From assembly GCA_946807835.1 (NCBI GenBank), contig OX327705.1, positions 16,150,501-16,214,500 on the forward strand: a stretch of 64,000 nucleotides of DNA, in the 5' to 3' direction. The DNA comes from Ailanthus altissimus. Its lineage: Eukaryota; Streptophyta; Magnoliopsida; Sapindales; Simaroubaceae. Below, piece after piece: positions 1 through 64,000 of the stretch (position 1 is its first letter; the number at the start of each line of letters is the position of its first letter). The translations under genes and the position numbers were made by a program. The notes under the pieces were generated by a model, which had not been told where the DNA came from, made no database searches, and saw only the letters and a list, made by a program, of their open reading frames with translations.

Positions 1-1480
1 CAGTTAAGTAATAAAAACGTGTTTAATTTCTTTTCAAGAATTCCATTTGTATAATTAAGGGCGGAATCACGTTTAAGTTGGGGAACTATCCGGCAGGTCT
101 TATAAATATTTTAAAGTTAATTAGTGTAAAATTATAATTTCAACATTTAAAAATAAAAAACTTTTATATTTCTAACTTTGACAGGTTAACCATCTATTAC
201 GTTAATTTTTAGGGTTAGAAGACAATTCTCCCCTTTGAGTTTGATCTAATATATAAATTTGTTTAAATTATATTTAAAATACTCAATTTTACCCTTAAAT
301 TTTTTATTAATTTAAACGAGTTGAGAGTATTTTAGTCTAATCATACATAAATTTAAATTAATTATAAATAAAAAAATTTATTTTTTAAAAATAAATAATT
401 TAAAATTAAGAAAAAGCCTCTGTCACCATCGCAATCAAGCAACGACAACAGACCGTCAGATTTCATCAACAAAAATGATCAAATTTATGTTATTGAACTT
501 TATTTTTTTTTATTTACAGAATGATAGGATAATTTTTAAAATAGGGTAATGGCTACCACTACACCGCCATCAAACGATGGGGCGGTGATTTGTACTGCTA
601 CCACTACTTGATGGATCAGATCAATCTATCAAGTGATGGTAGCGATGCAAGTCATAATTTTATTGTTTGATGGTAACAAAAAATGGGAGGCCATCGCCCT
701 CTCCCCATTTTTTTAGCACCTTTACGGTGCTTTATTGATAAAAAATTTTAACTATCGCATAAATTATAAAATTTAAAGTTCAATAATGTTAATTTTGAGT
801 TAAATCATCATTAGTTACTGGCTGCCAATTGGCTATTGGTGGCAGCCACTGGTTAAACTAGTGGCTGGATGCTCTTTTTTATTTTTTTAATTCATTTAAT
901 TTCTTTTAAAAATATTTATTAAAAAATATAAGCCAATATGACACATGTCATTTTATTAAATTTTATATTTTAAATTACATTAAAATAAATGAATAAATGA
1001 GATTGCACCACGTATTTAAAGATAATGAATGAGTGAGATTTTGCCCCATATTCAAAGTTTAAATTATCATACATTTAAGTTAGAAGAAAAATAATGGGGA
1101 TAAACTAGTAATTGTATATTAAAATTATTATTTTTATCTAAAATAATGATAAAAATTAACGAATAAAAATAAAAATAAAAATTTTAAATTTAATTAGAAT
1201 TAATTTATCCATTAAATTAATTTCATGAGATATAATTATCGTTGGCCAAATTTTTTACATCTTTAACTTTTCACTTTAAGTATTTTAATCCCTTAAAAGT
1301 ATTAATTTCGGATCCATCCCTACACAATGAAGGACCTTGGTTAGCTATAGCTTAACTGATTGAGCTCGCCAAAAAAGATTATTAGAATGTAAGTTATAAA
1401 AATAAATATTATTAATATATATTTATTTAATCACTTTGAAGTATATATTTACTCAATTTTTTTATTTTTTAAATTATATT
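1..1480. other. AT-rich flank without a gene
   Basis: No coding region is supportable here. The stretch is rich in A/T runs. At 810-960 it has a GC-richer patch followed by T-rich sequence and a 'gacacatgtca' stretch, which loosely resembles the interior of the Mutator-like element at 41220-41400. I could not find matching terminal inverted repeats or a target-site duplication, so no element is called. The last base before the LTR that starts at 1481 belongs to a candidate TSD (atatt). Confidence 0.6.
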
Positions 1481-1747
1481 TGTAATACACATGGTGTTTA
1501 ATTTTTCATTTGAGTGATGACTAGCTTGAATAATAATATAATAATAATAATAATAAGGGGGAGAAAGTTGCTTGATTAAGGATTAAAGTAGTGTAGCACA
1601 AGATATTTCAAGTGATGGCTTCGTTTTATTGGCTTTTATAGCCAGCTGTGGTGCATAAAGAAATGAAACAAATTGTTTCATTTGAGTTAGATGCAAAAGA
1701 AGTGAGGCAGTAGCAATTGAGAAAAGAAAGAATAAAATATAAAATAA
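1481..1747 (+). repeat. 5' LTR of chromovirus 1, left part
   Basis: Begins TGTAATACACATGG and aligns with 19947 onward of the 3' LTR. It is interrupted at about 1747 ('aaaatataaaataa') by pararetroviral sequence. The LTR resumes at 9641. About 49 bp present in the 3' LTR (about 20213-20261) are missing at the insertion point. Confidence 0.85.
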
Positions 1748-1895
1748 GTTTCGTTGAGGTAAGGAGGCCGTTAGGGCAACAGGTTTATGCCTGGTCTTTG
1801 ATTTCTTTAGGAAACCTTCTTTTTCCAGAAGAGGCCTGCTTATAGGCTTGTGATCAGTGCATACCTCAAGGGTTAGCCCGTTTTCCTCTCAACTT
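1748..1895 (+). repeat. Terminal direct repeat of the pararetrovirus, left copy
   Basis: This 148-bp stretch matches 9493-9640. By eye about 11 positions differ (about 93% identity). In 9 of these the left copy has T where the right has C. It is the viral leader just upstream of the primer-binding site, duplicated because more than one genome length integrated. Confidence 0.85.
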
Positions 1896-1907
1896 GGTAT
1901 TAGAGCC
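1895..1907 (+). promoter_or_regulatory. tRNA-Met primer-binding site of the pararetrovirus
   Basis: TGGTATTAGAGCC resembles the plant initiator tRNA-Met complement (TGGTATCAGAGC) with one mismatch. In caulimovirids this site primes minus-strand synthesis and defines position 1 of the genome map. Here it directly follows the left terminal repeat. Confidence 0.8.
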
Positions 1908-1959
1908 ATTCCTTTTCCTTTCTTGGTTAGGATGTATAGAGAATTCTAGATCATAAGAC

Positions 1960-2559
1960 ATGGAGTCCTCATCTTCTTCTCCTATTCCTCTACCTACTTT
2001 ATCTACTTCATCTTCTACTCTTACTCCTTTACCATCTCTTAAATCCACAGATGCATCCAAAATAGATCATTTGTGTGAAGTAACCTACTTACCTGAAGAA
2101 TCCAAAATCCCTGTCATAGATCTACCCATAATCAACCCATACAGTGCTTTTCTCAAACCCCAAAAATCAGTGTCTACCACTATAAAACATCTTGTTACTC
2201 CATCCAAACCCAAATCCAAAGAATATGTTCAAGCCACCCGGTTTGATCATTGTTTCCTTTCAGCCACAACAGAAGAACAGTTGGTTCCTCTACAGTTTCC
2301 AACTGATCTGATCCCTCAATGGATAAAGCAAGGATATACCCATCTTCACTTTGGAGCAGTAAGATTTACTTTGACCTTTCATGGCAGAAAAGGCCTTGAG
2401 ACTATAGGAAGAATAGCCTTACTTGATACAAGGTTTTCAACCAACAAAGAAGCATGTATTGGCACAATCCAAACCACACTTAACGTAGGAACAGTGTTGA
2501 TTACACTGTACCCAAACTTTTGCATGCCAATATCTGACCCGAGTCTTACTTCAGCCTGA
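1960..2559 (+). pseudogene. Caulimovirid movement protein domain (N-terminal polyprotein), relic
   Basis: An open stretch of 199 codons starts at an ATG 53 bp after the primer-binding site. The N-terminus is Ser/Pro/Thr-rich. The second half contains a 'HLHFGAVRFTLT' stretch, a 'GRKGL' motif and an 'ALLDTRF' motif typical of the 30K-superfamily movement proteins of florendo- and petuviruses, which enlarge plasmodesmata for cell-to-cell spread. The reading frame ends at a stop at 2557-2559, and related sequence continues in other frames. In intact relatives this domain is the start of a long polyprotein, so the stop is a lesion. Confidence 0.75.
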
Positions 2560-4374
2560 AAGCCCAGATCCAGATTACAAGAGCAGTTCCAGAAACAGAA
2601 ACTTACATGGCTACTCTACACTATCAAATGGTGTACTGAGTTCAAAACCATGCTCTAGACTTTGGAACTCATCATTCAAATCAAGATGCCCTACTCATCT
2701 CAGTTGACTCTACTAAAGTCCTATCCTGTACATATGTATCCAGATAGTTGTCAAATGAAGAACTTGTCAACCTTTTGCCAGACACTTGGATCATCAAGTA
2801 CGAACAAAACCACAAACAAAGCCAAACACCAAAATCTCTACAATCAACCAGACATAACTTCTTCCAAAGAAGAGATGGCCAGACCGAAATAAGCTTTGAA
2901 AAACCCGGTCCATCTGCACTACCAAGTCCTTTTCCCACACAGTTCATAGTCCGGCCAAGTAAACTAAAAAACAAACCAGGAGATTTGCCAGCAGTCCCTT
3001 TCAACTCTGAAGAAAATTTCATATTTCCTTTTCGAGATTCCAATGGTCATTGTTATTGGGACCTTGACTGTCAGTGTCCTTCATATCAGTCAGACCCTTT
3101 TTCTGATGATGAAAACTTTGAAAAAAGAAAAAGAAAAGGTCAAAAGAAACCTCTCAACAGATCTTAAAAGAAAGATATGATGATGGTGACCCAGATATTG
3201 GTCTTCTTGGTGAACCCTTTGGTAAGTTTGACTACTACGTTACTTACTCAACACCAAAACCAAAGCTACTACCAAAGTCTTTTCAACCCTGTCACAAGCC
3301 AAAACCATTCCTAAAAAATAAACCAATACCACCTTCAGCACCAATTCCAGCTTACATGTTTACCCCAACAGACTTTCCTCCATTAACTCCCCAAACCAAA
3401 CCAGAAGAAAATACTTTCCAACAGTGGAAAGTAAAATAGCCAAACATCCGAAAACCAGATGGCTCTTATGAGCAGATCAGCCCAGCTGAAGTAGTATTAA
3501 ACTGGCAATCAGAAAATGTTGTTGCACAAAACCAGGCCCTAAAGAGAATTGAAGAATCTCAGTAACGGATTGAAGCTAAAGTTGACACAGGCTTTAGCAC
3601 TCACGCAACCATCCTTGAAAAACTTCGGCTTGAAATCAGCACTCTCAATGAGCATATTTATGAGCTTATCAGACAAGGTCTTCCTTTTGTAGAATAAGAA
3701 AAAAGAATAAATTATCTCAAAATACAACTACAAAGTCTTGAGAATGAGTTTGTACAACCATGGAAGCCCACAGACACTCTTCCAAAGATGTCACAATCTT
3801 TTGGCACCAGTTCTTTCTCCATTTTTGGTGACAGCTCCAAACTTATCCCAAAGAAAAAGACAAAAGAACACACCCGAAGACATGCTAGTACAACCTGTGA
3901 AAAACCAGTTCCTAAATCCAGTACAGAGTCAACAAACCCAATCATTTCCTTCACAACAGAACCAATAATTCCACAGACAAGACTTCCAAAAGTCTCTATG
4001 CCATCCATGGCCCCACCGATGCCACAAATATTTCCACCAGCCTCCAAAGCCCAATTCATGGCCCTAAACCAAAAGACACCAACTTTCTCTGTTCTTAGTC
4101 AACCAACCACAACCATGTTTACACCAAACTTTCCTTCTGACTCAGAGTCAATTACCCAGCCTCAATTCATGAACACCCATGCGAACCCACAGCCATCACA
4201 TCCTCAAATAGAGGAATATGGTTCATCTTCTATGGATGAAACATACTCTATTCCCCGGACTCAACCAACAAGACCTGCAGAAAACTCATCTGAAAAGAAA
4301 CACTGGTTCACTCTTGATGACGTTCCCCCTCTATCAAATGGGTTGAACGAATTTTTGAATTTCAAGCATGGTGT
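2560..4374 (+). pseudogene. Caulimovirid polyprotein linker between movement and coat domains, relic
   Basis: A run of overlapping partial frames (2748-3167, 3788-4378 and pieces between) rich in Pro, Ser, Thr, Gln and Lys, with acidic and Lys-rich patches near 3110-3150. This composition fits the disordered spacer in caulimovirid polyproteins. At least three frame changes and several stops are needed to follow it. No catalytic motif is visible. The last frame (to 4378) ends at a stop overlapping the next frame by 4 bases, so a frameshift separates it from the coat region. Confidence 0.6.
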
Positions 4375-5160
4375 ATGACTGAGACCCAAAAGCCAAATGA
4401 AACCATTGCTAATGTCATACACAAAGAAATTGCAAGATTCCAGGGAATTCTCAAGTATTGGTATCTACATCTTGGAGATTATCGCCAAATAATGCTACAA
4501 CAAGCACCCACGATTGAACGGCTCATCAGCTTTATCTTTGCAGAATTTGTAGGTGAAGAAGCACACCTAGTGGATAAAGCCAGAGAAGAATTTTTCAAAC
4601 TAAAGTGTTGCTCATTCAAGCGAAAAGATCTTGAGCTTCATTTCAAAAAGGCCGTATCTAGATACTATATGCTTGGAATAGATGATCCCAACTTGAAACA
4701 AGCATATCTGAATTCTGTTCCAGAACCCTTGGGACAAGAAGTACTCAGAATCATTGAAGCTAAAGGACAAACTCTTGCAAATGCCTCAATTGGCATCATT
4801 CAACAATCCATCATGCTCGCACTTGACAAATCATGTGCACGTCACAAGTTTTTCAAAGATTTTGATCATATAGGAAAAAAGATTCAAAAAGCATGTAAGA
4901 GACCAGTCTTGCTGATCAAATGTCTAAAACCAGGAAGCTGTAGCTGTAGCGTGAAAAAGAAACAACACTACATGAAACTCAAGTTCCAATCTCCATACAA
5001 GCTAAGAAAGAAACATTTTTTCAAACGACGGTCAGCTTTGTCCAAAAAGTCTAACAGGTGTTTCATCTGCAAACAAAAAAGGTCACTTTGCCAAATAGTG
5101 CCCACAAAATGCCAAAAAGAAAAAAGTCTTTGCTGCCATCACTACTGTTTCCCAATGTAA
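4375..5160 (+). pseudogene. Caulimovirid coat protein domain with CCHC zinc finger, relic
   Basis: A 261-codon open frame. The first two thirds are helical, and a Lys/Arg-rich block follows (about 4950-5040), as in caulimovirid coat proteins that bind nucleic acid. A CX2C pair (CFIC) lies near 5057. The His and final Cys of a CX2CX4HX4C knuckle appear only after a +1 frame change near 5080, with a stop between them. The zinc finger is therefore broken here. Confidence 0.75.
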
Positions 5161-5224
5161 TCCAGAACAAGTTGATCTCGAATTAATCTATTCAGAACAG
5201 TCAGAACTAGATAGTGATACAATC

Positions 5225-5977
5225 TTGGTCCTTTCATCCTCAGACTCAGAAACAGACTCCATCACAGATTCCCTAAAAATCCAACCCGAACCACACCACT
5301 TAACCAATCCATCCATGTCTTTAATTTCAGTCCCCATGATAGAAATTCAAATACTTCCCACCAAGTACGATAACCTTATCAAAGTCTCAGGACTCCTTGA
5401 TACAGGAGCTGCTGCCTCCATTCTGAACCCAGCTGTCCTACCAAACCAGTATTGGAAACCATACCAACAAACCTTCAGAGCTGCTAATGATGAATTGTTT
5501 ACTGTTAATCTTATCAGTAAGACAATTTATCTCAAGTTCTTTCCTGGACTAATGATAAAACATAAGCTTTTAGGATCTGATTTACCCGGTAAAGATATTG
5601 TTATTGGGTTTGATCTTATCCAAAAACTGCTACAAAAAAGAGTCCAGCCCAAGCCCAACGGTCTACTGTTCAAAGCCTATTTCCTTCCTTGGACCACCAT
5701 TCCAAATTATTTCTCCCTTGATAACATAACAACCACCTTTGACCAAATTAAAGTCCAATTAGCCGCCAATAGCCATTCAGAGTTTATTCTCAAATGTCCG
5801 AATCCTCTGTGGAAAAACCAGACCTTTTTCATCAGGCTCCCGTCCAAGAAAAATGAAGCCATTAACCCAACAAAAGCAAGTCATCCAGGCATGTCACCAG
5901 AACATCTCCAACTTGCCAAAGATGAACTGACTCAGCTCTTAAACGAAGGATTGATCGAGCCAACAAGCTCTCAATAG
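5225..5977 (+). pseudogene. Retropepsin-like aspartic protease and start of RT, relic
   Basis: A 250-codon frame. The catalytic triad motif DTGAA is near 5398-5412, preceded by hydrophobic residues, as in pararetroviral aspartic proteases that process the polyprotein. A long spacer follows, and the final 40 residues match the start of the RT fingers region ('NEGLIEPTSS'). A stop at 5975-5977 cuts it from the RT that continues directly downstream. The protease core itself looks intact. Confidence 0.8.
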
Positions 5978-6751
5978 GCATGTCAAGCCTTTTATGTCAA
6001 TAAAAGAAGTGAATAAGTCAGAGACAAATTGCGTCTTGTAATTAATTATCAACCTCTTAATAATTTTTTACAAGATGACAAGTTTCCACTACCTAACAGA
6101 CAACAACTCTTTTTCAGAATATCCACAGCAAAATTGTTTTCAAAGTTTGATCTCAAATCAGGATTCTGGCAGCTTGGAATTGATCCAGAAGATCGCCACA
6201 AGACAGCATTCTGTACACCCCAACATCATTTCCAATGAACAGTTCTTCCCTTTGGACTTAAGCCAGCCCCTTCACTATTCTAAAAAGCAACGATGCAGAT
6301 ATTTGAGCCAATCTCGAAAACAGCACTCATCTATATTGATGACATCTTGTTATTTTCGAAAAATGCAGATAGCCATCACCAGCTGCTTTTACATTTCGAG
6401 TCCCTCTTGCACAAATATGACATTATGATTTCTCCAACAAAATGCCAGGTGGGCCACAGCCAGATTGACTTTCTTGGAATGATAATCAACAACGGACAAT
6501 TCACACTTCAACCCCATATTGCCAGCCAGTTCACCAAGTTTCCAGAAGAAAACTTATCCAGCACACAACTTCAACAATTCTTGGGAATTGTCAATTACAT
6601 GTCCGACTTTATTCAGAACCTGGCCCAGTTAAAAAAATCGCTCTACCAAATGCTCAGAAAAAATCACCCCCATTGGTCCCATGAGCAAACCACTTCAGTC
6701 AAAAAGTTGAAAGAGATAGCTAACACTCTGCCACCACTCCAGATTCCCTAA
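5978..6751 (+). pseudogene. Caulimovirid reverse transcriptase, relic
   Basis: Three frames together cover an RT domain. The 'RLVINYQPLN' motif is at about 6032, 'FSKFDLKSGFWQL' at about 6139, the catalytic YIDD box at 6332-6343, and the thumb with 'FLGIVNYMSDFI' near 6580. A frameshift lies between 6235 and 6293, and stops occur near 5977 and 6014. The YIDD residues are preserved but the enzyme is not translatable. Confidence 0.85.
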
Positions 6752-7190
6752 TCAGGAAAAAGAATTTTGAAAACAGATGCAAATGATCTGTACTGGAGTG
6801 TAATTCTCCTTGAAGAACTCGACGAAAAAAAAAGATATGTGGATACAAAAATGGCAGCTTTACTGACTCAGAAATCCACTACCACAGCACATACAAAGAA
6901 ATACTAGCTGTAAAGCGTGGCATTGAGAGATTCGAGTTTCACTTAATTGGTCATCATTTTCAAATTGAAATTGACATGTCAGCCTTCCCCAACATGCTTA
7001 ATTTTAAGCAGAAAAAGATTCCTCCAGCGCAATTATTGAGATGGCAGAGATGGTTCTCCAACTACTCCTTTGACGTCATCCACATAAAAGGAAAAGACAA
7101 CACTATCGCAGACTTTTTTTCACGAAATCCTATAAAAAGCCTGAGCCCCACAACCATTCTACCAACCACAAAGAAAAAACAGCTCACCAT
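6752..7190 (+). pseudogene. Caulimovirid RNase H, relic
   Basis: Follows the RT directly. A 'KTDAN' element at about 6770 matches the first catalytic Asp block of RNase H. The C-terminal part ('RWQRWFSNYSFDVIHIKG' then 'DNTIADFFSR') at 7040-7125 is the usual RNase H end seen in caulimovirids and gypsy elements. Frame changes near 6840-6960 break it. Confidence 0.75.
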
Positions 7191-7194
7191 CTTC

Positions 7195-8274
7195 ATGATG
7201 AGTAACTTCACAGTCAAACCATCTGTACCCTTCATCCCACCTGAACTACCAGAACTTATCCGAACCAGAACCCTTCACTCTGCTGCCAAAGAACTGATAT
7301 CCAACTATGCCATACAAGCCGTCCAAGAACATGGATACTCTGTAATCGAAAGCCCTCTTTTCAATTTGGATTATCCATTCTTCTATCTTCACCGAGCCAC
7401 TCCCTTCCAAAAATGGTCTAAACCTGTCCTGTACTTACTTTGGAATTTACTGGATTTGTACACCATTGCTATGGATTTTCCATTATAGATAACCCTTAAA
7501 TGGATACAGCAACATGAAGAAAACGACTCAGTTTGTATTTTTCTCCAATGGTTCATGATGAGTAACTTCACAGTCAAACCACCTGTACTCTTCGTCCCAC
7601 CTGAACTACCAGAACTTTTCCGAACCAGAACCCTCCACTCTGCAGCCAAAGAACTGATATCCAACTATGCCATACAAGCTGTCCAAGAACATGGATACTC
7701 TATAATCGAAAGCCCTCTTTTCAATTTGGATTATCCATTCTTCCATCTTCACCGAGCCACTTCCTTCCAAAAATGGTCTAAACCTGTCCTGTACTTACTT
7801 TGGTATTTACTGGATTTGTACACCATTGCTATGGATTTTCCATTATAGATAACCCTTGAATGGATACAGCAACATGAAGAAAACGACCCAGTTTGTATTT
7901 TTCTCCAATGGTTCATGATGAGTAACTTCACAGTCAAACCACCTGTATTCTTCATCCCACCCGAACTACCAGAACTTATCCGAACCAGAACCCTCCACTC
8001 TGCAGCCAAAGAAATGATATCCAACTATGCCATACAAGCCGTCCAAGAACATGGATACTCTGTAATCGAAAGCCCTCTTTTCAATTTGGATTATCCATTC
8101 TTCCATCTTCACCGAGCCACTCCCTTCCAAAAATGGTCTAAACCTGTCATGTACTTACTTTGGTATTTACTGGATTTGTACACCATTGCTATGGATTTTC
8201 CATTATAGATAACCCTTGAATGGATACAACAACATGAAGAAAATGACCCAGTTTGTATTTTTCTCCAATGGTTC
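7195..8274 (+). repeat. Three tandem 360-bp repeats in the pararetrovirus polyprotein
   Basis: Units start at about 7195, 7555 and 7915, each 360 bp, so the period keeps the reading frame. Each holds an ATG-ATG start, about 97 codons, and a TAG at the same place (7486, 7846, 8206), followed by about 66 bp. Units 1 and 2 differ at about 13 positions (about 96% identity by eye). Only one unit is expected in an ancestral genome, and sequence after the third unit continues the polyprotein. The encoded segment lies between RNase H and the C-terminus and has no motif I recognise. Confidence 0.9.
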
Positions 8275-8994
8275 TACCCAAAATCCTGGTGGATAAACAA
8301 ACTACAACACCTGCTGTATAAACATCTCAATAGTGTAGTTCAACCAAAACACCTATGGACAGTCCTTCTCCTCCAACGAAAAGGAATAATAGTCTCAGAC
8401 TATGAGATACATTATTACCCCACTGTTAAGGACTATTTTACCTTCCCTTACTCTCTGCAGTTGTTTCAAGAACACCACAAAATGGAAATAAGAGCTCTAG
8501 AAAGAGTCCTGGCAGAAGAAAATCAGATAATTCCTCCATCAATATGGATTTTTTCTGAAGATGATGCACCTTGGGAGAATGTGTCGACAGACTTCTCTGA
8601 AAGAATGAACAATGCAGACTCTATTTTTTGCAGAAACCAGTTTCAGACCTCTCTGACACATCATAGGCAGACTGATTATGCCAGACATCATCACTACAAT
8701 CCAAACCTGAACGAACCCCCAAAACCAGATAGTTTCCCACAACCAAGCGTGCCATGTGACCACATGCAAGAAGATGACACCTCATAACAACCCAACTTGA
8801 CTCTATCACTGTTCCAAGATGACCAACCTTATCCAACTGACAGTGAAATCCAACAGGAAGCAGCCATGTTAGCAAGCACAAGCTTGATGGAACCCGCATC
8901 ACTAGACACGAGAAGCTTTTGGGCCCAATTCAATGAATTTACCCAAGGCTATGACAATGACAACTCAAGCTACTCGTCCTTTCATAATGAATAA
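8275..8994 (+). pseudogene. C-terminal region of the caulimovirid polyprotein, relic
   Basis: Continues the frame of the third repeat unit with 'WTVLLLQRKGIIVSDYEI' and a Tyr/Phe-rich stretch to about 8460. A hydrophilic Asn/Gln/Pro-rich tail follows in 8461-8787 and 8797-8994, split by a TAA near 8785. No enzymatic motif is visible. In florendovirus-like genomes a region of this kind closes the polyprotein; its function is unknown to me. Confidence 0.6.
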
Positions 8995-9492
8995 AGACAA
9001 GAAAAAAAGTGCTTTCTACTGTAGCACTGCCTTATGTATGCTTTATTAATGTGCTTTATGTCAAGTGTGTCAGATAAGCTTTATTGACAAGTGTGTCAAA
9101 CAAGCTTTATCTTTATGTCATTTTCATCTTTATGTCATCAGTCGGCCATAAAAGTCTTTATAATTATTTGGCCTTATGTCTAGAAAGTCTTCAAGTCATA
9201 AATGTATGTCGGCCATTAGTGCCATAATATTAAGGTTCGAAAGTCTATATAAAGGCCTGTAAGTTCAGATTGTACTCAGAACTTAAGATTTACGAAACTA
9301 AATAAAAATCAATGTGTTTTATAAACATGTTCCTCTAAAAAGTTTCCTTTAGAATTCTCTTAACAACCCTAGCCCTGAAAAGAAATGGCGTAGCAAAGAT
9401 CCGATAAGGGAGAGAGTCTCTAATTCTTGTAAGAGGCCAGAATCACTTTAATTTCCACAAGAGAAGAATAGATTAGGCTAGAACTGTCGTAA
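8995..9492 (+). promoter_or_regulatory. Pararetrovirus promoter, poly(A) signal and leader
   Basis: Non-coding viral sequence. The 9040-9130 part has two copies of 'caagtgtgtca.acaagctttat'-like sequence. A TATA box (ctatataaagg) is at 9245-9255 and an AATAAA at 9301-9306 about 50 bp downstream. This is the arrangement expected of the caulimovirid pregenomic promoter with its poly(A) signal just past the start site. The leader then runs on into the right terminal repeat. Confidence 0.7.
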
Positions 9493-9640
9493 GTCCCGCC
9501 GAGGCAAGGAGGCCTTTAGGGCAACAGGTTTATGCCTGGTCTCTGATTTCCTTAGGAAACCTTCTTTTTCCAGAAGAGGCCTGCTTATAGGCTTGCGATC
9601 AGTGCATACCTTAAGGGTTAGCCCGTTCTCCTCTCAACTT
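9493..9640 (+). repeat. Terminal direct repeat of the pararetrovirus, right copy
   Basis: Matches 1748-1895 and ends in 'cctctcaactt' exactly where host LTR sequence (tatataaatg) resumes. It retains more C residues than the left copy. Confidence 0.85.
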
Positions 9641-10929
9641 TATATAAATGAAATAATTTTTTCTTCATTTGAGTTGATTACAATTAAGAGAAGTCCAAGT
9701 GAATTGTGAGAAGAGAAAAAAAAGAAAAGAAAGAAGAAAAGAAAAGTGAGAAACTGAGAGCAGAAAAGGAAAAGAAAAGGAAAAGCTAAGAGGAAGGAAA
9801 AAAAGAGAGAAATAAGAAAAAAGAGAGAAATGAGAGTCGATATTAAAATATTAATATTTATAATACATATTAGTATTAATAATATATTTTTATACCGTAT
9901 GACATAAGAGGAGTATCGATAATTAGTAGATCACAAGATTTAGAACTAGTTTAAAATTAGCGCACTTTTATGAGTGGATAAACTATATATATATTTTTAT
10001 GCTTTTAATACAACACTTTATATTTTAATTATACGTTATTAGTTTTATTCATGATTTATTTTAGACAAATAAATATTTATGCTATTTAGTATATTTAAAA
10101 ATATTTTTAGAATTTATTATAGCATTGCTTATGATTACGTTCAGTACATAAATATTTATTTTAGAATAATTAAGCTTTCATGATATTATAAAGTAGTAGT
10201 TTTTGAACCACCATATGCGTACCCTCCCTTTTAGTGTGGTTACTCTGCTCATGCAATAGACCAGTTATTTGCTCTGCCTAAGTGACGCAATATTCTGTTG
10301 AGTGAGACCATGTTCCCCCGCTCTGCTTGTGCTTGAGTTACTTTGCCAAGTGAGACCATATATTTTTCGGTTACAAGGTTGGTGTGGTTTTTAATATGTA
10401 TATATAGTATATATTCCAGAGTTATGTTACACATATTTGATTTCAGAATAGATTTTATAATAATTTATGATATCTGTACATGATTTATGTTTGCCCATAA
10501 TATAGTTTTATGAACTTTTATGATTCAGATTTATACGCATGTTAGTATTATTCTTCATTGCATTCTTTTAAAAGAAGTTAATAGTATATATACCTACAAC
10601 TTATGAAGTATATAATATTTGTAGAACCATGTCTACTCACAGAGCCATAAGCTCACTCTTTTTCCTATTTTTTTTCCAAGTTGTCACATGGACGTCGTGT
10701 AGTGTGATTTTTATTTCACATTTGAAGGTCTAGTCATAACGCATGTAGCTGCACGATTGTTACATTTTGTATCATTTGTAAATATTTATGTATATTTGTG
10801 TACATATGTACACTTTTGTTAAGGCACATAGCCTCATTTTATTAGATATAATGAGTATAAGCATTTTAATTTTATGTTATCATAGAATTTGCCTTAATTT
10901 CCAAGGAGGGCTCGAGTTGGGTCATGTCA
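9641..10929 (+). repeat. 5' LTR of chromovirus 1, right part
   Basis: Resumes the LTR after the viral insertion and matches 20262-21972. It contains the purine-rich AAAAGAAAAG stretch (9710-9840) and ends 'gtcatgtca' at 10929. The LTR without the virus is about 1556 bp. No perfect tRNA-Met primer-binding site is visible just after it, so that site has either decayed or differs from the standard one. Confidence 0.8.
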
Positions 10930-11040
10930 GTCTAGTATATAAGTATGATTTTAGATTCTGTAGACTAGTACATGTCGCATGCATATTAGAGATGTCCTTA
11001 ATGATTTTTTGCATTTTATAGATTTTTTATCATACACCAC

Positions 11041-12430
11041 ATGACTGATCTCGCGCAAAACCTCTGGTTGAATTGAGATCTCTCTTGGTACCAAAGAGAA
11101 TGGAGGAACCTATCAGAGAGGAAGTAGTTGAGTCAATTCCCCCTTTACCCTTACCTCAAACCTAGCCAAATCCTATTGTAGAAGAGATACACCCTCAGCT
11201 AGGGCTACAACTTGTGATACAACCTATACAAGGATAACTTGATAGACCTACTTTAGAGTAATCCATAGATAGACTAGCCCAGTTAGTTACAGTTATAGTG
11301 TAGAGACAAACATAAGGACAACCCATGAGATAAAACACAATAGAGTGTGTTCATAGTTTAGGGGCAGAAAATATTTTAGGCACTACAGAGCTAGCTGATA
11401 CAAAGTTATGGCTGACTAGAGTAGAATGAATATTTGATGTTATGAGATGTATTGATGATGAGAGAGTTTTATTTCCTACATTTTAACTTGAGGGTGGGGC
11501 ATACCACTTGTGGAGATCAGTATCTCGTAGATATGGATGAGTGATTAGTTGGGCTGATTTTTGTAAAGAATTTAATGCTAAATTCTTTTCTATGGTTTAT
11601 TAAGATATCCAAGCTAGTAAGTTCTTTGAGTTAGAACAAGCATCAATGACAGTGGAGAAATATGAAAACCAATTTATAGAGTTATCGAGATTCGCTTCAT
11701 ATACAGTACAGAAAAAGAAGGATAAATGTAAGAGATTTGAACAGGACTTTAGAGGCAATATCAAGACAATAGTCACAGTCATGGAACACAATGATTTTAG
11801 TGAGTTAATAGAGGCTATAATGAGGGTTGACAGAAGCCTGGAAGAGACACGCAGAGCGCAGTCATTCAAGCAAAAATAAGGTCAGAGTTGGTTAGCTGAT
11901 GGAGCAAAAACAAAGTCAGATTTGGTTAGCTGATGGATTTAGTAGTAGTAGAGCACCTAGAGGAAAGACATCTCATAGAAGTTATTCAGGTAGTTAACAA
12001 TATAGTCAGAGTCTTATACTATCAGGAGGACACAGACAGAGTTCTAGTTAAAGTTTTGTGCCTTCATCTATTAGAAGCAGCATAAGGAGTCAGAGGCCTT
12101 GGGGTTGTAGCCAGTAGAGTAATAGTAATAATGTGAAGAAATACCCTTAATGTTCCATATGTGGTAAATATCATAAGGGACAGTGTTCGAAGGGTTCTAT
12201 GAGTTGTTATCATTATGGACAGACTGAAGAAATTGTCCATTTTTAGCATATAGTAGCAGTTCAGTATAAGGTGCAGCTTCCCATGGTTTTCAAGGTGGCA
12301 GTAACCATATTCAGAGACATAGAAAATCTCACACAGAAAGGCCTATTTTTAGTGTTAGAGCATAACCTAAAGCTTCGGGAGTTAGTGGAGACTTATAAAC
12401 GGAACTTGTAACTAGGCACATGTATTTACT
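11041..12430 (+). pseudogene. gag of chromovirus 1, relic
   Basis: Translated pieces show the gypsy gag core: 'ADTKLWLTRVERIFDVM'-like sequence at about 11396-11446 (with a stop), then a 'WADFCKEFNAKFF' block near 11552-11590, and an open piece at 11646-11879. A degenerate zinc-knuckle region at about 12150-12245 keeps several Cys residues (CSICG) but not the canonical spacing. Multiple stops prevent expression. Confidence 0.7.
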
Positions 12431-13795
12431 TTGACTGAGCAAGAGGCATAGACCACCTTAGATGTTATTACAGGTATGCTGACTATTTTTGATTAAGAGA
12501 CCCATATTTTAGTTGATCAAAGTTTTGCGCATTCTTTTTTTTCCCGCATTTTTGCTGTGCATACGAATAAAGTGTTAAAACCCCAAGATTGTAGCTTTGT
12601 AGTAGCCACACCAGTTAGAGAATCATTATTGGATGAGAGTGTACTTAAGAGATGTGTTATGAAAGTTGGTAGTAGTGAGATGATACTAGATTTAATTCTT
12701 CTTAATATGCATGATTTTGATGCGATACTTGGGATGGACTAGTTAGCTAATCTTTATACTACTGTAGACTATTTCTGAAAGAAGGTTATATTTAGAAGAC
12801 ATGGAGAGCTTGATATTATTTTTTGTCAAAAACAACGAGTTCTTCCATCCCGTGTTATATCTACTATGACATTTGAACAGTTGCTTAAAAAACAGTGTTC
12901 AACCTATTTGGCACATGTCATTGATACCAGAGTCAATGAAGCTAAATTAAAAGATATTTTGGTGCTTAGAGATTTTTCAGATGTATTTTTTGAAGAACTT
13001 CCAAGTTTACCACCAAATAGAGAGGTTGAATTTGGTATTGACTTAGTTCTAAGCATAACTTCTATCTTTAAAGCACTATATAGAATGGCGCTTTCAAAGT
13101 TAATAGAATTAAAGACTCAGTTATAAGAATTAATAGATAAGGGTTTCATCAGACCTAGTGTATTGCCATTGAAGGGGGGGAGGGGCACCAATATTGTTTA
13201 TTAAAAAGAAGGATGGAACCTTAAAGCTATACATTGATTATCAAGAGCTGAATAAAGTCACTATACGTAACAAGTACCCACTCCCTCGTATTGATGATTT
13301 ATTTGATAAATTACAGAGTGCAAAGGTTTTTTTCTCAAAGATTGATTTGCGTTCAAGGTATCAACAATTGAAGATTAGAGATACATATGTTTAAGATTGC
13401 CTTCAGAACTCGATATTGGCATTATGAGTTTTTAGTGATGCCATTTGAGTTGACTAATACTCCAACTGCATTCATGGACCTTATGAATAAGGTATTTCAT
13501 CCATATTTTGATCGGTTTGTTATAGTATTTATTAATGACATCCTTATTTATTCATGGAGGATAGAGGAGTATGCAAAGCATTTGAGAATATTGTTACAGA
13601 CTTAAAGGAATAAATAGTTATATGCTAAGTTTGACAAATGTTTGTTCTGACTAGATAAAGTTACATTTCTAGGTCATGTGATCTCAGTAGATGGAATTTA
13701 TATGGATCCTCAAAAAATTAAAGCTGTGATAAATTAGGACCGACCAGCTAGTGTGACAGAAGTTAGAATTTTTCTCGGTCTAGTAGGTTATTATC
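12431..13795 (+). pseudogene. Protease and 5' part of RT of chromovirus 1, relic
   Basis: Protease remains end with 'FDAILGMD' near 12718-12740, the usual gypsy protease end. The RT begins with 'FSDVFFEELPSLPPNREVEF' near 12976 and carries '[19 protein letters not shown]' at about 13204 and '[15 protein letters not shown]' near 13335. The polymerase box reads FIND (about 13529-13540) instead of the usual YVDD, so a catalytic Asp has become Asn. A G-run near 13174 and several stops add to the damage. The RT is cut at 13795, inside 'FLGLVGYY', by a copia-type LTR. Confidence 0.8.
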
Positions 13796-16700
13796 TGTTG
13801 GGATTTGTGCTTACGTGCCATCCCATAATGTATAAATATATAGCGATAGTATTTATACAATTATTATTTCTAATAAAATCGTTAATATTATTTATTATTA
13901 AATGGTAAGATGCTTGTAACATTTCAGACATTGTATGATCTGAAAGAGTTCAGATCTGGTCTAAAGGAGTTTAGACCAGGGCTAAGAGTTAGCAATGCTA
14001 ATAGTTATAAACACTAAGAGTTAGTGGTACTAAGAGTTAGTAATTTTATAAGAATTATCGAATTCTAAGGAGTTAGAGCCTTGTCTAGAATGGAACAATG
14101 ACCTGAGAATATATTAGTAATGACATAGCTGTTTTGAGTTGCAGATGGTGCTAAGAAATGTCATTATGCAAGTTTGTTCTCAAACATAATGTTCCTGATC
14201 TAATTTCATCGATGCGGGTCTATCGGTGGAACCTATTAATATAGATTAGTGTATGTCTATATCTGGATGGTCCAGTTGGTTAGTCTTAGCAAACCATGAG
14301 CTTAGTAGGAAGCTCGTATAAAGATGCAGGTATTCAGTAAGGACTGGATATTGAACAGACTCACGAAGACATCCAATAGACATCTTGATGAACACATGAA
14401 AATGCATGTTGTTAAGAGATTCAATCACCATTTAATGTCACTAATTTTAGTATTTGTTTGTATTTTTAGCTTGAAATAAAGTGTTCTCCTTAAATTGTGA
14501 TTAATGAATGTTATTTGGACATGTTTAGGTAAACTGGACATAACTCTCAATGTAGAAATCGAAATGAAGAAATTCTTGAACCTGGTGCAACATGACTCAA
14601 TCTTACACAAATTTGAAGAATAGTGGAAAAGCCAAATCCAACATGTTATGGGCCAAAAAAAATTGAGATACAACAAAATCGGACTACAACTCTTACCCAG
14701 CTTGACCCAACTCACGTATTTGGACCGTATCTCACAAAATACGTACTCAATTGGTATAATTCTTGAAGCTGTAAATTTCTGACGTAACTATCAAAAACTC
14801 GCATGTTTATGGTAAAGTCCAAATCAGCCGTTATCATGGATCAAATCGCATTGCAAGTGGGTAAAATGGTTGTTGGCCGAATTCTGATGTATCTTTGGAA
14901 TTTTGCTCATATCTCATTGGATACTCATCCAAGTTGTATAAAATCAGTGCCTATTGAAAGAAGAGTCAAAATTCTACAACTTTCATGTCGGCTGCAGAAG
15001 CTGAATTGATCATTTACATTATCAAAAACATGCTGCAAGTGGATACACGAGTTATTGGCTTAAAATTATTGAAGATTGATGTCATCCATGACATATGTCC
15101 ATTCATTGCCTATATAAGGAGACCCTTAGGACATTTTTATTAGAGAATTCTCTCTTCTTTTATTCTCATTAACATGTATTGTAATTTAGGCTAGAGTTCC
15201 TAGCAAGGCTAAGAGATGAACTTTTATGTGTAGTAAATCTACTTCCATGCTTTGATTCGGTGTCAAGAGCTATAAATGTTGTAAGTTTGGTTTTGATTAA
15301 ACTCTTATCTATTTTATTTTCTATAATCCAGAGGTTATAATTCTCATGTCTCATATATGTTCAGTCATGCTTTTCTTATGTGATTCATGTTGATTTATAA
15401 TTGTTACTGGTTACATTGTTTTATATGTTAATTTTTTACTACAGTATTGTCAATTTGATATATTGTCGATCTTGGATAACATGTAAGGGCAATAAATGTT
15501 TGATATTCAAGTTAATCTTTTACTGCAATATTGTCAAAATGATATATTGTCGATCTTAGATAACTTGTATAAATAACATGATGTGTGTTAATGCTTGCAA
15601 AGAGTTTAACTAAATCAAATACATGTGTTATCAAATGTGCTATATATTACATACCTTCCGATTGATTGTTTGGGATGTGAAACTTTCAGTTAAGTTATAA
15701 ATATCGAATCAAAGTATAGAGTAGATTTATAAAGCATAATTGTGATTCTCAAAGCCTTGCTTAAATCATCATAAGACATTTTTCTCAATTCATAGACAAT
15801 TCTATCTCATCCGTTTAAATCAATTAACCCTTTGCTACTGCTTTAATATTTTACTTCACTAACCTATTTTGCCAAGAGCTTCCTCGTGGGATCGACACCT
15901 CAATCTATACTGTGATAGCCGCGTTATATTTTGAGCGTAAACACATCTCATAAAGTCGTCAATGGAAGGTCTTCCGAGTTGAGTAGTATTTGTGGTCCTT
16001 TGACCTGAGCGCCATGGTGGGCTTGTGAGTGATCCACCATGCTTTGGTTCCACACATGTCAGAAACCTTTCATGGTCTGACCGCTAGGTGTCGCTGGGTA
16101 TGGTCCGATGCTTATGGAGTTCGGTGTGTGTAGATATGGGATCCGTCAACTCATATGAGTGGGTTGTATATCCTGATGCTCCGAGATTGTATTTCAGAAA
16201 GTCTTGTGGCCACAAGCATAAACCTCAGAAAAGATATTCTGAAGGAATAAACAATATCACAAAATTGTTTGTGGATATTGTTTAATGAAATATAAATCTG
16301 GAGATAAATTCATGGTTGAGCAAATAAGAGATTTGACGGTGATGATCTATGTCTCTACTCTTCAAGGATATAAATGATGGAAGGATTATACGAATATGTA
16401 ATAACCTCAACTTGCATAGTCTAACACGCTAATTTGTAATATCCGTAACGTGTGTGTGGAATTTATTCACGGACGTATAAAGAAGCTCTATATGATAAAT
16501 TAGGTGTGGACCTAGAGAGTCTCACAATATGAAGTGTACTCGTTGCGCACTGGGGTTGCAGATTGGATTGAATAGTTCTATCCAATAAATTTTAGCAAAA
16601 TAGAACGATTGTTTAGAGATTCCTTGGATTGTACATTTGTTAAGACTTAATTGTTAAGTACATCACTTAATTAATTAACAAGGGTTGTTAATTAATAGAA

Positions 16701-17831
16701 TATTGACAAATGACAAAATTTGTTCCATGATTTGATTTTACCTTTTTACCATTTAACCATGGTAGTAAAAATTAGTAAGGTAAAAAGTAATTATTCAAAA
16801 TTGTTTTGAATAATTAAATGATATATTGTTATTATATTATTAGATAATATTATAATATATATAGATCATGACATTGTATTTTAATACAATTGGGAGGCCT
16901 AGATGTTGGCCATTTAATTACCCATTATAATTAAAGTAATTATATTTGTTTGGTAAAGATTAGTTTACGTAGCCATTATTCTAGTGCTTAGTTTAATTAA
17001 TTCCAAGTGGGAGACCAACAATAAAATTGGTGGAGCACTTCATTTTGTTTACTTTTGTTTAATCAAAGTGTTGAATAAATAAAATAAATTTTTGGCAAAA
17101 AAAATAAATTGAATTCATTCTTACAAGAAGAAGAATTCGGCCAAGTAATATGGAGAAAGAGAGAGAGACATTTTTTGGTCTCAATTTTCCTTTCAAGGAG
17201 TTGAAAGAATACAAGGTGAAGTTATTTTGTAATTTTTCAGATTTCTACATGCTTAAAAAAATTGTAAATTACGATAGAGAAAAATAATTCTTGTTATGTT
17301 AGTAAGGAGTTATTAACAAGAACAAAATAAAACTTCATCTTCCTCTCCTCTTCCATGGATGACTAAATAATGTTCATGTTTATGAAACAAGAATATGTAT
17401 TCAAAGAAGTTAAATACAAGTTGCTGAAAAATTCTAAAGCTACCATTCTAACTTCATAATCCCACTAAAAGTTATGGACTAGAATTGTTTATCACTACAC
17501 TTCAAGGTGAGCTCTTCACATGGATTGGTGAAAGACTTGGAGATTTTGTAAAGTTACCTTCATTAGGTGAGTATTTTACATTATGTGTTATAATACAATA
17601 TTGTTCATCATATATATATTTTGTATAATTGTTATACTTGTTCATATATGTGATACAATTGTTCACCATGTTTATAAATTGTATAATTGTTATACTTATG
17701 CATATATGTGATATATGTTGAAATTGTTAAAATGGGTGTATTTTGTAACATGCTTACGCTGCGCATATTGTAATTTTTAAAATTACACATACACTCGTAT
17801 AATCACACACTCTATGATACAACACCCAACA
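13796..17831. mobile_element. Copia-type LTR (solo or LTR-only), TSD TTATC
   Basis: Begins TGTTGGG (13796) and ends CCCAACA (17825-17831), a typical copia LTR inverted end. It is flanked by perfect 5-bp duplications TTATC at 13791-13795 and 17832-17836. Removing it restores the chromovirus reading 'FLGLVGYY' then 'RRFVKDF'. It holds an Athila solo LTR (14386-15943); without that it is about 2.47 kb. No gag-pol is visible, so it is a long solo LTR or a non-coding derivative. A related truncated copy lies at 46565-47765, next to a minus-strand copia RT fragment, which hints that the true orientation may be minus. Confidence 0.8.
14386..15943 (+). mobile_element. Athila solo LTR, TSD CATCT
   Basis: Starts TGATGAACACATG and ends GCGTAAACA, and is 1558 bp long, the same length as the intact Athila-F 5' LTR (48281-49838), which it matches throughout. 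Perfect 5-bp duplications CATCT flank it at 14381-14385 and 15944-15948. It is the product of LTR-LTR recombination of a full element that had inserted in the copia LTR. Confidence 0.95.
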
Positions 17832-18639
17832 TTATCGGAGGTTTGTTAAGGACTTCTTTAAAATTGCTGCACCACACCAAGTTGACTAGAAAGAATGTAA
17901 AGCTTAAGTGGACTGATGAATGTAAAGGTAGTTTTAAAGAACTTAGAAAGAGATTGACTTTAACTCTTATTCACACTCTTCTATTTGGCACCGAAGGATT
18001 TGTAATTTACAGTGATGCTTTTAGACATGGATTAGATTGTGTATTGATGCTGTATGAGAATGTGATAGCCTATACTTCTAGGCAGTTTAAGAAGCATGAG
18101 TTGAATTATCCAACCCAAGATTTAGAATTGACAGTAGTAGTAATTGCCTTGAAGATTTGGAGACATTATTTATTTGGTGTCACATGCCAAATCTTCGCTA
18201 ATCATAAGAGTTTGAAGTATTTGTTCATAAAGAAAGACTTAAAATGAGACAACGGAGATGGTTAGAGCTGATAAAAGGTTATGACTATATAATTAAATAT
18301 GATCCAGGTAAGGCGAATGTGGTAGCAGATGCACTTAGTAGGAAGTCTTCTAACTCTTTAACTCATTTGAAAGTGACTTATCTTTCTTTGTTAGTTGAAT
18401 TAAGATTGATGGGGGTTCAATTGTCTATGGATGAGTCTGTAGCTCTTCTAGCACATTTTCAAGTTAGGCTTATATTGATTGATCAGATTCGAGAGATACA
18501 AAATCAGGATCCTAACATAGTTAAACTTAAGCAAGAAATGAGTGATAGAATACGAACTGACTTAATGTTAAGAGCTGATGGGATATTTATTATAGGTATT
18601 AGGCTTTGTGTTCTGAATAACTCAGAGTTAAAGAAGTAG
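17832..18639 (+). pseudogene. RT end and RNase H of chromovirus 1, relic
   Basis: Resumes directly after the copia insertion with '[17 protein letters not shown]'. Then comes the RNase H core, with a 'VIYSDA' first-Asp motif near 18000, '[21 protein letters not shown]' near 18118 and 'ADALSRK' near 18327. Two open stretches (17843-18247, 18244-18639) overlap by 4 bases in different frames, showing a frameshift at a 'aaaatgag' site. This part is less decayed than the gag. Confidence 0.85.
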
Positions 18640-19915
18640 ATTTGAGAAGAAGCTCACAGTTCAGCTTATATTATGCATCCTGGCGGCATAAAAATGTATC
18701 ATATTCTGAGAGAACATTACTGGTGGCAAGGTATGAAAAGAGAGATTGCAGGGTTTATATTTCACTACCTGATTTGTCAGCAGGTTAAGGCAGAACATTA
18801 GAGGCCAATAGGATTATCTCGGCCACTTTTAATTTTTGAGTGGAAGTAGGAGCATATCACTATGAATTTTATTGTTGGGCTTCCATGTACTCGAAGTGGT
18901 CATGATAGTATTTGGGTGATTGTTGATCGGTTTACAAAGTCAGCTTATTCCCTACTTTATAAGGTTTCATACTCATTAGATAAGCTGACTCATTTATATG
19001 TGAGCAGGATTGTAAGGTTGTATGGGGCTCCAGTGTCTATTATATTAGACAAAGACCTTCGGTCCACTTTTAGATTTTGGCCTACTTTACAGAAGGCCTT
19101 AGCGACTAAGTTAAACTTTAGTACATCTTTTCATTCTCAAATAGATGGGCAGTTAGAAAGAACTATACAGATATTAGAGGATATGCTCAGAGCATGTGTG
19201 TTGCAGCTTAAAGGTAATTGGGATGATTATTTACCATTGATGAAGTTTGTATATAATAATAGTTATCAGTCTAGCATTTAGATGGCGTCATATGAGACTT
19301 TATACTTAAGAAAATATAAAACTCCAATTTATTGGGATGAGGTTGGAGAAGAAAATTGTTGGGTCTAAAGATTATCCAAGCCATTAGCAAGAAGATTGGT
19401 ATTATCATAGATAGACTCAAGGCAGCTCAAGATAGACATAAGAGTTGTGTAGATAAGCATTGCAAACAACTTGAGTTTGCAATGGGTGATAGAGTCTTTT
19501 TACAAATTTCTCCATGGAAAGGTGTACTTTGTTTTGGTAGACAAGGAAAACTGAGTCCTCGATATATTGGGTCGTATGAGATTATAGAGAAAGTTAATGT
19601 GGTTGTTTACCGCTTAGCATTACTGCCTGAGTTGTCACGAATTCATGATGTGTTTCATGTTTCTATATTGTGGAAGTATATACCTGATCCTTCTTACATT
19701 ATAGATATTCAACCAGTACAGTTGAAGGTAAACTTGACCTATGATGAAGAACCTGTTCAAATATTGGACTCTCGATAGCAAGTATTGCGTAATAAGACCA
19801 TTTCATTAGGTAAAGTCTTTTGGAGGAATCATGCGGTAGAAGAAGGTACATGAGAGCGTGAAGATTATATGAAAGCTTAGTATCTGTACTTATTTCAAAT
19901 AGGTATGTGAATTTT
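18640..19915 (+). pseudogene. Integrase and chromodomain of chromovirus 1, relic
   Basis: The zinc-binding N-terminus starts near 18655 ('HPGGIKMYHILREHYWWQ'). The catalytic core is at 18862-19281 ('DSIWVIVDRFTKSAY', first Asp near 18922), and the GPY-like segment is at 19530-19690 ('LSPRYIGSYEIIEKV', 'HDVFHVSILWKY'). After 19740 a decayed chromodomain-like tail ('VFWRNHAVEEGT') is visible, the mark of chromoviruses that direct insertion to heterochromatin. Frameshifts near 19340 and stops at 18638, 18849 and 19776 inactivate it. Confidence 0.85.
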
Positions 19916-19932
19916 AAAGACGAAATTCTAAT

Positions 19933-19946
19933 AAAGGGAGAGAAAT
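19933..19946 (+). promoter_or_regulatory. Polypurine tract of chromovirus 1
   Basis: AAAGGGAGAGAAAT lies immediately before the 3' LTR and would prime plus-strand synthesis. Confidence 0.75.
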
Positions 19947-21972
19947 TATAATTCACGTGGCATTAATTTATTAATTTAAGTGATGACTAGCTTGAATAAC
20001 AATAATATTATAATAATAATAATAGGGGTAAGTAAGTTGCTTGATTAATGATTAAAGTCGTGTAGCACAGGATATTTCAAGTGGTGGCTTCATTTCATTA
20101 GCTTTTATAGCCAGCTGTAGTGCATAAAAAAATAAAACGAATTGTTTCATTTGAATTAGATGCAAATGAGAAAAGGCAGTAACAATTGAGAAAGAACAAA
20201 ATATAAAATAAAATAGTTAAGTGTTAGCATTGGATTGGGTGAAGTGGGCAGATAAGTTACTTGTATAAATGAAATGAATTTTCTTTTTATTTGAGTTGAT
20301 TACAATTAAGAGAAGCCGAAGTGAATTGTTAGAAGAGAAAAGAAAGAAAAGAAAAATGAAAAAGAAAAGAAAGAAACTGAGAGAAGAAAAAGAAAAGAAG
20401 AGGAAAAGCTGAAAGGAAGGAAAAAAAAAAGAGAAATAAGGGTCGAGAAAAAATAATTAAAAAGGAATTATAGAAAGTACGTTTGAGTAATTAAATTTAT
20501 ACTCAGTAATTTAGCAGGTAACAATTTTTCTATATTAGAATATTTATGTTTCAGTATTTATAATATATATTAGTACTAATGATATATTTTTATATCATAT
20601 GATATAGAAGGAGTGCCAATAACTAGTAGACCCCAAGATGCAGAACCAGCTTATGATTAACGTACTTTTGTGAATGGATAACTATATATATTTTATATGC
20701 TTTAATAAATTAATTAATATTTTAATTACACGTTATCAGATTTATTCATAATTTATTTTAGATAGATAAATATTTATGTTATTTAGTATATTCAGAAGGT
20801 TTTTAGAGTTTATTATAATATTACTTATGATTACATTCAGTATAAAAATATTTATTCTAAAATAATTAAACTTTTATGATATTATATAGTAATAGTTTTT
20901 GAACCACTATATGTGTACTATCCCATTTAGTGTAATTGCTCTATGCATGCGTTAGACCAATTTATTTGCTCAACCCGAGCAATGCAACATTCTATTGGGT
21001 GAGACCACGTTCTCCCGCTCTGCCTATGTACGAGTTATTTTGCTAGGTAAGACCACAATTTTTTCGAGTATAAGTTTGGTGCAGATTTTAGTATATATAT
21101 ATAGTATATATTTCAGAGTTATGTTACACATATTCAATTTTAAAATAGATTTTATGACAGTTTATAATATTCGTATATGATTCATATTTATCCATAATAT
21201 AGTTTTATAAACTTTTATGATTTAGATTTATACGTATGTTAATATTATTCTCCACTACATTTTTTTAAGAGAAGTTAATATTATATATACATATACACTT
21301 ATAAAGTATATAATATTTTTTTAAATCATGTCCACTCATTGAGGCACAAACTCACAATTTCTCATATATATATATATATATTTCTTTTTCAAGTTGTCAT
21401 ATATTCAATTTTTTTTTTCAGGTTGTCACCATTTCTCCTATGTATATATAGTATATATTCCAGAGTTATGTTACACATATTCAATTTTAAAATAGATTTT
21501 ATGATAATTTATAATATTCATAAATGATTCATGTTTATCCATAATACAATTTTATAAACTTTTATGATTTAGATTTATACGTATGTTAATATTATTCTTC
21601 ACTACATTCTTTTAAAAGAAGTTAATATTATATATACATACACACTTATGAAGTATATACTATTTTTAGAATCATGTCCACTCATTGAGACATAAACTCA
21701 CAATTTCTTTTTTTTTTTTTAGGTTGTCATAGGGACGTCGAACAATGCGATTTGTACTTCATATTTGAAGGTCTAGCCATTACGCGCGTAGTTGCATAAT
21801 TGTCACATTATGTATCATTTGTATATCTTTATATATATTTGTGTACACGTGTACACTTTTATTGGAGCACACAGCCTCATTTTATCAGATATAATGAGTA
21901 TAAACATATTAATTTTATGTTATCACAGGATCTACCTCGACTTTTAAGAAGAGCTCAGGTCGGGTCCTGTCA
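19947..21972 (+). repeat. 3' LTR of chromovirus 1
   Basis: Starts TATAATTCACGTGG (the expected TG has mutated to TA) and ends 'gtcctgtca'. At 2026 bp it is about 470 bp longer than the 5' LTR. This is explained by a 347-bp tandem duplication at about 21092-21735 plus the 49-bp stretch lost in the 5' LTR. No host gene lies inside it. Confidence 0.85.
21092..21735 (+). repeat. Tandem duplication of about 347 bp inside the 3' LTR
   Basis: The stretch from 'cagagttatgttacacata' at 21114 recurs at 21461, a period of 347 bp. It covers 'atccataatatag', 'ccactcattgag' and a poly-T-containing 'ggttgtca' end in both copies. The 5' LTR and the solo LTR at 30364 have a single copy, so the duplication is private to this LTR. 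Confidence 0.85.
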
Positions 21973-23056
21973 ATTTTATCTTAAATTTTTTATTTCTTAT
22001 GTTAAAAACATATATAAATATTTTTTTATATTTTTTTTTACCTTAATATAATAAAATAAACTTATATTTGATATATTTGTTTTCTATTTTGAAAATGAGT
22101 TTTATTAAATTTCAAACGCTTAACTAATATGGAATAAGTTTGTAAGTCAAATGTCTTCACAAAATTTTCATAATAATTTCAACTTATTTTCTTTAAAACT
22201 AATTTATTATGTGAGCTTTGTCGATCACAAAATTTTTTATTTATATTTCATATTTACATATGTTTGAAAATGAATTTATTTTTATTGATTTAAAGTTGAT
22301 AAAAATAAATTCTCTGTCTTGAGACATCGTTGAGTACAACTTGAATAGTGTACTATTTTAATTTATTATTATTATTTTGTTATATACTAATTCTATTATA
22401 AGCCTTATTATATCTTCTCATATTAAGTGCATTTATTTTTGATAAATAAATTCTTTATGTCCCGTTAAAACTTAAGAACTGATATTAAAAAAAATAAAAG
22501 TTTAACTCAATTGGAAAAAAAAAAAAATTCTCAGTTATGTTCCCTTCCTGTCGCTGCATATAACAATCTAGACTCTCACTCTCTACATATTATGACTGAA
22601 GTATTCTAAACTTTCTCATTCTCTACATATTCCGGCAATATTGTGAAACCATCATCAATCAGAAACACAAACAACCTGGCAAGATGAGAGTAACATGAAA
22701 TATGGAGAGAAACACATGCAATGTTAAGCCAAGTTCTTTTTTGTGGGTTTCCACGCATATATTTAACAGAAATGGAGCTGGAACATTTTAATTGTGTGCT
22801 TATTTTATCTTTTTAACTGAAAGGAATGGATGGAGGAGCAGGGGCTGCTGCTTCTAGCTCTAGAAAAATTGGAAAGATGCATGTGCATCTCAGCTAGTTG
22901 ATACAAAAAGCCTACAGTTACTTTGATCATGACTTGTTTCTCTGAACTTGGTATATTGAGTGCACAAGTTGGGTTTCTAGCAAGTGAAAAAGGCTGAGAA
23001 TATATGCATGAAATGGATAACCCACCATTGAGGGCTTGACTAATGACTAATAACTG
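21973..23056. other. Intergenic, no gene seen
   Basis: AT-rich sequence between the chromovirus and a small copia solo LTR. The only longer open stretch, on the minus strand at 22805-23113, has no family I recognise and runs into the LTR boundary, so it is not called. Confidence 0.5.
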
Positions 23057-23415
23057 TGTTAGCCACCAAAGGATTAGGAAGCCAAATCCTAGAGATACCT
23101 GACAACAATGCACGTGAATGGGAGAGCGACCTGTTCAAAGAGAGTTGATTAACAAGTCTTCTGTTGACCTAGTCTTTTGGAGAAAGTAGCAAGATATCAG
23201 GAATTGCTTGAGAGATTGTAGGAGTAGCTGTTGCTTATTTTACTGTTATTTGTAATGCTTTAAATAAGTCCTCTTAAGCTGAAGAGAAGTAGCTAAAAAA
23301 AAATCAAATGTACTTGTCGCAATTTTCTCCTGGCCGAATTGGAGAGCAACCTTGCAAATAAAATATTTTTCTTTCAAACTATCTGTCTTGTGTCTGAACT
23401 TGCAGGGTTCCAACA
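23057..23415 (+). mobile_element. Small copia solo LTR, TSD AACTG
   Basis: Starts TGTTAGCC and ends GGTTCCAACA, 359 bp, flanked by perfect AACTG duplications (23052-23056 and 23416-23420). It contains a TATA-like 'tttaaataag' near 23260 and a T-rich stretch near 23365, as in short Ty1/copia LTRs. No internal region remains, so it arose by LTR recombination. Confidence 0.85.
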
Positions 23416-23420
23416 AACTG

Positions 23421-26400
23421 CTATTATTAATTTGCCGCAAAGATAATGTGCCAAACTAAAGTATCATTGTGTTAGTACTTATCAAAGGAACCCCATTTCT
23501 AGAATTTGAATGTGAATTTATTGAATGGTGTTGCGTGTGAAGTCATTGTCCTAATCTGTAGCTTAGGTACAAAGAGTGATCAGCCACACAGAGATAACAT
23601 GGCTTTCCAATCTGCAAAATTAATTTAATTTGCATAATGAGAACGCATGGTAGATTCTATATACTTGATATTTCTTTTACAATTCTTTTTTTTAAATCAT
23701 TTATGACAAAGGAAAGATCAAAGATGGTTGTGTTTGTACATAATTTTACTTTCTGCAGTTAGATGATGGGTGGGTTAGTCTGAATTCTAACGAATACTAT
23801 CATAGTATCAGTATGTGGCTGTGAGAACACTCACACCATGTGGTAGAGTATAATGTAGGACTTTTTTATTTGATGTTGATGGAAACTTCCCCACGTTAGT
23901 TTGTTCCGAATTCAAAACAATTCAGTTCATATTTTTGTGATTGCGAGAGTGCAGTTCAAATCTATATATAGGAGTATATTTCTAGAACATAAAACTGACA
24001 ACTCATAATCATATCCTTCTTGGTTACCATATAGCTAGGTTCCTCTTTGACCCTATATATAACAATAAAGAATAATGGAACATGAATATTGATTTTAACC
24101 CCCTAATTAAAAAAAAAAGGTTTATATAGATCACCATATTTGTTCTATCACTTATTCCTATTAGCCAATGCTAAAAGAATAATGAGAACACACTATCCAA
24201 TTGCAAGATATATATTCCAGAAAAAAAAAAAAACCTAAGCAATCTCTAAACATGGCAATATTCTCATAAAAGTGGCACAACTTATGAGCACATAGCTCTA
24301 ATCATGAATGTTGAAGGGCATCTAACTATATTAGCTGAAAAGGTAAAGCTGAGAGGAACCCATTTTTTTGTGGTTTTGGGTAGAAAAGAATAAACAAATT
24401 CTTGACTTGAGAATATGACTCGTTAGCTTTACATTGAGTTAAGATTCCCAAATTCCAAATTCCTTAAGAACCTTTTTTTTTATTATAACTTTTGCTTCAA
24501 TTTCAAATTCCTCCTCTCTCATAAACAGTTTTCCACAAGGAATAACATTCCGTGGTCATTTCTCACTTGTTGCTCCACCCCAATGGTACTATACGTGGTC
24601 AACAAGTCTCGAAGAATCAACGTCTTACACGTGTCCTCGCTTATGATTTATTGACTAGTCTTTAAGACGATTCGCCATATATATGAAGACTGCAGTGTTT
24701 CTCTTTCCATATATTTCTTGTTATGTTCTCAAAAGTAAAAATTATATATTAAGATGGAATCCATAAAAGGAAATATAAGTACAAGGAAGAAAAGAAATTC
24801 TTGCCCTCTATCCTAAATGGAGAATAAGATCCGCAGTGAAAGGAGGGAGGTAATGGCAGTTAAGATAACTTAGGAAAAAAAAAAAACCTAACTATTCCTT
24901 TGTATTATACAAAAGCAAAAACATATACACGTACGCACACACACGGATTCAAAACAATCGAAGGCATTTTTGGCTACATCACCGGGAGAGTATTAGCACC
25001 TGACATGAACCATAATTGGAATGATCATTGTATTATAAGATTTTATGGAGACATGAAATGAAAGTCTTTAGCACCATGTTTATTCCATTTGTGGCTGGAC
25101 ATAAGTGCTTTAAAACATCATATATAAAATTTGCTAGCTCCCCATACAAGAACACACACTTTCAGTCAACATAATACAAATTAATGATCACAAAGTATGA
25201 ATTATAAGTATAACTAATGCCTCTGATGGGGTAGCTACTTCCCTTATTTATACATCAGGGAATATAAATCATGATGAGTTTTTAGCTTTTAGCATATATA
25301 CCATGGAAACGTGTAGCAAATTTTGATTTATTATTATGATTTTCATAATAAGCTGTGTTAATGACTAAGCTTAGATGTTAAGACTCTGCTATAAAGACTC
25401 ATGAGGCTGTTACATATCATCATATATATCTATAGATGCTCTGGTGATTTATGACATGATAATAATCCATCAGAAATTTCACAAGTTGTGATTCATGTGA
25501 TGGTAACACAGTGTAATATTTGTAACTTGAAAACTACTCAAATGGAGCCTCTTTTGCAATTTATTCCCATCCACATGCCAGAAAACTATATATGGAGGAA
25601 TTTTTTGCTTTACTGCTTTACCCAAAGGGCTTTGATAGATTCCCCAGAAACTACTTAAAAATATCCTGACAAATCAAATTCAAGTGATTTTCAGAAAAGG
25701 CAAGGCCAGTTGAGGGACTAAAAATGAAGATATAGTTCAAGGGAATGGGAATAATTTTCATGTACAGGTTTTATAAATGATCAATTCTAATAAATTTTTA
25801 CGTAATTTAGCAACACTTGTTCAAAGCACTCAGTTTAATGGGTATCGGCATATCAGATATTTGCTTATGTTGTCAATAAAATTTATTTTCTCTGTCGTAC
25901 GGGTTTAATGTATTTGAAGCTATAGATTTGGTCTCCATAACGTAATATACGAATTTATTCTTGCATTAGCTAGCTATACTTGTTCCTATAGATATTATTC
26001 TATTGCATTTTAAATAGGGTATGGTATAATTCCTGATTATCACCACAAACCAAATTTTGCATGGCAATATAAAGAGAACAGCATAAGCATAATGAACTTG
26101 AAGTTGACATATAAGTAGCTTATGGATTGCAAATCCTGAAGATAAACAAATCAAAATATCGAACATTAGGCTAATGGTAGCAGCTGTCATTGATAGGAAA
26201 AGGGGAATAGCTTGAAAAACTTCATTAGATGCACATTTTGACTTAATCAACATTTTCCTGCATTAATTTATCTATTGTTGAGTCCATCAGGGTCTCTTTC
26301 AAAGGCTGCCAGGTTCAAAATTATGGAAGATGAATCGCTCTACCTGTAGATTAGTCTAATAATTATTGCAGTAAATATAGACAGGATATTAGAGGCAGAA

Positions 26401-27673
26401 AAGTCATATATTTTGCAGGAATTGTAAGTGCATAAATATCCAAGCAAATTTAGCTCAATATTGGAAAATAATGACATAGAGATGCTTTTAGTCTCTGGAA
26501 ACCTCGTTAAACAAGTGAATGAATTATAAAGCAAAAGTAATCAAAACATATATGGCAAGAAGAGTAGTGTTATATATTGATACAACAGAATCTGCAAAGC
26601 CAACAAAGGCAAATGAGTCAAGAGCCAGTGGTCATCTTCCCAGGACTGTGTAATGTCTTTCATCAAATATGCAAGTAATGAAGCAAGTACAATCCTTAGC
26701 TTTCTCTTTCTTTAATTACTTTTCTTTTTTATCAGGTCCCAGCTGCTTAGGATTCGCCGGTGAGGGGCCGGCTGTATTATGCCAATTGAAGAATGAAAAA
26801 GATTTGGGTCCCTCTTCAATTCCCCGTCATATTTTTTTACTGTGTGGGCTGAATAAGTACCAAACTTACTGAAGGAGACAAAACAGAATGTATTCCATAT
26901 TCCATTCTTTGCCTCCAAACAATCTCCAAGAACGAGCATCTCTTTCCCACCAAATTATTTGTTTATTTATTTATTTTTTCAATTTTCTTGTATGTATCTA
27001 ATTCCAAAGTTTCTCAGGTGCTCTAGTCAACAGAATCTTCCTCTACATTCTCCAAATATAACCAGTTAAATTTTCTTGGCGTCGCTATCTGCAATCTTTA
27101 ATATGAGATAACATTCATATAAACCTTATTTATAATATATCATTAGCTTCACTATGTACATTGACAACTGAAAAGTGACTCCAATAACAAGGTGAGAGAC
27201 AAAGATATATACAAGTTCTAAGAATCTTCCTTGAAGGTGAGAGGGTGAAAGGAGAGGCGCTCGGGTGAGCTTTGAAGGTCTCAAGACAAGATAGATAGTG
27301 GATTCCCCTAATCCAAGTCAGAAAAATTCCTTCTATAAAATCCTGGGAATAAGATTCTTGCCTTTGCCAGAAGGACGAATACGAATTCACACAACAAAAA
27401 TGCTTTGGTGGGAACAATTCTGGTACCTAATGCAAGGCCTGAGGTGTTTCAGAAAAGTTGTAGTGCACAGTTATTCAATTGGGTTTGTTCTGTCTGAGAA
27501 TGGAAAGTGGAGTTTGAGGTCAGGGTCCCACTATTAACAAAGTAGGATGGACAATATCTCTTTTCAAGGCACTCTGAATATATTATATTGTATTGGATTG
27601 GATTGGATCGATTGTTCTGTCATTTTTGTTCAAGATTCTATGCCTTCACAGCAGCCCCACTCCTCCATCTTGC
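23421..27673. other. Long intergenic region upstream of the MYR gene, no gene seen
   Basis: About 4.2 kb without a supportable coding region. Open stretches at 25966-26253, 26340-26534 (both minus) and 26669-26872 (plus) are short and have no recognised domain. Around 24575-24690 there is a promoter-like group: CAAT (24580), an ACGTGG (24593), a CACGTG-containing palindrome (24627-24637) and a TATA-like catatatatga (24676-24686), with no ORF downstream. The stretch near 27000-27560 is probably the promoter of the MYR gene. Confidence 0.5.
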
Positions 27674-27682
27674 TTTATAAAT
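27674..27682 (+). promoter_or_regulatory. Likely TATA box of the MYR-type gene
   Basis: TTTATAAAT lies about 290 bp upstream of the start codon. It suits a transcript start near 27705-27715 with a two-part 5' UTR. Confidence 0.5.
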
Positions 27683-27874
27683 CCTGGCTTCGCCACACCT
27701 TTGGCTTGCGAGAATTGGCCAAGTTAGATAGATAGATAGGAGATAAGCAGCGGCAAGTGAAGAAAATTCCATTTATATATTCAAAGCCTGTGATTGTACC
27801 TGAAGAATATAGCACAGTCAAGTTGAACATTTTAGAGCTGCAGATTGGATCGGGGGAAATAAATACTCTCTCAG

Positions 27875-27963
27875 GTAAGAATACAGCTTATCTTGAAACA
27901 ATAATTTTCTTTTAGTGGCTTCCAGGACAAGTAAACTTACTCGAGTTGATAATTGAATGACAG
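27875..27963 (+). other. Predicted intron in the 5' UTR of the MYR-type gene
   Basis: A GTAAGAATAC donor at 27875 and a TGACAG acceptor ending at 27963 place the junction three bases before the start codon at 27967. 5' UTR introns are common in plant transcription factor genes, and the sites are good, but no transcript evidence is available here. Confidence 0.6.
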
Positions 27964-27966
27964 AAG

Positions 27967-29786
27967 ATGTACCATCACCCCCAATATCAAGGAAAGAACA
28001 TGCACTCTTCTTCAAGAATGCCTATCCCTGCTGAAAGGCATTTGTTCCTGCAAGGAGGGAATGGACCCGGAGATTCTGGCCTTGTCCTTTCAACTGATGC
28101 CAAGCCAAGACTAAAATGGACACCTGATCTTCATGAGCGATTCATAGAAGCTGTCAGTCAACTTGGAGGAGCAGACAGTAAGTATAAGCATTCAAGAGTT
28201 ATCATATCACTGAAAATGTGTAAATGAATTTAGCTAAATCAAATTTTTGTTTAATGTCGCAGAGGCTACTCCCAAAACGGTTATGAAACTTATGGGGATT
28301 CCAGGACTTACCTTGTACCACCTAAAGAGTCATCTACAGGTAAATTATCAATTATAGAACCAGATACATATTCGAACAATAATAAATATGCCAACTATGC
28401 AAGTACTGGCCAAAGATTCATGTTCATTTTCTTTGCTTCCAATTATGTTTGTGAATTCTTGGGGTTCTGGGGTGAGTCCTGTTTATTTTGAAACAGACAG
28501 ACACTTAATACAGTTGAACTTTTTTGGCTAGCAGAAGTACAGGCTCAGTAAGAACCTTCATGGACAAGCAAATAATGTGCAGAATAAAATTGGTAAGAGG
28601 ACAATGTCTCATAAATCTACAATGAGTTTCAAATTAAACAGGGGGATAAGATTTGTGATACTCATTTCTCTTGGAATTAAAGTTTAAGTCACCTTGGTGT
28701 AGGTCCAGTTGCTGTGGCTGGAGAGAGAATTCCTGAAGCAAATGGAGCTCATATGAACAACTTAAGCGTCGGACCTCAACCAAACAAGTAAGAGAATTGA
28801 TTTAAAAGATACTTATTTGTGATTAAAGTAATATTAATTTATGTTCTTGTGCTAACAAGGAAAAATTTGAAATCCAGAAACTTACACATAAGCGAAACAA
28901 TACAAATGCAAATCGAAGTGCAGAGAAGATTACATGAGCAACTTGAGGTAGAGTACACTTTCAAAACTTTGAAACTGGAAGTACTTTTGAAAAACAATTT
29001 TTTAATAAATCATTAGTTGCATTCTGATGACATGTTTTGGATTAAATTAACCAGGTACAACGACATTTACAACTTCGCATGGAGGCTCAAGGGAAATATC
29101 TCCAGGCAGTGCTGGAGAAAGCCCAGGAGACTCTTGGAAGACAGAACTTGGGCACAGCAGGACTTGAAGCTGCCAAAGTTCAACTTTCTGAACTCGTGTC
29201 CAAAGTTTCCACTCAATGCCTAAACTCAACATTTTCAGACCTGAAAGAACTGCAAGGTTTCTGCCCTCAGCAGCAACAAGCAAACCAGCCCACCGATTGT
29301 TCAATGGACAGTTGCTTAACATCCAGTGAAGGGTCTCAAAAAGAGCAAGAGATATACAATGGTGGGATCGGATTAAGACCTTATCATAGCAGTTCGACGT
29401 TAGAGCCAAAAGAGATTGTGGAAGAGCCTATGCTGCAGCAAACAGAACTCAAGTGGTGCAAAGATCTGAAAGACAGCAAGTTTCTTTCCTCAATAGGCAA
29501 GGATGGATGCGCTGGTGATTTATCAATTGGCATCGGGCTCCAGGGAGTAAAGGGCAGTAGCTGCTTTTCTGACGGAAGATTCAAAGCCAGGAATGATGAT
29601 GACAATTTCCTCCTGGACCAAGCCAGAAAGAAGCCTGATTCAGTTAAACTAGAGAATGAAAAGCTATCACAGGGTTATAGACTACCATATTTTTCGACTA
29701 AACTGGACCTGAACACCCATGATCATGAAAATGATCATACTTCAAGCTGTAAACAATTTGACCTGAATGGTTTCGGCTGGAACTGA
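27967..29786 (+). CDS. MYR: MYB-CC (GARP) transcription factor, MYR1/MYR2-like, intact
   Basis: The only intact host gene in the window. Predicted coding exons are 27967-28177, 28263-28339, 28535-28592, 28703-28787, 28860-28947 and 29055-29786. All introns are GT..AG with consistent phases, giving 416 residues without a stop. Residues about 46-100 form the single MYB-like GARP DNA-binding domain, from 'KPRLKWTPDLHERF' to the 'SHLQKYR' motif that spans the exon 2/3 junction. Residues about 154-205 form the coiled coil ('QMQIEVQRRLHEQLE', 'QGKYLQAVLEKAQETL') used for dimerisation in the MYB-CC family. The C-terminus has an LDLN EAR-like motif and ends 'FDLNGFGWN', as in Arabidopsis MYR1/MYR2. 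Those proteins act in the nucleus; family members govern flowering time, gibberellin-linked growth and phosphate-starvation responses. Which role applies here is inference. Confidence 0.92.
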
Positions 29787-30363
29787 ATCTGTAAACAAAG
29801 CCAAGCTTAGGAAACAAGCACTTGAATCCCCGGGAAGAGGATAATCGGCGTGAAAATAGTTTCTATTTTGTTCAGGCCAAGAGGGTGGCTGGAGAACAAC
29901 CAATTCAATCCAAACAAAATAAGTTGCAGCAGCAAAGGTAGTAGTCTTATGGCTAGCAGACATACAATATCTCAAGCATAATGTATTAAATTTTCATGTA
30001 TCTATAACAGAATTCATGGATAAAAAACATTATGTCTTGATTCAAGTAAAAAACAAAGAAAGAAAGAAAAAACTTATTTCATTGCATTAATATAACTAAA
30101 AGCTTCGAACAACTTGCAGTCCAGCCTCATGGATTACAGTTCTTGATTTATCTTTTTGTCCAAAGAATTATTACCATTCATTCCTACAATTTTCGTTTTT
30201 ACAAATGCATGCGGTAAATTTTGTTATTTCAGAACACATTTCACGCAACTCCATGTCTAATTTTTCTTTAATATAATAAGGAGTTCCTAGTAGTACCAAA
30301 AACAAAATTGGATGAATGGATCATAACTTAAGCTTCAGAATTTTGTAGAAGTCTAAAGCAACT
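29787..30363. other. 3' UTR and downstream flank of the MYR-type gene
   Basis: A likely 3' UTR follows the stop, with a candidate poly(A) region at about 29980-30000 (aatgtattaaatt). The remaining sequence to the solo LTR at 30364 is AT-rich, with no gene. Confidence 0.5.
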
Positions 30364-31788
30364 TGACAGGACTCAACTCAAACCTTTTTGAAAGTTGAGG
30401 CACATTTTGTGGTATCATAGAATTAACATATACTCATTATATCTAATAAAATAAAGTTATATGCTCCAACAAAAGTGTATACGTGTACACTAATATATTT
30501 AAAGAGATACAAATATATGCACTGAGACACCTATGCAACTATACGTATAATGACCAGATCTTTAAATGTGAAGTACAAATTACATTGTACAACGTCTTTG
30601 TGACAACTTGAAAAAAAAAAGAAAAAAGTTAAGCTCGTGGATCAATGAGTGAACATAATATGAAAATATTATATACTTTATTCATACTATAAATAATAAC
30701 TTTTTAATAATTAATAATATAATGTGCAATGTACACGTACAAATCTGTAATATAAAATAATCATGAAACTGTGTAATGAGAAATCATAAAATTTATACTG
30801 AAAGCATAAGTTGTCATAAAATCTATTCTAAAGCTGAATATATGTAATGTAGCTATAAAAACATATACTGTACACATACTAAAAACCGCACCAAACTTGT
30901 ACCCAAAGAAAAACATGGTCTCATCTAGCCTAGTATTTTACGCACAGGCAAAGCGTGAGAACATGGTCTCACTTGACAGAATACTGCATCGTTTGAGCTG
31001 AGCAAATAAATTGGTCTAACACATGCGCAAAGCAATTACACTAAAGGGGAGGATACGCATATGATAGTTCAAAAACTACTAATATATAATATATGAAAAC
31101 ATAATTATTCTAAAATAAATATTTCTATACCGTACGCAATCATAAATTATATTATAATAAATTCTGAAAGTATTTATGAATATACTAATTAGCATAGATA
31201 ATTATCTTTCTAAATTAAATTATAGATAAAATAAATCTAATAATGTATAATTAAATCATAAACTACTGTATTAAAAATATATAAAATATATATAGTTATC
31301 CACTCACAAAAGTGCGCTAATCTTGAGCTGAGTTTGGATCCTGAGGTCTACCAGCTATTGATACTCCTCCCATATTATAGGGTGTAAAAATATATCATTA
31401 GTACTGATATGTATTATAAATACTGAAACAAAAATATTATAATATCATAAAATTGTTACCCGTTGAATCACTGGATATAAATATAACTATCCAAACTTAT
31501 TTCTCATATTTTTTCCTTTTTTTTCTCTCTTCTTTTTATTTTCTTTCTTTTTTTTCCGCTCTGATTTCCATTCTGTTTCAATTTTTGCTTCCTCTTTTCA
31601 TAAGCTTCAAATGAAGCAAAGTTCTCTTTATATAGAAATTCCAACCGCCCTTTTATCTAATTAGAAGTCTACACCGCTTGCTCTACACGTCCATCACATA
31701 GCCACTTATTATTCCTTTTTTTTTTAAATTTAATTTACTAAAAATGTTATCACACACTACATGTTATCTAAAGCCCACGTGTATGACA
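30364..31788 (-). mobile_element. Solo LTR related to chromovirus 1, minus strand
   Basis: On the minus strand it ends 'tcctgtca' (30364) and starts about 'tgtcatacacgtggg' (31788). It matches the LTR of chromovirus 1 over most of its length, including the 'ctcattatatctaataaaat' stretch at 30434 and the 'tggataactatatata' region. The first 150-200 bp diverge, so it belongs to a related subfamily. A TATA box (ctatataaag on the minus strand) lies near 31627-31636. No convincing TSD was found (aaact versus aagaa), so the left and right ends could be off by a few bases or altered. It lies about 0.6 kb downstream of the MYR-type gene in opposite orientation. Confidence 0.8.
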
Positions 31789-33060
31789 AAGAAAAAGGCT
31801 AAATGCCTTAGGCTTATTTACATGTACTACACAATTAACTTTCATAAATCTGAGCTTATTGACAAGTAGAATTGTTTTCCTTGAATTTTGGCTTATAAAG
31901 TCTAAAAAATTCAACCCATCCAACCCCAAATAAATTATAGCTCACACAGTTCAGTAAGTTTTAGTCCACGAGGGCCCAAAAAGGAAATATTGACCTAGAC
32001 TTGTTCTCAACCCATGAGCATTTTTTCTGAGTTGGTCAGAACATTAGTCAAAGCTTGGCTATCATATTCTATCAAACTCCAAAAGGAGATTAGACAATCT
32101 ATAATCTCTAAGCTGGTTAGAATATTGGTCAAAGTTAGATTACTTTGTTTGGTTAGACTTTAAGATTGAGACTTACACTTTTGTCGAGTTGGTCAGAGCA
32201 TTGGTCAAAGATTAGCTATCTTACTCGATCAAACTCACCATTGTAGAGTTGGTCAAAACATTGGTTGTAAATTAATTAACCTGTTCTATCAGACTTTAAA
32301 AATAAAGGGACATCTTTGTTTATATTGAGCACGAGACAGGTCCAAATTCAACCACCCCAAAAAGTTGAAGAAAATTTTCTTAAATGACTTAACTTACAAG
32401 AGTCGAAGGGAGTTGTAGATAAGGTCTAACTTAACTAGGAAAGATCCCTTAATTAAAGGGACATCCAAAAATCATGGCATAAATTCTACTAAGGCAAGAA
32501 AGAATCTAATTTAATTTAGGTAAAAATTAGATTGTTGATCCTGAAAGAGAATATTTACAAGGCTTCTGAATTATAATAGGATTGCAAGTGTTGCGAGTCA
32601 AACCTACATTCCCACCATATAAATAGTAAAAAATTTCTACACTAAAGATGATGGGAAAAATATCGAAATAGATAGACAGAAAAATCTTATATAAGAGAGA
32701 TATATATAAAGAATCTTATATTCTGCTTTTTAAAAAAGAATTTAATCATATTCTGAGAGGGTTTAAATTTTTAGTATTTCTATTCTCAAGACCATGAGAG
32801 GATTTATACTGAGCCTATACACACAATCTTATTATATTCTTGCCTTTTTTATTTTCTAAGCATTTGCTGACTTAAAAAATATTTGGTATGGCCTCACTTT
32901 TTCCTTTGGTTGTAAGATTCTCATCAGACAAAGTATACAAAGGGGAAGAGGCGATAAAAATAATTTATCTCGTCCTACCCTTGAAGTTATAACCTAGCTT
33001 CCTAACAATCAAATAAATTTAACTTGTTGACTTCTAAGTTACCAAATTTTGGGGTCAATA
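31789..33060 (+). repeat. Probable LTR of a Tat-like gypsy element
   Basis: Non-coding sequence directly upstream of a gypsy primer-binding site. It contains four degenerate copies of a 'gttggtcagarcattggtcaaag' motif at about 32032, 32113, 32189 and 32237. It ends 'ggggtcaata' at 33060. Its left boundary is not resolved. The partner LTR is missing because the element is truncated at 35563. Confidence 0.55.
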
Positions 33061-33061
33061 A

Positions 33062-33080
33062 TTTAGTGCCATCTGTGGGA
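33062..33080 (+). promoter_or_regulatory. Primer-binding site of the Tat-like element
   Basis: TTTAGTGCCATCTGTGGGA resembles the plant gypsy consensus TTGGCGCCGTCTGTGGGAA with a few changes. It lies just after the LTR end. Confidence 0.65.
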
Positions 33081-35563
33081 AGTAAATAAAAAAGCTATCA
33101 AGCTCAGATAAAGAACATGAAGGACAAACAATCAAAATATCACTACTAGCTCCATGATAGCGCGAAACAACACATAAACCCTATGGCATGATGAGAATCT
33201 TGAATTACATAACCCCAAACACATTTGAAGACATACAACACAACAATGATTCACAACAGCAAAAAGAGTCACCAGATTGGCAAAAAATGTTAGAAGAAGA
33301 GTTAAACAAATTGCGACAAGAAAGAGATGAGTTGAAAAAATTAATAAAAAATATTCTAGAAAAACATAAAAATCTAGAAGGATCAAAGTAGTCTTATTCC
33401 ATTCCTGAGTCAAAATATCACTTCATGCCTAGAATTGTCCTTTCAATAGCAAGAAACACCAAAAAAGCCTCTTTGTTTTACCCTAGAGCAAAAGGAAAAA
33501 AAAGTATCGATAAAGCTCTTTGAAAGGGAATGTCGACCACTGGACCAAAGATCACTCTAATGTGGTCGTGATTGTTCCCCTTGGCAAATTAGAAGTCAAA
33601 AACTCAAAACGTCGCAAGAGGGCTAATAATTTAGAGCCCAATAATGCACGAGGGATCATAGATGAACTTAGGAGAGGTAATGAGCATATGTCAGATGCCC
33701 GAGAACTCTTAAATAGAATGAAAACTGTAGCAAGATCAAAGAAGATGCTGGGAAAATATTAAACAAAAATATGAAAGTTGCAAGAAGAGTTCTCGATAGA
33801 ATCAAAGGACATGAGTACAACGAGTAACATAACTATGCATATAAAAATAAGATCCTTTAGTTAAGAAGGTCTAGATCCTAGAGGAAAGATTGCAGCAACT
33901 CTTCAAAATAAGGAAAAGAAAAAATCTCCCACACCAAAGCCAACAGAATGGGAGAGACAATCTCCCTTTATTGACAAATTGAGAGACATAGAGTTGCCAG
34001 AGGAATTTAAGCTACCAAATCTCCTAACCTACAAAGGCATCACTAATCCTCATCATTACGATGATCATATAATAAACTTGTTAACCATTGCAAGACTTAA
34101 ACAAAAGTAGATGTGCAAATTATTTCATATAACCCTAAATGGTCAAGCTCTCCCATACTACAGAAGTTTAAGACAAATGAGTATTTCCTTATTCAGTGAG
34201 TTGATCGAGACGCTTGTCTAGCATTTTTAAAGAGCCTATGAAAAGGCAAAAGATTCTCAATAGCTAAGATGACTCAAACAAGGTCACATTGAGAGCCTCA
34301 GAGATTGCATACAAAGATATCATAAGGAAGTGATCTAGCTTAGAGTATTGACTTACTTGTAGCACTAGAGGCATTAAAGGAAGGGCTTAAGATCAGTTGG
34401 TTATAGTATTTTTTTATTAGAAAACTCATCTACCATTTATGCAATAACTTACGAACAAGCTCCTCGGTACATAAATATTGAAGAAGAAGAAATTGCAAAG
34501 AGGATAACAAAAGCAATTGCAAGAGGAAAATCAAAAGGGATATAATTATGAAAATCCTCCTAAAAAAGGTAATAAGAAAGTGAAGAGATAACACTCCTCA
34601 AAGAGTAGCTAAATATTCGCGGAGTGATCCACCTCAATAAAGCAACAAAAGAGGAATGTGGAAATCCCCTTCGAGAGTGGCGAAGGTCTAAGAAGAGAAG
34701 TACATTCCTATAATAGTTTCGTTGGCAGTGATATTTAAAGCCATAAAAAATAATGGCGTCCTCAAGGAATCTAAACCTCCTATTACACTACCCAAACGAC
34801 GGAATAGGAACAAAAGATACGAGTTTTACTAAGACTATAGTCACAATACAAGCCAAAATAAGCTACGGACTAGAGAGAACCTAAAGCTTAAAGACTCTTC
34901 GATATAAAAAACAACCATGATCCTTTTTTTTTTTTTTAGAGGGGGGGGGGGGGAAGTTGGCAAGAGAGTTAAACAGATAGAGGAATAACTATTTCCGATA
35001 CATGCTAGTGGGACACCAAGTGATGTGTAATACTCCAACTACTAAGAAATAATGAGTACATTAAGTGATGATTATGTTTACCGAAGAAAATGCCAAAGAT
35101 GTTAGTTATCCCATGATAATTCATTGGTCATGACCATTTAGATAGCAAGGATGAAAGTAAATAGTGTTTTCGTAGACATAGAGAGATCAATCGACTTAAT
35201 TCTCAGAGAAACATTCATAAAGCGTGGCATTAAAGACCTTAAGATTGAATGCATATAAACTCCTCTCTATGGGTTTGGAGATAACTGCCTTTAAGGATTG
35301 TAAGCCTACCAGTATCAATAAGGGAAAAACCTTATAGAAAATAATGATAATCAAACTTGTACCGGTCAACCAACCTATGCCTTACAAATAATGCTAGGAA
35401 AGCTCTTCTTGATCAACTCTAATGCCGCATTGTCTATCTACTATCTAAAACTTAAATTCCCTATTGGAGATAGAGTTGGAATGCTCCAAGGTGATCAGAA
35501 GATAGCTAAAAGTTACTATACAACTACATCTAAGAGAACCTTCTGTATCACTGCCATAAATCC
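33081..35563 (+). pseudogene. gag and protease of a Tat-like gypsy element, truncated
   Basis: Translated pieces at about 33960-34230 read 'ELPEEFKLPNLLTYKGIT' and 'CKLFHITLNGQALPYYRSL', the retrotransposon gag core of the Tat/Ogre group. Protease remains follow at about 35150-35540: 'VFVDIERSIDLIL' in place of a DTGSS-type site, and later 'FPIGDRVGMLQGDQKIAKSY', matching the block after the protease in this group. The catalytic motif is altered (DIER). An extreme homopolymer pair lies at about 34924-34954. The element is cut at 35563 by the LTR of the next chromovirus, and its RT and integrase are not in the window. Confidence 0.7.
34924..34954 (+). repeat. Poly-T then poly-G homopolymer pair
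   Basis: About 15 T followed by 'aga' and about 14 G. It is a low-complexity run inside the Tat-like relic and probably length-variable; the exact length should be treated with care. Confidence 0.8.
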
Positions 35564-38043
35564 TGTAACGACCCAAAATTTTAAAGTAGATTTTTGGGAT
35601 ATTTAGTTATTTAATTGAGCTAATATTTTGAGTTATATGACTAGAAATTAAAATTTCCAAGTCTTATTAGGATTCCCTAAGTTTTATATAAGAATATGAT
35701 TTGGATTAGGATTCCTTTGTGCCTTAAGAAAAAACCCTACACTATAAATACATTAGTTTAGAAGCCTTTAATCATACAATACATGTTTTTCTCTAAAGAA
35801 GACAACCCTAGAAGATTTAAAAAGGAGTTAAGAGATTCTTGAGAAACATTTGGAGATCAAGGAGATAACTTTTCAATCCTTTAAATTGTTTTTCATGCTA
35901 TCCATTAATTTTAAGCAATTTAATGAAAAGTATTAAGATGAATAAGGGATTGAATTCTAAATTAGATGTTCTAGGGTTATAAGGCTTGAATTTGGAGAGT
36001 CATTAACTAAAAGAAATTAATACATAGGATAAGATAAGAATTAATAAAGTTTTACAGGTTATGTTCATGATAGTATTATAATTCAAAAATTAGCTTACGT
36101 CTTCTATAATGATTTGTGTCAAGATTCTTATGCTGGATTAAAATATACATCTATAAAATTATATAGAAATTTGATTCATTCAAAAATACCGTGAATTAAA
36201 TTTTTAGTGATTTTTTTATTCTAACCTTAGGTTTTTTGGAATCTGTGAGTCTTTACAGTATGATTAAATATTGAGAATTATTTAAATGAACAAAATACAT
36301 CCAAAAATGATGCAATTTTGTATAACAATTAGTTTATATGTCTAATGTGACATATTAAAATTTGGTGGTCACACTCTTTGTATTCTAAATGTTATGAATT
36401 TCGTAGTAGATAAGTATTAATACAAAATTCTGAATAACAAAATCAGAAGGGTCTAAAAAACAATCCACATAAAAATATTTGAATTGCTTTAAGTCACGGA
36501 TCTTTTTTGAACCCTCTATATGTTATTAATAGTCTTGTCAAATTTTAATAGATTTTGATAAGTAAATTATTAATTAAAAATCAGCGGTTAAGGACTATTC
36601 AGTGAAAGATCGGCTTCTAACAGGTTTTGTTCTAGTTTTGAAAATTAGATAAAATATAGTTATAAGGATTTAGTGTCTTATATTTTTTATACAATTTTTT
36701 GTATTGTACTAGTACTAAAATATTCTGAATTCCTAAGCATTGGATGTAGTTTAAGCCCTAAAAAAATTTGCATAAAGTTAAAGGGTTAGTTTTGACAAAT
36801 TAGAAAGACTAATTTGATGAGAAAAATAAAAGGTTTAACAAGTTATTGTAAGCTTTTAGTTTTGTGATGGTAATTATAAGAGAATTTATTTTTGATGTTA
36901 GGTTAAGGAGCTTGAGTTTTTATCATAATCCGGTAAGAGGTAAGTATTCTAGACTTTTACTTGGATCACAACAACCATATTATTGTTTGTGCATATGATG
37001 TTTTATATATGTTTTAAGTTATGATTATGTATTGTGCTAAAACTATTTTAATATAGAAATATGAATTTTTTTGCATTTGTGATATGAGTATTGACATTAA
37101 GCATGTACATGTATAAGACCTTTTTTGAATAAGAAAGCTTGTTTTGAAGTAAAAGTTTTGTCCATGATATAAGTTTTATTTTTCTAAGATACCTAAACTT
37201 AAGTTTTACTTAGTAGGCACCCTTTGTATATTGTGGAGCCTTTTTTTTTATGTGTGGCCTTTCCTTCGGGATGGGTATATGTGTGGCCTTTTATTCGAAA
37301 TTGGTATATGTGATATACTTATTTATGCTACTGTTTGTTGAGAGGAGTCCTATAGGTAACATTGGGACTTATGAGTCTTCAAATTCGTGTGTTGATGCCT
37401 TGGTGCAAATGGGAGAACTCACCAATAATTATGGTGAGGGTTCGGCTCTTACCTTCTGGCATAAATATACTGTGTGTAAAATCTAAGCTTTACTTGCGAT
37501 ATTCCTCTCATACAATATGTTGTCAATAGGTGACTTTTTAGGCTTATTTTGTAAGTTATGAAAGTCCTACTAAGTGATAATTAAGTGAAGGGATTCATAG
37601 CATAAGTTTGAAAAGAATTTTAAAAAATATGATATGATATGTTTCTGAGTTCAAAAGTAATTGCTTTGATCATGGCACTTCATGCACATCCATTATATAG
37701 ATATATTTATTTATCTATATAAAATACTAGTTTACTTACTGAGTTTTATACTCACTATAGTTTGTTGTGATCACTAGATGACTGAAGGTTTATGCGCATA
37801 GTATATTTGGCAAGGCATCTACTGCTCATTGGTTCCCTATAAGTCGTTAGGATTTTTAAGAATTGACTTTTATTAGAGTGTTATTTTATTTTTAAGAAGT
37901 TTATTTCGCACTTTTAACTTTGAGGATTATTATGATTAAGTATTGTTTTTTATTATTTATTAAGTAATGGATATAAGTTTTAAATAGTAAGTTTAGTTAT
38001 ATATGAATCACTATTTTAACCCTTTTTAGTTAGGGGCGTGACA
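35564..38043 (+). repeat. 5' LTR of chromovirus 2
   Basis: 2480 bp from TGTAACGACCC to GGGGCGTGACA. A possible core promoter lies in its early part: 'ctataaata' near 35742, 180 bp from the start. A short open stretch (37250-37486) has no family and is not called. Confidence 0.85.
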
Positions 38044-38047
38044 ATTG

Positions 38048-38059
38048 TGGTATCAGAGC
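38048..38059 (+). promoter_or_regulatory. tRNA-Met primer-binding site of chromovirus 2
   Basis: TGGTATCAGAGC is a perfect match to the common plant initiator tRNA-Met primer-binding site and starts 4 bp after the LTR. Confidence 0.95.
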
Positions 38060-38198
38060 TTAAGTTAGGATTTTGTAGCCTTTCCCGTTTTAGTCAAGGG
38101 AACCATGCAAATACAAAATCCTTAAGGTTATATATATGTGTGTTTATATCTATTTGTTTAATATATTACTTACCTTTATGGTATTATTTTTGAGGAGA

Positions 38199-39170
38199 TG
38201 ACGTGAACTAAAGGAGCTGCTAATAGTGTTGCTGCGAATGGTAATACCAGTCAAGAGAACACAAATACGAGAGTTACAGCTTTGAGAAGTGGTACTAAAA
38301 ATCCAATGATTGATAATTTTGTACAAGTTGTGACCAATGCAATGCAGCAACAATAACCCCGAGTAGCCAATGCAAAGATGTTTCATACTATTGAGCAATT
38401 TAGAAAGCTTCAGCCACTATTCTTTGAAGATTCCACTAATCCACTAGTGGCTGAGGAATAGATTCAAGAATTGGAGAAAATGTTCCATCTCATGGATTAT
38501 ACAGATGAACAAAAAGTTGATTGTACTACCTATATGCTTAATGGAGGTGCTAGTAATTGGTGAGAAATGACTAGTAGAGCTCAAAATACTAAGGAGAACC
38601 AGATCACTTGGGGTTTATTCAAAGAGTTGTTCAATGATAAGTATTTTACCAAATCCTTGAGATAAGAAAAAGAAGCAGAATTCATTCAACTTACCTAAGG
38701 CTCATTGAGCTTATTACAATATAAATAAAAGTTTGAAGAGTTATCAAAGTTTGCTCCTCATTTGGTAGCTACTAAAGCTAATAAGGCTAAACATTTTGAG
38801 AAGGGTCTTAAGCTAGAACTGAAAAGGTTAATGTCTATGTTTGAGCTTGAGACTTATGGTGTCATATTACAGAAAGCTCAAATTTTAGCGAAAGATTAAA
38901 GGGTGGCCACATCTGAATCCAAGCAAATGGTACAAAAGCCTTCAGAAAAGAGGTCTTCAAAAAAGACTAATAAAAAAATATTTGACAACTAGAAATGAAA
39001 GAAGAAACTGAAATATGATAACACGGATGTAAAACAGTATAAAATCTGTGACACTTGTGGAAAGAAATATAGTAGGACATGTTACAAGAAGATTGAAGCT
39101 TGCTTTAAATATGGAAAGACTAGCCACTTCATTCCAAATTTTTCAGAGATAAAAAATAACTAAAAAGGGT
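38199..39170 (+). pseudogene. gag of chromovirus 2, relic
   Basis: The ATG at 38199 is followed by a stop at the third codon, and further stops follow. Visible blocks are 'FHTIEQFRKLQPLFFEDST', 'WGLFKELFNDKYFTK' and 'YKICDTCGKKYSRTCY' (near 39040). The final zinc knuckle at about 39100-39140 reads CFKYGKTSHFIPNF, with two Cys replaced (Y and F). This is the standard gypsy gag order, capsid-like core then knuckle. Confidence 0.75.
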
Positions 39171-40558
39171 TAAAGAAAGACCAAAAGGCCCAAGCACGAG
39201 TATACGCACTTACTAAGCAAGATACAAATGCTTTCCCTTTCGTGGTTTCAAGTACAATCCATATCTCCAGTCAACATGCTTTAGTACTTTTTTAATTCAA
39301 ATTCTATGCATTCATTTGTGTCTCATGCCTTTGTTAGTAAGATGAACTTTATGCCAACCACTTTGAGTTTAGAACTTTGTATTGTAACTTCCTTATGAGA
39401 ATTGTTATGTGCTAATAAAGTGCTAAAATCATGTAAGATTGAGATAAGTAATAGGATATTGGAGGCGGATTTGATAATCTTGAACATGTATGATTTCAAT
39501 GTTATTTTGGGCATGGATTGGTTGTCTACATATCATGCAAGTGTTAATTGTTTTGAAAATGAGGTTATTTTTTAGCCATCGGGTGAAACTAAGTTTAGAT
39601 TTGTAGGTAATAGATTATGTCCTTTACCAAGGGTGATATTAGCTATACAAGCTTGAAGAAGTATTAGAAATGGGTGTCAAGGTTACTTAGCACTAGTAAT
39701 TGATAATTTGAATAAAGATGCTAAAATCTAAGATGTTGCAATAGTAAAGGAGTTTATAGATGTCTTTCCTAAAGACTTGCCTAGAATCCCTCTTGATCAT
39801 GAGATCAAGTTTGGTATAGAACTTATCATGGAACCATCCTTATATCTAAAACACCTTATCGAATGGCACCATCAAAACTTAAAGAACTCAAGAAGCAATG
39901 ACAAGAATTGCTTGATAAATATTTTATCTGGCCTAGTGTATCACCTTGGGGTGCTCCAGTTTTATTTTTTTAAGAAATATGATGGAACAATGAGACTTTG
40001 CAATATTTATAGGGAGCTAAACCGAATGACTATAAAGAATAAGTATCCACTTCCAAGGATTGAGAATTTATTTGATCAATTACAAGAAAAATGTGTGTTT
40101 TCTAAGATTGAACTTCGTTCTAGATATCACCAATTGAAGATTAAAAAAAAGAAGATATTTTGAAGACTACATTTCGAACAAGATATAGTCATTATGAGTT
40201 TATTGTGATGCCATTTAGGTAGACAAATGCTCTTGCTATATTTATGGATCTAATGAATCAAGTATTTAAGGATTATTTGGACAAAATTGTAATTGTGCTC
40301 ATCGATGATATCTTAATGTACTTTAAGAATAAAGAAGAGCACGAAGAAAATTTAAAAAAGGTGTTACAAGTGTTAAGGGAGAAACAACTCTATGCGAAAT
40401 TTGAGAAACGTGAATTTTGGTTAAATTGAATTACCTTCTTGGGATATGTTGTTTTTACCGAAGGAATTTCAGTTGATTGAAGTAAAATTAAAGCGATGGT
40501 GAATTGGACAAGCACGACCAATATTAGGGCAGTTAAAAGCTTTCTTGGGTTAACTGGA
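39171..40558 (+). pseudogene. Protease and RT of chromovirus 2, relic (split by a DNA element)
   Basis: Protease remains include 'SFVSHAF'-like sequence near 39310 and 'LNMYDFNVILGMDWLSTYH' (39480-39535, one frame change). The RT starts with '[18 protein letters not shown]' near 39750, then '[20 protein letters not shown]' and '[15 protein letters not shown]'. The polymerase box reads LIDD (about 40290-40301), so both Asp residues remain. Stops occur at 40161, 40429 and 40479. The reading 'FLGLTGYYK' is broken at 40567 by the Mutator-like insertion. Confidence 0.8.
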
Positions 40559-40567
40559 TATTATAAA

Positions 40568-41600
40568 GGGATAAGGACATTTTTGTCCCACGAGTTTCAA
40601 AAAACCCAATTTTGTTCTAGTCCGTTAGTAAAATTTTGTTAATTATAACACTGGAGGGACAAAACAGTCAATGACTTGTCAATAGTAAGATGACCTGACA
40701 CAAAATATTCACGTGTCAGTCACTAATTTCTCACTTAAATAATAAAATAAAATAAATAAATAAAAAGAGAGCAGCAGCTGCCACCGTCATTAGTAGCTGA
40801 TCGGCCTTCGGTGACCAATTGTGATTCGACTCAAAATTGACATCATTGGACTCAAAATTTTGTGATCTACGCAATGGTAGAATTGTTTTGGTCAACAGAG
40901 TACTGTAGATGTGTCGGAAGTAGAAACAAAACACTGTGAGAGGCGGCGACCACCGCTGTTTATCGTCAAACTGTAGGGCGGTGGCGTGTAACGCCCCCAC
41001 ATTGGACAGATCGGCGGTTGATTTGTCCAATGGTGGGGGCGGTGCATGCCACTGCCCCAACATTCGCCGTTCTATGGTGGTGTGCGGTGGCCGCCACCCT
41101 CCCCCTATTTTTGATTTATTTTTTGACCACCTTCTTGTTTCTTTTAACAAAAATGATTCCACTATTGTGTAGATATAAAAAAATATAATCCAATAACATA
41201 AATTTTGCATATTTTCATTACCAAAATCTGGCGACTGGTGGTGGCCGACGATGGCAGTAGCCGGTTTTGGTAGTTCAGTTTTATTTTTTTAATTATATTT
41301 TAATATAAAATAAAATTTTAATGAATATTAAAATTTGAACATATTAAAACATGCCACATGTCTTTTTATTTTTAATACCCTATTAATAACCGACACGTGT
41401 ATATTGTATAATGTACTCACATCACTATATTTAATTAATATAATAACTGATGGCAAATTTATCAATATACAATCAAAAAAGAGTTTCAATTAAAATTACG
41501 GAATCTTACTAATGGATTAGGACAAAATTAAGTTTTTTAAAACTCGTGGGATAAAATTGAAAATTAGGTCAAACGCGTGGGACAAAAATGTCCTTATCCC
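40568..41600. mobile_element. Non-autonomous Mutator-like element (MULE), 9-bp TSD
   Basis: Both ends carry the inverted sequence GGGATAAGGACATTTTTGTCCCACG. The inverted repeats extend about 70-105 bp, the right arm having an extra stretch of about 30 bp. A perfect 9-bp duplication TATTATAAA flanks it (40559-40567, 41601-41609), as expected for Mutator-type transposition. Removing it restores the RT frame 'LTGYY' then 'KRLVKGFSRIASPL'. The 1033-bp interior has no transposase; a GC-rich centre (40925-41105) includes a hairpin. Overlapping open stretches on both strands there are not supported as genes. Confidence 0.93.
40991..41042. other. GC-rich hairpin inside the MULE
   Basis: 'cgcccccacattggaca' pairs with 'tgtccaatggtgggggcg' around an 11-13-base loop, giving a stem of about 18-20 bp with one bulge. 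It could form a fold-back in RNA. Its role is unknown. Confidence 0.65.
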
Positions 41601-42419
41601 TATTATAAAAGGTTGGTTAAAGGTTTCTCTAGAATAGCTTCACCCTTAAAAAAATTGGCAAGGAAGAACGCTATGTTCCCATGGACAAATGAGTGTGAGA
41701 AAGGTTTTCAAGAGCTCAAACAATGATTAGTATCAGCACCGGTATTAACTATTCTGTGCACTTTCGGTGGGTTTGTTATTTATAGTGATGCTTCTAAAAA
41801 TGGCTTGGATGTGTACTAATGCAAAATAGAAAAGTAGTGGCATATGTTTCATGGAAGTTAAAGAGTTATGAGCAAAATTATCTAATGTACGATTTAGAGC
41901 TAATAGCGGTAATTTTCGCTCTTAAGAATTGGAGGCTTTACCTTTACGGAGAGAAGTATGAAATTATACAAATCACAAAAGTCCCAAATACCTTTTTACC
42001 CAAAAGGAGTTAAACATAAAGCAACAATAATGGTTGAAGTTAGTTAAGGATTATGATTGTGTAATTAATTGTCATCTGGAAAACGCTAATGTGGTGGCAG
42101 ATACTTTAAGTAGGAAATCTTCTAGACACTTAGCTATGCTTATAACTAGTCAAAAATAGGTTTTGCTAGATTTGAAAAAGCTTGGCCTTGAAATAGTGAT
42201 GGTTGGGGATCATGCCTATATTGCAAGTATGGCTATTTAGCCTACTTTGATTAAGAGAATCAAGGAAGCACAAAGTAAAGATATATATTTAAAGAAAATC
42301 ATGGAAGAAATTTCGGAGGCTAAAAGACTTAGATTCGATGTGAGTTGTAATGAAGCATTATGTTATGAGGGTAGGCTTTGTGCCTAACGATTCTAATTTA
42401 AAGCATGAAATTTTAACTG
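41601..42419 (+). pseudogene. RT end and RNase H of chromovirus 2, relic
   Basis: Resumes with 'KRLVKGFSRIASPLKKLARK'. RNase H follows: 'VIYSDASKNG' near 41777, 'VAYVSWKLKSYEQNY' near 41837, 'MYDLELIAVIFALKNWRLYLYG' near 41886 and 'VVADTLSRKS' near 42090. Frame changes near 41810 and 41975 and several stops are present. Confidence 0.8.
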
Positions 42420-43705
42420 AAGCACATAGTTCCCTGTATACTATCCATCTAGGAGGTACAAAAATGTATCAAGACCTTCGAATAAGTTATTGGTAGGTCA
42501 ATATGAAGAGAGAGATTGCACAATTTGTCAAGCCATGTTTGACGTGTCAACAAATCAAGACAAAACATCAAAGACCATCAGGATTGTTAAAGCCTTTGTT
42601 AGTGCCTAAGGTGAAATGGGAATGCATACCTATGAATTTTGTGGTAGGGTTACGAAACAGACCAAAAAGCTACAATGCCATCTGGGTGATTATTGATAGG
42701 TTGACCAAATCTGTACATTTTATTCCAATACGTATTACTTATTCTATGGATAGATATGTATAATTGTATGTGAATGAGATCATAAGACTTCATGGAGTAC
42801 CAATTTCAATAGTTTCAGGTAGAGATCTGAAGTTTACCTCAATATTTTAAAAGATCTTATACAGAGCAATGGCATCAAATTGAATTTTAGTACAACTTTT
42901 CACCCACAAACAAACAAACAATCTGAAAGAACCATGCAAATTCTTGAAGATATACTATGAGCTTGTGTATTGGACTTTAAAGGTAGTTGGGATAAACATC
43001 TTCCATTAATAGAGTTTGCTTACAATAATAATTATCAATCTACCATTGGTATAGCTCCGTATGAGGCTCTTTATGGAAGAAAATGTAGATCTTCTGTGCA
43101 TTAGGATAAAGTTAGAGAAAGAAAGATTTTAGGTCTTGAAATTATTGATCAAACTCATAAAGTTATTAAAAAGATAAGAGAAAGAATGAAGATAGCTCAA
43201 AGTAGACAAAAGAGTTATGCAAACAATTAAAGGAAAGGTATAGAGTTTACGGTAGGTGACAAGGTATTTCTCAAAGTAGCTCTAATGAAAGAGGTTATAA
43301 GATTTAGTAAAAATGAAAAGTTAAGTCCAAGATTTATTGGCCCTTTTGAGATTCTTGAAAAGATAGATGTTATGGTTTATAGGCTCGCTCTTCCTCCATT
43401 GCTATCAGGGGTTCATGAGGTTTTCCATGTATCTATGCTATATAAGTATATTCCAAACTCTTCACTTGTACTAAGTTATAAGCCATTTCACCTTAAAGAT
43501 GATTTTACATATAAACAAGTACTTATCCAAATCCTAGATCGAAAAGAACAAGTTTTGTGCATAAAGAAGATATCCTTAGTAAAGGTTTTATAGAAAAACC
43601 ATTTAATAGAAGAGGCAACTAGGGAATGAGAAGAGAAAATGCGGTTAGAGTATCCCGAGCTATTTGATTAATAAAGTAGTGAATTTTGAGGATGAAATTC
43701 TTTTT
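42420..43705 (+). pseudogene. Integrase and chromodomain-like tail of chromovirus 2, relic
   Basis: The zinc-binding region ends in the CX2C of 'PCLTCQQIKTKH' (about 42534). The catalytic core has 'NAIWVIIDRLTKSVHFIPI' (42676-42735), stopped at 42761. The later 'LSPRFIGPFEILEKI' and 'HEVFHVSMLYKY' (43321-43450) form the GPY-like segment, and 'EEATRE' with 'LEYPELFD' (43609-43670) marks a chromodomain-like tail. Many stops between 42760 and 43285 make it nonfunctional. Confidence 0.82.
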
Positions 43706-43830
43706 GAGGGAGGAGAAATTGTAATGACCTAAACTTTTAAGGTAGATATTTGGGATATTTAGTTATTTATTTAGTTAATTGAGCTAATATTTTGAGTTAT
43801 ATAACTAGGAATTAAAATTTCCAAGTCTTA
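43706..43830 (+). repeat. Polypurine tract and truncated 3' LTR of chromovirus 2
   Basis: GAGGGAGGAGAAAT (43706-43719) is followed by TGTAATGACCT, which matches the 5' LTR start. The match breaks after 'ccaagtctta' at 43830, where Athila-R sequence begins. A deletion has removed the rest of this LTR. Confidence 0.85.
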
Positions 43831-45176
43831 ATATTTTGAACACTATCTAAGTATTTCAAACAAAACGTCAATTTAAGATCACAATTGCTATAAAGGTTAT
43901 TTCAATCATAACTTTCAAAATTATGTGTGTGTGAATTAAGCCAAAGCCTTCTTACCACAAACCATAACATAAATAGCCTTGAAAATATTTTTCAAGTAAA
44001 AAGCCTCAACTTCATATTCTTATAGGTGAATAACTATTTACGAGTTAGGATTTCACTCATGGAGTTGAAAAATAGATAATCGCTTAAGAAAATGTTACAT
44101 TTTAGGACAAACAAACAAACTAACATTAATCCAAAGATAGAAAATTCAATTATTTAGAGTCAAACCATTTTTTTTCATTTGCTCACTTCAGGACTTTAAT
44201 TATTTTCTGCGAATTTTACGAATAAAGAGTCTAATGATAAAATTACTTCTTAATAACTTTTGACTTCTAGAATTGAACAAAGACTTTATTGAATTAAATT
44301 GACTTTGTTTTATATATATATATATATATACTTTGTTTTTGCTTCTTTTTTTTTTGTATGTTTTTTTTTAATTTTTGAAAGACATAAGGAATCATTATAA
44401 AATAAGAGCAATTTCTCATTATAATACTTTTCCAAAATTTTTTTTATCATCCTTCAGCTAAGCAACCAAATCATTCTCCATCCTAAATAATGTCATTCCA
44501 AACAAAAATTAATCATTTAAAAAAATTAATGAAAGTTCATAAGCTGTTATCTCAAACTTCTCTACTTACTCACAAAAGATATGTAAGTTTAGAAAAGAAT
44601 ATGTATACTTAAACATCAAAATTTTCTTGGCTATATATATTGAATTATCCATCTTACCACAAGGCTTAGTATTGTGCTCAAGAAATAATTTCAGAAGTTA
44701 TTCTTTAATAACTAGATAGAAAATGTGATTTAAACTAAACAATTTTGAAATCATACATCGATAGCAAAGCAAACTTATTTACGCAAGAGTTTACCAAAAA
44801 CTTAAGCAACAAACATAAAATACATTAAAAATAAATCAATTGGAATGTGTTTCAAAAGTTTAGTAATGTACTATTTACTCTACCATTCTAGAACTAGAAT
44901 ACGTCTCAAGAATGCATAAATAAACCTTTTATTCACACCATTTATGAAATTATTTTTTTAGAGAACAAAGTGATAACAAAAAAAAATAATTAACACTAAT
45001 ATTATATATTAACTATCCTCCTCTCAACCAAATTGAGACATTGTCTTTTTATTTCAAAATATAGAAAGAGTAGACTATAGAAGATATCACCTGAAACATA
45101 TTTTAGTGAAAATAAAACCTGCAACAAAATAAAATAAACCACACAAAATGCTTAAAATTACATAAAAGTAGATAGG
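43831..45176 (-). other. 3' region of Athila-R, non-coding
   Basis: On the minus strand this matches the region after LOG in Athila-F (57740-58900), for example 'agcacaat.ctaagccttgtggtaag' (near 44680) and 'tcacaaaagatatgtaag' (near 44575) in reverse. It extends past the point where Athila-F is deleted. A (TA)n run lies at 44312-44330. No gene is seen. Confidence 0.7.
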
Positions 45177-45878
45177 CTATAGACGAAGCGTCAAACCTAT
45201 CTTCCGTTTCTTTTTGTTGTCATCAGTATACCAATCATTCTTACGCATTATTGGATTAGATCGAGGTGTAAAAGCTTGTAGTTCATCGAGTAATTGATCA
45301 ATAATTGAAGCAGAAATGAGGATCTGGCATGTTGTAGATGAGACGAACTGTTTGCCCACAGCATAATCAAGAAAAGATAGTAACTCATTATAAAAATCAT
45401 CAATATTTAACAAACCAATGAGTTTTTGGTAGATTTACAATTATGCCCATGTGAAATTTGAAAATTTTCCTCCAAAGTTCCAAAAGCTCTATATAGAGCT
45501 ATGAAGGCATCAGCATTCTGAAGCATAAAAGACATTCGTGCATGCATTGATGATACCTGTAACTAATCCCCAATTTTTTTTCCTACAATATTTCCAACAG
45601 TTAGAGCTTTCGATATGATACTCAAAACTCGACTGCTTATTTTGTGCAGCGGTTGTCACACATCCCATTAATCCAAGACTACCTCCCCTATATATTAAAT
45701 GAATTTTTCGCTCAGCTAACACCTTACCAAGTATTTCTGCTGCTTCTACAAACTCTCTAATTTTTTCAGGGCTGGATCCACAAAAGACACAAATTTTTGT
45801 AAATTTATTAGTTGATGTTCCTTCTATTATTACACTCACCCTTTCTCTTGAATGATTTGAGTTTGTATAAAGATGCAA
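45177..45878 (-). pseudogene. Captured LOG-like cytokinin riboside 5'-monophosphate phosphoribohydrolase (Athila-R copy)
   Basis: Translation on the minus strand gives an almost full LOG protein. N-terminal 'KICVFCGSSPEK' is at about residue 30 of the open stretch, followed by 'ILGKVLAERKIHLIY' and 'RGGSLGLMG' (LOG consensus has GGG). The C-terminal half reads 'VSSMHARM', 'NADAFIAL' and 'FGTLEENFQIS' (about 45440-45540), then 'NIDDFYNELLSFLDYAVG' and a basic end. LOG enzymes release active cytokinin bases from their nucleotides in the cytosol. The PGG of the PGGxGTxxE motif is replaced (YRA) and frameshifts lie near 45600 and 45425, so it is inactive. The codon before the conserved start is ATA, possibly a lost ATG. 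No intron is visible. It lies downstream of ORF X in the env position of the element. Confidence 0.85.
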
Positions 45879-45890
45879 AAATAATGCAAT

Positions 45891-45899
45891 TTATTTATA
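45891..45899 (-). promoter_or_regulatory. TATA box upstream of LOG in Athila-R
   Basis: TATAAATAA on the minus strand, about 80 bp upstream of the first recognisable LOG residues. The equivalent place in Athila-F has CTCTATAAATA. Both are followed by a purine-ending 'aaaggtgagt' stretch. It may be a promoter for separate expression of LOG, carried by the element. Confidence 0.5.
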
Positions 45900-46128
45900 G
45901 AGCCAAAAGGTGTTGTAAAGTTACGTCATATGGGTAGTTGGTTGTTAATGGATAAGATTAAGCTTTAAATGCAAAATTTTCAAAATCTACTGTAGGTGGT
46001 TGGTTGGTTGTTGGAGAAGACGTTTGAGGTTGAAATAAAACATCAACTACAATAAATATGTACAAGTAGTTGTGATTGTGGCTCACATCTTCCTCTAGTT
46101 TTACGTTCAGAAATGGCTTAAACACTCT

Positions 46129-46564
46129 CTATAGGTCGAGGATAGGCTTCCCATCTAATTTTCTTATAAATTGATAAACAGGATCTTTTAAAGTTAGATT
46201 CCCGAGACTATACCACTCATGTTCTTTGAAGAATATGTCTCTTAATTCATAAATTGTAATATGCACATATCCAGTAGGATGCGTCTCAAGAGTCAATAAG
46301 ATATCATTTAAAGACTCCTTACTCAGGCCATCCTTAATAAACCTAATTTTATCTTTACAATTTATAGACACCATTCCTAAAATGTGGCAATATGTGTTGT
46401 AATTCATGCATGCACACTTGTAACAAACGCTTAATTGTTTTGCTTTTCATTTTTTTGCAAAAGAGCTTTTACCTAAGCTAGGCATGTAGGAAATTAATGA
46501 GTTTGAAAAATCACTTGTTAATCAAACTTTAGCTTCAATTAACCAACGTACATAAATAGGTATA
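46129..46564 (-). pseudogene. ORF X of Athila-R (uncharacterised), 5' truncated
   Basis: Minus-strand remains of the same protein as 56379-56925. 'RWLIEAKV' is at the truncated start (46548), then 'MPSLGKSSFAKK', 'FIKDGLSKESLNDILLTLE' and 'HEWYSLGNLTLKDPVYQFI', ending 'KLDGKPILDL'. It keeps residues that Athila-F has lost and the reverse. I know no family for it. It is cut at 46564 by a copia LTR. Its place after pol suggests an env-like or accessory role, which is inference only. Confidence 0.7.
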
Positions 46565-47765
46565 TATTAGGGTCAGTGCTTACGTGCCATCCCTGAATGT
46601 ACATAGACTTGTGTATTTATACAAGTATACATTCCCATTAAATCACTAATACCTATTTATATGATACTATGCAATGTAACATTACAGATATTGTATGAGC
46701 TAAAGAATTTCAGATCAGACCTGAAGGAGTTTAGATAAGGGCCCATAGTTGGCCACACTAAGAGATATAAATGCTAAATATTAGCATAACTAAGTGTTAG
46801 CTGGTTATAATACTCAGCGAAGATCCAAGAGTTGGAGTCTTGTCTGTAATGGGACATAGACCTAGGAATATACTAGTAACTACATAGTTGCAAGAGTTGC
46901 AATCGGGTGCCAAAAAATGTCAGTTACGCAAGTATGTTCTCAAATAATTATCCATGATCTATTTCTGCCAATGCGGGTCTATCGATGGATACTTTTAATA
47001 TAGATCAGCATATGTCATGCCTATAGGGTATAGATGGTCATTCCTAGCCGACTGTAAGCTTGGAGCTTATTTTGACATATGGGTATCTAGTTAGGACTGG
47101 ATGTAGGACAGACTCACGAGGACCTCCGATAAAAATACTATGTAAGCCGTCAACGGAGGGTCCTCTCAAGTTTAGTAATATACGTGGTCCTTTGACCTAA
47201 GTGTCACAGTGGGCTTGTAAGTGATCCACCATACTTTGGTTTCACGCATATCACAGATCTTTTATGGTGTGACCGTTGGGTGTAGCTGGGTATGGTTCGA
47301 TGTTTATAGAGTCTGGTGTGTATAGATATGGGATCTATCAGCTCGCATGGAAGTTTGATATCTAGATGCTTCGAGATTGTATCTCAGAAAGTCTTGTAGC
47401 CACAAGCATTAATCCTGAGAAAGAGTTTCTGCCAGGGTGGAACAATATGGCAAAGAAGTTTGCACATATTGTTTAGTGAGATACAAGTTCAGCGATAAGA
47501 CTTGGATGAGCATATGGGGATTTGATGGTGATAATCTATATCCCTAGTACATCCAGGATATCATGATGGAAGGACTATACGTATGCGTTATAATCGCAGA
47601 TTGTATGGTTCAATGCGTTGATTTCTATATCTATGACGTGTACGTAGGGCAATGTTCACAGACTCATAGAATAGTTCCATATGAAAAATTGAGCGTGGAC
47701 CTGGGGAGTCTTGCGATATGGAGTGTACTCGTTGTGCACTGGGACAGCGTGCCAGATTAAATTGT
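46565..47765. mobile_element. Truncated copia LTR, same family as 13796-17831
   Basis: Starts 'tattagggtcagtgcttacgtgccatccc', matching TGTTGGGATTTGTGCTTACG with end mutations, and follows the other copy through 'gtgatccaccatrctttggttycac' (near 47222) and 'gtgtactcgttgtgcactggg' (47724). The match ends near 47760. It adjoins a minus-strand copia RT fragment, so both may be remains of one minus-strand copia element with internal deletions. A 65-codon open stretch at 47563 is not supported. Confidence 0.75.
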
Positions 47766-47789
47766 TTAATATAAAAATATCCAGAGTCA

Positions 47790-48140
47790 ATAACATTCTA
47801 ATCGACTTTAGCATCAATATTGGTCCAAAGGTTTCCTCTTAGTTGATCCCAGATCACTGAGAATTACCTTTCTAGAACTAATATAGAGTTTAAAATGTCT
47901 CTACCTTTCATCTGGCTCTCACTACCTCTTTGTAAACCTTTTACAACCAATTAGAACAATTCTTATGGGTAGTTTAACTAAGTCCCAGACTTGATTCTGA
48001 TGCATATAGTCAATTTTTATTTTTATGGCTTTTTGCCGCTTTCCGAATCGATGTCTAACATCGTCTCCCTACAGGTCAAATGATTATTTTCTTCTACCAA
48101 GAAAACTCTAAGTTCACATTCAGGCATCAAACATACCTAA
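47790..48140 (-). pseudogene. Ty1/copia reverse transcriptase fragment
   Basis: On the minus strand the start reads 'CLMPECELRVFLVEENNH', then a 'DIDSE' block, 'IKMKIDYMHQNQVWDLVKLP', 'IGCK' and later 'EETFGPILMLKSIRMLL'. These are in the order of the copia RT N-terminus. Several stops and a missing palm domain show that it is a fragment. It replaces Athila-R pol. Confidence 0.82.
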
Positions 48141-48280
48141 AAGGTGACTCAAATGAATTTATTAAACACATTTCTAAAGGATCGGTAAAACTCCTTTTTT
48201 GAATATGATCCTCCACAATTGTTTCAATTATGTCGGCTTCTTTACTTTCATCCTCCCTCTTATATGGTTGCTTAGACATA
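48140..48280 (-). pseudogene. Downstream part of Athila-R protease region
   Basis: On the minus strand 'MSKQPYKREDESKEADIIE' and 'DPLEMCLINSFE' follow directly from the protease at 59310 ('LNVFNM') once Athila-F is removed. The same place in Athila-F reads 'NIFNIGKQPLEEDE'. It joins the copia fragment at about 48140. Confidence 0.75.
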
Positions 48281-49838
48281 TGATGAACACATGAAAATGC
48301 ATATTTGTTAAGAGATTCAGTCACCATTTAATGTCACTAATTTTAGCATTTTCTTGTATCTTTAGCTTGAAATAAAGTATTCTCCTTAAATTGTGATTAA
48401 TGAATATTATTTGCACAAGTTTAGGTAAAATGGACATAATTCTCAATGTAGAAATCAAAATGAAGAAGTTCTTGAACATAGAGTAATATGACTCAATCTT
48501 ACAAAAACTTGAATAATAGTTGAAAGCCAAATCCAACATATTATGGGCTAAACATTGAGATACAATAGAATCGGGCTACAATTTTCGTTCAGCTTGACCC
48601 AACTCATGTATTTGAACTGTATATCACAAAATACGTACTCAATTGGTATAATTATTGAAGCTGTGAAATACGAACTTAATTATCAATAACTCTTATATTG
48701 ATGGTAAAGTCCAAATCAGTCGTTATCATGGACCAAATTGCATTGCAAATGGGTAAAAGGGTTGTTAGTTGAAATCTGATGTATCTTTGGAATTTTGCAC
48801 ATATTGCATTGGATACTCATCCAATTTGCATGAACCTGGTGCCTATGAAAAGAAGAGACAAAATGATACAACTTTCATGTTGTCCTCAGAGGCTACATCA
48901 GTCATTTACATTATAAAAAATGCGCTGTAAGTGGGTGAACGAGTTATTGGCCTAAATTATTGAAGATTGATGTCACATTTCCATTCATTTCCTATATAAG
49001 AACACTCTTAGGGAATTTTTAACATTAGATAATTCTCTCTTATTTTTTTCTCATTAACATGTATTGTAATTTAGGCTAAAGTTCTTGGTAAGGCTAAGAG
49101 ATAAACGTTTATGTGTAATAAATCTACTTCTATGCTTTGATTCGTTGTCAAGAGCTATAAATGTTTGTAAGTTTGATTATGCTTAAACTTTTATCTATTT
49201 TATTTTTTATAATCCACAGGTTATAATTCTCATGTTTCATATATTTTCAATCATACTTTCTTTATGTGATTCTTGTTGAATTATAATTGTTATTGGTTAC
49301 ATTGTTTTATATGTTAATCTTTTACTACAATATTGTCAATTGATATATTGTCGATCTTGGATAACATGTAAAGGCAATAAATGTTTGATATTCAAGTTGA
49401 TCTTTTACTGCAATATTGTCAAAATGATATGTTGTCGATCTTAGATAACTTGTATAAATAAACATGATTTGTGTTAATATTTGCAAAAGAGTTTAGTCAT
49501 ATCAAATGTATATGTTATCAAATGTGCTATATTTTACATATCTTTCGATTGATTGTTTAGATGTAAAACTGTCAATTGAGATATAAACATTGAATTAAAG
49601 AGTAGAGTAGATTTATAAAGCATGATTGTGATTCTCGAAACCTTATTTAAATCATCATAAGATATTTTTCTCAATTCATAGACAATTCTATCTCATCCAC
49701 TTAAACCAATTAATTAATTTTTTCCTTTGCTACTGCTTTAATATTTCACTTCACCAACCTATTTTGCCAAAAGCTTTCTCGTGAGATCGACACCTCAATC
49801 TATACTGCGATAGCCGCATTACATTTTGAGCGTAAACA
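48281..49838 (+). repeat. 5' LTR of Athila-F
   Basis: 1558 bp, TGATGAACAC to GCGTAAACA, matching the solo LTR at 14386-15943. A possible core promoter is 'cctatataagaacac' near 48991-49005. Minus-strand open stretches inside it are not supported. Confidence 0.95.
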
Positions 49839-49842
49839 AAAT

Positions 49843-49861
49843 TTGGCATCGTTGTCGGGGA
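49843..49861 (+). promoter_or_regulatory. Primer-binding site of Athila-F
   Basis: TTTGGCATCGTTGTCGGGG resembles the Athila consensus TTGGCGCCGTTGCCGGGG and lies 4 bp after the LTR. Confidence 0.85.
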
Positions 49862-49864
49862 GGT

Positions 49865-50725
49865 ACACTAAGTGAAAGTCGGTTGCGTTTATCAATACTA
49901 AAGTGGTAACTTTGTACATTGTTTTTTCTTTGTAAAATCTTGATTTTATTTTCTTTGTTGTAATGCATTTTATTGTTCATGGTTGGTTCTACCACTTAAT
50001 TTATTTTATTTTCTTAGTTAATTTGTTATATTTTATATTATTTTAATGACTGATTTTACCGTCTAACTTAGTTCATTTTCTTTTATTTATTTATTGTGCT
50101 GTGCACTTTATTTTTTTTTATTTATTTATCGAACTTTATATTCTTTTATTTATTTATTATACTTTATTTCTTTAGTTAATTTGTTGTATTTTTATTTTAA
50201 TAACTGGTTTTACCGCCTAACTTAGTTTATTTATTTTGCTTTAGTTTATTTATTGTACTTTATTTATTTATTGCACTTTTTTATTGTACTTTATTTTTAT
50301 TTTATTTTATTTTATTATTGTACTTTATTTTCTTTAGTTAATATGTTGTATTTTTATTTTATTTTAATGGTCAGTTCTACTACCTAACGTTTTATTTATT
50401 CATTTACTTATTGTACCTTTTTTTATTGTACTTTTTTTATTTTTTTATTTTTATTTATTTACTGTACTTTATATTTTATTTTTCTTTATTTATTGCACTT
50501 TCTTTTCTCTTATTTACTTATTATACTTTTTTTAAATTTATTTACTGTACTTTTGTTTTCTTATCGTACTTTACAGTTTATTATCTTTTGTTCATTTATT
50601 GTATTTATATTTCATGGTTGGTCTTACCACCTAACTCATTTCTATTTCTTGTTGTGTTTTATTTCACTTCTTAATTTTTCTTGAGCATTTCTTTCATAAA
50701 AACAAAAGAGCAAAAAAAAATTATT
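49865..50725 (+). repeat. T-rich leader with dispersed repeats in Athila-F
   Basis: About 850 bp before gag, strongly T-rich on the plus strand, built of 'tttatttattgtactttattt'-like units. A 'ggttggtctta ccacctaac'-like motif recurs at about 49980, 50050, 50205, 50368 and 50617. The open stretches it yields (for example 50411-50674) are all Phe/Leu/Tyr and are artefacts of composition. Confidence 0.75.
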
Positions 50726-50727
50726 AG

Positions 50728-52086
50728 GATGTATACATCGACTTAGAGACAAGCGAGAAAGATTTGTGAGAGAAGTAAAACTAGAACCATCACCACAATT
50801 TATAAGGGAAGAGAATTCACCATCTAATTCATCTTGTAATTCCAACACAATGAGCCAACATGAAGATAACTTCGTTAGGACTCTAAAAGATTACTTGCAT
50901 CCTACTCGCACAGCCACACCATCATGCATTATATTTCCACATAACACACCACATTTAGATTTTAAACCTAGAATGATACAACTTCTACCCACTTTTCATG
51001 GTCTAGATAGTGAAAATCCTTATGTACATGTTAGGAAATTTGAAGAGGTAATTGCCACATTCCATAGCCAACCCCGAAGCTATAGATATTGTTAGGCTTA
51101 AATTTTTCCCTTTTTCTTTGAAAGACAAAGCAAAGAGTTGGCTATACTCTTTGAGGCCGAGGTCTATAGGAACTTGGGCAGAAATGACCCAAGTATTTTT
51201 TAATAAATACTTCTCACGACACAAAACTAATGGCCTGAAAAGAAAAATTTCTTCCTTTTCTCAAAAAGACAGTGAAACCTTACATTAAGCATGGGAAAGG
51301 TTTAAAGAGTTGCTAAATCTGTGCCCTCACCATGGGTATGAAAATTGGCGCTTGGTTAGCTATTTTTATAAGGGACTCATAATTAGAGAATGCTAATTTG
51401 TTGAGATGATGTGTAATGGGGAGCTTCTTCACAAAGATCCTGAGGAAGCCATAGAATTCCTTAATAACTTAGTCAAAAAAGCCCATACATGGACTGGACC
51501 TAGCATTACTGAAAGCATAAATAGGTCACGGCCCAGTGAAGTTTTCCATCTTAGGAAATAGGATAACCTTAAAGCCCAATTATAAGTCTTAACTAGGGAG
51601 TTAGAGGCCTTAAAAACTAAATATAGAAGGGTCACCCACACGGTTGCTAAGGTTGAGTCATACGATGTCTGTTTTCTCTGTAGAGGCGCGGAATACTTAG
51701 CTCAGGATTGCCCCACTTATAATGAGATGAGAGGGATATATGAGGAACAATGTAATACCCTAGGGATATACAAGAAGCCTTATTCACCGTACTCTGAAAC
51801 CTATAATCCTAGCTGGAGAAACCACCCAAACTTTAGTTGGAAATCTGACCAACAAGCCAACAGTCATTGGAAACAAGAACAACAAGCACCCAAGTTTTAT
51901 ATTGCACCTCAATATAATGCACGACCAGCTAGGATTCCTTTAGAGGATACATTACAAGCATTTATGGAGGCACCAAGTAAGACTAATCAAAAATTTGAAA
52001 TAATTCTTGCGCAGGTGATAGATGAAAACAAAAAACTCAAGAGTCAAATCACAAAGCTGACTAGTACCTTAACTGTACAAGAATGA
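50728..52086 (+). pseudogene. gag of Athila-F, relic
   Basis: The capsid-like core starts in 50766-51095 ('RTLKDYLHPTRTATPSC', 'FKPRMIQLLPTFHGLDSE') and continues after a frameshift near 51085 with 'RLKFFPFSLKDKAKSW' and 'WAEMTQVFFNKYF', the Athila gag signature. A knuckle near 51670-51712 reads CFLCRGAEYLAQDC, where the His of CX2CX4HX4C is Tyr. A Pro/Asn/Gln-rich tail and a final Lys-rich helix end at 52084-52086. Stops at 51286, 51374 and elsewhere. Confidence 0.82.
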
Positions 52087-52239
52087 GGTACGTTTCCATC
52101 TCAACCTCAATCCAATCCGAAAGGACAATTCATGGCATAAGCTTCTACTTCTGATGCTCAAAATTTCAAAGAAGTCAATGCCATTATTACTCGAAGTGGT
52201 AAGATTGTAAGTGAGCCTACTTCTGAAATTAACACATCT

Positions 52240-53262
52240 ATGAGTAGTAAAGACGCCCCTCTTGAAAAAGAGTCCATAGTAGAAAAAGAGCCCAAAAATA
52301 CGTTTTCAATCCCAGTGCCTTTTCCTCAAGCTCTTCGATCGGTTGGGAAAAATTCAGAAATTCAAGGTGAGATTTTGGAACATTTGAAACAAGTTAAGAT
52401 TAATCTTCCCTTGTTGCATTTGATTAAGCAGGTTCCAACTTATGCCAAATTCATCAAGGATCTATGCAATATCAAAAGAAAACACCACACAAAGAAAACT
52501 GCATTTTTGGCAGAATAGGTAAATGCAGTGATTGAACAAAAAATACCACCCAAGTATAAAGACCCAAGATGTCCCACAATCTCCTGCCAAATTAGGACAC
52601 ATGAATTTGGTCAAGCTTTGTTGGACTTAGGAGCAAATGTAAATTTAATGCCTTATTCTATTTACTTGCAATTAGGACTTGGTGAGATTAAACCTACATC
52701 TGTAGTCTTACAATTAGCTGACCGATCAATCAAGAAACCATGGGGAATAGTAAAAGATGTTTTGTTGCAAATTGATAAATTTTACTACCCTGTTGATTTT
52801 CTTGTTTTAGATACTCATTCTGTTGTTAACATGGAGTCAAAAATCCCTCTTATTTTGGGGAGACCTTTTCTTGTCACTGCTAACGCTCTTATTAATTGCA
52901 GAAATGGTCTAATAAAATTATCTTTTGAGAATATGACTCTTGAGGTGAACATTTTTAATATTGGTAAACAACCACTAGAAGAAGACGAATGCTATCATTC
53001 ATATATGATAGACACACTTGTAGCGGAGAAAGCTTATAAAAATCATGGCTCTGATTCTTTGAAAAACCTTCTCAATTTTGATTTTGAAGAATTGTATTAT
53101 CCTGATGTAACAACAAATGTGTTTAGTATTTTTGACTCACAGGATAAAGGGACTCGATTTTGGCAGCCACGCTTTGAAGAGTTGCCACAAGAGAATGAGA
53201 GATCAAAACTATTAAACCTCGAGACACCACAAGTTGAGCTTTTTTCACGTACAAAGCTTTGA
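52240..53262 (+). pseudogene. Protease of Athila-F, nearly intact
   Basis: Two in-phase stretches split by one stop (TAG at 52516-52518). The first (52240-52518) is the gag-protease linker, with 'LEHLKQVKINLPLLHLI' and 'YAKFIKDLC'. The second holds the aspartic protease: catalytic DLGA at about 52624-52635 (Athila elements commonly have Leu here), 'VNLMPYSIY', 'IPLILGRPFL' near 52840 and 'NALINCRNGLIKLSFENM'. It ends at 53260-53262. This is the best preserved domain of Athila-F. Confidence 0.85.
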
Positions 53263-53399
53263 AACACGCATTCTTGGGACCAGGTGATACCTTTCCTATC
53301 ATCGTTTCTTCTGAACTTAGTGCTAAACAAGAGAACAAATTGATAAAATTATTAAAATAACACAAGTCTGCACTAGGTTGGACCATAGCTAATATTAAA

Positions 53400-54240
53400 G
53401 ATATTTCTCCATTGATACATTCCCATAGAATTCATTTAAAGGAAGGTGGCCAACCTCGTAAGGATCCACAAAGAAGACTTAACCCAACAATGAAAGAAGT
53501 AGTGAAGAAAGAGGTCTTGAAACTATTAGATACGGGTATAATCTACCCAATTTCTAATAGTCAATGGGTAAGTCCAACTCAAGTAGTGCCTAAGAAATAT
53601 GAGGTTACTATTGTGAAAAATGAGAATGGGATACCTATTCCAACTAAGGTGGTAAATGGTTAGCGAATGTGCATTGATTATAGAAAATTAAACACAACCA
53701 CTAAGAAAGACTATTTTTCATTGTCTTTTATCGACCAAATTTTAGAAATGTAGCTGGATATCTTTTTTATTGCTTTCTTGATGGGTATTCAGGATATTAC
53801 CAGATTGAGATAGGTATAGAAGACCAAGAAAAAATCACTTTTACATGCCCTTTTGGTACTTATGCTTTTCGTAGAATACCATTTGAATTATGTAATGCAC
53901 TAGCTACTTTTTAGCATTATATATTGAGTATTTTTTCTAATATGGTTGAAAAATGCATGGAAGTTTTATGGATGATTTGACTGTTTTTGGTAATTTTTTT
54001 GATTTATGTCTACTTAACTTGAAAGCTATTTTGAGTAGGTGTGAAGAAAATGAACTTGTGCTAAATTGGGAGAAATGTCATTTCATGGTATCTTCAAGAA
54101 TCATTTTGGGGAACATTGTATCTGAAAGAGGGATAGAGGTTAACAAGGCTAAAATTGAATTAATCTCTAAATTACCTACACCCAAAATGGTAAACGATGT
54201 CTAATCTTTTCTTGGACACACTGTCTTTTACATAAGGTTT
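53400..54240 (+). pseudogene. Reverse transcriptase of Athila-F, relic
   Basis: Fingers at 53412-53663 ('LKEGGQPRKDPQRRLNPTM', 'ISNSQWVSPTQVVPKK'), a stop at 53661, then 'CIDYRKLNTTTKKDYFSL'. The palm 'FTCPFGTYAFRRIPFELCNA' is at about 53840-53900. The polymerase box FMDD is near 53964-53975, with both Asp kept, after a one-base frameshift. The thumb is at 54040-54200 ('LNWEKCHFMVSS'). Stops at 53751, 53817 and 53911. Confidence 0.85.
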
Positions 54241-54830
54241 ATACAAAAAATTTCTATCATATCTAGATCATTGTGTAACCTTTTTCTAAAAAATGCAGAA
54301 TTTACATGGACACAAGAGTGTGAGGAGGCATTCCGAACACTTGTTGCCAAACTCACCACCGCTCCTATCATGCAATCACCAGATTAGAACCTCCCATTTG
54401 AAATTATATGTGATGCAAGTAATTATGTTATAGGAGCAGTTCTTGGGCAACGTAGGGGAGGAAACCCTTTGTTGTTTATTATGCTAATAGGACTTTGAAT
54501 GATGCTCAGATGAATTACACTACTACTGAAAAAGAACTACTAGCTGTTGTTTTTACCTTTGACAAATTCCATTCTTATTTGATTGGTTCACCTATTGTTG
54601 TTTTTACTGACCACGCAACCCTTAAGTACCTTCTTTCTAAGAAAGATGCTAAAGCCCGTTTAATAAGGTGGATTCTTCTTTTACAAGAATTTGATCTAAC
54701 CATCAAAGACAAGAAAGGTATTGAAAATATTGTTGCTAATCATCTATCCTACCTTGAGTTCACTGACTCTACTGATCTACCACGCATTCGAGATAATTTT
54801 ATTGATGAACATCTTTTTGCTATAAGCTAA
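54241..54830 (+). pseudogene. RNase H of Athila-F, relic
   Basis: 'PFEIICDASNYVIGAVLGQ' at 54397 carries the first catalytic Asp. '[19 protein letters not shown]' has the Glu block, '[19 protein letters not shown]' the third Asp, and '[20 protein letters not shown]' the C-terminal end. The last 111 codons (54495-54830) are open; a frameshift occurs near 54460-54490. Confidence 0.85.
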
Positions 54831-54889
54831 ATACCTTGGTATGCACATACCGTAAATTATTTAGTTTGTGGTGAACTTCCATCTAACTG

Positions 54890-56133
54890 AAGTGCACAAT
54901 ATAAGCGTAAGTTCCTGGTTGAAGTACGTAATTTTTATTGGGACGATCCATATATTTTCAAATACTATCCTGACCAAATTAGGAGACGTTGCATTCCTAA
55001 AAGTGAAGTTTCTAGTGTCTTAAATTTTTGCCATAATGCTACTTGTAGTGGTCATTTTCTATGAAGAAGACAATTGTAAAAATTTTACAGTGTAGTCTTT
55101 ACTGGCCCACTTTGTTCAAAGACACTAATAATTTTTTTCGTCCCTGTGAAAGATGTCAAAAGTTTGGTGCTTTATCTCAAAGACATATGATGCCTCTTAA
55201 CCCTATTCTTGATATTGAGATATTTGATTGTTGGGGTATCAATTTTATGGGTTCGTTTCCCTGATCTTTTATCTACCTTTACATTCTTTTAGCTGTTGAC
55301 TATGTATTAAAATGGGTGGAGGCTGTAACTTGTCGTACTAATGATAATACAACTGTGGTAAAATTCTTAAAAGAAAATGTGTTATCTAGGTACGGTATGC
55401 CACGTGTCATCATTAGTGACTAAGAAACACATTTTTGTAATCGTTCTTTTGAAGCTTTGATGCGCAAGTATGGTATTCTCACAAAGTTTCCACTGTATAT
55501 CATCCACAGACAAATGGACAAGCCGAGTTAGCAAATAGAGAGGTTAAACAGATTTTGAAAAAAACGGTTAACCCGAATCGTAAAGATTGGTCTCTATGCC
55601 TTTCTAATGCATTATGAGTATATCGCACTACATACAAAACCATCTTAGGAATGTCTCAATACCGGCTTGTTTATGGAAAAGCTTGCTATTTACCTGTTGA
55701 GCTAGAGCATAAAGCTTTTTGGGCTGTTAAAGCCCTTAACTTTGATTTGAATGCTGTAGATCTTCAGAGAAAGTTACAATTGTCAGAAATAAAAGAGTTA
55801 TGAAATGACGCATATGACAACTCCAGAATTTACAAAACTAAAATGAAAGCAACTCATGACAAATAGATCTCAAGGAAACACTTTAAGCCAAATCAACGAG
55901 TCTATCTTTATGATTCTCGATTGCATTTACACCCTGAAAAGTTGAGATCTCGATGGACTGGTCCATTTATGGTAAGGCACGTTTTTCGTAATGGTGTTGT
56001 CAAAATTGAGGACCCCACTGATGGGCGAACTTTCAAAGTGAATGGACAGCGGCTGAAAAGATATATGAAAAAGGTAGACCACTCTATGTACCTAGACGAG
56101 ATCCCTCTTGTAGATCCTGTCTATCATGCTTGA
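54890..56133 (+). pseudogene. Integrase of Athila-F, relic
   Basis: The zinc-binding domain has His residues near 55030-55045 ('CHNATCSGHF') and the CX2C of 'CERCQKFG' at 55147. The core starts with 'DCWGINFMGSF' (55228; first catalytic Asp as in the D,D,E core), then 'SRYGMPRVIISD' near 55387 for the second Asp. The C-terminal 'RSRWTGPFMVRHVFRNGVVKI' and 'VNGQRLKRY' at 55945-56070 are typical of Athila. The stop is at 56131-56133. Several stops lie between 55260 and 55870. Confidence 0.85.
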
Positions 56134-56378
56134 TCAGGTTTTATCTATTTGTACTATATTTCATATTTTATCTATATTTTATCTTTTGACTTTTTATTTT
56201 TTCTTTTATTTCTTTCACATTTTATTTTACTTTATTTACTTCTTTTTTTTTCTTCAGTGTGATTTTAATTCCCGGTTAAATGGCGGATACGGTACTCCGT
56301 GACTATTAAAGTTGGTTTCTCAGTTCCTTAAAAACTATCCCTCAAAATGTGCATTCATCTCTTTTCTTTCTTTCAAAA
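56134..56378 (+). other. Spacer between pol and ORF X in Athila-F
   Basis: A 245-bp non-coding spacer. It has a pyrimidine-rich run (56180-56257) ending 'ttttttttcttcag', a good splice-acceptor shape, 120 bp before the ORF X ATG. Env-like ORFs of retroelements are often expressed from spliced RNA, so a spliced subgenomic message is possible. This is inference. Confidence 0.4.
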
Positions 56379-56925
56379 TGGATCGCATTCTTGTCAACCT
56401 TAAAAAACATTTTCCCTCATTGCCTCAAAATGCTCTACTTAAGATTTACAAAGTATAGTGTGAAAGACTAAGGCTATTGATGTTGTGTAATATCCCTGTG
56501 GATCTTCGTTGGTTAATTGAAGCCAAGGTTCGATTATCTAGTGAGTCTGCAAATGATTTTGTTTCTCATATGCCTAATCTTAGAAGAAGCTCTTATGCCA
56601 AAAGGTGACGAGCAAAGAGGTTACAAGTCTGTCATAAATATGTTTGATGAAATTGTAACCGAAGTTGTCGTTCTTTAGGATTTACATCTAGAAATCGAGA
56701 AGACAAAATTCAGTTCATTAAGGATGGACTGAGTAAGAAGTCTTTGGATGATATCCTATTGACTCTTGAGACGCATCCCTGTGGACTCATGCAACGTGAA
56801 CTTCTCAATTTATGTAACAAATTAAAAAATGAACATCAACGGTATAGTCTCGAGAATCTGACTCAAAAAGACCATGTTTGCGAATTTATTAAAAAATTGG
56901 ATAAGAAGCCTATCCTCAACCCATA
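56379..56925 (+). pseudogene. ORF X of Athila-F (uncharacterised)
   Basis: Begins at ATG 56379 ('MDRILVNLKKHFPSLPQN'), continues with 'VDLRWLIEAKVRLSSES' and 'MPNLRRSSYAKR', and after stops and a frame change reads 'FIKDGLSKKSLDDILLTLE', 'RYSLENLTQKDHVCEFIKK' and 'KPILNP', ending at 56924-56926. Total length about 180 codons. No signal peptide or transmembrane segment is seen, so it does not look like a classical envelope protein. The Athila-R copy preserves the same ends and spacing, which suggests that the protein was under selection in the element. Function unknown. Confidence 0.65.
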
Positions 56926-57197
56926 GAGGGTGTTTAAGCCGTTACTGGACGTAAAACCAGAGGAAGATGTGAGCCACAATCACAACTACTTGTAAATACA
57001 TATGTTTTAAATTCAAAATTTTATTTTATTTTGTTTTATTTTATGAATAATATGGTTACTCATGTAGATATCTTAAATTTAAATCTTTTTGTTCAATAAT
57101 GCATGTGGCTCATTATGTTTAAATTTTTGTATTTTATTTTTAACTCCCTTCTAACAAACTGTCTGGTTACCACAATCATTGTTATCATTTGGTACTC

Positions 57198-57205
57198 TAT
57201 AAATA
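57198..57205 (+). promoter_or_regulatory. TATA box upstream of LOG in Athila-F
   Basis: TATAAATA in 'ctctataaatacag', 36 bp before the first in-frame ATG of the LOG remains (57252). Athila-R has an equivalent TATA at the corresponding place. Confidence 0.5.
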
Positions 57206-57240
57206 CAGCACCTCATTTTCTTTATTTTCATATATTGAGA

Positions 57241-57739
57241 TAAAGGTGAGTATGGGATGTGTATCAACAGCTACACATTTAGGAGGAAGTCAAGTTTTAG
57301 GTATTTTTCCTACAGCTTTAGCTGTGAAAACCTAACTAGGAAAACAATAAGGGAAAAATTACGAGTCTCATCCATGCATGAACATATAGCTAGAATGCTT
57401 TACAATACAGACGTTTTTATTGCTTTACTTGGTGGTTTTGGTACCTTGTAAGAAAATTTTCAAATTGCCTCTTGGACCCAGCTAAATATCCATCAGAAAC
57501 CCATAAGTTTGTTGAATGTTAATAACTATTTTAATTGCTTACTCTATTTTCTTGATCAAGCTGTGGAACAGAATTTTATTTCATATTCGGCGCGATAGAT
57601 CCTGGTTTCTGCTACCGAGGCAGATGAATTAATTGACAAATTACAAGCAGTTACCTACGAACTTGACCTAACAATAACTCAGATCGATTGGACAATGGGC
57701 CTTAACAAGCGAAAATTGGATCTAATACTTCGTTTGTAA
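57241..57739 (+). pseudogene. Captured LOG-like cytokinin riboside 5'-monophosphate phosphoribohydrolase (Athila-F copy)
   Basis: Covers the C-terminal three quarters of LOG. 'GCVSTATHLGGSQVLGIFP' corresponds to the segment after GLMG. After one frameshift (near 57330) it continues 'LRVSSMHEHIARMLYNTD', 'FIALLGGFGTL', then '[19 protein letters not shown]', '[12 protein letters not shown]' and a basic end 'NKRKLDLILRL'. LOG hydrolyses the N-glycosidic bond of cytokinin ribotides. In the PGGxGTxxE motif P is Leu, and the codon after GTL is a stop (57449-57451). Another stop is TAG near 57596. The first quarter, with the 'VFCGSS' and GGGS region, is deleted; Athila-R retains it. Both copies share the same C-terminal end. 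No intron is seen. Confidence 0.87.
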
Positions 57740-58905
57740 ATTTTTCTTTGTTTTATTTATTTATCAACATCATTATTTTAGATTATATTTGTTTAAGTAT
57801 CTCTCAGGTTTGTTTCTTTCGAATAACTAGCGTTTCAGGTAATGTCTCATATACTTTATCTCTTTCTATTTAAACATTGAGGATAATGTTTCATTTGGTT
57901 TGGGAGAGGATAGTAGACATAAGTTGCATTTTACATTTTTTTTAAAATAATAATTGTGGTTTGATATTTGATTAAAATGGCAGAGTAAAGAGTTCATTCT
58001 TAAACTCTTGAGATACATTCTAGGTCAAATTAGAATGTCGGAGTAAGGAGTTTTATTTCTAACTTTTGAAATATATTTTAACTAACTTTTTGTTGTTTTA
58101 TTTTATGTTTCATGTATTGTTGTTTATTGCTTGTAGTCTTAGTAATTTTTGTATAAAGGAATTTGTTTTTCTACCTTGGTATAATTTCAAAATTGTTTAG
58201 GTTGAGCCACTGTTTCTATTTAGGTTTTAAAAAATGACTTCCAAAATATTTTTGAGCACAATGCTAAGCCTTGTGGTAAGACAGATGATTCAATTTATAT
58301 AGCTAAGAGAATTCTCATGTTTAAGTATATATTTTTCTAATCTCACATATCTTTTGTGGGTAAGTGGAAAGGTTGAGAAAACAGCTTATGAACCATCATT
58401 GATCCTTTGAATTGGTTAATTTTTGTTTAGATTGATATTATTTGAGGGATAAGTTAGTTGCATTTATGTATAATATATTTTGGTGAGAAATTTTTTTTTA
58501 TTTTGTAATGCTTCCTTGTATTCTTTAAAAAAAAGATTTAAAAAAAGTAAAAAAAAGAAATATATATATATTAAAAAAGAAAAGAAGAATTAATTCAGTT
58601 TAATAAAGTCTTCATTCAATTTTAGAAGGCAAATATCTTGTAAATCAGTTTTCTCACCAAGCTATATTTGTATTATTCTCACAAGACAATTGAAGTCCTA
58701 AAGCTAGTACATGTCAAGAATGATTTATTTCTAAACGATTGATTTGTCTATCTTTATATCAATGTTAATTTGTATGTCTATCCTTAAAATTAATTTTTTC
58801 TTGAGTGCTTAACTGTTTTCCAACTCCATGAGAGAAATCATAACCTTTTAAACAGTCATACACCTATGAGGATATGGAGTTGAGGTTTTTCCTTAGAGAA
58901 ATTCT
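57740..58905 (+). other. 3' region of Athila-F, non-coding
   Basis: Corresponds to the minus-strand 3' region of Athila-R. It has poly-A-like 'aaaaaagaaaagaagaa' tracts near 58530-58590. The polypurine tract and the first 1.16 kb of the 3' LTR are absent. Two short repeats 'ttaaactcttgagatacattcta'/'ctaacttttgaaatatatttta' lie at 58000 and 58055. Confidence 0.7.
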
Positions 58906-59304
58906 CAAAGATAACTTGTATAAATAAACATGATTTGTGTTAATATTTGCAAAAGAGTTTAGTCATATCAAATGTATGTGTTATCAAATATGCTATATTT
59001 TACATATCTTCCGATTGATTGTTTAGATGTAAAACTGTCAATTGAGTTATAAACATTGAATCAAAGTGTAGAGTAGATTTATAAAGCATGATTGTGATTC
59101 TTGAAGCCTTGTTTAAATCATCATAAGACATTTTTCTTAATTCATAGACAATTCTATCTCATCCACTTAAACCAATTAATTAATTTTTTCCTTTGCTACT
59201 GCTTTAATATTTCACTTCACCAACCTATTTGGCCAAGAGCTTCCTTATAGGATCGACACCTCAATCTATACTGCAATAGCCGCATTACATTTTGAGTGTA
59301 AACA
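58906..59304 (+). repeat. 3' LTR of Athila-F, 5'-truncated
   Basis: Matches 49443-49838 ('ataacttgtataaataaaca' to 'gtgtaaaca') with about 19 differences by eye. The outer end is complete and followed by the ACATA duplication. The inner two thirds are missing. Confidence 0.9.
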
Positions 59305-59800
59305 ACATATTAAAAACATTGAGCTTAAGTGTTATGTTTTCAAATGAAAGCTTCATTACTCTATTCCTATAATCAATCAAAGCGTTAGAAGTTGCTAAAA
59401 ATGGACTACCCAAAATAACAGGTATCGAATTACATCATTTAGCAGGTTTTGTGTCTAAGATAATAAAATCTACAAGATATATGAATTTATCAACTTGAAC
59501 TAAAACATCTTCCACTGTCCCTCTTGGTAGTTTTATTGATCTATCGACAAGTAAAAGAGTTACAGAAGTTGATTTTAACTCACCGAGATTGAGCTACTGA
59601 TAAACTGAATATGGTAGTAAATTTACACCAACACCAAGATCAAGTAAGGCTTGTTCAATTTTATAACTTTCAATAATACATGAAATTGTAGGACAACCAG
59701 GGTCTTTATATTTCAAAGCATTATTGTTCTGAAGAATGGCACTTATTTGTTCAGCTAAAAATGCTTTCTTTTTCACATTCAATTTTTTTTTACTATGCAT
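59305..59800 (-). pseudogene. Protease of Athila-R, upstream part
   Basis: On the minus strand 'KKKAFLAEQISAIL', 'YKDPGCPTISCIIE' and 'ALLDLGVGVNLLPYSVYQ' (the DLGV triad has Val for the usual Ala), then after stops 'ALIDYRN'-like and 'LNVFNM' at 59310. The Athila-F insertion follows at 59304. Confidence 0.8.
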
Positions 59801-61593
59801 AAATCCTTCAAAAATTTTATATAAGATGGAACCTGTTTAATAGAATCCAATAAAGAAATATTAACTTTTACCTGTTTGAAGATTTCAAAATTTTCAGGAT
59901 TGTAATTCATCTTCTTAGTATTACGTAATATATGAGGAAATAAGGGTGGAGGTGAGGGTTTGGTGTTTTCTTCATTAGGTGTAAGTTCAATGTTTTTTCT
60001 TACCCTTAAAGATTGATTCATCATTCTCACGAGGTTCAGAAATATTTTTTTCAACAATTTTACAATTCCAAAAAGTGATAACCACTTTAACTTGATCCAT
60101 GTGTTGGCTTTTTAAACTACATGCATTTGAGTTATGTTGTCCTTTGGGGTTTGGCTGTGGTTGAGAAGGAAATTTTTCTTTCTCATGAATGTTCAGTGTG
60201 GATACAAATTTAGCAAGAGTGTCTTTCAAATCAGCAAATGTTTGAACATTTTGAGAATTAATAGACTCTTACTTTTCAATGAATGCATGCAAAGTTTCTT
60301 TAAGATTGTTCTTAGGAGGTAGGACATATAGTGCATAACCTTGATGGTTTTGAAAAGTTTGGTGTGGTTGAAAAGGTAGTTGTGAAGCCCGTGCTTGAGT
60401 GTCCTTCCTATAACTAAAATTCGGGTGATATCTCAATCCAAGATTGTAGTTTTGTGAATACGGGTTATTGTTTGACCGTTTGAATAATTTTAGAACATTT
60501 CCTTATTTATGGAGATATTCCTTAAATGCAGAAAAACTTGGGCAATCATTAGTAAAGTGATCATGGATTTCACAAATGTGACACAATTTCTTGAACAGAT
60601 TTTAATGGACCACACTTTTTCATTTCTAAGGTTTTGACTTTTCTAGCTAGGGATATTAATTTGACTTGAAGGTCATGATCTTCCCTAAGATGATAAATAC
60701 CCCGACTAGATGTATTGGTTTGATTTTTGCTAGGTGCCTCATAGGTACCAGCAGTGTCCCAATTTTAAGCATTTTCTACTAGTAAATCAAGATAGTTAAT
60801 TACCTTTTCTGGGTCTTTATCCTCAAATGTTTCATTACACATCATTTCTACCATTTTTCTAACTTGGGGTGTTAAGCCCTCATAGAAATTTGAGACTAGT
60901 CTCCATGTTTCAAAGCCATGATGGGGACAGGTATTAAGTAATTCTTTATACCTTTCCCAACATTGGTAAAGGGTCTCTTCTGGTTTTTGGGCAAAAATGG
61001 TGATTTGTCTTTTGAAAGAATTTGTTCTATGGGAAGGAAAAAAATTTTAGGAATTGTTGTTACATCTCATCCCATAAAGAAATAGATTCTGGCCTAAGAT
61101 TTTGCAGCCATGTTTTAGATTTATCTTTTAAAGAAAAAAGGAAAAGCTTAAGTCGAATTGTGTTCATGCTACAATTTTGGTCATTATACGTGATACACAC
61201 TTCTTCAAATTCTCTTAAATGTAGATAAGGGTTCTCTGCATCTAAGCTATGAAAAGTGGGTAAAAGTTGGATAATGTCTGGCTTAAAATTAAAATAAGTT
61301 GCATCCGGAGGAAAAATTAAACAAGATAGTGCACCGGTTCGTGTAGGGTTCATATAGTCTCTAAGTGTCCTAGGTAGGTTATGGTCATTATATTGAGACT
61401 GATTGTCCCATGGGTCTATGAGTCCCTCAATTTGATTTTCGGTCATAGTGTTAATTGGTGAAGAATAAGAAGATGAAGAAGAATCTAATAAATTATCAAA
61501 GGAAGTACCGAAATTACCTTTCACCAAACGATGAGAATTAGGATCTCGAAACCAACCACTCATACAAAGAAATAAAATAAAATACAATAACAA
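59779..61593 (-). pseudogene. gag of Athila-R, relic
   Basis: The minus-strand frame 61593-61060 begins the gag with 'RTLRDYMNPTRTGALSC', 'FKPDIIQLLPTFHSLDAE' and 'RLKLFLFSLKDKSKTW', the same family as Athila-F gag. A complete knuckle CHICEIHDHFTNDC (CX2CX4HX4C) lies near 60540-60585, unlike the broken one in Athila-F. The linker and the segment 'LKQVKVNISLLDSIKQV' end near 59830. Several frameshifts (about 61055, 60320) separate the parts. Serine- and Asp-rich residues follow the first Met. Confidence 0.82.
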
Positions 61594-61860
61594 TAAATAT
61601 TACAAATAAGAAGAAAAACAAAGAAAAAAATATTAAATAAAGACAAATAAAATAGGCAAAACTAATAATAAAATAAAAGTTAGATAAGTAGTTAGAAGTT
61701 AAATTAATAAATGTTAGATTAGGATAATAAAAGTTAGTAAATTAAGAGTATGAGGCTTAGCCTTCCATGAAAATAACAAGTGAAGAATAAATAAGTAAAG
61801 CAAGTTAGGAGACTTAACCTTCCATAAAAATAAAATAAACAAAAAATATTAATTTCACTT

Positions 61861-61879
61861 TCTCAGCAACGGCACCAAA
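61861..61879 (-). promoter_or_regulatory. Primer-binding site of Athila-R
   Basis: On the minus strand TTTTGGTGCCGTTGCTGAGA resembles the Athila consensus (TTGGCGCCGTTGCCGGGG). It is 5 bp from the LTR end at 61884. Confidence 0.75.
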
Positions 61880-61883
61880 AACA

Positions 61884-62870
61884 TGACATGTCCAGAATAT
61901 AAGAGTTTATTCTTAAGTGTAGGATTGTCGAAGTAATAAATAACCCGGTGAGAACAGAGTTGATCCACAGAAAAGTAGAATTAAAATTACAAACTATAAA
62001 TACTTTAAAGACAATTAATGCAGTATAAGATGTTTGTAAATATTAATTCAATTAACCATTTCAAATAAAAGCTAAGGTTATGGGGATTTACTCTTGGCAT
62101 ATTAAGTAAGAATATATTCAACTCTTTTTATAACTCAATTGGAATCCTCACACGAAGGAAGTTCCAACCGGAAGATCTAACAATTAAAGTTCATCACCAT
62201 TTATATATTAATTAGTATTTATTTCTTTCAATTATTATATACCAAATCTTATAAATGGGTTCAAGTATTTATTATGCCTATTTTTATATTTGTCTACAAT
62301 AAATCAAGACTCTTACTTTACAAAAAAAGGGTATATACGCCAAATCTTGTACATAGTTTCAAGAATTCATTATGCCAACTATAAAAATTGTCTATAATAA
62401 ATCAAGATACACCACTTTAGAAGAAAGGGTATTAATATTACAAATAAAATAAATACATTATATATAAATTTGCATAACTTAAGAAGAAAATATTAAATTC
62501 ATAAATAAGAATTAAGTATATCTTATTACCTTGCCAAAAGGTTCATCCTTTCATCTTAGCATAAAAAAAATTACTTGGACATAATAAAACTAAAGAAAAA
62601 GAAAAGAAATGGAAGAAGAGATAACATGACTTTAGAATAATAAACAAGAGAAATTATGTTACAAATAGATAATACAAAAAACAAGTGTTTTAAACTAAAA
62701 TCTAACTCTCTAATTACATCCTTTGGTCATAAACATGCTACCTATTTATAAAAAAATATGGATAAATTGAGACAAATGAAAATGGAATCACTTGAATGAT
62801 AAAAGTTAAGAATGGTGGCAAATAATTTACATTGAATATCATTAATGCATTGATAAGGGCAAATTTGTCA
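61884..62870 (-). repeat. 5' LTR of Athila-R (approximate start)
   Basis: On the minus strand it ends 'ctggacatgtca' at 61884. A TATAAATAGG box lies at 62741-62750 (minus). The start lies near 62849-62870 and is not resolved; TGCATTAATG (62849) or TGACAAATTTGCCC (62870) are candidates. It differs in sequence from the Athila-F LTR, so the two elements belong to related but distinct families. Confidence 0.6.
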
Positions 62871-64000
62871 TATATTTTCTCATGTTTTTATTATTGATAT
62901 TTTATGATTTTATGAGAATAGATAGCTATTCATGTGCATTATTGTTATTTATAGGGACTTGAACGAAATTTAAAGAAAGAACGCAAAAGGAGCGAAAACA
63001 GGGACTAAAATGCAAAGTTTTCAAATTATGAGTCCAGCGCCCTCGCGCCACAATTATTTTCGCCCCAGCGCTGAAATAGTGATCGAAATAAGAAAAATGA
63101 CCTGCTTAAGTCGCGTCTAGCGCCCCAGCGCCGAAGAGTCAGCGCGCCAGCGGTGAAGCCGTAGTCATGCAGCGCCCCAGCGCCAAGATCCCACCGCTCC
63201 AACGGTAATAGCTTTTTCACGCGTCGCCCCAGCGACAACTTGATAGCGCGCCAGCGGTAGTGCGAGTCCTAGTCCGACGAGAATTGAGATTTTCAAGCTC
63301 ATATCAATCCCTATATAAAGCCACTCGTTCCCAACCTTCAAGGATGAATCCAAGACGACCCAAGAGCACCAAGAATACAGAACATGAGTCTTGGAGAGCA
63401 ATAGGAGCTTAATTGAAGCAACTTTAGAGAGAGATACAAGACGTTCTTCGGCATCAAGAGTTCTTAGGCAGCGCAATTAAGAGCGATTCGACGTCTACAT
63501 CGGTTTGCTAATAATTGTATCATGATTTATAATTATTTTTACTGCTGTTCTCTTGTAGCCATGAGCTAAACTTGTTTTCTAGGGTTAATATTTGAACTCA
63601 ATATGTGCGCTTAAATTGCCATATCTTTTAGTATTTAATAAACTTAGTCATTTATTATTTAAATTACTTGTGTTTAATGCTTCAATATATCTGGCCAATA
63701 TATGGTGAATGAATTGGTAATATTATTGATAAACTCGGAAGAGGAATCATAATATTTAGACCTAGGTAATTTGATGCATGATTGTAGAGTAACATTCAAT
63801 GTTGCATATGCAAGTTTCAACTTAGGATAGGAATATACCTAATTGGCATGTATGATCAATAAGACCTAATCTTAATGAATCTTAATTTATTACAAGTACC
63901 ATAGGAATATAGGTATTTGGTAAATTAAGGTATACTTGCATGACCTTGGAAGAGGCTTGTGAATACATTAGTGTCTTGATCAATAATAAAGACTAAGTGA
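62851..64000 (+). repeat. Partial LTR of an Athila-like element, plus strand, runs off the window
   Basis: Non-coding sequence with a TATA box (TATATAAAG, 63312-63320), a downstream leader-like segment, and 'atgagctaaacttgttttctagggttaat' near 63560, which resembles Athila-type LTRs I recognise in general form. A GC-rich array occupies 63030-63265. Its left start near TGATAAGGGC (62851) is uncertain and the right end is outside the window. Confidence 0.5.
63030..63265 (+). repeat. GC-rich array of about eight degenerate units
   Basis: Alternating 13-mers of the types 'gcgccccagcgcc' and 'gcgcgccagcggt', spaced 20-35 bp, at about 63035, 63060, 63118, 63139, 63174, 63194, 63223 and 63244. It is far richer in G/C and CpG than its AT-rich surroundings. 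It lies 50-280 bp upstream of the TATA box, in a promoter-proximal position. Confidence 0.75.

Follow-up and report, generated by a model that had tools for sequence, protein, structure and literature searches.

Background

Can a plant retrotransposon carry a LONELY GUY (LOG) gene, the type of gene that activates cytokinin, and would such a gene serve the element that carries it? This question is raised by the window studied here, a stretch of 64,000 nucleotides. An earlier note, made from the letters alone, had placed a LOG sequence in the env position of an Athila element in this window and had been aware of no earlier case.

The case is not wholly new: a LOG domain in plant Gypsy elements is already in print. 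Gene capture by plant LTR elements is known in general (PMC7264820), and the YgdH (LOG) domain has been recorded in Gypsy LTR consensus sequences of Citrus sinensis and C. clementina and also, without a filter, in Gypsy elements of Populus trichocarpa (Alvarado-Marchena et al. 2022; PMC9289625), a result in line with Steinbauerova et al. 2011, as cited in that paper. The Citrus and poplar elements share with those described below the enzyme domain and the element superfamily, and Populus is among the LOG matches obtained here. LONELY GUY is named in that paper, the sections 5, 12 and 17 of which do not discuss the position, copies or function of YgdH and contain nothing on its lineage, copy state, active site or promoter, nor on a tail or a nucleic-acid-binding protein (NABP) partner. 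The same paper describes a functional AlkB-type RNA demethylase of orchid Gypsy elements, likewise a host-type enzyme fixed as an extra ORF, but in an Ogre-related element and acting on RNA rather than on a hormone. A literature search, judged by title and start of abstract, gave no other relevant report on LOG in retroelements and no prior report of NABP in retroelements. LOG in plant Gypsy elements is known; what seems to be added here is the kit of NABP and LOG, together with its state and features.

Results

LOG copies in the window

The window holds two LOG copies, one in an element on the plus strand (the F element) and one in a minus-strand element of a second family (family A), with the following features.

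48276-48280, plus strand: TSD ACATA left of the F element (direct reading; equals 59305-59309)
48281-49838, plus strand: 5' LTR of the F element (TGATGAACAC...GTAAACA; ends read directly)
49844-49861, plus strand: PBS of the F element, tRNA-Asp type (5 bp past the LTR, 3 transitions from the exact form)
50856-56130, plus strand: gag-pol of the F element in broken frames (tblastn with a related polyprotein of the same genome, pieces 47-72% identical)
56378-56923, plus strand: ORF X of the F element, a broken NABP homologue (tblastn 56375-56923, 63%)
57198-57205, plus strand: TATA box 5' of the F-copy LOG, TATAAATA (direct reading)
57252-57739, plus strand: LOG remnant of the F element, ending KRKLDLILRL (profile, structure-relative and tblastn matches)
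58909-59304, plus strand: 3' LTR remnant of the F element, 5' part missing (94.75% to 49443-49842)
59305-59309, plus strand: TSD ACATA right of the F element (direct reading)
61884-62841, minus strand: 5' LTR part of the A-family Athila (86% to the LTR of an A-family copy)
59306-61563, resuming at 48288-48145, minus strand: first part of gag-pol of the A-family element (tblastn 71-88%)
46135-46563, minus strand: NABP (ORF X) of the A-family element, broken (tblastn 76%)
45891-45898, minus strand: TATA box 5' of the minus-copy LOG (direct reading)
45177-45827, minus strand: LOG of the A-family element, full length, but disrupted by loss of the start codon and by frameshifts

The F element spans 48281-59304, with LOG inside its LTR and TSD bounds, and is inserted into the minus-strand Athila, the remainder of whose pol was not found by tblastn in the window. 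The LOG blocks quoted by the earlier note for 57241-57739 are present in the plus frame at about 57400-57600, and the similarity is far above background: the best solved relative of this copy is At2g37210, an Arabidopsis LOG (E = 6.8e-29), and Pfam Lysine_decarbox is matched at E = 3.5e-23, the query for Pfam, but not that for At2g37210, including a short manual frame join at its 5' end. The second copy, which the note had put at 45177-45878, was recovered on the minus strand, where 45890-45510 matches the LOG N-terminus in one open stretch (E = 6e-12) and the C-terminal half lies further on. An open LOG of the same genome, used in tblastn, matched 57314-57736 (55%) and 45827-45180 (55%). Chance similarity as the source of the LOG match is ruled out by the Pfam, At2g37210 and N-terminus E-values.

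Both copies are broken by stops and frameshifts. Judged by eye, codons 1 to about 58 of the F copy have been lost between a pair of ATGG words, and in the minus copy the expected ATG start reads ATA. In both window elements LOG lies between integrase and the 3' end; the observation of an element-borne LOG is thus confirmed and its interpretation as Athila-type carriage in the env position is supported. Two further statements of the note stand in part: both copies are dead in the window, as it said, but many LOG frames are open beyond it; and the order of ORF X and then LOG after integrase is correct, but ORF X, far from being an unknown frame, is a NABP homologue.

Several other features were seen in the window. 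An F-type solo LTR at 14386-15943 (match from 14377; TSD CATCT; 86.7% to the 5' LTR of the F element) sits within sequence that is nearly continuous at 46576-47743. An endogenous pararetrovirus (caulimovirid) occupies 1957-8787, with movement protein, protease, RT and RNase H domains in broken frames and a 360-bp unit in about 3 tandem repeats near 7192-8211. An exon with the MYB-CC motif LHEQLE at 29046-29786 probably belongs to a host transcription-factor gene.

Genome-wide copies and the structure of group A elements

A search of the same genome (939 Mb, 37 contigs) with PF03641 gave 4943 first-look candidates, the best 150 of which were scored; all 150 exceeded the cut-off and span the domain without a stop, and since these are the best-scoring matches they do not give the share of open LOG copies. 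By manual count, the match stops at profile position 130 in 87 of the 150 rows (A-like) and at position 131 in the other 63, the latter number being an upper bound for B-like copies. A 44-base tag of the A-family LOG occurs 580 times at up to 3 mismatches, and its reversed control 0 times. Ten copies with long flanks were fetched, together with 20 rows hand-picked down the table with 4-kb windows.

The five long-flank copies of group A have LTRs of 1437-1441 aligned bases that are 99.51-99.93% identical, an exact tRNA-Asp 13-mer as PBS (TGGCGCCGTTGCC, 5/5) 6 bp after the LTR, and the order gag-pol, ORF X, LOG, 3' LTR. Gag-pol is a single frame of 1844 aa in one of the five and is split in the other four, and the ORF at the place of ORF X measures 195-229 aa. 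Pfam analysis of one A-copy polyprotein found gag, protease, RT, RNase H and integrase in gypsy order. Rates of 1.3e-8 and 5e-9 per site and year are used for LTR dating, and the LTR divergence then corresponds to 27-188 or 70-489 thousand years, respectively. Among ten further A rows, ORF X lies upstream of LOG in all, an LTR start follows downstream within the stretch in nine, and a 217-aa LOG opens from ATG in nine, the remaining one having an early frameshift. LOG is therefore placed after ORF X in 15/15 A copies, with the 3' LTR seen in 14/15.

Perfect 5-bp TSDs flank 9/9 elements examined (A1-A5, B1, B2, B4 and B5), B3 being excluded from this reading by its rearranged flanks. Where LOG is open, its frame has 215-217 codons and no intron. 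One of the rows ending at 131 proved to be an Athila of the F type in which both ORF X and a LOG of 215 aa are open; the F family of the window therefore also has open-frame relatives. The earlier note had proposed to look for many Athila copies with LOG in the same place, some of them intact, and for LOG inside LTR pairs elsewhere, and both were found: the tag recurs in the genome, open frames are many, and the sampled copies lie in LTR elements, with TSDs in every element examined. Neither of the outcomes that the note had named as refuting, LOG similarity at background level or LOG confined to this locus outside LTR-bounded elements, was obtained.

We call these elements Athila-type from their tRNA-Asp PBS, their gypsy domain order and the sense extra ORFs (NABP and LOG) between pol and the 3' LTR. 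With Athila, Calypso and Diaspora they share a tRNA-Asp PBS 5-6 bp beyond the LTR, LTRs of about 1.5 kb, one long gag-pol, and sense ORFs between pol and the 3' LTR; they differ in that the env-position genes are NABP and LOG and that Athila ORF-1 is not matched. A tRNA-Asp PBS about 5 bp past the LTR is a feature of Calypso and Diaspora (PMC1142308). Pfam searches of ORF X and of the polyprotein gave no match to Athila ORF-1 (PF03078), both matching other families; this domain occurs in 16% of Athila elements and is hence not defining (PMC6317226). The env position of the Athila-type elements in this genome is occupied by two genes in sense orientation, first that of a NABP-like Cys-rich protein and then LOG.

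Group B: a non-autonomous element with antisense LOG

LOG was also found in a second kind of element (group B, including L020, L022, L024, L026 and L028), in which direct repeats of 2727 bp, 100% identical in one copy, enclose an interior of 3.7 kb. This interior holds LOG and, in the same orientation, a fragment of a caulimovirid polyprotein; a gag-pol belonging to the element was not seen in it. The iMet-type PBS (TGGTATCAGAGC) lies on the strand opposite LOG in 5/5 copies, and LOG is therefore antisense to the element. Some copies follow one another in tandem at a spacing of about 6.6 kb. A LOG-bearing circular virus, considered from this spacing, was rejected in favour of a tandem LTR element on account of the 2727-bp LTRs, the TSDs and the opposite-strand PBS. 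Ten rows ending at 131 were sampled, nine being of the B kind and the tenth the F-type Athila. The nine B rows all have the B LTR, seven the caulimovirid piece, and six a 217-aa LOG, one of the others being frameshifted and two lacking the expected start.

Groups A and B have in common a segment around LOG, from about -229 to +626/670, that is 77% identical and runs from the TATA box past the stop into sequence also present in both window Athilas. Because of this extent, the non-autonomous B element most likely took over its LOG unit from an Athila.

Catalytic site, fold and tail of the LOG protein

LOG copies of A and B (one each) score 137.7 bits with PF03641. Protein relatives of the element LOG numbered 190 at E<=1e-3, the best 120 of which were compared with 120 host LOGs (LOG1/3/8 types; the best 120 of 7998 scored). 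Arg98 is kept in 114 and Glu121 in 119 of these 120 best relatives, against 120/120 of the host LOGs for each, and the whole PGGxGTxxE motif in 94/120 against 111/120. A model of a Populus relative is mostly confident in its core, with the tail (196-217) below pLDDT 50 and so disordered, and its top Foldseek match is At2g37210 (E = 2.3e-22), a Rossmann-type LOG fold. Fold, PGGxGTxxE motif and invariant Arg are thus shared with plant LOG enzymes (At2g37210, At5g11950), from which the element LOG differs in forming a clade of its own, in being intron-free and in its C-terminal tail, basic and with LxLxL.

This tail, in which the last 12 residues combine a K/R cluster with LxLxL, occurs in 88 of the 120 best relatives, a count to be read with the shortness of LxLxL and the mutual relatedness of the 88 sequences in mind. 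The LxLxL end is found in 0 of the 120 listed host LOGs, six of which have the K/R pair alone; the 32 listed relatives without the combined end include many short sequences and a few near variants such as LDFSLSL. Conservation across 14 deep lineages chosen by hand is 0.75 in the tail, 0.50 in the linker before it and 0.83 in a core stretch. Group B copies mostly end in IDLNLTP. The EAR consensus takes the forms LxLxL and DLNx(x)P, and ZCT1/ZCT2 contain LDLNLTP (PMC9956375). To judge from its residues, the tail is like a nuclear signal joined to a TOPLESS-binding EAR motif. The oomycete effector HaRxL21, which has a C-terminal EAR motif, recruits TOPLESS, and the same study states that an EAR motif does not suffice for TOPLESS binding (PMC7446885). 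Both proteins would bring an EAR-type end on a foreign protein into the plant cell; HaRxL21 is a secreted effector with shown TOPLESS binding (PMC7446885), and TOPLESS binding by the element LOG is putative.

An outer set of relatives, mostly from Xanthoceras (P0008, P0019, P0042, P0079 and P0101), has a basic end without LxLxL in four of five members (KKRKLA, KKRRLA or SKRRRLD), that of P0101 being different. This set could represent the donor host lineage or older elements.

ORF X

An open ORF X copy of the same genome matches Pfam Viral_NABP (PF05515) at 28.2 bits, above the cut-off of 23, and Carla_C4 (PF01623) at 18.8 bits, below the cut-off of 20.9. At E<=1e-3 it has 514 protein relatives, the 120 listed of which carry a precomputed PF01623 label. 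The core consists of a basic RRAK stretch followed by a CxxC...C...C pattern, and a strict regular expression for its start fits 81 of the 120 relatives listed (of 514). The fold model (pLDDT 52) is too weak for use. By these profile and motif matches, ORF X is a homologue of the carlavirus-type cysteine-rich (zinc-finger) nucleic-acid-binding proteins, and its presence beside LOG appears to be an addition to published knowledge. The basic stretch adjoining a Cys-rich core is shared with the NABPs of carlaviruses and mandariviruses; in contrast to these, the protein here has about 182 aa and lies in a retrotransposon, and its activity is predicted. Two related mandarivirus proteins have been reported, one suppressing silencing and the other inducing cell death (PMC12172455).

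Promoter and transcript signals

The TATA box TATAAATA lies upstream of LOG in 20/20 sampled copies, 73 bp before the ATG in one A copy, 68 bp in one B copy and 60 bp in the F-type copy; its background in the window is 0.023 per 100 bp per strand. In 14.5 kb around one A copy it occurs 3 times on the LOG strand, at the same site in each LTR and before LOG. It is less telling at B1, because it occurs there 8 times on the LOG strand. AATAAA follows the LOG stop after 99 bases in A4 and 56 in B1, and was not found within 300 bases after the stop in the F-type copy. The TATA box, with AATAAA in A and B, suggests an independent LOG transcript.

GGTGAGT or GGTGAGC (GGTGAGA in the F-type), a splice-donor-like word, is conserved just before the LOG ATG in A, B, F-type and window copies. 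The Melia azedarach protein P0073, the only one with a gag start joined to LOG among the 120 listed LOG relatives (best of 190), begins with 24 residues that are 67% identical to the gag start of family A (E = 9e-7) and continues as LOG. To judge from this joined sequence, P0073 ties LOG to the same kind of element in Melia; it may represent a spliced gag-leader message, as a rival to an own promoter, or a gene-model artefact.

Phylogeny and distribution

A tree of 83 rows was built from 47 of the 120 listed relatives, 30 of the 120 listed host LOGs and 6 own sequences, and a branch supported at 100/100 separates all 30 host rows from the others, in an analysis whose bootstrap had not fully settled. 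When three bacterial-type outgroup rows were included, 22 element-type rows (20 relatives and 2 own) formed one clade (99/93), beside which stood 14 host rows (99/97). As the sampled element-type LOGs form a clade apart from the sampled host LOGs, a single old origin of the element LOG is the simplest reading of a tree in which the host sample lacks other LOG clades and the branches are long. Not every relative in the tree has been shown to lie inside an element.

The plants named among the 120 listed relatives are Populus, Xanthoceras, Diplodiscus, Reevesia, Melia and Parasponia; the three that were looked up belong to Sapindales, Malvales and Rosales, and we take the remainder to fall likewise in several rosid orders. 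Some of the Populus relatives are annotated as LOGL10. The longest contigs of the LOG relative P0035 and the NABP relative P0129 both measure 8723 bp and come from the same source, and those of P0057 and P0126, again from one source, both measure 4511 bp; these matches of size and source suggest that LOG and NABP are paired in other species too. Other LOG and NABP contigs of equal size (905, 950, 734 and 1558) were dropped, being too short for both genes or from different sources. A scan of IMG/VR for LOG gave only two loci, of bacterial type.

Selection on LOG

By the Nei-Gojobori method, 25 A-B pairs of LOG gave dS of 0.42-0.50 and dN/dS of 0.30-0.36; these pairs are not independent, and B1 and B2 share an identical LOG. 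The F-type LOG gave dN/dS of 0.12-0.14 against four A copies at dS of 1.8-1.9, near saturation, and 0.21-0.24 against three B copies. Within group B, pairs with B5 gave 0.21-0.28. Within recent A copies the changes in LOG look neutral (small counts), as is expected after insertion. For NABP, one pair (F-type against one A copy) gave dN/dS of 0.21. The comparison between families shows LOG to be under purifying selection.

Discussion

The explanation that we favour, and hold to be modestly probable as a whole, is that an active plant LOG was captured and that it serves the element together with the NABP partner and the tail. One old capture of a plant LOG gene by the element would have provided an active cytokinin nucleotide 5'-monophosphate phosphoribohydrolase, whose expression would be separate from that of gag-pol, through a promoter of its own or a spliced leader message. 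Release of free cytokinin would hold the host cell in, or push it into, a dividing, meristematic state, in which new insertions would best be inherited, to the presumed benefit of the element. The NABP-like partner may suppress silencing or serve as a regulator, roles that proteins of this kind can have in plant RNA viruses, and the tail may carry LOG into the nucleus and to TOPLESS co-repressors. In a later step a non-autonomous element would have acquired the LOG unit from an Athila. The many open LOG frames elsewhere in the genome suggest that the enzyme serves the element; its role is likely to be local activation of cytokinin where the element replicates, and perhaps also nuclear repression.

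How far the enzyme activity itself matters is the point at which the strongest alternative departs. The LOG fold might owe its retention mainly to a repressor function in the nucleus, exercised by recruiting TOPLESS and directed, together with NABP, against host defence or silencing, with cytokinin activation secondary. Conservation of the tail over deep lineages and its absence from the host LOG controls speak for this, as do the recruitment of TOPLESS by an effector with a C-terminal EAR motif (PMC7446885) and the resemblance of the group B end IDLNLTP to LDLNLTP of ZCT1/ZCT2 (PMC9956375). A pure scaffold, however, would not need the catalytic Arg (114/120) and Glu (119/120), and we regard a mainly regulatory LOG as rather unlikely.

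It is less likely still that LOG is a passive passenger, transduced by chance and spread only with the element, for which it would have no function. Gene capture of this sort by plant LTR elements is known (PMC7264820), amino-acid changes accumulate freely in recent A copies, and the LOG copies of the window are dead. Against it stand dN/dS of 0.12-0.36 between families at dS of 0.42-1.9, the active-site residues kept in most of the 120 listed relatives, the single clade with relatives in several rosid orders, and a second element that carries LOG with open frames in 6/9 sampled copies.

Entry of LOG through the endogenous pararetrovirus (caulimovirid) whose 3' fragment lies beside it in group B, followed by a move to Athila, seems very improbable: that fragment and LOG do share an orientation, and the fragment recurs in 7/9 further B copies, but the segment common to A and B extends from the TATA box into post-stop sequence that both window Athilas also have, the pararetrovirus of the window has no LOG match, and the LOG of the F-type Athila is further from A than B is. 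That host LOG genes merely lie beside retrotransposons, or were hit by them, has in its favour only that host genomes do hold LOG genes, and can be practically dismissed in view of the constant placing after ORF X (15/15 A copies, with the 3' LTR in 14/15), the intron-free frames, the TSDs around the whole element (9/9) and the separation from sampled host LOGs in the tree.

Beyond the capture of an active LOG serving the element, a bolder reading can be put forward tentatively, as possible but on the doubtful side: a two-gene kit for reprogramming the host, made up of a zinc-finger regulator of viral type and a LOG that has a promoter of its own, would enter the nucleus and would recruit TOPLESS there. 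In meristem cells, from which insertions pass to the offspring, such a kit would activate cytokinin and repress host genes, and it would have been maintained by selection in several rosid orders.

Conclusions

LOG, with its conserved catalytic residues, and the NABP-like protein both have testable activities, and their presence bears on the advantage that env-position genes bring to plant retrotransposons. Should LOG work, the retroelements of a plant genome can contribute well over a hundred additional open frames that activate cytokinin, with consequences for the route by which elements enter the germ line, for gene annotation, as with LOGL10 of Populus, and for the origin of cytokinin genes. 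If the two-gene reading is true, these elements would be a plant counterpart of the retroviruses that bear growth factors.
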